A model generated the notes under the pieces. The model had not been told where the DNA came from. It ran no database searches and was given only the letters and a program-made list of their open reading frames with translations. 41,772 nucleotides of DNA from Spirochaetales bacterium (GTDB lineage Bacteria > Spirochaetota > Spirochaetia > SZUA-6 > JAFGRV01). A program made the translations under genes and the position numbers. The stretch is from the NCBI GenBank assembly GCA_016930085.1, contig JAFGHO010000026.1, positions 1 through 41,772 of the forward strand, in the 5' to 3' direction. Shown in pieces: positions 1 through 41,772 of the stretch (positions within the stretch are counted from its first letter, which is position 1; every line of letters begins with the position of its first letter).

Positions 1-88
1 ATACGTCCGGGAAAACGAATGGAATCGTATACCACGCTATAACGACGGATGCGTAAAACACCTCAAGACCGTGAAGGACGAACGGTAA
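1..88 (+). CDS. C-terminal tail of a rightward gene (partial)
   Basis: An open frame enters from the left edge (codons start at base 2) and stops at TAA 86-88, giving about 28 charged residues ending in KTVKDER. Its amino-acid make-up looks like a normal protein tail, and it is convergent with the lipoprotein gene that ends at 113. The piece is too short to identify, and a chance open frame of this length cannot be ruled out. Confidence 0.4.
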   Translation, partial: YVRENEWNRIPRYNDGCVKHLKTVKDER

Positions 89-112
89 CTTCCTTTGGCG
101 GACATTGTTCAC

Positions 113-1408
113 CTATCTCTCCTCATAGGAATCGAGTAACCGTTGTTTTGATAGCGCTTTGTGATAATAGCTTTTTGCTTGCTTATAATTCTCTTTGACA
201 TCGATAATTATTCCGAACAACCGTATCGCTTCCCTGAAATTCTCTTCGACATAAAACTCAACCGCCTCCTCATAAACCTTTCCCAGTTCTTCGTCAAACG
301 TCTGTTTCCTTTTTTTGATAATGTTTCTTTGCGAAGGTTCGACCGCTTTTTCAAGTCCGTAGGCAAGTTTATCGTATGCACGGAGAAAATCCCTTCTTTT
401 GATATAACCGTCCAATTCGGCGATGAAGTCATCGAAACCTTCGGTAAAATCGTTTTTTTCCTTTTGTTTCTCGATGTCGTTCATCAGGACCGCCGCTTCA
501 CGTGTTTTCTTTATCCCCGCCGCTTTCTTGATTTTAGCCTCGGCGGCCGCATACTCCCGTTCACCGAACAACATTCGAGCCCATCGGTAATTGATGTTAT
601 AATAAAGATCCTTAAGAACGCCGTCATACCGTTTATCAAGCAGAACATCGAGTTCCCGCAGAGTATCGAGCGACTTTTCCGCTTTTTGAAATTCTCCCGC
701 TTTATACAATGCCGCGGCTTTTTTCACTCGCGCATCGAACAGTCCTGCGATATCGTCCTGCATGACTTTTTTTTCTTTTTTTGCTTCCCTGTGTCCCGGA
801 TCGATGAGCAATGCCATGGTTATATTCTCCATGCATTCGGTATATTGCTTTGTCTTTTTTTCCTCATCATCGTTATTTCCAATCGATTTCCCGCACAGAC
901 GCGCGATTTCCAGATATTGTGCGACAAGTCTTTCGCGGAGTTCCCGAATCCCGTTTCGAAGATCAATAACATCCCCGTTCCGGGGTTCCAGTTCATACGC
1001 CTGTTGTACCAAAACCGCGAGCTGAAAATCTTCCTTTTCCGTCCGTTTTTTCTTTGCGAGAAATGCCCTTGCTTTTGCGACTTTTTCATCGACTTTTCTC
1101 GAAACAAAGGATTCGGTTTTTTTAAGATAGTCCCCGGCACGCTGATTCTCCGGATCCAATCTCAAAGCCACGATAAAATACTCCTTTATTTCCGTTATCT
1201 TTTCATACGCTTCTTCTTCTTCAAGCTCCGATATATAGCGTCGAACACCCTTTTCGGTCAATGCTTTTGATTCCTCCGAATCATCGAGTTGCTTAACGAC
1301 AAACAAAGAATCTTCCGGAACAGTCGAACAAGCGATAAAGCAGGTAATATGGCAAGCGATATAGCAGGCCATCACCATGAAAGCGGCAGGTTTCAACATC
1401 ACGATCAT
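113..1408 (-). CDS. TPR-type helical lipoprotein
   Basis: This is a 431-residue exported protein. The N-terminus is a hydrophobic, cysteine-rich signal, with a lipobox-like F-I-A-C at residues 24-27 (alternatives Y-I-A-C and H-I-T-C just before it), so it is probably a lipoprotein of the relaxed spirochaete type. The rest is charged and helical, with recurring TPR-like units such as RAGDYLKK, AKKEKKVMQDD and YKAGEFQKAEKSLDTL, ending in YKQAKSYYHKAL. TPR proteins of this kind act as scaffolds for protein assembly in the envelope; no specific partner is visible. The ATG at 1408 sits only 3-4 bases behind an AAGGGG, so the in-frame ATG at 1399 is also possible. It lies 178 bases downstream of the radical SAM gene on the same strand; I see no terminator between them. 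Confidence 0.75.
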   Translation of the reverse strand: MIVMLKPAAFMVMACYIACHITCFIACSTVPEDSLFVVKQLDDSEESKALTEKGVRRYISELEEEEAYEKITEIKEYFIVALRLDPENQRAGDYLKKTESFVSRKVDEKVAKARAFLAKKKRTEKEDFQLAVLVQQAYELEPRNGDVIDLRNGIRELRERLVAQYLEIARLCGKSIGNNDDEEKKTKQYTECMENITMALLIDPGHREAKKEKKVMQDDIAGLFDARVKKAAALYKAGEFQKAEKSLDTLRELDVLLDKRYDGVLKDLYYNINYRWARMLFGEREYAAAEAKIKKAAGIKKTREAAVLMNDIEKQKEKNDFTEGFDDFIAELDGYIKRRDFLRAYDKLAYGLEKAVEPSQRNIIKKRKQTFDEELGKVYEEAVEFYVEENFREAIRLFGIIIDVKENYKQAKSYYHKALSKQRLLDSYEER

Positions 1409-1586
1409 ATCCCCTTTTTCAGATCATCCACACACATGATAAACACTCAGACCTTCATTGTCAATATTCCTCTCTCCGTCTCAAATTCATTTCACCCATC
1501 TGCCGCATTCCATATGGATATTCGTCGACACCGTATCCCGCCGGCTTTACGCAATCCGTTGTGCAGATAAAAGCTGATGATATTGT

Positions 1587-2882
1587 TTACAGGGGACATC
1601 CCGGTTTTTTCAAGTAACGTTCGATCCGGTGTGCCGTCGCTTCCTGTTTTTCCCACTGGCCGTACAGGATTCCCTTTCCCGTATATGTTCTCAAGAATTG
1701 TCTGAGCCTGGAGTTCCTGTACGATGACGGACTTGCCTCTTGCGGCCGGGAAGGAAGCGGAATATAGGTATTGACATGAATGGCTGCCCCCATGTGCACC
1801 AGTTTTTCAATAGCCTTCATCGATCGGTCATCATCCTCTTCCGTTTCGCCGGGAATACCGAAAAGAAAATCGAGGTGGGGTTCGAATCCGGCCGTTAGCG
1901 CGTTTTCCGTCGCATTATAAACATCCGTGACAGTATGGTTTCTGCGGCACTGCTCGAGCAGCCGGTCGCTTCCCGATTGCGCGCCGATTACAAGCTTTTT
2001 GTTATCGACATACCGCGATAGAAGCTCACAAACTTCGGGGGTAACAAGCTCCGGACGAACTTCAGAAGGAAACGAACCAAGAAATATATTACCATCTTTT
2101 CCCGCCGCGTTTCTCATTCCCTCGAGGAGTTGTTCGAGTGACCGGCGGGATGAGGACCTCCCGTCTTCCGAACCATATGAGAGTGTATTGGTGGAGATAA
2201 AAGAGAAATCCCCGATACCGGCACGACGCATCTGTTCAATGTGCGCGCATACATTCTCCACACTCCTGTGCCTTACCACCGTACTGTCTTCCATATACGG
2301 TAATTGACAGAACGTACAGGCATGAGGACAGCCTCGGGTCAACTCGATCGGTCCGTATAAACGGTGTTTTACCGCTATCGAAGGATACCGGTCAAGGTCA
2401 AGGTAATGTTGTGCCGGCGACGAGGCGATCTCTCCCTGACCGTCGAGATAAAAGATCCCCGGAATGTTTTTCACCGGCCGTTCATCCACTATCCGTTTTA
2501 GTATAGAGATGAGGGCTCCCTCCCCTTCCCCCCTGACGACAAAATCGAAACCCATGCGCAATACATCCACCGGCAAGGCCGTCGGATGAGCTCCACCGGC
2601 GATTGTTATGATATTGCCGGCTGATACGCTTCTTACATGATCGAGAATTCCTTTCATCTCAAAAACCTGGGTGGTTAAAAAAGAGAAACAGACAATCACG
2701 TTCTTTGCACGGCCGGCTATCGACCCAAACTGCCCGCACAGTTCTTCTTTTGTATAAAGCAAATAAAGGGGTATGGTATCGATGCCTTCTTCATTTTCTA
2801 TGGCGCCGACAAGGGCGTTGATACTGTTTCGATTCGGCTTGTTATAATAAAAAACGATAGCGGCTTTATCCTTCACGGCCAT
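1587..2882 (-). CDS. B12-binding-domain radical SAM protein
   Basis: This 431-residue enzyme has an N-terminal cobalamin-binding-like Rossmann domain (residues about 5-140, with GGAHPTALP and FDFVVRGEGE) and a radical SAM barrel. The CxxxCxxC cluster motif is clear at C185, C189 and C192 (RGCPHACTFCQ), and would bind the 4Fe-4S cluster that cleaves S-adenosylmethionine. Later GxxGET (FGIPGETEED) is also typical. The cobalamin-binding DxHxxG motif is not seen, so B12 use is uncertain. The best family resemblance I recall is the MJ_1487-like group of B12-binding/radical SAM proteins, whose substrates are unknown. The start ATG has no obvious ribosome-binding site. Neighbours give no pathway clue. 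Confidence 0.85.
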   Translation of the reverse strand: MAVKDKAAIVFYYNKPNRNSINALVGAIENEEGIDTIPLYLLYTKEELCGQFGSIAGRAKNVIVCFSFLTTQVFEMKGILDHVRSVSAGNIITIAGGAHPTALPVDVLRMGFDFVVRGEGEGALISILKRIVDERPVKNIPGIFYLDGQGEIASSPAQHYLDLDRYPSIAVKHRLYGPIELTRGCPHACTFCQLPYMEDSTVVRHRSVENVCAHIEQMRRAGIGDFSFISTNTLSYGSEDGRSSSRRSLEQLLEGMRNAAGKDGNIFLGSFPSEVRPELVTPEVCELLSRYVDNKKLVIGAQSGSDRLLEQCRRNHTVTDVYNATENALTAGFEPHLDFLFGIPGETEEDDDRSMKAIEKLVHMGAAIHVNTYIPLPSRPQEASPSSYRNSRLRQFLRTYTGKGILYGQWEKQEATAHRIERYLKKPGCPL

Positions 2883-3003
2883 TCATATTAATAATAATCA
2901 AGAGGAGTACGAGATGCAAATGTTATTGACGGGCAATCAGTAAAAAAGATGTGGCGCATCGCCTTCATATGCCGCTGAATAGCCCCTTATGAGGTATAGT
3001 ATT

Positions 3004-3315
3004 TCAGGATTTGCTTATGGGAAATATGCGATCAAGGTGTATTTCGATAAACTGTTCATAAAGAACATCTGAAACCCCTTTTATTTCCATTGATGCATTT
3101 CTGCCGTTTAAATATTTGTAAAAATTAAGTAATTTTCCTATCCCCGCGGAAGTAATGGAATTGACATTTTCCATGGTGAAAATCACGTGCGTGACATTTT
3201 TAATGAACATGATTTCATTGAGTTTTTCGGAAAGCATATCTCCGCCATTGATATCGATATTTCCGTCGATATAGACCGTTACAATCGTATCTTCTTTTTT
3301 GATCCTAATATCCAT
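3004..3315 (-). CDS. STAS-domain anti-sigma-factor antagonist-like protein
   Basis: A 103-residue single STAS domain, the size of SpoIIAA/RsbV proteins. The strand-helix signature is present: VYIDGNID early, then FTMENVNSITSAGIGKLL, where S56 sits at the position phosphorylated in SpoIIAA-type proteins. Such proteins switch partners between an anti-sigma factor kinase and other targets according to phosphorylation. A PP2C phosphatase of the RsbU/SpoIIE type lies divergently 252 bases away and is the likely enzyme removing the phosphate. No HATPase kinase is in the window. The ATG at 3315 is preceded by GGAGGAGAGAA, a good ribosome-binding site. Confidence 0.85.
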   Translation of the reverse strand: MDIRIKKEDTIVTVYIDGNIDINGGDMLSEKLNEIMFIKNVTHVIFTMENVNSITSAGIGKLLNFYKYLNGRNASMEIKGVSDVLYEQFIEIHLDRIFPISKS

Positions 3316-3408
3316 TTCTCTCCTCCACTCTATGAACTATAATACATCATTATAAGAATTCCAATCTTTTTTATTACATTGATATATCTGTATCAAGGAA
3401 CTTTTTGC

Positions 3409-3436
3409 TTGAATCCCTTTTAAAAGATAATAAAAT
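3409..3436 (+). promoter_or_regulatory. Predicted sigma-70-type promoter of the PP2C phosphatase gene
   Basis: TTGAAT (3409-3414), a 16-base spacer and TAAAAT (3431-3436). Transcription would start near 3443 and give a leader of about 125 bases before the TTG start at 3568. Matches were found by eye only. Confidence 0.5.
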
Positions 3437-3442
3437 ATTAAT

Positions 3443-3567
3443 GAGAGCGTTTGCGTATATTATTGTAGAAAAAGCAGCGGTTCTGATACAATAGCCCAAA
3501 GGCAAGACGTGAGGCAGCCGCATAAAGCGGGGATTTATCCGGTTACCGGAAGAAAAAGGAGGCACCC
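3443..3567 (+). promoter_or_regulatory. Structured 5' leader of the PP2C phosphatase mRNA
   Basis: The predicted leader ends in three compact inverted repeats packed just before the ribosome-binding site: CCGC/GCGG around ATAAA, GGAT/ATCC around TT, and CCGG/CCGG around TTA, followed by AAGAAAAAGGAGG. The segment GGCAAGACGTGAGGC and the final GGTTACCGG recall parts of c-di-GMP-I riboswitches, but the conserved GCAAAGCC segment is absent. I therefore call it an unassigned structured leader that could control translation. Confidence 0.35.
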
Positions 3568-4674
3568 TTGGTTTTTCTTGTTGGTGATAACAAGAAGAAA
3601 CAAAAGAAGATAAGGCACGTCCTTGAGAAATCGAACATACGCTGCAAGGAAATCCCGTGGAATGAAATAAATATCGAAGAGGACGGACTGTATCTCTTTA
3701 TCTCTCCTCCCCAAAACAACAAGGCATTTTCCCTTTTCAACAGACTCCTCAAGAGAGAAAACATCATTATTACCCTGTTCAATAACCACAGAAAGGGAAT
3801 ACCGGAAAATAATCATTATCTCAACCTTCCCAGAGATACGAATGCATATATCCTGAAAGCCATTGTCAAATGGTCACTATCTCAAAAAATCCACACTTCC
3901 CGCCTGAAAAGCGCGAACGAACAGCTTAATTTGAGAAAACAGGAGATAGTGACCGAACTCACGCTTGCGAGCGAACTTCAGAAGAGTCTGCTTCCAAAGG
4001 AACTGCCAAAAGATCTCCCGATCAATTTTGTTCACCGCTATCTCCCCCATACATACATCGGCGGTGATTTTTTCGACATCATCCGTATCGATCAGGAGCA
4101 TGTCGGCATTATTATCGCCGATGTATCGGGGCATGGCGTTTCCGCCGCCTTTATCACAGCCATGTTTAAGAGTGTCTTCAATCATTACGCCTTCAGCGAG
4201 TATTCACCGTCTTCCCTCTTGAACAAAATGAATCAGGAGTTCGTCAACAATATCAAAGGCCATTATATAACGGGATTTTACGCAATAATCGACACCGGCC
4301 GCATGAAGTGTACCTATTGCAATGCCGGACATCCCCGTCAACTGATCTTTCATCGCAACGGCGATATCAGAGAATTGGGCTCCCCCGGCTTTTTTATCGG
4401 CATGTTCGAGACGACCGAGTTTGAAGACAGAATAATCGACGTCTATCCGGGTGACAGATTATTCTTCTTCACCGACGGCATTATCGAAGTTATCGACGCG
4501 GACAATTTACAGTTCGGCAAAAAAAATCTGATAAGACTAATCAGGGAAGGAAAGGAGGAAGATATCGTAAACCTTTCCAACAAGATTATTACCCATGTCA
4601 TGATGTACATGAAAGAAAATTTTTTCCCCGATGACATTACGGTTCTGATTGCCGAACTCATGGAAGATATATGA
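3568..4674 (+). CDS. PP2C-type protein phosphatase (RsbU/SpoIIE family)
   Basis: A 368-residue serine/threonine phosphatase with the metal-binding motifs GGDFFD (165-170), IADVSGHG (183-190), CNAGHPRQL, FFTDGIIE and the final DDITVL. A coiled stretch ending in LASELQKSLLPKELP precedes the catalytic domain, as in most RsbU-like proteins. Residues 1-105 begin MVFLVGDNKKK and look like a degenerate receiver domain: the fold pattern is suggested but a phospho-acceptor aspartate is not convincing. The likely substrate is a phosphorylated STAS protein such as the divergent one at 3004-3315. The start is TTG, chosen because AAAGGAGG ends 5 bases before it and no in-frame ATG lies nearby. Convergent with the amylase gene, 39 bases apart. 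Confidence 0.9.
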   Translation: MVFLVGDNKKKQKKIRHVLEKSNIRCKEIPWNEINIEEDGLYLFISPPQNNKAFSLFNRLLKRENIIITLFNNHRKGIPENNHYLNLPRDTNAYILKAIVKWSLSQKIHTSRLKSANEQLNLRKQEIVTELTLASELQKSLLPKELPKDLPINFVHRYLPHTYIGGDFFDIIRIDQEHVGIIIADVSGHGVSAAFITAMFKSVFNHYAFSEYSPSSLLNKMNQEFVNNIKGHYITGFYAIIDTGRMKCTYCNAGHPRQLIFHRNGDIRELGSPGFFIGMFETTEFEDRIIDVYPGDRLFFFTDGIIEVIDADNLQFGKKNLIRLIREGKEEDIVNLSNKIITHVMMYMKENFFPDDITVLIAELMEDI

Positions 4675-4713
4675 GAGGAAAATAATGCCGCCCACACATG
4701 GACCGGAATAATA

Positions 4714-7700
4714 CTATTTCTCATGCTTTGTGATTCGCCCTTTTTTCTTTCCCTGTTCGTCGAGCACATCGAGAAGCTTTTCAACCCGGAAGGATGACTC
4801 ATTTTCCGCCTCGAGACATTTTTCGATAATACGATAGTTATCCGTCACAATTTTCACTCTTTCGGATTTATCGAAAAGGGTACTCTGGACACAGGAAACG
4901 GCGAACAGCCATCTCAGCAGTGAATCGAATCTTTCTTTGCTGAACCAGAGAATCCCCTCGAATCTGTTTACCTGAAGATAATTTCTGACATCCTCATCCT
5001 GAAAGAGTTTGTAGAGAAATAAATAGGGATGATTTTTACGCGGGCCCTTGATATCATTCCACGCCTGATGTGAAATGAGTATTTTGATAATCTCAACGCC
5101 ATGCCATGCATCTGCCGGTTCCATCCCGGAATCCACGAGTGCAAGATATATTTTTTTCCCGAAAAGCCACTCATCCATCCAGCTTCTTGCCTGAAATGTC
5201 GCTTTTTCATCATCGATAATATATCCGATAAGGTGAAAAAACACCCAGCAATACAATGTGAGATAGACATCGGGCTTTTCCGTCACTATAGCTGCAAAAT
5301 ATTCCCTCATTTTCTTCGCTTTTCCTTTTTCGGGAAAACCATTCATTTCAAAAAACACCTCGATCATTTGAACCTGTTCGAGTTTCATGTTCATGATTTC
5401 CGTGATGTCATTGACGTTTCTTAAGCTTTTGCAAAAATCTTTTATAGCGTTATAAAAATTTAAAGACGCTTCTTTTACACGTTCGGGCAATGTGTGATCC
5501 GGCGGTAAATCGGGAGAGGTGATTTTCCCTTCTCTGAGACCGCACAGTACCTCTTTATTTAAAATGGAACGAAGGGCCTCGAATATCGATTTTAAAACTA
5601 TCTCCTTGAGTTCTTCATCGATGCTGTATACCCCTGTCCCCGAAAGATTTGCGTTAAGCTGGGCATAGTGACGATATTCGTTATCACAAACCTCCCTGAA
5701 GTCCAGAAAAACATGGTACTTGAATGCACTCAATTCAACATATAATCCGCAATCCCAGAGTTCCTTTGAATTGCGTATATATTGCAATCCGGTGATATAA
5801 TCCTTGAAAATCGTAAAATAATTTCCCTCATTACGCAGGGCAAGTCCTTCACCGATAGATTTTTGTACCAGATGCCGGTCGCCGGAGACGGATTTGACGG
5901 CAAATGACGCCGATGCGCGTATCCAGCCCCGCGCGTACTCGTATTTGTTGTTATAAATGACCAAACCCCGCTCCATACCGTTTCTGTTTGAATACGCAAA
6001 TACATTCTCATTGACCCAGCCTTCCGGAGTATAAAAATCATAGAGGAGAAAATTCCGGACATGCGTGAAAACGTATCTTTTTTTCAGTAACGGGAAAATT
6101 TCCCGTTCATGCCTGCCGACAAGCTGCCAGTCCGGTTGTTCTTCCCAGTAGGCGCGTCTGTATTCCATACCGTATTTTTCCGTGTATCCTTCAATCTGCC
6201 CGTGTCCGAACATCGGAAGTCCCGGCATCGTCACCATCATGATACAGACACCAAAGTATTTATCATCCTTGCCGAATTGCGCCACGGCGGTATCTTCATC
6301 CGGATTATTCATGAAATTGACAAACCGTTTTAATATTTCCGGATCGAATTCCATTGTGTTCTTGATCGTGAGCCTGTACTTCTGGTTGTCTTCCATTTTT
6401 AGCATGTTCATGAAAGCACTGTTGTACACACGGTGCATACCGAGTGTTCTGACAAAATAACCTTCCATCAACCAGAACGCTTCCGCCAGAAGCAGGGTAT
6501 CGGGCGCTTCACGCGCGACGGTGTCCACCACCTCACGCCAGAACTCGATGGGTATCGCCCTGTTAAAATCTTCACTGCCCATCCCGTGCTCGGCACGGGA
6601 AGGAATATCACCGCCCGAACCCGGTACTGGAAACCACAGCCGCTGGTAATGTTTTTTCGCGAGTGTCATGGCGGCATCAAACCGTATTATTGGAAACAGC
6701 TTTGCAACATGTATAATCGTATTGATAACCGCCTTTCTCACTTCCGGATTCAGAAAATCGAGCTGGGCCGTATCATTCCACGGCATGTGCGTCCCGTCAT
6801 TTCCATGGTAAATGTAGCGGGTTTCGCCCGTATGAAAATCGACGCGTTTAAAGACGACGGCGGCATCGCTCCGATTGTAATAATGATCTTCTATGTACAC
6901 GCCGACCCGCGGGTCTTCAGAATAATTATGTCCCGAAAAGGAATACGACGGGAATGGCGGATACGGCAATTGTATGAACCAGTCCGGGTGCTCCCTTATC
7001 CATTTCGAATAAATCCCGGTGTGATTCGGTACCATATCGCTCGCAAGCCGTATTCCCCGCTTCCAGCACCGATCTCTCAGGTTCAGAAGCGAATCATATC
7101 CCCCGAGTTCTTCCGCGATATTGTAATCATACACCGAATAAGCGGAAGCGGCGGCGTCCGGGTTGCCGCAATGGTTTTTTATCAGTTTTGACGCCTGACT
7201 CCGTTCCCAAAGGCCGATCAGCCAGAGACCGGTGAATCCCCAGCGGGCGAGCGTATCGAGTTCCTCGTCGGGAATCTGATCGAGGCGTGAAATGCTCCTG
7301 CCGTATTTCCTGGAAAGCTGATCAAGCCAGACAAACGTATGTTTTGCAATCAGGACAAGATTCGGCATCCAGTCTTTGTCGGCGCTGAATCGTTCATACT
7401 CGCTTTCAAGCGAGTAATCATACGGCAGAAAATCCGGTTTCCCGAATCCGCGCATTTTTTCTTCTTCACGAATGAAATCAAGACTGCTCAACAAACGGAA
7501 AAGGAACTTTCCAATCAACATACCCCATTTATCTATGATGTACATAATTTGACCCTTGAGCGAATTGGGGGAAGCGATTGCAGGACTTCTTATCATATCG
7601 ATAAGATTCTGTTTATCCGGACCGAATGGTTCCTCGTTGTCAAAAAAATCATGAAGCAGTTCCATTATTTTTTTATAAGCCGTATGCTGTCTCAATTTCG

Positions 7701-8310
7701 TATCATCGAAAAGTTCAGCATAAGGCATGAAGGCGGGGTTGTTATTCGCGACCCATAAATTGATCATCTCTTCGAGAATCTGGTGCGTGTGAGATATCCC
7801 GGCCGTCTCGCCTATAATATATTCATTCAGACCCGTTTCACCTTTATATATTTTTACAGGCGGAAACTCCTGTGTAAATCCGTGTAACGTTTTTTCCAAT
7901 TTCTTTTTCCCGATCTTTTTTTCCAGGAAATCCATCGCTTTACCGATAATTTCGGGATTCTTTTCTTTTCGATAGAGATATATGATATAATGGAGAATTT
8001 CATCGATGAGTCCCATTGCGTTAAGCTGTCCCGCGCTGACGGCATCTTCCGGATGGTTTAGCAAATCTTTTTTTTCATTCATCTTGTGAGCAAATATCCT
8101 CACTTCGTTAAACCGTATGAGGACAACATTCCCCGACAATTCGAAAACGCTTTCATCAAACTCATATCGATCTCTTGCCGTCCTTGAAACATGAAACTCC
8201 ATTGTAAGATGAGGAATAGCCGTTTTGTTTGTTTGTTCCGATTCCAGTTTCGTAAAAAACAATTCAATCTTCAGGGACAAAGGACAATTCAATGGTAGCC
8301 TGCCTTTCAT
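4714..8310 (-). CDS. Large GH13 alpha-amylase-family protein
   Basis: A 1198-residue cytoplasmic-looking glycoside hydrolase/transferase with no signal peptide. The GH13 barrel lies in the middle (about 345-760). Conserved region I is DMVPNH (425-430), the nucleophile is D545 in IIRFDAAMT, the acid/base is E610 in LLLAEAF and the transition-state aspartate is D671 in MNNPDED. Region IV has NNPD instead of the usual NHD. About 310 residues precede the barrel and about 400 follow it, both mostly helical and unlike standard amylase domains, so the protein is two to three times the usual length. It overlaps the malQ stop by ATGA (8307-8310), so the two are translationally coupled and probably act together on maltodextrin or glycogen. 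Exact specificity cannot be read. Confidence 0.88.
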   Translation of the reverse strand: MKGRLPLNCPLSLKIELFFTKLESEQTNKTAIPHLTMEFHVSRTARDRYEFDESVFELSGNVVLIRFNEVRIFAHKMNEKKDLLNHPEDAVSAGQLNAMGLIDEILHYIIYLYRKEKNPEIIGKAMDFLEKKIGKKKLEKTLHGFTQEFPPVKIYKGETGLNEYIIGETAGISHTHQILEEMINLWVANNNPAFMPYAELFDDTKLRQHTAYKKIMELLHDFFDNEEPFGPDKQNLIDMIRSPAIASPNSLKGQIMYIIDKWGMLIGKFLFRLLSSLDFIREEEKMRGFGKPDFLPYDYSLESEYERFSADKDWMPNLVLIAKHTFVWLDQLSRKYGRSISRLDQIPDEELDTLARWGFTGLWLIGLWERSQASKLIKNHCGNPDAAASAYSVYDYNIAEELGGYDSLLNLRDRCWKRGIRLASDMVPNHTGIYSKWIREHPDWFIQLPYPPFPSYSFSGHNYSEDPRVGVYIEDHYYNRSDAAVVFKRVDFHTGETRYIYHGNDGTHMPWNDTAQLDFLNPEVRKAVINTIIHVAKLFPIIRFDAAMTLAKKHYQRLWFPVPGSGGDIPSRAEHGMGSEDFNRAIPIEFWREVVDTVAREAPDTLLLAEAFWLMEGYFVRTLGMHRVYNSAFMNMLKMEDNQKYRLTIKNTMEFDPEILKRFVNFMNNPDEDTAVAQFGKDDKYFGVCIMMVTMPGLPMFGHGQIEGYTEKYGMEYRRAYWEEQPDWQLVGRHEREIFPLLKKRYVFTHVRNFLLYDFYTPEGWVNENVFAYSNRNGMERGLVIYNNKYEYARGWIRASASFAVKSVSGDRHLVQKSIGEGLALRNEGNYFTIFKDYITGLQYIRNSKELWDCGLYVELSAFKYHVFLDFREVCDNEYRHYAQLNANLSGTGVYSIDEELKEIVLKSIFEALRSILNKEVLCGLREGKITSPDLPPDHTLPERVKEASLNFYNAIKDFCKSLRNVNDITEIMNMKLEQVQMIEVFFEMNGFPEKGKAKKMREYFAAIVTEKPDVYLTLYCWVFFHLIGYIIDDEKATFQARSWMDEWLFGKKIYLALVDSGMEPADAWHGVEIIKILISHQAWNDIKGPRKNHPYLFLYKLFQDEDVRNYLQVNRFEGILWFSKERFDSLLRWLFAVSCVQSTLFDKSERVKIVTDNYRIIEKCLEAENESSFRVEKLLDVLDEQGKKKGRITKHEK

Positions 8311-10292
8311 TTTTCATTTGGACTTTTTTTGAGACTTCGCCGTTTCCTTTCCATAAGAAGCCCGCGGAGATAGTCATTGAGTTTATCATAATTGATGAGA
8401 AACTCAAGCGTCGAATATATTCTGTATGACCAGTTTCGTTCCGTCACCGTTCCCGGAACATTTACCCGCTCATCTTCGGGACTTATAACACGCAATTCAT
8501 TGAAAAGGGAAAGAATATCCTGTATCTGAAAAATACAAAATATAGAGTTCGCACGAAGATTATTTTTAATGATCGCTTCGGCAATCGCCGGTGTGTATTC
8601 ATCCGTTTCAGCGGTTTTCAGCTTGATATGTTCGCAATATTTCTTTTTTTCTTCATCGGACATCTCCAGTTCCCAAAAGCCGCGTATCGTACTTGTATCG
8701 TGGACGGACGGTGTGCAGACGGATAATCGGGGATACTTCTCAACCGGTATATACGGCTGGCCCTGTTTGTCCCATTCACGCGTCCACCGTTCTATTTTGA
8801 GACTCAGTATCGAAAGACTCAGGAGTACTTCGGGAACACAACGGGGAACAGCCCCCAGATCTTCGGCGCACATAAACATACCCGTACTTTCTTTCAACAT
8901 TCCCAGGAGTCTGGTACCTTCTTTTGCCCATATCTTTTCGGCTTTTTTTTCATTTCCTTTTATCATTTCATCGATACTTTTTTTTTCATCGGGACTGAGG
9001 GATTTATAGGCCGTTGTCTCGTTAAAATTCCAGAGATGGTGAAACGTATTATCCGAAACACGTATAAGCGTTCTGTCCCTGTACCATTGCAGAAGATTTC
9101 TTTTTATGAAATTTTCTTCGTCGAGGTCCTCAATTATTCCTTCCCCGCAATATTCCGGTTTTAAATGATAGAGCGGCTCATTATTTATCTGATCCATATA
9201 TTGATCGATCACATACTCCGCCATTTCTCCCGTCTTCTGCACAATATCGTCCTTTATAATATGGGGGACACTCATCCACTTTATTCTCTCCGGTGCAAAT
9301 CCGGCCTTTTTCAGTTGATCGGAAGTGATATATTGCGTCGGATGGAAATAACCAAGTATACCGGTCGTTTCTTTGACCGGTATACGAAATATTCTGAAAA
9401 ATCCAAGGACATGATCAATTCTGTAACAGTGATAGAATTTCGCCGCCTGCCGTAATCGCATTCTCCACCAGAAATAATTATCTTTTTCCATCGCTGCCCA
9501 GTCAAATACCGGAAAATCCCAGTTTTGTCCCAGATGTGAAAACATATCCGGCGGTGCGCCCGCGGAAAAATCAAGATTAAAATATTTTCTGTACATCCAG
9601 ATGTCGGCGCTGTCTTCATTCATCATAATGGGAATATCGCCTTTGAGATATATCCCTGCCCGTTCGCAATAGAGCGTTGCCCGCTTTAGCTGGTTCTCAC
9701 AATGATACTGTACCCAGGAATGAAAATATGAGCCATCCGGATTTTCTTCCCAGCATGTCTCAATATCCTCTTTGGTCGGACTCTGCATAACCGGCCATGA
9801 TTTCCAGTGATTGAAGTTATATTTTTTTTTAAAATGATAATAGACTGCATACGGTTTTACCCATTGATTCTTTGCGATCCATTCCGTCACCTTTTCATCT
9901 TTCATTATCTGTTCTTTATTATCATAGAATATTTTCCATAGTAGTTCGAGTTTGAATGCCAAAACCCCCTCATAATCGACATGCGGTTTATTTTCACATG
10001 CCACCCTGAAATCCTTTATTTCTTTCCCGTATCGATCCGCACCCGGCACCATATCCAGCCGGATGTAAATGGGGTGAAGTGCAAGCGCACTCAACGCACT
10101 ATAGGGAGACCGTTCGCGGCCCGTATCGTTGACCGGCAGTATCTGAATAATCTCGAATCCGCAAACGGAACACCATTTCCCCAGAAGTTCAATATCGGTG
10201 AATTCACCGATTCCGCAACTCGATTCACTCCGCAAAGCGGATACGGAAACAGCAACACCAGTATAAAAATGATCCAGATCACCGAAATTCAC
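8307..10292 (-). CDS. malQ: 4-alpha-glucanotransferase (GH77, amylomaltase)
   Basis: A 661-residue GH77 enzyme that moves alpha-1,4-glucan segments between maltodextrins and releases glucose. The family signature ILPVNDTG...SPYSALSALALHPIYI is at 51-77. Catalytic residues are visible: nucleophile D293 in YRIDHVLGFFRIF, acid/base E477 in MCAEDLG, and D532 in SVHDTSTIRGFW. Length is in the longer GH77 group. The start is GTG, chosen because AGGGGGAG lies 6 bases upstream and the reading begins at the expected N-terminal pattern. It is first in a two-gene unit with the GH13 protein (4-base overlap). A perfect inverted repeat lies in its upstream region. Confidence 0.95.
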   Translation of the reverse strand: MNFGDLDHFYTGVAVSVSALRSESSCGIGEFTDIELLGKWCSVCGFEIIQILPVNDTGRERSPYSALSALALHPIYIRLDMVPGADRYGKEIKDFRVACENKPHVDYEGVLAFKLELLWKIFYDNKEQIMKDEKVTEWIAKNQWVKPYAVYYHFKKKYNFNHWKSWPVMQSPTKEDIETCWEENPDGSYFHSWVQYHCENQLKRATLYCERAGIYLKGDIPIMMNEDSADIWMYRKYFNLDFSAGAPPDMFSHLGQNWDFPVFDWAAMEKDNYFWWRMRLRQAAKFYHCYRIDHVLGFFRIFRIPVKETTGILGYFHPTQYITSDQLKKAGFAPERIKWMSVPHIIKDDIVQKTGEMAEYVIDQYMDQINNEPLYHLKPEYCGEGIIEDLDEENFIKRNLLQWYRDRTLIRVSDNTFHHLWNFNETTAYKSLSPDEKKSIDEMIKGNEKKAEKIWAKEGTRLLGMLKESTGMFMCAEDLGAVPRCVPEVLLSLSILSLKIERWTREWDKQGQPYIPVEKYPRLSVCTPSVHDTSTIRGFWELEMSDEEKKKYCEHIKLKTAETDEYTPAIAEAIIKNNLRANSIFCIFQIQDILSLFNELRVISPEDERVNVPGTVTERNWSYRIYSTLEFLINYDKLNDYLRGLLMERKRRSLKKSPNEK

Positions 10293-10621
10293 GTCTGACT
10301 CCCCCTGTCAATATTACCTCAAACCTTCCACTTCATTCTGCCGAAGCATCAACATACATTGTGCCGTTTATGTTGAATCATTTTTCGCTATAAAAGTCAA
10401 TAACGGATGACAATCCGCAGTTTTCGTGATTCCTCATCGAAAATAGATCGCGGAAGAATCAATGTAATTATATTCAAATAGGTAAAAAAATATAGTACTA
10501 TTTTCTGAAAAAAACTGATATTTTTATACATGGTGCATACCCCCCAAAAACAGGACACGCAGCGAGACTAGTCGGTTTTAACAGGGGCGGAAGGCCGGCT
10601 ACAGAGATCGATAAACGCCCG
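10293..10621. other. AT-rich intergenic region upstream of malQ
   Basis: A 329-base gap between two leftward genes. It holds the malQ ribosome-binding site, a perfect 8-base inverted repeat (10349-10376), a TTGACT on the minus strand (10395-10400) without a matching -10 at normal spacing, and an AT-rich block at about 10465-10535 with TATAAT on the minus strand (10467-10472) lacking a good -35. I see no gene or clear terminator in it. Confidence 0.6.
10349..10376 (-). promoter_or_regulatory. Inverted repeat in the malQ leader or promoter
   Basis: TCAACATA (10349-10356) and TATGTTGA (10369-10376) are perfect complements separated by 12 bases, about 57 bases before the malQ GTG. It could be an operator for a dimeric regulator or a hairpin in the leader. 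Confidence 0.4.
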
Positions 10622-11116
10622 TTATTTATATGAATCGAGCAGTGTCACGATTTCAGACGGCCGTTTGATCTCATCCGCTGCACCATTGACAAGTGAAACG
10701 AGTGAATCAACCGAGTACTTCCATGGCCGCGCAACGTCTTTGACAATGATATCGAGTTCCGCTTTATCAACGGATCTGTCGCAGCTCGCGATCATAAACA
10801 GCATAAGGAGGCAAATGTCGCGTTTCGCGGGATTCTCGATCGAAAGCAGCACATCTTTTTCATCCTGTGTCATATCACTCTGTTCTTCAATCGCCGCCTG
10901 TACCAGTTCTATTTTTTTCATCCATATTTCTTTTATTCCATCGGGCGTATCTTCTTTGACGACATCCAGAAGGGCCGGAATAAGGGTGAGAAGATTCCAC
11001 TCCTCGATGCCCGCGATACCGTCCGAATAAAGCAACCTGACCGCCATTTTAAAAAGGACGGTGAGTTCTTCCGACTCCAACTCGAGAACACGCAGGAGTA
11101 TCGGTTTGTTTTTCAT
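10622..11116 (-). CDS. TerB-like helical protein of unknown function
   Basis: A 164-residue, all-helical, soluble protein with no signal peptide. Two similar halves are suggested: MAVRLLYSDGIAGIEEWNLLTLIP near the start and MLFMIASCDRSVDKAELDIIVKDV near the end, both with the acidic D-G/D-R turn followed by a helix as in TerB/DjlA-type domains. TerB domains are linked to stress and membrane-associated signalling, but the exact role is unknown. GGAGGG lies 7 bases before the ATG. It is divergent from the chorismate mutase gene and 329 bases upstream of malQ. The domain call is from pattern only. Confidence 0.6.
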   Translation of the reverse strand: MKNKPILLRVLELESEELTVLFKMAVRLLYSDGIAGIEEWNLLTLIPALLDVVKEDTPDGIKEIWMKKIELVQAAIEEQSDMTQDEKDVLLSIENPAKRDICLLMLFMIASCDRSVDKAELDIIVKDVARPWKYSVDSLVSLVNGAADEIKRPSEIVTLLDSYK

Positions 11117-11190
11117 TATGCTACCCTCCCTCGTTTGTCCATAGATATATCCGAAAATCCATATATGCCGGCAAGCGACTCTTTTACTTC

Positions 11191-11243
11191 ACCTGCATAC
11201 AGGTAATAGTATGATACCTGTTCCGCCGTTTATTCAACAGGTA
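11191..11243. promoter_or_regulatory. Cluster of CAGGTA/TACCTG motifs between divergent genes
   Basis: ACCTG (11191), CAGGTA (11200-11205), TACCTG (11215-11220) and CAGGTA (11238-11243) lie within 53 bases, in the control region shared by the TerB-like and chorismate mutase genes. The middle pair forms an inverted repeat with a 9-base spacer. A possible operator; the binding protein is unknown. Confidence 0.35.
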
Positions 11244-11323
11244 TTTGTGTTTTTCGACTGGAAAAAATCGAGAAACCTTGTTAGATTATATCCGAAATGC
11301 GTTCGTATTGAGGAGTAGAAAAG

Positions 11324-12052
11324 ATGGAACTCGATATTATTGCCGCTAAACTCGAAGGCCTCGAAGAGACGATCATACACCGTCTTATCGACAGGGCACA
11401 ATTCCGCTTCAATGAAATAATATATCAGGAAGGGATGAGCGGTTTTGAAGGTTCTCAGGGCATGAGTCTTCTTCACATCCGGCTGCGATACCAGGAAGAA
11501 ATGGATGCTCTTTTCGGCCGGTATCGCCAACCGGAAGAACGCCCTTTCTGCGGAAACCCCGGCGATCCCAGACGGCTTGTTTCAATCCCGGATTCGGAAT
11601 TGAGGATTGAGGATTATGATAAAGTGAATCTTACAAAGGAAATAATGGAAAGCTATATCGCGCTTGTCACCAAAATCTGCAGACCGGGTGACGACAAACA
11701 ATACGGCTCGAGTGTCGTCGCAGATGTGTACGCCCTTCAGGCGATAGCCGAACGCGTCCATTATGGTTCCCTCTATGTCGCCGAATGCAAATTTCAGAAA
11801 AATCCCGAACGCTACAAGAAGCTTATTTCCTCGGGTGACACAAAGGCGATTACGGATGCCCTTACCAGAAAGGAAGTGGAGGATAAGATAATGGACCGAA
11901 TCGTTGACAAGGTTTTCTATATTCAGGCAAAGGTAAACAGGGAGATCCGTCATGTCATCGATCCCAAAGTGATCCGGGAATATTACCGGCACTACATCAT
12001 TCCACTCACAAAAGAGGGCGAAACACGGTATCTCCTTAACCGCATCATTTAA
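11324..12052 (+). CDS. aroQ: Eukaryotic-type chorismate mutase (AroQ-beta)
   Basis: A 242-residue all-helical enzyme that converts chorismate to prephenate for phenylalanine and tyrosine synthesis. It is not the 90-residue bacterial form but the fungal/plant form. By eye it follows that family throughout: LEGLEETIIHRLIDRAQF (11-27), RYRQPEERPF, DDKQYGSSVVADVYALQAI, ERVHYGSLYVAECKF with R144 and K156, VEDKIMDRI, and the C-terminal YIIPLTKEGETRYLLNRI with K230 and E233. These line up with active-site residues of yeast chorismate mutase (R157, K168, K243, E246, from memory). Whether the allosteric tyrosine/tryptophan site is kept cannot be judged. GAGGAG lies 8 bases before the ATG. The 3' end overlaps the convergent cupin gene by 8 bases. 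Confidence 0.9.
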   Translation: MELDIIAAKLEGLEETIIHRLIDRAQFRFNEIIYQEGMSGFEGSQGMSLLHIRLRYQEEMDALFGRYRQPEERPFCGNPGDPRRLVSIPDSELRIEDYDKVNLTKEIMESYIALVTKICRPGDDKQYGSSVVADVYALQAIAERVHYGSLYVAECKFQKNPERYKKLISSGDTKAITDALTRKEVEDKIMDRIVDKVFYIQAKVNREIRHVIDPKVIREYYRHYIIPLTKEGETRYLLNRII

Positions 12053-12314
12053 AGTTATAATGCTTTCGCACCGGTTTTGTTATCCGCCACCTGCATGAAA
12101 GCCCTTTCGGAAAGGTGACAAAATCCCCTTTGCCGAATTCGACTTCTTTTCCGTCATCCGTCACGACACTGACGTTGCCTTCAAGGAGATAACATTCCTC
12201 CATGCTGTCATAGTGCCAGTCAAACTCGGATACTTCTTTTGTCCAGACCGGCCATGAGGATATTCCTCTTTTTTTCATTTCGTCATCATTCATTTTTTCG
12301 ACAGTTATATCCAT
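12045..12314 (-). CDS. Small cupin-fold protein
   Basis: An 89-residue single cupin domain. The pattern WHYDSMEECYLLEGNVSVV...GKGDFVTFPKGLSCRWRI matches cupin motifs 1 and 2 of the Cupin_3 (ureidoglycine-aminohydrolase-like) group. Motif 1 usually offers two histidines and a glutamate for a metal; here H34 and E39 are present but the second histidine is replaced, so metal binding is uncertain. Small proteins of this kind have unknown roles. AGGAGAGAAG precedes the ATG. It follows the alpha/beta hydrolase by 55 bases on the same strand and probably shares its transcript. Confidence 0.8.
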   Translation of the reverse strand: MDITVEKMNDDEMKKRGISSWPVWTKEVSEFDWHYDSMEECYLLEGNVSVVTDDGKEVEFGKGDFVTFPKGLSCRWRITKPVRKHYNFK

Positions 12315-12369
12315 AATACTTCTCTCCTTTCCTATGTATCTTCATTTTTTATAATGACCCTCTTCGTCG

Positions 12370-13863
12370 TCAGGGTCCCGTTCTTATCGAGACTTCGGGA
12401 TAATCATCCGGGATATATTCCTTTTTATCCAAAAGATACGCGTCAAAAAAGGAAGATATATAATACCTCAATATGTCCGTGATTCGTTCGCCGCCGATTT
12501 TTCCGGAATATCCGGATACGGCGCGCAGCGGTGTGTAGAGATAGCGGTGATTGAAACTGTCGCGTACCGCACCGTTGACCGTGAGTATCGCGTACGGCCC
12601 CTTCAGATTATCTATAATAAAGGAATCCATATCGTATGTCTCATCATCGGGACGAATGATCATTATCGGTTTATCGAGGTGCGTCTCGAGCATCTCTCCG
12701 TAATAGGACCCGCAGATATTGATACATGCTTTTATCCGGTCATTGCTGATACTTACATTGGCGGCGACCGTGCCGCCGAGGGAAAAACCGAACACACCGA
12801 TATTGTCCATTTCGAGCCGGTGATAAAAAACGGAACCCGCTTCATCATTGATCTTTTCGAGCCAGGCGATCGCCGACACGACGTCCATGCTCCGTATCGT
12901 AATATCATCGAGAAGAAGGGATTCAATCGAGAATATCCGCTGCAGTATCTCTTTTTTCTCTTCGATTCCCAGGTTCTGTTTATTATATAAATCCATCCAG
13001 AGGGACTCCGACAATCTCGATTGTTGTTGCAGCTTTTCATTTCTTTCTCTGTCACATCGTATCTTTTCATTGTTCCCCGAACGGACCAGAAGCGATGCAT
13101 ACGGATGAGACGGCCCGATGACGATATATCCCCTGCTCGCGAGCTCTTCGTTTGCCAGCACATTGTCCATATCGGTATCCCCGCAATTGCCGCCATGGAG
13201 TGAAAACACCACGGGAAAGGTTTCTTTTTTACCGCTCAAAGGCGGATCGGCATGACTCCATGTTTTTACAAGATTGAAATGCTTGAAAATGAAGAACGGG
13301 AGGTCAGAAGATACCGCCCGTTCTTTACTCATCATCGATGCATCATCCCAATATGAAGCGCGCCGCGACGTTCCCGTATTTTCACATGGATACCAGATTC
13401 TGATCATTATACTGCGAAAATCCCCGGGCGCCGTTGTCAGCGTCTCTTTCCTGCCGGTATCGGTATAATGGAAAACGGACGTTCCGACTCTGTACGGTCC
13501 GGCCGGTCGAGGAAATTCGAATACGGGAACGAGTACCGGAAGCAGGAAGGAAATACCAAGAAGAAGCACAATCGCGACCCTGCCCGCTACGGCGAAACCT
13601 CTTCTTTTACGGGAAAAGAAAATCTTGTTGTTTCTTTTTTTATTATTTTTTTGAATGAATGCTGCTATGATAACGAACACCGAAAGCAGATAAAGTCCCG
13701 CCATCTGCCACCGCAAATGTTCGATAAAAAGATGCAGAAAAAATAAAACGGGAAGCAGAACGATAAATACCGGGACCCATATCGGAAGGTGTCTTTTATG
13801 GAAGAACATACCGATCACAGATATCGTAACGGCGATTGAAAACAATATTTCAAAGGGTCGCAT
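12370..13863 (-). CDS. Membrane-anchored alpha/beta hydrolase (PAF-acetylhydrolase-like)
   Basis: A 497-residue protein with four hydrophobic helices in residues 1-115, then a hydrolase domain. The family pattern is that of platelet-activating-factor acetylhydrolase II and dienelactone-hydrolase-like esterases: YRVGTSVFHYTDTGR, IRIWYPC, PVVFSLHGG. The catalytic triad is visible as S361 in GFSLGG, D406 or D407 in IIRPDDETYD and H439 in DSFNHRYLY. It would hydrolyse short acyl esters, perhaps of lipids, at the inner membrane; the real substrate is unknown. GGAG lies 6 bases before the ATG. Cupin gene downstream in the same direction; proA is divergent. Confidence 0.85.
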   Translation of the reverse strand: MRPFEILFSIAVTISVIGMFFHKRHLPIWVPVFIVLLPVLFFLHLFIEHLRWQMAGLYLLSVFVIIAAFIQKNNKKRNNKIFFSRKRRGFAVAGRVAIVLLLGISFLLPVLVPVFEFPRPAGPYRVGTSVFHYTDTGRKETLTTAPGDFRSIMIRIWYPCENTGTSRRASYWDDASMMSKERAVSSDLPFFIFKHFNLVKTWSHADPPLSGKKETFPVVFSLHGGNCGDTDMDNVLANEELASRGYIVIGPSHPYASLLVRSGNNEKIRCDRERNEKLQQQSRLSESLWMDLYNKQNLGIEEKKEILQRIFSIESLLLDDITIRSMDVVSAIAWLEKINDEAGSVFYHRLEMDNIGVFGFSLGGTVAANVSISNDRIKACINICGSYYGEMLETHLDKPIMIIRPDDETYDMDSFIIDNLKGPYAILTVNGAVRDSFNHRYLYTPLRAVSGYSGKIGGERITDILRYYISSFFDAYLLDKKEYIPDDYPEVSIRTGP

Positions 13864-14007
13864 AGTATACTCCGGCTATTTATTTTATTTCATGATTTTC
13901 TCTTTGAGTCAAGCAAATAGTTGAAGAAGAAATCAATAACACTCTCTTTTATTTTTTTCCAAAAACAGGTATAGTGTGGCAATAAGGCAATAAAAAGGAG
14001 ATGAATC

Positions 14008-15333
14008 GTGAAACGAGATGAAGAACTGAAAATAATCAAAAACCAGTCCGTCACCCTCGCTTCGATTGACGGCCATATAAAAAACAAGGCATTGACGGAA
14101 ATCAAAAAAGCACTCCGGGAAAAAAAAGACGAAATCGTCAAGGCCAACAATATCGACATCGTAAACGCGAAAAATGAACACCTTTCCGCCCCGCTTCTCA
14201 AACGACTTGTCTGTAATGAAAATACGATCGACTCGCTGTGCAGGGGGATCGATGTGCTTTCCGGGATGGAAGATCCCGTCGGTAGAACGCTGTGTGCAAC
14301 GGAACTCGATAAAGGCCTTGACCTCTATAAAGTAAGCTCGCCCATCGGGGTGATCGGGATCGTTTTTGAATCACGGCCCGACGCACTCGTTCAGATATCG
14401 ACACTCTGCCTGAAAAGCGGTAATGCCGTCATTCTCAAAGGGGGCCGCGAAGCGATCAATACGAACCGGATTCTTGCCGACATTGTCAGGGATTCGGCCG
14501 TCAGGGCCGGTTTTCCGGCGTCATGGCTGACCCTCCTCGAAACACGGGAGGATGTCAATGAAATCCTGAAACTGCATCAGTATATCGATCTTCTCATTCC
14601 CCGCGGTTCAAGGGAGTTCATCACCTATATCATAGAGCACACGAGTATTCCGGTTTTAGGACACGCGGACGGAATCTGCCACGTTTATGTTGACGAAGAT
14701 GCCGATCCCGAAATGGCGTGCTCCGTCACCGTTGATGCCAAATGTCAATACGTCGCCGTTTGTAATGCAGCCGAAACGCTTCTTGTCCATGCCGGTTGCG
14801 CCGAAACTTTGCTTCCCAAAATCCACGGGTCCCTCAAGGAACGCGGTGTCGTCATGCGCGGCTGTGAAAAGACCGTCTCCATCATACCGGTCCCTCCTGC
14901 CGGGGAAGACGATTGGAAAACCGAGTATCTCGATCTGGAACTCTCGATAAAAGTCACGGAGAATATCGATGAGGCGATTGATCACATCAATACATATGGA
15001 TCCCATCATACCGATACGATTGTGACCTCAAACAAAAAAAGCGCGTCCGAATTCCTGAAACGTGTCGATTCGGCCTGTGTATTCGTCAATTGCAGCACAC
15101 GCTTTTCTGACGGGTACCGGTTCGGACTCGGTGCCGAAGTCGGTATAAGCACGGGAAAAATCCATGCACGGGGACCCGTCGGTATCGAAGGATTACTTAT
15201 ATACCGGTGGCTCCTCGTCGGGGGCGGTCATATCGTTGCCGATTACGCCGGGGACGGAGGTCGCCGGTTCACCCATATACCGCTGAAAAAGAGGCTTGAC
15301 ATCGACAATATACATCTTGATTCGTCAAGGTAA
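14008..15333 (+). CDS. proA: Glutamate-5-semialdehyde dehydrogenase (gamma-glutamyl phosphate reductase)
   Basis: A 441-residue NADPH-dependent enzyme, second step of proline synthesis, reducing gamma-glutamyl phosphate to the semialdehyde. Family signatures are clear: VFESRPDALVQISTLCLKSGNAVILKGG (given in part, 119-146), the catalytic cysteine C252 in VAVCNAAETLLVH, and the C-terminal RFSDGYRFGLGAEVG followed by IHARGPVGIEGLL. Full length for the family. The start is GTG, preferred over an out-of-frame ATG at 14001 because AAAAGGAG lies 7 bases upstream and the frame matches. proB follows after 32 bases, so the two form one unit. Confidence 0.97.
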   Translation: MKRDEELKIIKNQSVTLASIDGHIKNKALTEIKKALREKKDEIVKANNIDIVNAKNEHLSAPLLKRLVCNENTIDSLCRGIDVLSGMEDPVGRTLCATELDKGLDLYKVSSPIGVIGIVFESRPDALVQISTLCLKSGNAVILKGGREAINTNRILADIVRDSAVRAGFPASWLTLLETREDVNEILKLHQYIDLLIPRGSREFITYIIEHTSIPVLGHADGICHVYVDEDADPEMACSVTVDAKCQYVAVCNAAETLLVHAGCAETLLPKIHGSLKERGVVMRGCEKTVSIIPVPPAGEDDWKTEYLDLELSIKVTENIDEAIDHINTYGSHHTDTIVTSNKKSASEFLKRVDSACVFVNCSTRFSDGYRFGLGAEVGISTGKIHARGPVGIEGLLIYRWLLVGGGHIVADYAGDGGRRFTHIPLKKRLDIDNIHLDSSR

Positions 15334-15365
15334 AACGCCCCGCGCGGTGGGAAGGAAAGACGGTA

Positions 15366-16466
15366 ATGAGGCAATTCAAGGATATAAAACGAATCGTGAT
15401 AAAAATCGGGACCAACACCCTCAGCAAGAATAATAAAATCGATATCCTCTATGTAAGGGACATCGCCCATCAGATACGGGGCCTGTACAAGGAGGGAAAA
15501 CAAATCGTTATCGTCACCTCCGGGGCGATCGGCATGGGGGCGGGCCGGCTTTCGCTTAAAAAAAGGGTAAAAAAGGTCAACATGCGCCAGGCGTGTGCCG
15601 CTATCGGCCAGCCGCTTCTCATGCACGAGTACCACATGGCCTTTGCCGCTTACTCGATTTCCATCGCGCAGGTGCTGCTTACCTCCGAGTTGCTGAACAA
15701 CCGGAAAAGTTTCAACAATCTCAAGAATGCCGTCGAAACCCTCCTTCACCTCGGCGTCATCCCCATCCTCAATGAGAATGACAGCGTCTCCACGGCCGAA
15801 ATCGGTACCGCGTTCGGTGATAACGACAGATTGAGCGCGCTCGTTGCAAGCAAACTCGACGCCGACCTTCTCATCATGCTCTCCGATATTAATGCATTCT
15901 ACGACAAAGATCCCAGGTTCCATCCCGACGCGACCCCGGTCACATTGGTCACGAAAATAGACGACACGATCATGAATTATGCGGGTGACAGCGGAAGCAC
16001 GCATGCGACGGGGGGTATGAAAACGAAACTCGAAGCCGCTAAAATCGTATTTTACTCCGGTTGCCGTATGGTACTCGCTTGCGGCCGAGAAAACAACATC
16101 ATTACCCGGATAATGGACGGTGAAGAGATAGGAACGCTTTTTTTACCTAAAAAGCGGCTCAAAAGCAGGCTTCGCTGGATTCTCAACAGTGAACCGCAGG
16201 GTATCATCACGATCGACGAGGGCGCAATCAGGGCCCTCCGCGACAATAAAAGCCTTCTCCCCAGCGGTATTACCGGTGTCTCCGGAATATTCAAGGCGGG
16301 AAGTGTCGTGATGCTTAACAATGTGGCGAAAGCCGTCACCGGCTTGAGCAGCAAGGAGTTGACATTGTTGATCGGAAAGCACAGTAAGGAAATTCGCCGG
16401 ATACTCGGGCCGGACAGAAAGGATGTCGTCGCTTCCCCGGAAGATATCGCTTTCCTCGTTGACTGA
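15366..16466 (+). CDS. proB: Glutamate 5-kinase with PUA domain
   Basis: A 366-residue kinase that phosphorylates glutamate, the first and feedback-controlled step of proline synthesis. The amino-acid-kinase domain shows IKIGTNTL, VTSGAIGMG, QACAAIGQPLLM, ILNENDSVST, FGDNDRLSALVASKLDADLLIMLSD and ATGGMKTKLEAA. A C-terminal PUA domain follows from about residue 270 (GIITIDEGAIRALRDNKSLLPSGITGV). Usual length. It works with ProA, which hands on the unstable acyl phosphate. The order proA-proB is the reverse of the common proBA order. Confidence 0.97.
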   Translation: MRQFKDIKRIVIKIGTNTLSKNNKIDILYVRDIAHQIRGLYKEGKQIVIVTSGAIGMGAGRLSLKKRVKKVNMRQACAAIGQPLLMHEYHMAFAAYSISIAQVLLTSELLNNRKSFNNLKNAVETLLHLGVIPILNENDSVSTAEIGTAFGDNDRLSALVASKLDADLLIMLSDINAFYDKDPRFHPDATPVTLVTKIDDTIMNYAGDSGSTHATGGMKTKLEAAKIVFYSGCRMVLACGRENNIITRIMDGEEIGTLFLPKKRLKSRLRWILNSEPQGIITIDEGAIRALRDNKSLLPSGITGVSGIFKAGSVVMLNNVAKAVTGLSSKELTLLIGKHSKEIRRILGPDRKDVVASPEDIAFLVD

Positions 16467-16558
16467 TCAGGTAAAAAACCGTCCGTTTTTCAGACTGCTT
16501 TTTAGCCAACGACCGCGGCCTCCCCGTAAGTATCAGTTTTTTTTAAAATCTCATAAGT

Positions 16559-16643
16559 CAATTACTCTAGTGCCGCATGAAGACAATACTGATATAAAGT
16601 ACTAGATCGATAATACCTATAGACAGTAGGCAATTACTCTTGT
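16559..16643 (+). repeat. Direct repeat pair upstream of a PilZ gene
   Basis: CAATTACTCTAGT (16559-16571) recurs as CAATTACTCTTGT (16631-16643), identical but for one base and 72 bases apart. The second copy sits between the -35 and -10 elements of the predicted PilZ promoter, so the pair may be an operator. Confidence 0.45.
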
Positions 16644-16648
16644 ATACT
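16620..16648 (+). promoter_or_regulatory. Predicted promoter of the first PilZ gene
   Basis: TAGACA (16620-16625), a 17-base spacer and TATACT (16643-16648). The expected start near 16655 leaves a very short leader that begins at the ribosome-binding site GGAGGAGGAGG. Confidence 0.5.
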
Positions 16649-16668
16649 ATGCAGGAGGAGGAGGTCAA

Positions 16669-17016
16669 ATGACACACGTCGAAAGAAGGGAAACATCGAG
16701 AGTCGATGTCGAAATAGCGGTCAATTACTCATACGCGGAAAAAGCGCTTGCAAAAAATATCAGCATCAAAGGATTAAAGATTATCACATCCAGAATGATG
16801 GCAAAAGGCACCGTCCTTTTTCTCGCACTCACCCTGCCCGACAAGGAACTCGTCAAAGTAATCGGTGAAGTTCGATGGTCCCGAAACAGCGGTCCGAATG
16901 AGTTTGAAACCGGAATCGAATTTTTTTTCATGGACAACCTGTACAGGGAAAAAATCAATCATTTTATCGAACACGCATGTAATGAACATGCGGGATGTCG
17001 GGAAAAAAATCAATAA
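16669..17016 (+). CDS. PilZ-domain c-di-GMP-binding protein
   Basis: A 115-residue single PilZ domain. The two ligand motifs are present: the arginine motif RRETSRVDV near residues 6-14 and the NxSxxG motif N-I-S-I-K-G at about 29-34, before a beta barrel with VIGEVRWSR and TGIEFFF. Such stand-alone PilZ proteins are c-di-GMP receptors that change motility, exopolysaccharide or secretion output; the target is not visible. The diguanylate cyclase at 19367-20233 is a possible source of the signal. Start at the ATG behind GGAGGAGGAGG. The second half of the gap behind proB holds its promoter and the direct repeats. Confidence 0.9.
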   Translation: MTHVERRETSRVDVEIAVNYSYAEKALAKNISIKGLKIITSRMMAKGTVLFLALTLPDKELVKVIGEVRWSRNSGPNEFETGIEFFFMDNLYREKINHFIEHACNEHAGCREKNQ

Positions 17017-17166
17017 CACTCGTCCCTCGTTACAACAGAAAACCCTTTCATATTTTTTTCGATTTCACTTTAATAATATCGGCGAATAGGTCATAATACG
17101 ATGAAAAGCGGTATTAATGTTCGGCATCGATGCATAATCGGCCTTTAAGAACGGCGTCACGATGAT

Positions 17167-17592
17167 ATGTTCATGAGTATGAAGAAAAAACCGTTATTGT
17201 CATTTCTGCTTCTCATTTCTTTAAGCACGCTCTATTGTGATGAACTGGACGATCTTGCGTTCATCCTTTACCATAATCCCGTTGTTACCCCGAAAACACA
17301 AACAGCGAAAACAGACTACCCGCCGCTTATCACAAATGATGTTACTCTCGTCGCTTATGGCTTATTCGGCTGCTATAAGCTGCTTTTTTCCGGTCAATCA
17401 CCGCCGTCCTGCCTTTTCATTCCTTCATGTTCCGAATATACAATGGAAGCGATTCGCGTTCGCGGAATAATCAGCGGCATACTGGCGGGGGCCGACAGGC
17501 TTCTTCGCTGCAACAACCTCGACATGGAATACTATCCCCGCGACATACGGTCGGGCAAATTTCTCGATCCCGTTGAAAGGAACCCCCGTTGA
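17167..17592 (+). CDS. yidD: YidD-like membrane-protein insertion factor, long secreted form
   Basis: A 141-residue protein whose centre matches YidD (DUF37): SCLFIPSCSEYTMEAIRVRG with the CxFxPxCSxY core, then GILAGADRLLRCN. Classical YidD is 70-90 residues, works at the inner membrane beside YidC/SecYEG and has no cleavable signal. This one starts with a true-looking signal (KKKPLLSFLLLISLSTLYC) and a 40-residue extra segment, so it may act in the periplasm or at a membrane. Three in-frame ATGs (17167, 17173, 17179) could start it; none has a clear ribosome-binding site. Its stop overlaps the next start (TTGA), so it is coupled to the TPR gene behind it. Confidence 0.8.
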   Translation: MFMSMKKKPLLSFLLLISLSTLYCDELDDLAFILYHNPVVTPKTQTAKTDYPPLITNDVTLVAYGLFGCYKLLFSGQSPPSCLFIPSCSEYTMEAIRVRGIISGILAGADRLLRCNNLDMEYYPRDIRSGKFLDPVERNPR

Positions 17593-18446
17593 AAATCGCA
17601 CCGATGATCCTTCTTCTGATATCACTCCACACATTTCCCGTCTTCACGGATGAACCCGACTATTATCGTCCGGAATCGGTAAAAGCTTTCGCGGACTGGC
17701 TGTATGCCACCGGCGACTACAAACGCTCAGCCGGCGAGTACCTCAGATATTTTTTCATGCTCGACAAAACACCGGACGACGGGACGCTTTTCAGAATCGG
17801 TTTGTGCTATTCACGATCCGGCGAGTACGATAAGGCGATCACGACATTCGGCGACCTCATCACGCTTTATCCGGAAAGCGCCTTTATCTGCGAAAGCAGG
17901 TATGAGACGGCACTCATCCATTACAGACGCTCGGCGTACGCCGAATCACTCGAGTTTATCGCGGCCGAGACGCCGGACTCTTCCTTCGATTGCCGGCGTT
18001 TTCATATCCTGGCCGGAATAGACTATCTGTATCTCAGGGATTGGCATGCCGCATACCGATTGTTACATGAGGTCGACAATACCGGTTCGCCGGATATTAC
18101 CGGCCTTCTCGAATTGTCGGAAAGTGCCATGGTTATCCGTGGTAAAAATCCGTTCTGTGCCGGAGTTCTATCGGCCCTTGTTCCCGGCCTCGGCAAGATG
18201 TATGCCGGCAAACCCGGTGACGGCTTGTTTTCACTGCTAACCATCGGTATTTTCGGCGGAATGGCGGCATACGGCTTTTATGAGGAAGGCGTTTCTTCTG
18301 TAAAGGCCTGGATCTACGCATCGATCGGCGGGATATTTTATTTGGGGAATATATATGGTTCCGTGAACGCGGCAATCGCATACACCCGCGAACGGGAAGA
18401 CGATATCCTGAGAAAGGTGGACGGTATCGTTGAGAATTTCTTCTGA
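17589..18446 (+). CDS. TPR protein with C-terminal membrane hairpin (paralogue 1)
   Basis: A 285-residue protein with a signal-like N-terminus (APMILLLISLHTFPVFT), TPR-like helices (AGEYLRYFFMLDKTP, YDKAITTFGDLITLYPES) to about residue 180, then two or three hydrophobic segments starting at SALVPGLGKMYAGKPGDG. That glycine/proline turn resembles a small family of membrane domains (DUF5683-like, PGLGQxYxG) found with TPR modules. Start is TTG at 17589, overlapping the yidD stop by 4 bases, a typical coupling. It is a clear paralogue of the next gene. Function unknown; likely envelope. Confidence 0.75.
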   Translation: MKIAPMILLLISLHTFPVFTDEPDYYRPESVKAFADWLYATGDYKRSAGEYLRYFFMLDKTPDDGTLFRIGLCYSRSGEYDKAITTFGDLITLYPESAFICESRYETALIHYRRSAYAESLEFIAAETPDSSFDCRRFHILAGIDYLYLRDWHAAYRLLHEVDNTGSPDITGLLELSESAMVIRGKNPFCAGVLSALVPGLGKMYAGKPGDGLFSLLTIGIFGGMAAYGFYEEGVSSVKAWIYASIGGIFYLGNIYGSVNAAIAYTREREDDILRKVDGIVENFF

Positions 18447-19347
18447 AACCTTTGCAGGTAAAATAAAGCTTTTGATCATTTTATTTTTTACCTCGGCGGT
18501 CCTCCGTGCATTGGCTTCTGAAATTTCATTTCCCGATCCGAACGAGTATCCCGATGATAAAGCCCTCGTACTGGCCCGTCGCTTTCACCGCGCCGGCTGT
18601 TATGAGGAAGCGATTACGGAAGTCAAGCGGTTTCTTTTTTTTCACCGGAAAGAAAAGGAAACCGTTTATGCGCATACCGCCCTCGCGGACCTTTACATGC
18701 TTTGCTGCGACTGGAACGAGGCGGAATATCACATTACGCTCGCGATAAATGCCGCCGCCGATAGCGCGGCCGTCATTGAATCCAGGATCAAACGTGTAAC
18801 GATATTCATCGCCTCGGGCAGCTATATTCTCGCGGAAAAGGAGCTCACCTCTCTCTCCCCCCTGGCTGAAACCGAAACGCAAAAGAAAAGGATCGCCTTC
18901 TTTTCCGCCGTCGCAGATATTTATACGGGCAAATGGAAACACGCTAAAGAAATGCTTGGACGCTATTTCGAAGACAACACGCACGTTTCCGATGACGATA
19001 AAAAAAAGGTAAATCGCCTTCTCGATGCCGCAGAGAATCAAAAAGAAATCCCCATCCTTGCCGCCGCGTTTCTTTCCGCTTTGATTCCGGGAAGCGGCCA
19101 GATCTACGCCGGGGATTTCTTTCACGGAATACACGCATTTATTCTCAATGCCTCAGTCATGGCCGTCTTCGTCATGAATATTGTCGAGGGAAACTACGCC
19201 GATGCGGCAATGGTCTTTTTCTTTCTGCTCAACAGGTTTTACTCCGGCAATATCTATCATGCAAAAAGAATCGCCGGTGAAAAGAATGTGAAAAACGCCA
19301 ACAATTATAAGGATATTATCTTGCATGCCCTTGCGGGAGACAGGTAA
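18430..19347 (+). CDS. TPR protein with C-terminal membrane hairpin (paralogue 2)
   Basis: A 305-residue protein built like the preceding gene: signal-like hydrophobic N-terminus (IKLLIILFFTSAVLRALA), TPR-like helices (YEEAITEVKRFLFFHRKEK, ILAEKELTSLSPLAETE), then SALIPGSGQIYAGDFFHG and two membrane segments ending FYSGNIYHAKRIAG. The shared PG(L/S)GxxYAG and GNIY motifs mark the duplication. It starts at TTG 18430, overlapping the previous gene by 17 bases, so three genes (yidD-like, TPR1, TPR2) are read as one coupled unit. Convergent with the cyclase gene 19 bases on. Function unknown. Confidence 0.75.
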   Translation: MRISSETFAGKIKLLIILFFTSAVLRALASEISFPDPNEYPDDKALVLARRFHRAGCYEEAITEVKRFLFFHRKEKETVYAHTALADLYMLCCDWNEAEYHITLAINAAADSAAVIESRIKRVTIFIASGSYILAEKELTSLSPLAETETQKKRIAFFSAVADIYTGKWKHAKEMLGRYFEDNTHVSDDDKKKVNRLLDAAENQKEIPILAAAFLSALIPGSGQIYAGDFFHGIHAFILNASVMAVFVMNIVEGNYADAAMVFFFLLNRFYSGNIYHAKRIAGEKNVKNANNYKDIILHALAGDR

Positions 19348-19366
19348 TCGTTTGTCGGGCTGCCTT

Positions 19367-20233
19367 CTACCCTTCTATCCTGTTCCTTCCGTTTCTTTTA
19401 GCAAGGTAGAGTTTTTCGTCCGCGAGTTTTATAAGTGTCTCCGGGTCCTCTCCGGCATACACGGCAATACCGGCACTCAGGGTGACGGCGAGATCTTTTT
19501 CTCCCCAATTTTCCAGATTCATTTTTTCCATTATTCTCTGCATCACCGCATAGGTAGCTTCCATCTCCACCTCGGGTAAAATGACGAGAAACTCTTCACC
19601 GCCGTACCTTCCGACCGAATCGACCATACGCGTGTTGTTCTTCAGTATTCCAGCTATTTTTATCAAAACACCGTCACCGAAAGGATGACCGTATGTATCA
19701 TTTATATTTTTGAAATGATCGATATCAATCATGATAACCGACAAGGGAAACCCGTACCTTCCGGCCCTTCTGACCTCATGATTCAATTTCTCCTTTATCG
19801 AATTATGATTATACAGATTCGTCAGACTGTCTTTGACCGATTTATCCTCGAGGTCCTTGAGATAATAGTAATTAGAGATTCCCTCTTCGATTATCTTTTT
19901 CAGTTTCTCTTTCTTTACCGGTTTCTGCAGGAAAGCCAGTATCTTACCGTGATTCACGGCGTTGACGGCGGCCTCCATATCCGGGAAACCGGTCAGCATG
20001 ATTCTCGATACAAAGGGTTTCAGCCGTTTGATTTCATACAGAAAATCGATGCCGTTCATCTCGCCCATTCGCAGATCCACCACCATACACGCTATATTTT
20101 CATTTTTCTTTATCAATTCCAGAGCTTTTCCCGCACTATCTGCGGTCATTACCTCAAAATCGTGTCTGAACAGACGGACAAACCTGTCAAGGAGACTTCT
20201 GTCATCGTCAACAAATAATACTCGTATTTTCAA
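19367..20233 (-). CDS. Response-regulator diguanylate cyclase (REC-GGDEF)
   Basis: A 288-residue two-domain protein. The receiver has DDD (9-11), phospho-acceptor D53 in VVDLRMGEMNG, T81 and K104. The GGDEF domain makes c-di-GMP from GTP: metal/substrate motif IDIDHFKNINDTYGH, signature GGEEF at 211-215, and an inhibitory RxxD (R202-D205) exactly five residues before it, so product feedback is expected. No partner kinase is nearby. The start is TTG, chosen because AGGAA lies 7 bases upstream and the receiver begins directly. The strong promoter at 20252-20281 would leave a leader of only about 12 bases. Confidence 0.92.
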   Translation of the reverse strand: MKIRVLFVDDDRSLLDRFVRLFRHDFEVMTADSAGKALELIKKNENIACMVVDLRMGEMNGIDFLYEIKRLKPFVSRIMLTGFPDMEAAVNAVNHGKILAFLQKPVKKEKLKKIIEEGISNYYYLKDLEDKSVKDSLTNLYNHNSIKEKLNHEVRRAGRYGFPLSVIMIDIDHFKNINDTYGHPFGDGVLIKIAGILKNNTRMVDSVGRYGGEEFLVILPEVEMEATYAVMQRIMEKMNLENWGEKDLAVTLSAGIAVYAGEDPETLIKLADEKLYLAKRNGRNRIEG

Positions 20234-20251
20234 GCTTCGATTCCTGTTTAT

Positions 20252-20281
20252 ATTATAGGGATGCCGTCACAGAGGTGTCAA
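20252..20281 (-). promoter_or_regulatory. Consensus promoter of the diguanylate cyclase gene
   Basis: On the minus strand TTGACA (20276-20281), an 18-base spacer and TATAAT (20252-20257), both hexamers perfect. The start of transcription would be near 20245, next to the ribosome-binding site. Confidence 0.7.
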
Positions 20282-20335
20282 GGTAATGTTGTATATATTT
20301 CCCGGTATGTTATTTCCGGTTTTTTATAGGTGCCC

Positions 20336-21910
20336 TTATTTTCCCGTTTTTTTCACGAGCCGTTCTTCGAGGAAAAATTTTCCGTTTTCACGCTTTTCCA
20401 GATTTTTGTCGCTGAGACTTGTTCCGCACACCATTGCCAACCGTGATACCGCGAGTTTGTAACGGACAATGGTATCCATCTCGTTTTGTCTTGCATCGAA
20501 CAGTTCCTCTTCTGCCTCATAGACCAGCCGGCTGTTGCTGTATCCGGCTTCAAGACGTGATAACTCGACATCGAGCAATCGTTGCTTCACTCCCACCACT
20601 TTTTTCATGTTTTCTCTTCGTTTTGAAAGGGTTTCGATATGCTGCAACAGCATTGTGATCGCATTGACCACCTCATACTCCGTCGCTTCGAAATTTTTCT
20701 CACTTATGTGCTTCTTTAATTGTGCGGCCTCACGCTGGTTGTTTCGTGAAATACTTCCAAAAAGCGGCACCTGAAGTTCGAGCTTCAACGACCATGAGGG
20801 ATTCGTCTGATCAAAGGTCATATGTATCGAATCCTCGAAAGAACCGCCCATGCCCGTCAGATTATAGTTGCCGATGACATTCAAGACCGGCAGGCACTGG
20901 TCTTTGTAATAATTCAAGGCAATCGATTCCCGCTCCACTTCGTTTTTTCGTATGAGATAATCGGGGTGCATACTGACGATCGTCTCCATGATTTCCATTT
21001 TTTCGAGACCCGAAGGTTCTTCGACGGAAAAAAGGGAATCCATTGCGATCAGTTCCCGATCCTCGTTAAGACGGTAATCCGCAACAAGCAGTCTCAATTC
21101 CGTCATCGCACTCATAATGTTTTGTTCGCTTTCGGCAAGGGCGATTTCCCGTAACGCAAGCCCCGCTTCCGCTTCGGTGAACTCAAGTTGCGACATCTTT
21201 CCCGTTTTGACACGCTCTTCCGCATCTTTCACGAGTTTTTTCGCGATATCTACCGAGTCCAGATGTATCTGATACAACTCCTGAGCGAATGCGAGGTTCC
21301 AGTATGCGGCCTCGACCTGCGTAATTGTCTCCATAAGCTGTTTTCTGTACTTGTGAAAGGCGATAATCCTCTCCCTGTTTGCGACATTGATCCCGGCACG
21401 CGGCGCGCCGCGCGTCGCACCCCTGAGAAGGGGCTGTTCCAGTGTAATACCGATATATGTATTATATTCATGATCGGAAGCGTACGTGCTTTTTTTCTTG
21501 TTCAGCGTATAACCGATATTATATGTCGAACCGGTCGGCGTTTTGCCTTCAATGCCCAAAGCGTATTCTTCAGTGTCCTCAAAATATTCGGTATTCCCCA
21601 GTTGCTCAATAGTCTCCTTGATGTTGTTTCTGTGATTGAAGTCCTGAAGGCTGTAATAGCCGACAATATTCGGCTCAAACTGGCCCCATTCGGCATTGAC
21701 ATTCCTGGTCGCAATCAGCCACTCCAAACGGGTTTCTTCGACTAAAGGATTCAATCTGACTGCCGTCTCCACCGCATCGGCCAGCGTCATTTCCCGTTTT
21801 ACCTCATCAACGGCGCTTTCCTCCGCGTACAGGAAAACATTCGTAATCGTAATGAGAAATATACAGATGGTAATCAGCCACATTACATTTATTTTCATGA
21901 TATTCTTCAC
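20336..21910 (-). CDS. TolC-family outer-membrane efflux channel
   Basis: A 524-residue outer-membrane channel with a signal peptide (VMWLITICIFLITITNVFLYA) and two repeats of the OEP pattern: MTLADAVETAVRLNPLVEETR... early and the helical half with SIALNYYKDQCLPVLNVIGNY later. TolC trimers form a tunnel through the outer membrane and periplasm, linked to the inner membrane by HlyD-type adaptors. It lies divergent from the adaptor row at 22065-26974, with 136 bases between the long reading frames, so it is the natural exit duct for that system. Start GTG 21910 lacks a ribosome-binding site; ATG 21898 is an alternative. A TATAAT lies on the minus strand at 21932-21937, without a good -35. Confidence 0.9.
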   Translation of the reverse strand: MKNIMKINVMWLITICIFLITITNVFLYAEESAVDEVKREMTLADAVETAVRLNPLVEETRLEWLIATRNVNAEWGQFEPNIVGYYSLQDFNHRNNIKETIEQLGNTEYFEDTEEYALGIEGKTPTGSTYNIGYTLNKKKSTYASDHEYNTYIGITLEQPLLRGATRGAPRAGINVANRERIIAFHKYRKQLMETITQVEAAYWNLAFAQELYQIHLDSVDIAKKLVKDAEERVKTGKMSQLEFTEAEAGLALREIALAESEQNIMSAMTELRLLVADYRLNEDRELIAMDSLFSVEEPSGLEKMEIMETIVSMHPDYLIRKNEVERESIALNYYKDQCLPVLNVIGNYNLTGMGGSFEDSIHMTFDQTNPSWSLKLELQVPLFGSISRNNQREAAQLKKHISEKNFEATEYEVVNAITMLLQHIETLSKRRENMKKVVGVKQRLLDVELSRLEAGYSNSRLVYEAEEELFDARQNEMDTIVRYKLAVSRLAMVCGTSLSDKNLEKRENGKFFLEERLVKKTGK

Positions 21911-22005
21911 TATGTTAAGGGATTGCTCTTCATTATAATAAAAAAAGCATATTAAAGGAAGGTGTTTGCAACGATTTTAGGAGATTAGTTCACACGAATT
22001 TATCC

Positions 22006-22034
22006 TTTACAAACCGGTAAACCTGTGATATAAT
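22006..22034 (+). promoter_or_regulatory. Strong promoter of the adaptor/SecA-like gene row
   Basis: TTTACA (22006-22011), a 17-base spacer and a perfect TATAAT (22029-22034) with an upstream TG of an extended -10. Transcription would start near 22041. Confidence 0.7.
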
Positions 22035-22064
22035 GGCGCTAAATCCGTGGAGAAAACTTATACG

Positions 22065-22889
22065 ATGAAAACTATCCAGACATCCGTGGCAACGGTGGTG
22101 ATAATGTTGTCGTTCGCAGTCGCCGCCGTTCCGGCATTTACAGATTCCGCTGTCGCTTTCGGTATAACGGAACCTTTTATGGACGCGACCCTCAGCGCAA
22201 CCGTATCGGGCACCATCGAAGTGATCGATATAAAAGAAGGCGAGTTCGTTAAAAAAGGAGAATCCATCCTGAAACTCGAAAGAAGGCTGGAATCACTCGA
22301 GACGGAACGAAAGCGTTTGGTCGCCGAAAGCACGATTGAAATCGAGTCCGCAAAAAGCCAGGTCGAAACAATAAAGGAAAACCTCGAAGGAACGCGGCAA
22401 CTCTTTGAAGAAACACAATCGGTGTCAAAAGAAGAACTCCAGAAAAAGGAACTCGAGTTCAAACTGGCGCAGGCAGAACTGGACCGCCTTGTTGTTGTTG
22501 AAAAACTCGAAGCGATCGAACACAATATCGCGATCGCCCAGCTGGAAAAGCGGATTATCAGGGCGCCGTTCAGCGGTATTATCACAAAACATTTTTTGGA
22601 GATCGGTGAGAATTGCAGCCCGCAGCAACCGCTTGTCCGCATCGTCGATATCAGCAAGGTCCGCCTCATCTCGTACGTGGAAGCAGGCGTTCGCGTGAAT
22701 CTGAAAAAGGGAATGTCGGTGACGGTACAAATCGACTCGACTTCTTCCGCAGGCAGCTATCAGGGCGTTATCGAGTTCGTCTCACCGGTGATCGATCCTT
22801 CGAGCGGTTTGCGGGAAGTCAAGGTGCTTTTTGAAAACAGGGACGGGAAAGTGAAACCCGGAATCACCGCAAAGATGGTAATAAAATAA
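22065..22889 (+). CDS. HlyD/RND-type periplasmic adaptor protein
   Basis: A membrane-fusion protein of about 274 residues. After a signal-like helix (VATVVIMLSFAVAAVPAF) it has half of the lipoyl domain (ATVSGTIEVIDIKEGEFVKKGESILKL), a coiled hairpin of about 75 residues (ESLETERKRLVAE to LEAIEHNIAIAQLEKR), the second lipoyl half (IRAPFSGIITKHFLEIGENC) and a beta-barrel (SYVEAGVRVNLKKGMSVTVQIDS), ending GLREVKVLFENRDGKVKPGITAKMV. Such adaptors bridge an inner-membrane motor and TolC. I start at ATG 22065, behind GGAG; a GTG at 22047 would fall almost on the predicted transcription start. Confidence 0.88.
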   Translation: MKTIQTSVATVVIMLSFAVAAVPAFTDSAVAFGITEPFMDATLSATVSGTIEVIDIKEGEFVKKGESILKLERRLESLETERKRLVAESTIEIESAKSQVETIKENLEGTRQLFEETQSVSKEELQKKELEFKLAQAELDRLVVVEKLEAIEHNIAIAQLEKRIIRAPFSGIITKHFLEIGENCSPQQPLVRIVDISKVRLISYVEAGVRVNLKKGMSVTVQIDSTSSAGSYQGVIEFVSPVIDPSSGLREVKVLFENRDGKVKPGITAKMVIK

Positions 22890-22902
22890 ACCGACAGGAA
22901 CA

Positions 22903-24744
22903 ATGAAAACCAAAGACGCATTGACGACATTATATTCATGTCTCTCGGATCTGCAGAAATTGAGAAACTTTCACGGATCAAACACCCGGTTCTGGAATAT
23001 GTACCTGGGTCTTCTTATCTCGCTCTCCGATGCCGAAGGGGGTGTCATTACCGCAGCGAATACGATACAGCCGGACGTCCTGCATGTTGTCGCGTTCTCC
23101 AGGGCGGCTTCGATTATTTCCGCTGACCGCAAGAAATTATCGGAAGAGATCGTCGGTCTTGTTCATGATCAACTAAAGGACGGTATTGCCTGGATCGATC
23201 ACGCTGAGCACCTCATATGTGCGGTGAGACTCGATACGGGCGTATCAACGGATTATTGCCTCGCATGCTTCCTCTTTCAGGCCGGCGGCCGGATAGAGCG
23301 AAATGAAATCGGCGGGCGCCTCATGCTGGCTTCGGATATACCTGCCGGTCTGCAGCTTCAACGGACTGCAATGGACGCAAAAATCCGTGTCGAACAATTA
23401 TCGAACGTCCTCGACCTCATGGCCCTCATGAACGAGAAAAAACGGTTTCTCCCTTCCGCCATGACATTCTGCAATGAAATTGCTTCGAGACTCAAATGCG
23501 AACGTGTGAGTATCGGGTGGTTCGAAAAGGGCTACATCAGGCTAAAAGCGATGAGTCATGTCGACCGCTTTGATAAAAAAGCGGAAATTGTCAGAAAGCT
23601 CGAAGAAGCCCAGGAAGAATGTATCGATCAGAACGCCGAGGTGACATGGCCGGCCGAAGGGGGCGGGGGTGCCGTTAACAGGGCCCACATGTCGTTCTCG
23701 CAGGCAAACGATGTCGCCCATATCTGTTCAATGCCGCTTCGACTCGACAATGAAGCGGTCGCCGTTTGTTCCTGTGAACGAAACACCTCCCCCTTTACCG
23801 AAACGGAATTGCGCCTGCTCAGATTGTGTTGCGACCAGGTATCACGCCGTCTTTCCGATCTCAAATCAAAAGACCGATGGTTCGGCTTCAGATTCGTCGA
23901 CTTTTTAAGGGAGAAACTCGGGAAAATAATCGGATATACGCATACATGGATCAAGATACTGGGGATCGTCATCGCGATCGCCGTCGGTATCCTCGTTTTC
24001 GGTAAACTTGAATACAAAATCAGCGCCCCGGTGATTCTCAGGACGGATAACATCACCTATCTTACCGCGCCATTTGACGGACATATCGACAAGGTCAAGG
24101 TCAGGGTGGGGGACGCGGTTGAAAAAGGCGACGCCCTTCTCCTTCTGGACCAGAGCGACCTCCGGCTTCAGGAAGCGGGGATCATCGCCGAGAGAAACCG
24201 CTACAGACGCGAAGTGGAAAAAGCGCGCGCGGCAAATTCGCTTGCGGATATGAGGATTTCCCAGGCCCTTTTGGAACAATCCGATGCCAGACTCGAACTC
24301 GTGCAATACCAGTTGAATCAATCGATCCTGATTGCGCCGTTTGACGGGATTATTGTCGAAGGGGACCAGATGGAACGCATCGGTTCTCCGATAAAACAGG
24401 GAGAAATACTTTTTAAGCTCGCACGTGTCGATCAGCTTTATTCCGAACTCAAAGTGGATGAAGCGGATATCCATGAAGTCCACGAATCCCAGAAAGGTGA
24501 GATCATTCTTGCAAGCAGGCCGAAAGATGTCTTCCCCGTCATAGTCGGCCGTATCGAACCATTGGCGATCCCTGAAGAAAAAGGGAATATTTTCATCGTC
24601 AGATGCACGTTTCCTGAAGGCAGGAAAGAATGGTGGCGGCCGGGTATGACCGGCATAGCAAAAATAAACGGGGGTGAAAGAAATATACTCTGGATTATCA
24701 CGCACCGGACAATCGATTTTCTCAGGATGCATCTCTGGTTCTGA
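22903..24744 (+). CDS. GAF-domain inner-membrane adaptor (GAF-TM-HlyD)
   Basis: A 613-residue fusion. The first 345 residues have no membrane segment and include a GAF-like domain (about 165-315, from VLDLMALMNEKKRFLPSAMTFC to LLRLCCDQVSRRL). One helix follows at about 350-367 (IKILGIVIAIAVGILVFG), then a lipoyl/HlyD part (TAPFDGHIDKVKVRVGDAVEKGDALLLL, a coiled hairpin, IAPFDGIIVEGDQMERIG) and a barrel. By the usual rule the GAF half is cytoplasmic and the adaptor half periplasmic, so it could carry a signal across the membrane. What GAF binds is unknown. It starts 14 bases after the previous gene; the next gene follows after 76 bases. Confidence 0.85.
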   Translation: MKTKDALTTLYSCLSDLQKLRNFHGSNTRFWNMYLGLLISLSDAEGGVITAANTIQPDVLHVVAFSRAASIISADRKKLSEEIVGLVHDQLKDGIAWIDHAEHLICAVRLDTGVSTDYCLACFLFQAGGRIERNEIGGRLMLASDIPAGLQLQRTAMDAKIRVEQLSNVLDLMALMNEKKRFLPSAMTFCNEIASRLKCERVSIGWFEKGYIRLKAMSHVDRFDKKAEIVRKLEEAQEECIDQNAEVTWPAEGGGGAVNRAHMSFSQANDVAHICSMPLRLDNEAVAVCSCERNTSPFTETELRLLRLCCDQVSRRLSDLKSKDRWFGFRFVDFLREKLGKIIGYTHTWIKILGIVIAIAVGILVFGKLEYKISAPVILRTDNITYLTAPFDGHIDKVKVRVGDAVEKGDALLLLDQSDLRLQEAGIIAERNRYRREVEKARAANSLADMRISQALLEQSDARLELVQYQLNQSILIAPFDGIIVEGDQMERIGSPIKQGEILFKLARVDQLYSELKVDEADIHEVHESQKGEIILASRPKDVFPVIVGRIEPLAIPEEKGNIFIVRCTFPEGRKEWWRPGMTGIAKINGGERNILWIITHRTIDFLRMHLWF

Positions 24745-24820
24745 GGCGGCCGGACGAGTAACCTGTTCATATGCATTTACCGCCGGATAACATAACAATG
24801 AGAACGAGAATATAATTACA

Positions 24821-26974
24821 ATGGAAGAAAGCAAGCTTTTTCACGAATCATGGTACAGAATCGCGGGACAACGAATCAGTCTGAGATCGTGTATAAAAGT
24901 AAACAGGCAGTTGTACCGCGGATCGCGCTGGTATGTGCTTCAGGATCCCTTCTCCAATCAATTTTACAGGATACGGCCGTCAGCATACAATTTCATTTCA
25001 CGCCTTTCGCTGAACCGAACCGTCGAGGAAGTATGGAAAGAGGTTATTGCCGAAAATCCCGACGACGCCCCCGGACAGGAAGACGTGATCAATCTCCTCG
25101 CGCAGCTTTATCACGCAAATCTGCTTCATTATTCACTTCCCGCGGACAGCGAAAAACTTTTTGAACGGTATAAAAAACAACAGCAAAAGGTGACACAGGC
25201 GACACTTTCGAATATTATGTTTTTCCGTATACCTCTTTTCGATCCGGATAACATACTCAAAAGAATACTTCCCGTATTGCGCGCCATAATAAGTCCTGTC
25301 GGTCTAATTATATGGGCTGTCGTCATCGGGATGGGGATAAAGGTCGCAATCGAAAACATCCGGGAACTCGGCGTCCAGAGTCAGGGCATTCTCGCCCCAG
25401 CGAACATCCCCCTTCTCTATCTTTCGTTTATCTTTATAAAGGCGCTGCATGAGTTCGGGCACGCCTTTGCCGTGCGCCGGTATGGGGGAGAAGTCCATAC
25501 GATGGGAATCATGTTCCTGATTTTCAACCCCATTCCCTATATGGACGCGACCGCCGCATGGTCGTTCAGAAACAAATGGAAGCGCGTCCTTGTGGGAGCG
25601 GCGGGGATGATATTCGAGTTGTTCATCGCCGCGATTGCGGCAATAATTTGGTCCAATACGGGACCGGGCGTTCTCCATTCACTTACCTACAATATTATTT
25701 TTGTCGCGTCGGTTTCGACGATTCTGTTCAACATCAACCCGCTTTTGCGCTTTGACGGTTATTACATTCTCTCCGATCTTCTCGATATTCCGAATCTCCA
25801 TACCCAGGCGACCCGGCATCTGCGGCATCTTGTCGAACGGTATGCGTTCGGATATAAAAAATCGACGACTCCGGTCTCTTCCATGAAAGAAGCGGTCCTG
25901 ATTACGATTTTCGGGATATTGAGCGGTATCTACCGTATCGTTGTATTCACGACGATCCTCCTCTTTGTCGCCGACCGGTTCCTGCTTTTGGGGATTATCA
26001 TGGCCGTTGTATGCGCCGTCTCATGGATTCTGGTCCCCGCCGTGCGGTTCATCAAGTATTTGTTCACCGAACCCCGCCTCGACCGGACAAGAATAAGGTC
26101 CATACTGGTAAGTCTTGGCGCTGCCGTCACCGTTTTTCTTTTTTTGTCCGTCATTCCCTTTCCCCATACCTTTACCTCGCCGGGTGTCATAAAAGCATAT
26201 GAATACATGAAAGTGACAAACAAGGTGGGCGGTTACGTGTCGGATATTACAATTCCTTCGGGAAATTGGGTTAAAAAAGGCCAGACCCTCTTTTACCTGA
26301 AAAACAGGGAACTCGATTTTAAAATAAGGGAAATGTCCGCCAAGATCGACGAAATATCGATTATGGGACAAAAGGCATTGCATGAAAGCCTCGCGGATGT
26401 AAAACCGATCAACAGCCTTCTCGCCGCGATCAACGAACGCTACGATCGTCTTGAAGAAGACATACGGGATTGCGAAGTGAAAGCGGAGATCGACGGCGTC
26501 TGGGTCGCCCCGTATATCGACGAGTTGAAAGGAATGTGGATCCACCGGGGAACCCCGATCGGCCAGCTTATCAATAATTCGGGATTCTTTTTCAGTTCCG
26601 TCATCTCCCAACAGGAGGTTTCGGGTTTTTTCTCCGATGAAATCAAATCCGCCGAGGTCAGATTGTACGGAGAATCGGATAAAGCCGTCCGGATCAGCGG
26701 TTTCACGATCATACCTGCGGAACAGACCTCCCTGCCTTCTCCGGCACTCGGTCTTGCCGCCGGCGGCGAGGTTACCATCGATATAAAGGATCAAAGCGGC
26801 ACCAAAACGACGGAACCCTTCTATGAGGTGAGACTCACCATAGCCGAAGATAGTCTCGGCGGCCTGCTTCACGGGCGTACGGGCCGTGTCCAATTCAGGC
26901 TGCCCATGGAACCCCTGCTGCAGCAGTGGTGGATTAAACTTATTCAGCTCATACAGAAACGATATCAGCTGTAA
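24821..26974 (+). CDS. PqqD-like / M50 site-2 protease / HlyD fusion
   Basis: A 717-residue membrane protein of four parts. Residues about 20-110 resemble a PqqD-type peptide-binding domain (YRGSRWYVLQDPFSNQFYRI, VEEVWKEVIAEN). Residues about 150-430 are a multi-helix M50 metalloprotease with the zinc motif HEFGH (210-214) and the third ligand D312 in NPLLRFDGYY. More helices follow, then from about 440 a HlyD-like adaptor (SPGVIKAYEYMKVTNKVGGY, NWVKKGQTLFYL). Proteases of this group cleave in or near the membrane; PqqD domains bind leader peptides of modified peptides. Both metal motifs look intact. The ribosome-binding site is weak. It sits between the GAF adaptor and the SecA-like gene, which argues for one machine. 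Confidence 0.87.
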   Translation: MEESKLFHESWYRIAGQRISLRSCIKVNRQLYRGSRWYVLQDPFSNQFYRIRPSAYNFISRLSLNRTVEEVWKEVIAENPDDAPGQEDVINLLAQLYHANLLHYSLPADSEKLFERYKKQQQKVTQATLSNIMFFRIPLFDPDNILKRILPVLRAIISPVGLIIWAVVIGMGIKVAIENIRELGVQSQGILAPANIPLLYLSFIFIKALHEFGHAFAVRRYGGEVHTMGIMFLIFNPIPYMDATAAWSFRNKWKRVLVGAAGMIFELFIAAIAAIIWSNTGPGVLHSLTYNIIFVASVSTILFNINPLLRFDGYYILSDLLDIPNLHTQATRHLRHLVERYAFGYKKSTTPVSSMKEAVLITIFGILSGIYRIVVFTTILLFVADRFLLLGIIMAVVCAVSWILVPAVRFIKYLFTEPRLDRTRIRSILVSLGAAVTVFLFLSVIPFPHTFTSPGVIKAYEYMKVTNKVGGYVSDITIPSGNWVKKGQTLFYLKNRELDFKIREMSAKIDEISIMGQKALHESLADVKPINSLLAAINERYDRLEEDIRDCEVKAEIDGVWVAPYIDELKGMWIHRGTPIGQLINNSGFFFSSVISQQEVSGFFSDEIKSAEVRLYGESDKAVRISGFTIIPAEQTSLPSPALGLAAGGEVTIDIKDQSGTKTTEPFYEVRLTIAEDSLGGLLHGRTGRVQFRLPMEPLLQQWWIKLIQLIQKRYQL

Positions 26975-27018
26975 CACAGCTACGATATCGGCTGTAAAAC
27001 CGGTTTGAAAGAAATAAT

Positions 27019-29010
27019 ATGTATTTTTTAACCAGGGATTATCAACGAAGCACCATAAAAACACCTCCCCCCCTCCTGAAAGGCCTCGATGCATGGCTGC
27101 ATTCATTTGTCGGGACATATATGAGAACGGGACATGATATCGTCCGTACATATCTTCAGGAAGCGGAAGCAATCGATTCGCGGCAAACATACTGGCATAA
27201 TCTTTCACAGGAAACCCTTCATAAACATCTGATGCATTTGAAGGAAAGCTTCAGGCGGCGTGAACGGGGATACAGGCTCCGGCTACCCGACGCCCTCGGG
27301 GCGATTCGGGAAGCGGCGCTTCGTACGCTGGGTCTTAAGCCTTACGTCGTACAATTGACCGGCGCCCTGACTCTCTACAACGGGCATGTAGCGGAAATGG
27401 CGACAGGTGAAGGAAAAACACTCACCGCCGCCATGGCCGGCATCCTTTACGGCTGGAGCGGTCTTCCCTGCCACATCATCACCGTCAACGATTACCTCGC
27501 CGAACGTGATAAAAAATGGATGAACCCCCTTTACCGGTTTTGCGGAGTGACCGCGGGACATGTCGGGAGTGAAATGGAACCGGCCGAACGAAGGGAAGGA
27601 TACCACAACGATGTCGTTTACACGACGAGCAAGGAAATCGTCGCCGATTTTCTCAGGGACCGACTCTGGCTGGGGACGCTTCAAAAAACCGGGAGGCGTC
27701 AAATCGCGTGGTTTTTGGGACGCCAGAGAAACATCGAGCAAGGGCTTGTTATGCGGGGTCTGCATTCCGCAATTGTCGATGAAGCGGACAGTATCCTCAT
27801 CGATGAAGCGGTCACCCCCCTCATCATTTCGAAGGCGACGAGTAATGAATCCTTTATCGAAGCGTGCCGGCTGGCGTATGCCATAGCGGACGGTCTTGTA
27901 CGAGGCAAGGATTACAAGGTCGACATCAAATTCAGGGATATCGAGTTTATAAAAGATATTTCAGGACTCATCGCAGAGAAGGTAAAAGACTCCGGATGTG
28001 CATTCAAAAGCACGAGCGGCTATAACGAACTGGTTCATCAGGCCCTGATCGCCAAAGAGTTCTTTCACAGGAACAAGGAATACATTATCCAGGAAGAACA
28101 GGTGGTCATCGTCGACGAGTTTACGGGCAGACAGATGCCCCAGAGGAAATGGCGGGCCGGTATTCATCAATTCGTCGAAGCAAAGGAAGACCTTCCCGTG
28201 ACTTCACCGACCGAAACATTGGCGCGTTTGAGTTTCCAGCGCTTTTTTCGCTTTTTTCACAACCTCGCGGGTATGACGGGAACGGCAAGGGAATCCGCCC
28301 ACGAACTATGGGATATATACGAATTGACGGTCGCGACGGTGCCGGAAAACAAACCCTGTATACGGAAAGAATATCCCGTTGAGGTTTTTCCGGATCAGGA
28401 ATCCAAGTGGCGGGCGATTGTTCATGAAATCAGTGAAATGCATAAACTCGGCAGGCCGGTTCTCATCGGAACGCGCAGTGTAAAAGCGAGTGAAGCCCTT
28501 GCCGAGCGGCTGGAAAAGGAGAAACTCACCTATCAACTTCTCAACGCAAAGAACCACAAGAAAGAAAGCATGATTGTCGCACAGGCGGGAGAACCCGGTA
28601 CCATCACCATCGCGACAAATATGGCGGGGAGGGGTACCGATATAAGACTCGGCAAGGGTGTTGCCGAACGGGGCGGATTACATGTTATCGCTTCGGAATG
28701 TCATGAATCAAAAAGGATCGATCGCCAGCTTTTCGGCCGGTGTGCACGCCAGGGAGATCCGGGAAGCTCCCGTCTCTTTGTCAGCATGGAAGATGAATTG
28801 GTTGAGCGATACGCACCGAGGTCATTGAGGGAACTGATAAAGTGGCAGGTGGGTAATGCAATACCCGGTTCACGATTCGCGGGAAAACAGGCGATTCAAT
28901 GGGCACAGTGGACGGCGCAGTCAATCGCTTATAAAAGGCGGCGGTCGGTGCTCAATATGGATACATGGCTCGATGATTCTCTTTCGTTTGCACTCAAAGA
29001 CATCCAGTAG
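27019..29010 (+). CDS. Short SecA-like translocase ATPase
   Basis: A 663-residue SecA-family motor. Walker A is ATGEGKT (128-134), Walker B is VDEAD (253-257), with AGMTGTARESAHELWDIY, TNMAGRGTDIRLGKG and FGRCARQGDPGSS, all intact, and a preprotein-cross-linking domain between the two Walker motifs and helicase half 2. The usual housekeeping SecA is 800-950 residues. Here the chain ends after SVLNMDTW, where SecA normally reads on through a helical wing, two-helix finger and zinc tail; these parts are missing. The first 85 residues are unlike ordinary SecA. It is therefore an accessory or specialised motor, and its position behind three adaptor genes suggests it drives export through them. 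Spacing to the previous gene is 44 bases. Confidence 0.9.
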   Translation: MYFLTRDYQRSTIKTPPPLLKGLDAWLHSFVGTYMRTGHDIVRTYLQEAEAIDSRQTYWHNLSQETLHKHLMHLKESFRRRERGYRLRLPDALGAIREAALRTLGLKPYVVQLTGALTLYNGHVAEMATGEGKTLTAAMAGILYGWSGLPCHIITVNDYLAERDKKWMNPLYRFCGVTAGHVGSEMEPAERREGYHNDVVYTTSKEIVADFLRDRLWLGTLQKTGRRQIAWFLGRQRNIEQGLVMRGLHSAIVDEADSILIDEAVTPLIISKATSNESFIEACRLAYAIADGLVRGKDYKVDIKFRDIEFIKDISGLIAEKVKDSGCAFKSTSGYNELVHQALIAKEFFHRNKEYIIQEEQVVIVDEFTGRQMPQRKWRAGIHQFVEAKEDLPVTSPTETLARLSFQRFFRFFHNLAGMTGTARESAHELWDIYELTVATVPENKPCIRKEYPVEVFPDQESKWRAIVHEISEMHKLGRPVLIGTRSVKASEALAERLEKEKLTYQLLNAKNHKKESMIVAQAGEPGTITIATNMAGRGTDIRLGKGVAERGGLHVIASECHESKRIDRQLFGRCARQGDPGSSRLFVSMEDELVERYAPRSLRELIKWQVGNAIPGSRFAGKQAIQWAQWTAQSIAYKRRRSVLNMDTWLDDSLSFALKDIQ

Positions 29011-29082
29011 CACTGACGGCGTACACCGGGGAGAACCGGGCGTCCATACCGAAACAAACTCTTGTTACCATACCGGGTGAGA

Positions 29083-29111
29083 TTGACAAAATAATTTTAT
29101 TCATGTATAAA
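29083..29111 (+). promoter_or_regulatory. Strong promoter of the outer-membrane protein gene
   Basis: Perfect TTGACA (29083-29088), a 17-base spacer and TATAAA (29106-29111) with an upstream TG. It implies a leader of about 170 bases before the ATG at 29287 and separates this gene from the SecA-like gene. Confidence 0.65.
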
Positions 29112-29286
29112 AGGATATCGGTTGAATAAAAGAGCACAGGCATTGTTGCAGAGATGCGGTATTGTCAAAACGAATATCGAAAATTCTTTATGCACCGGGC
29201 GACATGTGGCGTTCGGCTGATTCAGACGAACCAACAAGCCAATACAACCTATTAAAAAAACCATACGGAAAAACAAGGAGACGATA

Positions 29287-29844
29287 ATGAAAAAAACCTG
29301 TTTGCTTTTATTATGTGTTTTGATCTTCATTCCGCATATTTTCGCCCAGGAAGAGGTGGCACCGGTTACTTTTTTGTTCGGACCACGGGTCGGTGTCTCA
29401 GCGGTAATTCTGGATCAAGATGATTTCAATGATCAAATCCAGAAGATCATATCAAGCGACGACAAATATTTTCCCGTCTTCACCGAAATCGGATTCAGCA
29501 GCCAGCAGCAAATCGATCTCGGCGATTCGAATAATTACCTCGTGATCGAACAAAACATCTTCATAAGCGGTCTTGATCAGCGTTTCGCACTTCCCTTTAT
29601 CACATTGCTCATGTGTTATCGAATGGACATCGGTCTCGAAGCGGGCATCGGTCCTTTCTTCAGTTTTTTCAATGATACGGCCGAAAGACTCCAGATGCAA
29701 TTCGCTTTAACCTACAGCCTGGGCTGGAATTTCAAGGGGAAAAATTTCTCCGTTCCGCTTAATCTCTATTTTATCCCTTATCCCAGTTACGGAAATCCCC
29801 GGTTTACGTTTACGGCGGGAATAAATTTCGAAGTCAAGGATTAA
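29287..29844 (+). CDS. Small outer-membrane beta-barrel candidate
   Basis: A 185-residue exported protein. The signal peptide is clear (KKTCLLLLCVLIFIPHIFAQ) with AxA-like cleavage before EEVAPV. The mature part alternates hydrophobic and polar residues and has barrel-like strands: FLFGPRVGVSAVIL, FTEIGFSSQQQI, MDIGLEAGIGPFFSFF, FALTYSLGWNF, and a last strand FTFTAGINFEVK. No known family is recognised. AAGGAG lies 6 bases before the ATG. It stands behind its own promoter after the SecA-like gene, so it may or may not belong to the export system. Confidence 0.7.
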   Translation: MKKTCLLLLCVLIFIPHIFAQEEVAPVTFLFGPRVGVSAVILDQDDFNDQIQKIISSDDKYFPVFTEIGFSSQQQIDLGDSNNYLVIEQNIFISGLDQRFALPFITLLMCYRMDIGLEAGIGPFFSFFNDTAERLQMQFALTYSLGWNFKGKNFSVPLNLYFIPYPSYGNPRFTFTAGINFEVKD

Positions 29845-29982
29845 ATCCCGGTTTTTCGAGAGATTGTAAAGCGGTGACAAAACACGATACCGTGCAGCCT
29901 ATAATGTAAAAAACGGTGCATCATCGCACGATAACCGGAAGGCGGCATATCTGTTTCGCCGCGGGCGGGAGGTGACGGAAAA

Positions 29983-30300
29983 GTGGATGAGAGACGATCG
30001 TACAAAAGGTATTGCCTCATTGTCTCCGTCAAATATTCGTACAATGCAAGCCGCACAAAGGGCAGCGCGAAAACAAAGAATATCAGCAACGGCGGGATCT
30101 GCCTCACCTCCCACCAGAAGCTTCTTCTCAATCATCTTGTGGATCTCGAGTTTTCCATGCCCCGCAAAAAGATAAAGGTACTCGGGAAAGTCGTCTGGAG
30201 TGAAGAGTCACTTCCCCATCTTTATGAAAACGGCATCGAGTTCGTCGACATAGAAGAATCCGACAAAAAGGAAATAAGCAACTACATCAACACACGCTGA
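29983..30300 (+). CDS. PilZ-domain c-di-GMP-binding protein (second copy)
   Basis: A 105-residue PilZ domain with the arginine motif ERRSYKRY at residues 3-10, the NxSxxG motif N-I-S-N-G-G and the following barrel (VLGKVVWSE, ENGIEFVDI). It resembles the PilZ protein at 16669 in size and layout. Start is GTG, chosen because GGGAGGTGA lies 7 bases upstream; no in-frame ATG precedes the arginine motif. A TATAAT lies at 29900-29905 but no good -35 matches it. The target is unknown. Confidence 0.88.
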   Translation: MDERRSYKRYCLIVSVKYSYNASRTKGSAKTKNISNGGICLTSHQKLLLNHLVDLEFSMPRKKIKVLGKVVWSEESLPHLYENGIEFVDIEESDKKEISNYINTR

Positions 30301-30850
30301 CCCGAACGTCCCGCGAACGGAATCGATACGTATCGTTCGGTTATGTGTAACTTTCTCTTCCCCGGGATGTTTTATATTCAGACAGAGGAATGCATATACG
30401 GTCTGTCGTCGTACGACCAGGAAATGAGAGGTTTTTCCGGAAACGGAAAACCTTCCATTCTATATAAGAGGTGAAGGGAGAACCCTGTATACGAGACGAA
30501 AGGGAATGCGGGATGAATAGAGAATATCCCCTTGCTCGGGGGATAAGCCGATTCCTTCTCGCAAAGAAGGAACTCAACTAATACACACTTCCTCCTTATA
30601 TCACGACTGATTTCTGGAATACTCCCCATGTACTGCTTTTTTTAGTTTGAAAGAAAGCAGGAAACAGATTTCAGCGTCAGTTCTCGAGTTCATACCGGCC
30701 CGGACGATCGAGAAAACAAGGGTTCTCCTTCACTTTTTCATCCTCATATGACCCCCCGCAGGGGCAGCCGGAGTCCACACGCATGTCTTTCACACGCCTA
30801 TACTCACAATAACCGGACAATCCGTTTTTTCACGTTTTACTGTTTGTCGC
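30301..30850. other. Long non-coding gap with a cluster of hairpins
   Basis: About 600 bases up to the receptor start hold no convincing gene. The left half carries several strong inverted repeats, described as a candidate RNA. Also present are a 12-base palindrome CGATACGTATCG (30324-30335) and a 7-11 base-pair imperfect stem at 30633-30660. The right part (30661-30850) shows nothing I can name. Confidence 0.6.
30381..30572 (+). ncRNA. Candidate structured RNA (several perfect hairpins)
   Basis: Within 190 bases lie: GACAGA/TCTGTC (30381-30407); a 9-base-pair stem with one bulge capped by a GAAA tetraloop (30430-30452); AGGG/CCCT around AGAA (30475-30486); TATCCCC/GGGGATA around a 7-base loop (30525-30545); and TTCCTTCT/AGAAGGAA around CGCAA (30552-30572). 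GGGAT at 30510-30514 can also pair with ATCCC at 30526-30530, which excludes the fourth hairpin, a switch-like arrangement. No hairpin is followed by a T-run, so these are not ordinary terminators. I recognise no known RNA family. The strand is a guess, because hairpins read almost the same on both. Confidence 0.35.
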
Positions 30851-30879
30851 TTGATTTTTTACGGACAAGCCGTTAGAAT
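30851..30879 (+). promoter_or_regulatory. Predicted promoter of the chemotaxis receptor gene
   Basis: TTGATT (30851-30856), a 17-base spacer and TAGAAT (30874-30879). The transcript would begin near 30886 and the gene at ATG 30899. It overlaps a TTG that could otherwise be taken for an earlier start. Confidence 0.45.
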
Positions 30880-30898
30880 TTCATCGATATATGTGCTT

Positions 30899-32968
30899 AT
30901 GATCAAAAAAGTTATAGCTGGAAACATTGTTATTTATCTGTCCCTCGCATTGGCTTTTTCCGTCGCGCTCGTTGTCTTCATTCTGGCGGGAATGGATATC
31001 GTAATACAAACGATGACGGGCATCGCTATTTTTCTCCTGATTATTATCTGCATGTTCCTTTTCATCAGAATGAAAAGCGAGTGCCGGGAGATCAAGGAAA
31101 AACTCAAGGTCATTCCGGAAAAAGGCCTCTCGTACATCGTCGAACTCAATTTCAAGGAAAAGGGAACCGATGAAATCGGACAACTCTCCCATCATCTCAA
31201 CCTGATGCTTCAGGAGATAAAAAAGGTCTTCTGGGATATCAAAGAAAATCTTTTTGAAACGAAAATAAGCATCAGCGCGCTTGAAAACATCAAACTCATC
31301 ATGATCTCATATATCCAGAAAGTCGTGAATATCGGCAATGTGCGGCAGCAGTTCGAATCGATATGTAATCGCCTGAGTATCGCCTCTTCCTCCACGAAAA
31401 CGATTCTGGGATCGATCATCGACCTGGCTAACCAGACAAGCCATGAAGCGGATGTAATCAATAAAACATCCGAGGCACTCACGACCCTTCTTTCCGCCAT
31501 CTCCGTGATTACCGATCTTACCCTCGACAAACATAAAATGGCCGAGGAACTCAAACTGATCACCCAGCGCGGCGGCGAAAAGGTAAAGAACACTTCCGAT
31601 ATCATCACGGTCCTGAACGAGAACACGGACGAAATGCTCAAAATAATCGAAATTATCAATCATATTACCGAATCGACGAACATCCTCTCGATCAACGCGG
31701 GTATCGAAGCGGCCCACGCGGGAATCCACGGCAAGGGGTTCCGGGTTATCGCGGATGAAATAATGAAACTCGTCGACTCGACGAGAAAGAACGCCGGCAA
31801 TATCTCCCGCCTGCTCCACGACCAGATCAATAATATCAACATTGCCCTGAGCGAGAGTCATAAAAGCGGCAAGACATTCAGTGATGTTTCGCAGGAAGTC
31901 GAAAGTGCGGCAAATACCTGGATTGAGATTTCGAACAAGGCACAACAGATGGCGGACCAGACCAAGGAAATTCAGGATGCAACGGAACGGATGCTCTTGA
32001 TCACAAAAGCGGTACAGGAGGCCTCGACAGCCATCAAACAGAATGTCGAAAAAATCAATCTCGAGACCCACGATCTCGATGAGGCAACGACAAAAACGCT
32101 GGATATTCTGGAAAAAGTGACGGTGACGAACGAGGAATCGAAACAGTCCACCGTTGCGGTTCTCAACCAGCTCAACGAGATAGGTAAATTCGTTACGGTA
32201 TTGAACAAATCAATCGATTTTTTTAATCTGGGTAAAAAAGTATATTTTCTCTTTCCGGACGCATCGACCGTTCACTACATCGATATCCTTTTGTCCCATG
32301 AAATAGAAGCCTTTGCAATCGGCGACCATTCAATATGCAAACCGGTACTCAAGGAACAAAAAAATTCGCTTCTCTTCATCAACTGCGACAATATTCCTTC
32401 CCGGTTTCAGTTCTCCGAATTCGTAAAATCCATCGCCAGATTGCCGGAACTCAAGGGTCTCAATATAGGTCTTCTCACCTCGAACAACTCACCGCCCTTT
32501 CCCGAACTCGGGGCGAAGCAGAAGTGTGAATATATCGTCATTGACCCGGACGATCCCGGTTTAAACGCCCGAACAATCCTTTCCTACGCCGAACGGCATA
32601 AGGCACGTGGATTACGAAAGCAGATACGGGTCGACTGCGAAGAGGGCGACGCGGTGAGTGTCGACATAACGATCGACAAACGGACACACACCGGCCGCGT
32701 CGAAAACATAAGCTCGGCCGCGCTCCTCTGCTATATCGAGGAGGACATTCCCCAACTGAAAAACATGAAACGGTTACCGGTTTCCCTCATGATAAAGGGA
32801 AACGAATATCCGTTAGTGTGCAGGCAAAGCATCGGAAAAAAAGAACACTACGTTATTCTTATTTATCAGACCGATACGCACAGGGAAACCTTTCGGGCAA
32901 TAAAGCAATTCATCCGCCAAAAAATCGAAAAACACTTTGAAAAAACAATCGCTTGCTTTCGCGGCTGA
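30899..32968 (+). CDS. Methyl-accepting chemotaxis-type receptor with PilZ-like tail
   Basis: A signal transducer of about 689 residues. Two adjacent membrane helices open it (VIAGNIVIYLSLALAFSVALVVF and TGIAIFLLIIICMFLF) with almost no periplasmic loop, so it senses inside the membrane or cell. A HAMP-like stretch (GTDEIGQLSHHLNLML) leads to a long coiled signalling domain whose hairpin tip reads ILSINAGIEAAHAG...GKGFRVIADEI, the CheA/CheW contact region. Beyond it come a receiver-like fold without a clear phospho-acceptor (KVYFLFPDAS...) and a PilZ-like domain (R-K-Q-I-R then VENISSAALLCY, where the NxSxxG glycine is alanine). I start at ATG 30899 because the upstream in-frame TTG falls in a promoter. 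Convergent with the GtrA-like gene. Confidence 0.87.
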   Translation: MIKKVIAGNIVIYLSLALAFSVALVVFILAGMDIVIQTMTGIAIFLLIIICMFLFIRMKSECREIKEKLKVIPEKGLSYIVELNFKEKGTDEIGQLSHHLNLMLQEIKKVFWDIKENLFETKISISALENIKLIMISYIQKVVNIGNVRQQFESICNRLSIASSSTKTILGSIIDLANQTSHEADVINKTSEALTTLLSAISVITDLTLDKHKMAEELKLITQRGGEKVKNTSDIITVLNENTDEMLKIIEIINHITESTNILSINAGIEAAHAGIHGKGFRVIADEIMKLVDSTRKNAGNISRLLHDQINNINIALSESHKSGKTFSDVSQEVESAANTWIEISNKAQQMADQTKEIQDATERMLLITKAVQEASTAIKQNVEKINLETHDLDEATTKTLDILEKVTVTNEESKQSTVAVLNQLNEIGKFVTVLNKSIDFFNLGKKVYFLFPDASTVHYIDILLSHEIEAFAIGDHSICKPVLKEQKNSLLFINCDNIPSRFQFSEFVKSIARLPELKGLNIGLLTSNNSPPFPELGAKQKCEYIVIDPDDPGLNARTILSYAERHKARGLRKQIRVDCEEGDAVSVDITIDKRTHTGRVENISSAALLCYIEEDIPQLKNMKRLPVSLMIKGNEYPLVCRQSIGKKEHYVILIYQTDTHRETFRAIKQFIRQKIEKHFEKTIACFRG

Positions 32969-33011
32969 GTTCTCCGTCGTACTTCACGCCGTTCGTCCGC
33001 CTACAGCCGGG

Positions 33012-33482
33012 TTATCGACCCGCCTCTTTCCCCGACGCGCGGCTTTCAGTGAATACGAAGCGTTTGTCGAGGAAAAACTTTATTGTGTAGCCGGCCGCGA
33101 GTCCGAAAAAACCGCCCACGAGATGGCTGTTTTCGAAATGAAAGGCAATCTTGAAAAGTATTTCGACACCCCAGAATACGGCGGTGGTGACAACGGCGAG
33201 CATGCCGTAGACGACGACCTGTCTGACCGTATGGCCGATCGTCTCGTGCTTTTCCCCGAATACGATGAATTTGTCGAGAAGAAACTTGGCGGTAAATCCA
33301 AGGATCGTGCCGGTGAGAAGCGAGACGACAAAAACCGGCTCCAGCCCGAAAACGGACACATCCGGCTTGCCGCGGAAAAGGCCCATCGCTTCCAATGCGG
33401 TTGCCGCCCCGTACTGGCTTCCGAGATTCACCGCGGTGCAGACGGCGGCAAACAGCATATACATGCCGTATTCCCGTTTCAT
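33012..33482 (-). CDS. GtrA-like membrane protein
   Basis: A 156-residue protein with four hydrophobic helices and the GtrA-type repeated ends: GFTAKFLLDKFIVF and GYTIKFFLDKRFVFTE, the F-x-x-D/N-K-x-x-x-F motif occurring twice. GtrA proteins are thought to move lipid-linked sugars across the inner membrane for cell-surface polysaccharide. It is the last gene of a leftward run and starts 7 bases after the FecR-like gene. The link to the receptor and lipoprotein genes upstream is unexplained. Confidence 0.82.
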   Translation of the reverse strand: MKREYGMYMLFAAVCTAVNLGSQYGAATALEAMGLFRGKPDVSVFGLEPVFVVSLLTGTILGFTAKFLLDKFIVFGEKHETIGHTVRQVVVYGMLAVVTTAVFWGVEILFKIAFHFENSHLVGGFFGLAAGYTIKFFLDKRFVFTESRASGKEAGR

Positions 33483-33489
33483 CCCGCCC

Positions 33490-34401
33490 CTACAACATCC
33501 CGTCCAGATCGATTCCGATCGACTTGAGAATGAGAAGCGCCTTGATATTCATCTCATAGTACCGGTACCGGCCCGCCCTGATAAGCGCCTTTTCATAATC
33601 ACTCGTTCCTTCACCGAACATCCCCACGACTTCCTCTTCGATAAAGGCGATCTCTTCATCGCCGTACACATAATAGGTGATTTCGACTTTTTCACTTGTT
33701 CCGTCGAATAACCTAAAGTCAGCGACAATGGCGTATTCCACGCCGTAGCCGTAGACTATCTGATCGAGCCGTACGGTATAATCGCCGCCCTGTTTCTCGA
33801 ACGACGCCGCTTCGCATTCCGTTTTTTCAGTTTCCTTGTTGACGATTGCAAACGAGGCGTTTTGTATCGATACCCCCTGCCTGAACTTGAAATAAAGCGG
33901 ATCGATCACGAGACTCTCGTCGGAGCGATATGTTTTTCCGAACGCTAAAGAAAATCCCCCTTTCAGCTCCCCGGCGCCGATCGCCCCGAGATACGGCATG
34001 TACCATTCGAGGATTTTCGTTTCATTCTCTATTCCTTTTGACCTGAGGACCGTTCCGCCGATACATGAAATGTAATTGTCCTTGAGTTCGGGATTAATCT
34101 CGTCGAATGCGGATTTCTCGAACGAAACGGGAAAACGGGTATAGACAACCGGTCCGGAATTAAGCCCGACCTGGACTTTTCCCCGTTTTTCACCTTCGGC
34201 GAGGGCAATCACGCTCTTTTTATACACTTTTCCGCCCGGTTTCACCGGGGCCGCCGTCCCGCCATATGTCTGAACAAGCTCCCCCCTTACCGATAGAACG
34301 ATACCGATGATCCCCTCGGAATCATCCGCCCGGGCGGCGATACAGATCAGCAGCATGAAAACCGCGTGTACGGCCTTCCGGGGATACCTTGCCCTGTTCA
34401 T
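33490..34401 (-). CDS. Secreted protein with FecR-like N-terminal region
   Basis: A 303-residue protein with a signal peptide (KAVHAVFMLLICIAARA, cleaved near ARADD). The first part, IIGIVLSVRGELVQTYGG...VKPGGKVYKKSVIALAEGEKRGKVQVGL, has the spacing of FecR-type beta domains. A beta-rich region follows and the end is helical (YEKALIRAGRYRYYEMNIKALLILKSIGI). No enzyme motif is seen. AAGGAGGTG lies just before the ATG, one of the best ribosome-binding sites in the window. The CHASE2 receptor gene ends 31 bases upstream; FecR-like proteins are, as I recall, often next to CHASE2 receptors, so it may feed a periplasmic signal to that protein. Confidence 0.7.
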   Translation of the reverse strand: MNRARYPRKAVHAVFMLLICIAARADDSEGIIGIVLSVRGELVQTYGGTAAPVKPGGKVYKKSVIALAEGEKRGKVQVGLNSGPVVYTRFPVSFEKSAFDEINPELKDNYISCIGGTVLRSKGIENETKILEWYMPYLGAIGAGELKGGFSLAFGKTYRSDESLVIDPLYFKFRQGVSIQNASFAIVNKETEKTECEAASFEKQGGDYTVRLDQIVYGYGVEYAIVADFRLFDGTSEKVEITYYVYGDEEIAFIEEEVVGMFGEGTSDYEKALIRAGRYRYYEMNIKALLILKSIGIDLDGML

Positions 34402-34432
34402 CGTGACACCTCCTTGTCCATACTATACACCG

Positions 34433-36571
34433 TTAACGGGTAAATTTCCATTGATAAAGCTTAATCCTGGCATACGATAGTTCCTTAAAATCACGGGCCT
34501 CGACCTCACCGGCTGCCGATAGCCGGTCCATGAACTCCTTTGTCACGAGCAGGGTATTCAGCCTGTCACCTGTCTGAAACAAGCTTGCTTCGACGGCGTC
34601 ATTGATTCCCGAACCGCTTAATGAATAATTGATCTCGCTTCCCGCCCCCACGCAACCCGCGTAGCATTCACATACGTGCAGGCAGATATCGAACGAAGCG
34701 ATATACGCCTTTTTTCTGCCGTACTGTGCGTCTATAAAAGTCTGCCACTTCCCGACCTCATCGAGGCACTGCCGGGCACAGGCAAAGGCCCTCGCTTCAC
34801 TTCCTTCTTCAGGGAGAGGAATATTCCAGAAACCAAGTACCCCGTCCATCCCCAGAACAAGATGGTTTCCTTCATGATGCTCGATCGCCTTGAAAACAAG
34901 GGAGAGGTATTTTTCATAGATGCTGGTGTAGCGTGTCGCATCTTCCTCGGTTTTTCCGAAATCCGGGAGTTTTCTCGGGAAGACCGCCATAATCACGCCG
35001 TCGGGAATCACTTTCGGCCGTTTCCATTCTTCCACATCCCTCAGCTTCTCCATCTGGGACGCCGAAAAAACCCTGCTCGCGACCATCTCGTATAATTCGT
35101 ACCTGTTTGTCGTCAGAATAAAACGCAGAATTGCGATAATCCCGAACGTCATGAGCGAGAAGGCGAACGGGGTAGTTATCGGAATAAAACAACCGAAACA
35201 GAAAGAAACAAACGAAACAAGAATAAAGACGGTAATAACGCCAAAAGAAAAAAGCAGACTTTTTCCGAGCTCCTTTGTCCATGAAAAAAACAGGACCGCG
35301 CCGATAACCAGGATCGATAACACAATCATCAGCCAGGAAGGACACTGATCGATATAAAACCGGTGCCGCAGATTCGAGAGGGCCGTTACATGGCTCATGA
35401 CACCCATCACCGTCTTTTTCTCGTAGGTAAAGGGATTTTCTCCCACAGCGGGCGTCAGGACGACATCGTTTTCTTCACCGGACTCAAGGAGGAATTCCGG
35501 CATCATGGATTGTGAAACGAAAAAATACTCAACCCCCGAAGCGCTGTCATTCTTCTTTATAAAAGGCTGTCCGAAGTAATTGTCGAGGCTTCGGGAAGAG
35601 TTTTCGAACCGGGGAGAAACGGTGGAAAGCCATATATAGTTGTTTTTGAACTCTAAAATATCCCTGCCGGTAAAAAAATTGTAGAAAATCTGTTTCCCGA
35701 GGTCATGATATCGCTTGCCGGTCGACTGTTCGAGCCGTCTTTCGATATCGCTTTCTTCCGCGAATCTGCTTATTCCTTCGGCGAAATCGGTAAAAAAATC
35801 GTATCGTCCGTCTTCCTGCTTCTCCATGACCTCCCCGGCCAGAAACATGGCAAGGGACATGGAGCAAAATGTTTTCCGGTCCCATATCATGAGCGGGATA
35901 TAGCCGATCGCCGCCTTGATATCTTCCCCGTTCTCGAACCCGGACCGTACGCTCCCCTTTGCGACATGGAGGTTGCCGATAAACATCCTGTCGCCGAGTG
36001 CCGGATCGATATCGGTAAGCGGCCAGTAGAGACGGTCTTCGAGAAGGTGCGAGCGAAGGGTCGTTACCGTATCGGGCCTGCGGACCAGAAGCCCGCCGAA
36101 CACGACAAACATGTTTTCCGGCATCCCGCCGAGCACCCGCCTCATCTCCCCGAACACTTCGGCCGCTTCATGTGCGGCAAAGGCGTAGTCGATGCCGGCG
36201 ACAACACGCTTTTCTCCGTGATTTTCCGCGTAATCGGCGATGACATCGAGTGCTTCCGCGATCATATCGTAATACGTGATCCCTTCATCTTCCGCCATGA
36301 ACGCGAGGCGCGCTTCCGGATCGATCCCGATGCAGTAAATATCCTCTAAATACGCTTCCGCCCCGCTTTCAGGGATCATCATATTCCGCAGCTTCGTGAA
36401 AAGCGAAAATTGATAGAGGGGATTGGAAAAAAAGACGACACCCCAGATGAACATGAAAAGTCCGGCCAGAATCGAAACCGTGGTTTCAATAAACAGGGGA
36501 GACAGCTTCAATTCCTTTGAATATTTCCTGAGGGAAAAAATTTTCTTAAACGCGTGTATCGTGTATTTCAT
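34433..36571 (-). CDS. CHASE2 receptor with degenerate adenylate/guanylate-cyclase domain
   Basis: A 712-residue membrane receptor. One helix (about 28-48), a CHASE2-like periplasmic sensor (about 50-405), three helices (412-430, 439-458, 464-485), then a class III cyclase-like domain (about 520-705). In active cyclases two aspartates hold the metals. The first, expected in the strand read here as GVIMAVFPRKLPDFG, is missing; the second is kept as D576 in VLGMDGVLGFW. GSEINYSLSGSGINDAVEAS matches the later cyclase motif in part. So it may bind a nucleotide or signal by contact rather than make cAMP. It lies in a leftward operon between a secreted protein and the FecR-like gene. Confidence 0.82.
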   Translation of the reverse strand: MKYTIHAFKKIFSLRKYSKELKLSPLFIETTVSILAGLFMFIWGVVFFSNPLYQFSLFTKLRNMMIPESGAEAYLEDIYCIGIDPEARLAFMAEDEGITYYDMIAEALDVIADYAENHGEKRVVAGIDYAFAAHEAAEVFGEMRRVLGGMPENMFVVFGGLLVRRPDTVTTLRSHLLEDRLYWPLTDIDPALGDRMFIGNLHVAKGSVRSGFENGEDIKAAIGYIPLMIWDRKTFCSMSLAMFLAGEVMEKQEDGRYDFFTDFAEGISRFAEESDIERRLEQSTGKRYHDLGKQIFYNFFTGRDILEFKNNYIWLSTVSPRFENSSRSLDNYFGQPFIKKNDSASGVEYFFVSQSMMPEFLLESGEENDVVLTPAVGENPFTYEKKTVMGVMSHVTALSNLRHRFYIDQCPSWLMIVLSILVIGAVLFFSWTKELGKSLLFSFGVITVFILVSFVSFCFGCFIPITTPFAFSLMTFGIIAILRFILTTNRYELYEMVASRVFSASQMEKLRDVEEWKRPKVIPDGVIMAVFPRKLPDFGKTEEDATRYTSIYEKYLSLVFKAIEHHEGNHLVLGMDGVLGFWNIPLPEEGSEARAFACARQCLDEVGKWQTFIDAQYGRKKAYIASFDICLHVCECYAGCVGAGSEINYSLSGSGINDAVEASLFQTGDRLNTLLVTKEFMDRLSAAGEVEARDFKELSYARIKLYQWKFTR

Positions 36572-36631
36572 TACCCCTGCAGAAAGGGGCCGCGTGCGGC
36601 CGGAGGACCGGGCGACCCCTTCGTCGTCCGG

Positions 36632-37090
36632 CTACTGGACATAAAACATGAGGAACCCGACATGCGCGGCCCTGTTTGCCGTCTTCACACCGGTCAGTTT
36701 GACCATGACATGCATTTCCATGGTCACCGACGGGGTGAGAATGACGTCACTGTCGATCCCGTCCGTGTTACCGTTGAAAATGAGGTTCCAGTTGTTGTCG
36801 TAGACTTCGATATCCACATCGGTGGCTTCCGAACTGGCGGACGCGATGAAAACGTAATTGGTTCCGTAATAAAACGTCCCGTCTATCTGAATGTACTGTC
36901 CTTCCTGCATGTAAAAGATCTGTCCCGCGTCGTCGGGTACCGTCACCGCATATCCCTCGTTCTGAAGGTAGACGATCGCGGCTTCCGCGTACGTCAGCAG
37001 ATTCTCGATCGCCTCTTCCTCTGAGGCATGGAGGAACACACAGGAAAACACTCCCGTTATAACGATACATACCAGTATTCTTTTCATCAT
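36632..37090 (-). CDS. Secreted beta-rich protein of unknown function
   Basis: About 152 residues with a signal peptide (MKRILVCIVITGVFSCVFLHA, cut near HASEEE). A short helix (AIENLLTYAEAAIVYLQNEGY) leads to a beta-rich body with VDIEVYDNNWNLIFNGN and MHVMVKLTGVKTANRAAHVGF, recalling periplasmic ligand-binding or pre-peptidase beta-sandwiches, but no family is clear. I chose ATG 37090 because GGAGGGG lies 5 bases upstream. An ATG at 37108 overlaps the stop of the lipoprotein gene (ATGA) and would add six residues. It is the second gene of the leftward operon. Confidence 0.65.
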   Translation of the reverse strand: MMKRILVCIVITGVFSCVFLHASEEEAIENLLTYAEAAIVYLQNEGYAVTVPDDAGQIFYMQEGQYIQIDGTFYYGTNYVFIASASSEATDVDIEVYDNNWNLIFNGNTDGIDSDVILTPSVTMEMHVMVKLTGVKTANRAAHVGFLMFYVQ

Positions 37091-37104
37091 CTCATCCCCT
37101 CCTC

Positions 37105-37905
37105 TCATTTAACCATTCCATTGATCTCAATGGCAAGCGCGTTTATCTGTTCCACGACGTCCCTTGATATCGAACCGGTTTCGTCCAGGCTCATGAGATC
37201 GAGCAGTTTCGATGTCATCTCGAGGATGTTTTTGTAACGTGGTTTCTGATGCTGGAGATTCAGGTCCGTGAATCTGGCCTTGAAATATCCTGCTTCCGCC
37301 TTGCGGACAAGGGCTGAGGCAGTTTTCATCGAGTAGTTTTCGAGGATAATACTCGAGGTCTGCCGCAGCGCCTCGATCCAGGCGCCGAACTCGATCATCA
37401 CCGACTCCCCCCTGTTGCCGATCGCCTCGAGTGCTTCGATGACCACATCCTTGAGAGAATTCAGGGCCTTTTTTACAAGCTGGGCCTTTTTGTTCTCGTC
37501 CTTTTCGCCGAGCGCATCCACAAGCCCCTTTGCCGCGGTCTCTATCTCATCGGACTTGATATTCAGCCTGTCCGCGGCATCCTTGATCGAACCGCTTATC
37601 TTTTCCGCCGTCTCGTAATCGTTCAGGAAAACGGCGAGCAGTGCGTTTGCGCTTTTTACACCGATGTGATAACAAATCACCTCACGGTCGGTTGCCGTAA
37701 TACCCGACGACGTATCGAGCCAGGCGGACCACAGCGATATGTCCGTGTCCGCGATGAGCGCGTTCAACGCCTCGTCGGGATTCGATAACCGGAAAATGAT
37801 AATATTGTGCTGCAATGGTTTTTCCTGCGGCCCGCATCCGGCTGCGAAGAGCAACAGGAATATCAAAAGCGGTATTCCGGTAAAAACCTTCGGATTTTTA
37901 CGCAT
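37105..37905 (-). CDS. Helical lipoprotein, first gene of an envelope operon
   Basis: A 266-residue lipoprotein: signal peptide then L-F-A-A-G-C with the acylated cysteine near residue 24. The mature part is helical, with coiled stretches ADRLNIKSDEIETAAKGLVDAL and EALEAIGNRGESVMIEF, and no known domain is recognised. TAAGGAGGAATT lies before the ATG. The promoter at 37948-37976 drives it, and the run of closely spaced leftward genes (secreted protein, CHASE2 receptor, FecR-like, GtrA-like) suggests one transcript. Exact role unknown. Confidence 0.72.
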   Translation of the reverse strand: MRKNPKVFTGIPLLIFLLLFAAGCGPQEKPLQHNIIIFRLSNPDEALNALIADTDISLWSAWLDTSSGITATDREVICYHIGVKSANALLAVFLNDYETAEKISGSIKDAADRLNIKSDEIETAAKGLVDALGEKDENKKAQLVKKALNSLKDVVIEALEAIGNRGESVMIEFGAWIEALRQTSSIILENYSMKTASALVRKAEAGYFKARFTDLNLQHQKPRYKNILEMTSKLLDLMSLDETGSISRDVVEQINALAIEINGMVK

Positions 37906-37947
37906 ACAAATTCCTCCTTAATTTAAATAAATTCTGCAACCACTTAT

Positions 37948-37976
37948 TTTATAGTGAATTCGGGCGCCTTTTTCAA
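37948..37976 (-). promoter_or_regulatory. Strong promoter of the envelope operon
   Basis: On the minus strand TTGAAA (37971-37976), a 17-base spacer and TATAAA (37948-37953). It lies in the 110-base gap after the ABC transporter gene, so the operon has its own start. Confidence 0.6.
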
Positions 37977-38015
37977 ACGGAAAGCCCCCGGATATTTTTT
38001 ATTTTTACACACACC

Positions 38016-41000
38016 TTATAATTTTCCGAGTATCGCGATCGTCGCCAGGTGAAACAGGACCGCATAAACCAGAAGCACGGCCACATTGTAGCGGATCGTC
38101 AAAAAAGTGAACCGCCCCCATACCTTTTCATGTGCCGGAAAAATATTCATGTCCCTCAGCCAGAGCGATACATCCCCCGTCCTGCGGTGTTTGATCATGG
38201 CGAGCCATGCCGGCGTCCGCGCGACGGCGAGTTCTTTATGGACCGCCTCGTTTACCTCATAAAGGTAATATTTCGTGTAAAACCCGTTCGGCCCGGCTTT
38301 TTGAAAAATCGCTTCTATCTCGGCCTTTTCGGACGCCATGAGGCCGCTTCTCAGACGATAGATGGCGTTGTCCGGGTCTTCAGTGTAGTAGGAAGCGAGT
38401 TTTTCGGCTCGTTCGGGATATTCGGTCTCCAATTTCTCAAGAAGCCGGCCCGTAAAGGTGTCTGAAGATATCCTCGCGGGGATTTCCCCGGCCGGCGCCC
38501 CGGAAAGCCGCCTGAGCGGGGTGTATATCAGGCGGTCACTGTCCCAGCCGCCGCCATTGTCCCTTTCATACGCCTTTTTGATCGTCATGATATGATCGGT
38601 ATCCGTGACCTGATACAGGGGATTCAAATACTCGCTCGCGGAAAGAAATCCTTCATACGACCATCGGGCAAAGGTAAGGTTGGAATAAAGGGGAATTTCC
38701 TTGTTGACGAGTTTGCCCATATCGGAGAAGTCGACAAACATACCCCCGAAAATGATCTGGGGAATGATGATGAGCGGGATGATGTTGAACGCGGCGAGCT
38801 CGCTCCGGAGAAGCGATGAAACGAGCAGCCCGAGCGCGAAGGACACATAGGTGGTGACGAATCCCATGAGAAGGAAATAGAAAAAGGAATTGGAGACCGG
38901 AAGGTGCGCCAGTTCGGGAGGAAGCGAGACGGGAATCCGGAGGATGATGAATCCCGGGATAAGGTAGAGACATACCTGGAGAAACGCGAACAAAGAAAAG
39001 GTAATCGCTTTGGAAACGAGATACTGCCACGGTTTTATATCCACGATCTTTTCGCGGATCAGCATCGGCCTGTCCTTGATGACTTCGTTCACACTCGACA
39101 TCAGTCCGAAAAAAATAAAAATGATCGCGGAAAGGAAGAGGTATTTGGTCAGCTGGGTATTGGAAAAATACATATACGGTTCGCCCCCGCCCCTGAGGAG
39201 AAATGCGAGTATGAGTCCGAGAGTGAGGGGAACGAGAAAGGTCATCACCATGTTGGTCAGGTCCTTCCGCTTTTCCGCGAATGTCCGCCTGAAGAGGGTC
39301 AGAAGAATACCGAGCTTTACGGCAAAAGGGCGCTTTACCGCCGGCGGGAGTCCGCCTGCCGCCTCTCCCGCTTCACCGGCCCCTCTGTTCGCGTCCGCTT
39401 CCCCCGCCGCCTGTTTGGACAGATAAAGCTGTTTCCAGTAATCGGGTTCATACCGGCGGACGGGGACCGGAACGGATTTCGGCCGCCGGAACAGCTTCCG
39501 GAATATCCCGGCGACTCCCCTTCCCCACTCCTCCTTTTCCCTGTAGAGAGGAAGACCGTCTTTTCCCGATTCCTTTTTTTCGAGGACATTGAAAATAATC
39601 TCCGGATTCACGTTTCCGCAGGACGGGCATTCGATAAAATCGTCGCGCACCGGAAAGAATTGCTTGAAATACCCGATCGCTTTCATGCTGTCGCCGTAGT
39701 ACGCGAGTTTGCCCCCGACATCGAGGAGAAGCAGCTTGTCGAACTTCTTGTAGATCTCGGAGCCGGGCTGGTGAATGACGACGAACACGATCTTTCCCTT
39801 CTTTGAAAGTGATGAGAGAAGGGAGATGATCATCTCCGAATCCTTTGACGAGAGTCCCGATGTCGGTTCGTCGAGGAAAAAAAGGTCGGGATCGGAAAGC
39901 AGTTCGAGACCGATATTGAGCCGCTTTCGCTGGCCCCCGCTCAAAACCTTCTGAACGGGGCTTCCCACTTTCAGATTTCTTTTGTCGAGCAGCCCGATAT
40001 CCTTTAGCACGGTCTGTACGAGGTAATCGATTTCCCTTCCGGACTTTTCCGGCATCCTTATTTTTGCCGCATACTTCAGATTTTCATACACCGAGAGATT
40101 TTCCAAAAGCAGATCATCCTGCGGCACGTACCCGATATAGTGCCGGACCCTGTCGAAATTGGCGAAAAAATCCTCTCCATTGACGAGCACCCTTCCGCCG
40201 GAAGGCCGGTAATATCCCAGCAGCAGTTGAAGCAGGGTGGATTTCCCCGCGCCGCTTGCCCCCATGAATCCGACGAGTTCTCCGCTTTTCGCCTCAAAGG
40301 ACACATCGTCGATCCCGATCCTCCCGTTTTTAAACCGGTAGGAGAGACGGTCGACGGTAAACCTGTTGAAATGGACGAATGAGGTGACGATCTTTCCCGT
40401 TCCGGTATTGAAAAGCAGGCGGTTTTTTCCGATGGTCAGCGTCGAGTCGCGATCGATCGAAACGGATTGCCCCTCTTTCACTTCTTCGGAACCGAGATAA
40501 ACGGGATACGGCAGTTTTTCGGCGGACAACGTAAAATGCACGGCCTCATCGCGCCTGTGCGGGGTGATGGTCAACGACAATGGTTTTTCCGACATATCAT
40601 CGATATAAATATCCGCGCACTGATCCCGGTCGCTGATAACGAGGGTATTTTTTTCCGGTGTAACCTCCTTGAGGGCATAGGTATCACGGGTTTCCGAAAG
40701 AATTATCTCCCGCAACGGGATCCTGAAACCGCCGGCGAGTACCACGATATCGTTCAGATTGACAAAGGAGAAATCTTCGACATCGGTCCGATTAATGACA
40801 AGCGATATCCCGGAAGACGTATTTTTGTACAATCGAATGATATTGGCGTCGATATCCATTCTGAAATCGGCCTCTGAAAAGGAAATCTTTTTTACCATAT
40901 TCCCGTTTTCATAGGCAAAATATATCCGTTTCGTGTAATTGTTGCGCTTGAGTCTGAAAAAGAGGTGAATATCCGCGAGACGGACGTCCTTATCGCCCAG

Positions 41001-41612
41001 CGAAAGCGTCTTCCTCCCGTGAAGCGGGACGATCTGCCCGTCGTGCACCAGTTCTTCATCGATAAACACGCGGGATGACGAGCGTTTGTTGACGAGAAAG
41101 AAATTCTCCCTGATATCGAATATTTCGACATTGCTTCCGGGATAGATGAGATCGAAAGTGTGGGGATCGCCGCCAAAAGAAATTTTCCTGTTTACGTTCC
41201 CGATATATTCGTACTGATATGCGTCGACCAGCAGGCTTTTTATCAGGTCCGAATCCTCTGCGGAAATGGAAAAAAAACCGCATATATTGTCGAAAAGGCC
41301 GAGTTCACTCTCCGTAATACCGTCCGCGCCGAACAATTCATATATTTTTATCAGAAGCACGATCTTCCGCCGGTAATCCTCCCCATACGCCTTGTTGACA
41401 TTGTCGATGATCGATTCGAGGACGGGTTCTTCCTTTAACGCGGAAAGGAAACCGTTGAACACCTCTTCAGCGACATCCTTGGGGTAATATTCCCTGATAT
41501 ATTTGCTGAAAAAATCGATCTCCTGATCGGATACCTTGCCGTCCGCCTGAATGACATAAGCCATAAGCCGGACGAGATTGAGATGCTCCAGACCCGCGTT
41601 CTTGTCTTCCAT
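38016..41612 (-). CDS. ABCG-type transporter with TerB and FHA-like domains
   Basis: A 1198-residue fusion. Residues 10-130 form a TerB-like helical domain (MAYVIQADGKVSDQEID, YELFGADGITESELGLF). Two FHA-like beta modules follow (about 140-220 and 325-400, with LVNKRSSSRVFID and TLVISDRDQCADIYID), which in other proteins read phosphothreonine. The ATPase has Walker A GASGAGKST (451-459), signature LSGGQ (557-561), Walker B DLFFLDE (576-582) and H614. A CPSCG pair (662-666) and a linker lead to six or so membrane helices (about 800-1195). ABCG proteins move lipids or small molecules. GGAGG lies 9 bases before the ATG. The final helix ends at the stop. Confidence 0.88.
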   Translation of the reverse strand: MEDKNAGLEHLNLVRLMAYVIQADGKVSDQEIDFFSKYIREYYPKDVAEEVFNGFLSALKEEPVLESIIDNVNKAYGEDYRRKIVLLIKIYELFGADGITESELGLFDNICGFFSISAEDSDLIKSLLVDAYQYEYIGNVNRKISFGGDPHTFDLIYPGSNVEIFDIRENFFLVNKRSSSRVFIDEELVHDGQIVPLHGRKTLSLGDKDVRLADIHLFFRLKRNNYTKRIYFAYENGNMVKKISFSEADFRMDIDANIIRLYKNTSSGISLVINRTDVEDFSFVNLNDIVVLAGGFRIPLREIILSETRDTYALKEVTPEKNTLVISDRDQCADIYIDDMSEKPLSLTITPHRRDEAVHFTLSAEKLPYPVYLGSEEVKEGQSVSIDRDSTLTIGKNRLLFNTGTGKIVTSFVHFNRFTVDRLSYRFKNGRIGIDDVSFEAKSGELVGFMGASGAGKSTLLQLLLGYYRPSGGRVLVNGEDFFANFDRVRHYIGYVPQDDLLLENLSVYENLKYAAKIRMPEKSGREIDYLVQTVLKDIGLLDKRNLKVGSPVQKVLSGGQRKRLNIGLELLSDPDLFFLDEPTSGLSSKDSEMIISLLSSLSKKGKIVFVVIHQPGSEIYKKFDKLLLLDVGGKLAYYGDSMKAIGYFKQFFPVRDDFIECPSCGNVNPEIIFNVLEKKESGKDGLPLYREKEEWGRGVAGIFRKLFRRPKSVPVPVRRYEPDYWKQLYLSKQAAGEADANRGAGEAGEAAGGLPPAVKRPFAVKLGILLTLFRRTFAEKRKDLTNMVMTFLVPLTLGLILAFLLRGGGEPYMYFSNTQLTKYLFLSAIIFIFFGLMSSVNEVIKDRPMLIREKIVDIKPWQYLVSKAITFSLFAFLQVCLYLIPGFIILRIPVSLPPELAHLPVSNSFFYFLLMGFVTTYVSFALGLLVSSLLRSELAAFNIIPLIIIPQIIFGGMFVDFSDMGKLVNKEIPLYSNLTFARWSYEGFLSASEYLNPLYQVTDTDHIMTIKKAYERDNGGGWDSDRLIYTPLRRLSGAPAGEIPARISSDTFTGRLLEKLETEYPERAEKLASYYTEDPDNAIYRLRSGLMASEKAEIEAIFQKAGPNGFYTKYYLYEVNEAVHKELAVARTPAWLAMIKHRRTGDVSLWLRDMNIFPAHEKVWGRFTFLTIRYNVAVLLVYAVLFHLATIAILGKL

Positions 41613-41650
41613 AAGAGAAGGCCTCCGTTAAAAAAACGTCTGTAGTATGA

Positions 41651-41678
41651 AGTATAATGATGAAAGCGTGGAAGTCAA
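41651..41678 (-). promoter_or_regulatory. Predicted promoter of the ABC transporter gene
   Basis: On the minus strand TTGACT (41673-41678), a 16-base spacer and TATACT (41651-41656). Transcription would start near 41644, giving a leader of about 32 bases with GGAGG. Confidence 0.55.
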
Positions 41679-41698
41679 GGAAACGGGGCACCCCCCGG

Positions 41699-41772
41699 GC
41701 ATCTGCCCGCACGTTGTATGGTCGTCCGCGCGTTATGCGCGGTCACCCGCGTGTAAGCCGCGGTCACCCGCG
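41699..41772. repeat. GC-rich 21-base tandem repeat running off the window
   Basis: Units begin at 41699 (diverged), 41720, 41741 and 41762 (cut by the edge), exactly 21 bases apart. The core GGTCACCCGCG is perfect in the last two and two bases off at 41720. CGCGGTCACCCGCG occurs at 41738-41751 and 41759-41772. The period is a multiple of three, and the + frame from ATG 41660 stays open and reads G-H-P-R-V-x-R heptads. Confidence 0.65.

Follow-up and report, generated by a model that had tools for sequence, protein, structure and literature searches.

A PqqD-like, M50 protease and adaptor fusion in a Spirochaetales genome points to a probable export module for giant LEPR-XLL proteins

Related secretion systems

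Loci in which a secondary SecA_DEAD protein is encoded together with M50, HlyD and GAF-HlyD proteins were reported by Kamneva, Poudel and Ward in 2015 (PMC4452313). They proposed a type-I-like secretion in which the M50 protein might form the pore, and termed the broader role of the locus "completely unknown". Methylobacterium extorquens AM1 is among the carriers of the module named there. The legend of figure 3 admits proteins of more than 1,000 amino acids in these loci, and no cargo is stated in the accessible portions of the paper. The terms PqqD, LEPR and giant do not occur in its main text, and no other paper was found in a literature search for SecA_DEAD and HlyD together.

The locus examined here lies in a stretch of 41,772 nucleotides (hereafter the window) of a Spirochaetales bacterium genome (contig JAFGHO010000026.1, assembly GCA_016930085.1). 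As far as the accessible text of PMC4452313 describes it, the Kamneva locus resembles the module of the window in combining SecA_DEAD without SecA_SW, M50, HlyD, GAF-HlyD, sometimes an outer-membrane channel, and no ABC transporter. In the window, SecA_DEAD likewise occurs without most or all of the scaffold/wing region, genes for M50, HlyD and GAF-HlyD proteins adjoin it, and the module has no ABC gene. The SecA-like ATPase, which the initial annotation of the fusion does not mention, is the core of the only published description of the module that was found, as judged from the same portions of the paper. This locus type has been described before but not characterised, and the present analysis adds to it an RRE-like domain, conservation of the catalytic residues, a candidate link to LEPR-XLL proteins, an apparent pairing of tag and machine, a second subtype, and members in the Spirochaetota and other phyla.

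Several better-described systems share individual features with the module. Type I secretion (HlyB-HlyD-TolC, with giant adhesins such as SiiE and LapA) has in common with it TolC, HlyD-type adaptors and very large repeat-protein cargo. In contrast, the ABC inner-membrane component of type I systems was found neither in the module of the window nor, with one query domain, in those of 80 loci (the best of at least 566), and the module has a SecA-like ATPase and an M50 fusion. Type I cargo is recognised by a C-terminal signal, whereas the tag of the candidate cargo described below is N-terminal. The daptide protease MpaP (NF041824) and the YydH/LiaK epipeptide protease (NF058609) are, like the fusion, intramembrane HExxH proteases. 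However, the fusion falls below both cut-offs (169.3 bits for 300 and 33 bits for 225, respectively), the two models, of 379 and 246 positions, leave no room for an adaptor, and no peptide gene was found at the module. Like SecA and the accessory SecA2, the SecA-like ATPase contains nucleotide-binding and preprotein cross-linking domains with GEGKT and DEAD motifs, but it stops well before the C-terminal end of SecA.

Genetic organization of the module

The module of the window comprises a divergent TolC gene followed by genes for HlyD, GAF-HlyD, the 717-aa fusion, the SecA-like ATPase and a 185-aa protein (Table 1). The TolC partner that the initial annotation had foreseen for the fusion is thus present as an adjoining gene. 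The 185-aa product had no match in Pfam or NCBIfam, and a relative is encoded 3' of the SecA-like gene in both close module-bearing relatives (G025 and G039).

Table 1. Features of the module and of the candidate cargo gene; positions are those of the window unless a contig is named
Feature	Position	Strand	Basis
TolC-family outer-membrane channel, divergent	20336..21910	-	OEP 136.8 bits
TolC/HlyD divergent intergenic region	21911..22046	.	promoter-like TTTACA-17-TATAAT, 22006-22034 (+), consensus match only
HlyD/RND-type adaptor, 280 aa	22047..22889	+	Pfam, NCBIfam
GAF - HlyD adaptor, 613 aa	22903..24744	+	Pfam
PqqD/RRE-like - M50 - HlyD/AcrA-like adaptor fusion, 717 aa from ATG	24821..26974	+	ORF, Pfam, model
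PqqD/RRE-like domain, residues 20-110	24878..25150	+	sub-gathering Pfam PqqD; domain model, fold search
Membrane part, residues 159-444, seven hydrophobic helices	25295..26152	+	model helices, hydropathy, RseP match
HEFGH zinc motif, residues 210-214	25448..25462	+	H210, E211, H214 identical in 86/86
NINPLLRFD, ending at D312, the predicted third zinc ligand	25730..25756	+	alignment
Periplasmic adaptor domain, residues 445-717	26153..26971	+	MacA/AcrA/MexA fold matches, best Z 16.5
SecA-like ATPase, 663 aa; GEGKT (130), DEAD (254)	27019..29010	+	Pfam, NCBIfam, 3jv2_A alignment
Small protein, 185 aa, family not assigned	29287..29844	+	relatives behind SecA-like gene in G025, G039
LEPR-XLL protein, at least 3,998 aa, cut by contig end	G000:C76 (L027) 1-11994	-	sole NF012209 match of the window's genome

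Residues 44-651 of the SecA-like ATPase align to positions 21-606 of the 783-residue SecA chain 3jv2_A, and since the alignment ends there, the C-terminal part of SecA is missing. Pfam gave no SecA_SW match, the score against TIGR00963 is 593 bits for a cut-off of 800, and neither the scaffold/wing region nor the two-helix finger of a complete SecA was found in the 663-aa protein. By the usual domain limits of SecA, the missing regions are those by which SecA grips SecY and the chain. The canonical SecA of this genome is encoded elsewhere (G000:C69).

The only ABC gene noticed in the window (38016-41612, minus strand) encodes a 1198-aa protein with TerB, ABC ATPase and ABC2 membrane domains. 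An ORF with an alpha-amylase domain at 4714-8310 is of equal length and has no domain in common with it.

Architecture of the fusion protein

Pfam searches with the 717-aa protein revealed, in this order, PqqD (residues 38-102), Peptidase_M50 (residues 201-278; 24.5 bits for a gathering threshold of 27.2) and lipoyl/HlyD domains (from residue 462; 13-14 bits). Because all Pfam scores of this single sequence lie below the curated cut-offs, an alignment and structure checks were added. The AlphaFold2 model (79 sequences, pLDDT 87.7) exhibits three domains, running from a small strand-and-helix domain through seven hydrophobic helices to an adaptor with a helical hairpin. Domain order, alignment, model and fold matches all bear out the three-part protein of the initial annotation: a PqqD/RRE-like domain, an M50 protease and an AcrA/MacA-like adaptor are joined in a single product. 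In NCBIfam, the daptide protease model NF041824 comes closest, with an alignment over residues 28-404.

The PqqD-like start received a mixed answer from the two checks proposed for it, structure prediction being favourable and the profile score, at 20.8 bits for a Pfam gathering threshold of 23.4, unfavourable. Among 60 fusion sequences, six matched the PqqD profile at E 0.001. Folded separately, residues 1-120 gave a pLDDT of 82.9, and the four top Foldseek matches of the domain alone were leader-bound RRE domains (TbiB1, lasso B1; probability 1.00, E 0.016-0.021), with no match at E 0.001. Structural comparison gave a Z score of 8.2 with the PqqD NMR structure 5sxy (rmsd 2.4, 87 aligned) and of 8.9 with lasso B1 (6jx3_B). 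Since segments of unrelated enzymes reach comparable values (GdmN, 9.4; Rv2067c, 8.8; MINA53, 7.6), these scores support a PqqD/RRE fold without proving the exact family. PqqD was absent among the matches listed for the whole 717-aa model, these being taken up by adaptors, and against PDB sequences the domain profile reached PqqD (3g2b, residues 18-102) at E 0.2 only. Overall, the middling scores support a predicted three-strand, three-helix fold like that of PqqD/RRE structures.

The residues expected for catalysis are strictly conserved. All 86 aligned sequences have H210, E211, H214 and D312, together with N304, N306 and P307; this alignment includes the window protein and omits truncated copies and two of the 87 full-length sequences. 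Residues 192-324 of the model match RseP (7w6y) with a Z score of 10.3 (rmsd 3.0, 130 aligned), and the arrangement of M50 site-2 proteases, an HExxH within a membrane helix and a distant Asp ligand, is present. The initial annotation had predicted an active zinc protease from HEFGH and D312, and these data support an intact active site that is predicted to be catalytically competent. They also bear on a reading in which the LEPR-XLL giants described below are the cargo, but the M50 protein acts mainly as a conduit or scaffold and cuts something else or nothing. We regard this as rather unlikely: the module has no ABC transporter that could be found, and a pore role for the M50 protein was proposed in the accessible text of PMC4452313, yet a pure scaffold would not need the 86 identical sets of catalytic residues, and an RRE-like domain presumably located in the cytoplasm suggests substrate reading.

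At the other end of the protein, model residues 448-696 match MacA/AcrA adaptors (best match Z 16.5, rmsd 4.2, 219 aligned), in agreement with the HlyD-like end first annotated. We infer an N-in/C-out topology: with the N-terminus inside, seven helices would place the adaptor in the periplasm and HEFGH near the cytoplasmic side.

Distribution and conservation of the module

Named genomes were scanned for relatives of the fusion, and the best 80 of at least 566 confirmed relatives were kept. These belong to Spirochaetales, Elusimicrobia, Gemmatimonadetes, Nitrospirota, Verrucomicrobia, Planctomycetota, Fibrobacter, Proteobacteria and others. Of these 80 best loci, 74 have a SecA-like ORF, which in 56 lies directly downstream of the fusion; three of the six loci without it have at most 154 bp of downstream sequence. 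A GAF-HlyD-like ORF is likewise present in 74, directly upstream of the fusion in 67, and one of the six loci lacking it has only 165 bp upstream. HlyD was detected in 57 of the 80 and TolC in 40. ABC ATPase-like ORFs, searched with one query domain, were found in four of these loci, always with a start at least 5.8 kb away from that of the fusion gene. DUF3467, found in 11 of the same 80 loci and absent from the genome of the window at E 0.001, was rejected as a required partner. Closer to the window, full-length fusions occur in three of 61 relatives' genomes, its own included, and in one of 296 genomes of the phylum, again its own, with partial matches in two more. This distribution suggests a widespread, barely studied bacterial export machine whose fusion protein is rare in the phylum of the window.

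The GAF-HlyD partner and the RseP-like protease core raise the possibility of regulated intramembrane proteolysis, in which the M50 part would cut GAF-HlyD or another regulator and so control the export of surface proteins. This seems improbable to us, as six of the 80 best loci have no GAF-HlyD match (including the one with little upstream sequence) and the pairing of tag variant with M50 subtype described below would be left unexplained.

SecA-like proteins of the module are annotated as 'prepilin peptidase' on two plasmids (L017 21068-23092; L035 22216-24132), where they are probably misnamed.

Candidate cargo of the module

The initial annotation had proposed a leader-bearing peptide as cargo and suggested looking for short genes with shared leaders near homologues. 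BLAST clustering of 1,932 small ORFs from 90 loci revealed no recurrent leader-peptide family, although very short or divergent peptides could escape this search. Most of the recurrent small-ORF clusters resemble, by eye, out-of-frame shadows of conserved genes. Recurrent small genes near the module are those for DUF3467 and for a family of about 85 aa found in four loci (L096, L098, L099 and L107; e.g. L107 7057-7308). The latter is likely a real gene but not leader-peptide-like, and its L107 copy has no NCBIfam match. The same annotation had held that an absence of small leader-bearing genes from homologous loci would speak against its proposal, and for peptides this is largely what the 90 loci returned. 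Maturation and export of a small, RiPP-like peptide is therefore a reading to which we give very little credence: the daptide protease is indeed the nearest NCBIfam model and the N-terminal domain has an RRE-like fold, but at 169 bits the membership cut-off of 300 is missed, the small ORFs yielded no recurrent leader-peptide gene, and giant LEPR proteins track the module instead. The leader-bearing part of the earlier idea stands, with a LEPR-XLL N-terminus co-occurring with the module, and the small peptide does not; the idea was right in kind and wrong in size.

On plasmids, the module adjoins genes for proteins about 4,000 to 13,000 aa long. LEPR-XLL is the annotation of three such proteins, which led to a genome-wide search with the LEPR-XLL model NF012209. 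The genome of the window gave a single match (30.2 bits for a cut-off of 17), and module and LEPR-XLL gene sit on different contigs (Table 1). At E 0.001, this genome is the only one with LEPR-XLL among 296 genomes of the phylum and among the 61 relatives. LEPR-XLL was detected at the same threshold in 43 of 50 fusion-bearing genomes versus none of 14 controls. The 50 correspond to the first 51 of the best 80 of at least 566 loci, one duplicate bin being omitted, and as they were drawn from close relatives of the window protein, 43 of 50 is not an unbiased rate. In these 50 genomes, LEPR-XLL open frames reach 18,012 codons. At E 10, this short motif also gave matches in seven of the 14 controls, once above the cut-off. 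Seven of the 50 genomes had no match at E 0.001. G025, assembled as one contig with a full module and a 62% identical protein, has no LEPR-XLL at E 0.001 and three weak matches at E 0.48-2.18, and the module-bearing relative G039 has no match. Incomplete assemblies and divergent tags may account for some of the module genomes without LEPR, though not clearly for all.

A search for cargo within the window itself was negative, the only LEPR-like string of the scan lying in a reverse frame close to stops. The C76 protein also carries a DNA/RNA non-specific endonuclease domain (residues 600-811).

Module subtypes and tag variants

The link was further examined in one family of 299 genomes, in which LEPR was found in 44 and the fusion protein in 72 (three best first-look candidates scored per genome). 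Fusion proteins of this family fall into subtype I, scoring above 400 bits with the profile matched from its first residues, and subtype II, scoring 252-369 bits (best per genome) and mostly matched from about residue 38; the 400-bit border was chosen after the score gap was visible. LEPR occurs in 38 of 44 genomes with subtype I, in six of 28 with subtype II only, and in none of 227 with neither (Fisher p 2e-35 for subtype I versus the rest, relatedness not corrected). For 46 of 57 LEPR starts, one of the 77 fusion genes is found on the same contig; the distance is at most 60 kb for 41 starts, and all 41 are on the strand of the fusion gene. For the six subtype I genomes without LEPR, no substitute motif was found around the fusion gene in three, one of these contigs being only 9.4 kb long. 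Co-occurrence and gene position make a strong case that the LEPR giants are the predicted cargo of the module.

The form of the tag varies with that of the machine. Thirty-nine distinct N-termini from subtype I and LEPR loci begin with a short, often basic start, followed by residues like LExLEPRxLLSADP, a few reading LEQR or LEPK in place of LEPR; the core LEPR pattern was part of the search that gave these sequences. All five subtype I plasmid giants whose N-terminus was read contain [LMI]EPRxLL (the L020 and L035 giants are outside this count). Subtype II cargo starts instead with residues like LALEPRxMFDAA. The pattern LE[PSA]Rxx[FY]D[GA][AS] is seen at seven of 10 subtype II plasmid loci, two of them with LESR or LEAR, and the six LEPR hits of subtype-II-only genomes, weak at E 1e-5 to 9e-4, all read LEPRx[LM][FL]D[GA]A. 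A scan of the loci for tags with F in position seven gave hits at subtype II loci only; many of the subtype I stretches do not reach the cargo start. The motif was not found in the three remaining subtype II plasmid loci: the giant of Azospirillum TSA2s was read from its annotated start, a HrpK-domain gene lies next door in Phyllobacterium, and Tistrella has no ORF above 1,500 aa within the stretch. The correspondence between tag form and machine form is the strongest hint that the tag may be read by a component of the machine.

In Alisedimentitalea, the annotated start of the giant (L023 ~7225, minus strand) misses an in-frame LEPR motif upstream.

Proposed export route

With moderate confidence, we read the module as a TolC-linked export system that works without an ABC transporter and whose cargo is giant proteins with an N-terminal LEPR leader. 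The cytoplasmic PqqD/RRE-like domain would bind this leader, a short start followed by roughly [FY]x[LV]ExLEPRxLLSADP, as its fold likeness suggests. The M50 site, near the cytoplasmic side, would then probably clip the leader close to the LEPR motif, given its conserved catalytic residues and its likeness to leader-cutting M50 proteases. Judging from folds and gene neighbourhood, the C-terminal adaptor and the HlyD and GAF-HlyD adaptors would together join the inner membrane to TolC. The truncated SecA-like ATPase would push the chain, and its conserved ATPase motifs are consistent with a supply of force; because it lacks the regions presumed to grip SecY and the chain, this motor role is a guess. 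The inner-membrane path may be provided by the M50 part, SecYEG or another component. In the genome of the window, the cargo would be the LEPR-XLL protein of contig C76.

More tentatively, the module could constitute a distinct system, in which RRE-like leader reading and intramembrane cutting act on proteins of up to megadalton size, a SecA core without SecYEG-engaging parts supplies the power, and the M50-adaptor protein forms the inner-membrane gate to TolC. Neither the cargo link nor the reader domain or the tag pairing was found in a literature search from which preprints and most subscription papers were excluded, and in the accessible parts of the papers searched no export route was found stated for the LEPR-XLL giants. 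Joining these giants to an orphan machine would give each a testable partner, and the N-terminal LEPR tag could serve cargo prediction in many phyla. If so, leader reading as seen in peptide natural products would extend to giant proteins.

Related loci

A second PqqD-M50-like protein of 567 aa, 28% identical over residues 37-442, is encoded in the genome of the window on contig C61 (L032 6915-8618, minus strand). Its gene adjoins adaptor-, ABC ATPase- and permease-like genes by eye, and probably belongs to a different type of system. An E. coli IncF plasmid (L041, L159) carries genes for an M50-adaptor, TolC, adaptors and an Ig-like protein of about 4,460 aa, with no SecA-like gene in the stretch seen; related genes were found in 18 Escherichia and eight Citrobacter plasmid records. 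Four subtype II loci (L033, L163, L164 and L166) combine a giant DUF4347 or Ig-like protein with TolC, adaptors and an M50-adaptor, and genes annotated 'tail fiber protein' occur in their vicinity, in Kosakonia as three consecutive genes. The DUF4347 protein BTH_II1339 of Burkholderia thailandensis is listed as raised in stationary phase in the accessible portion of PMC12322963.
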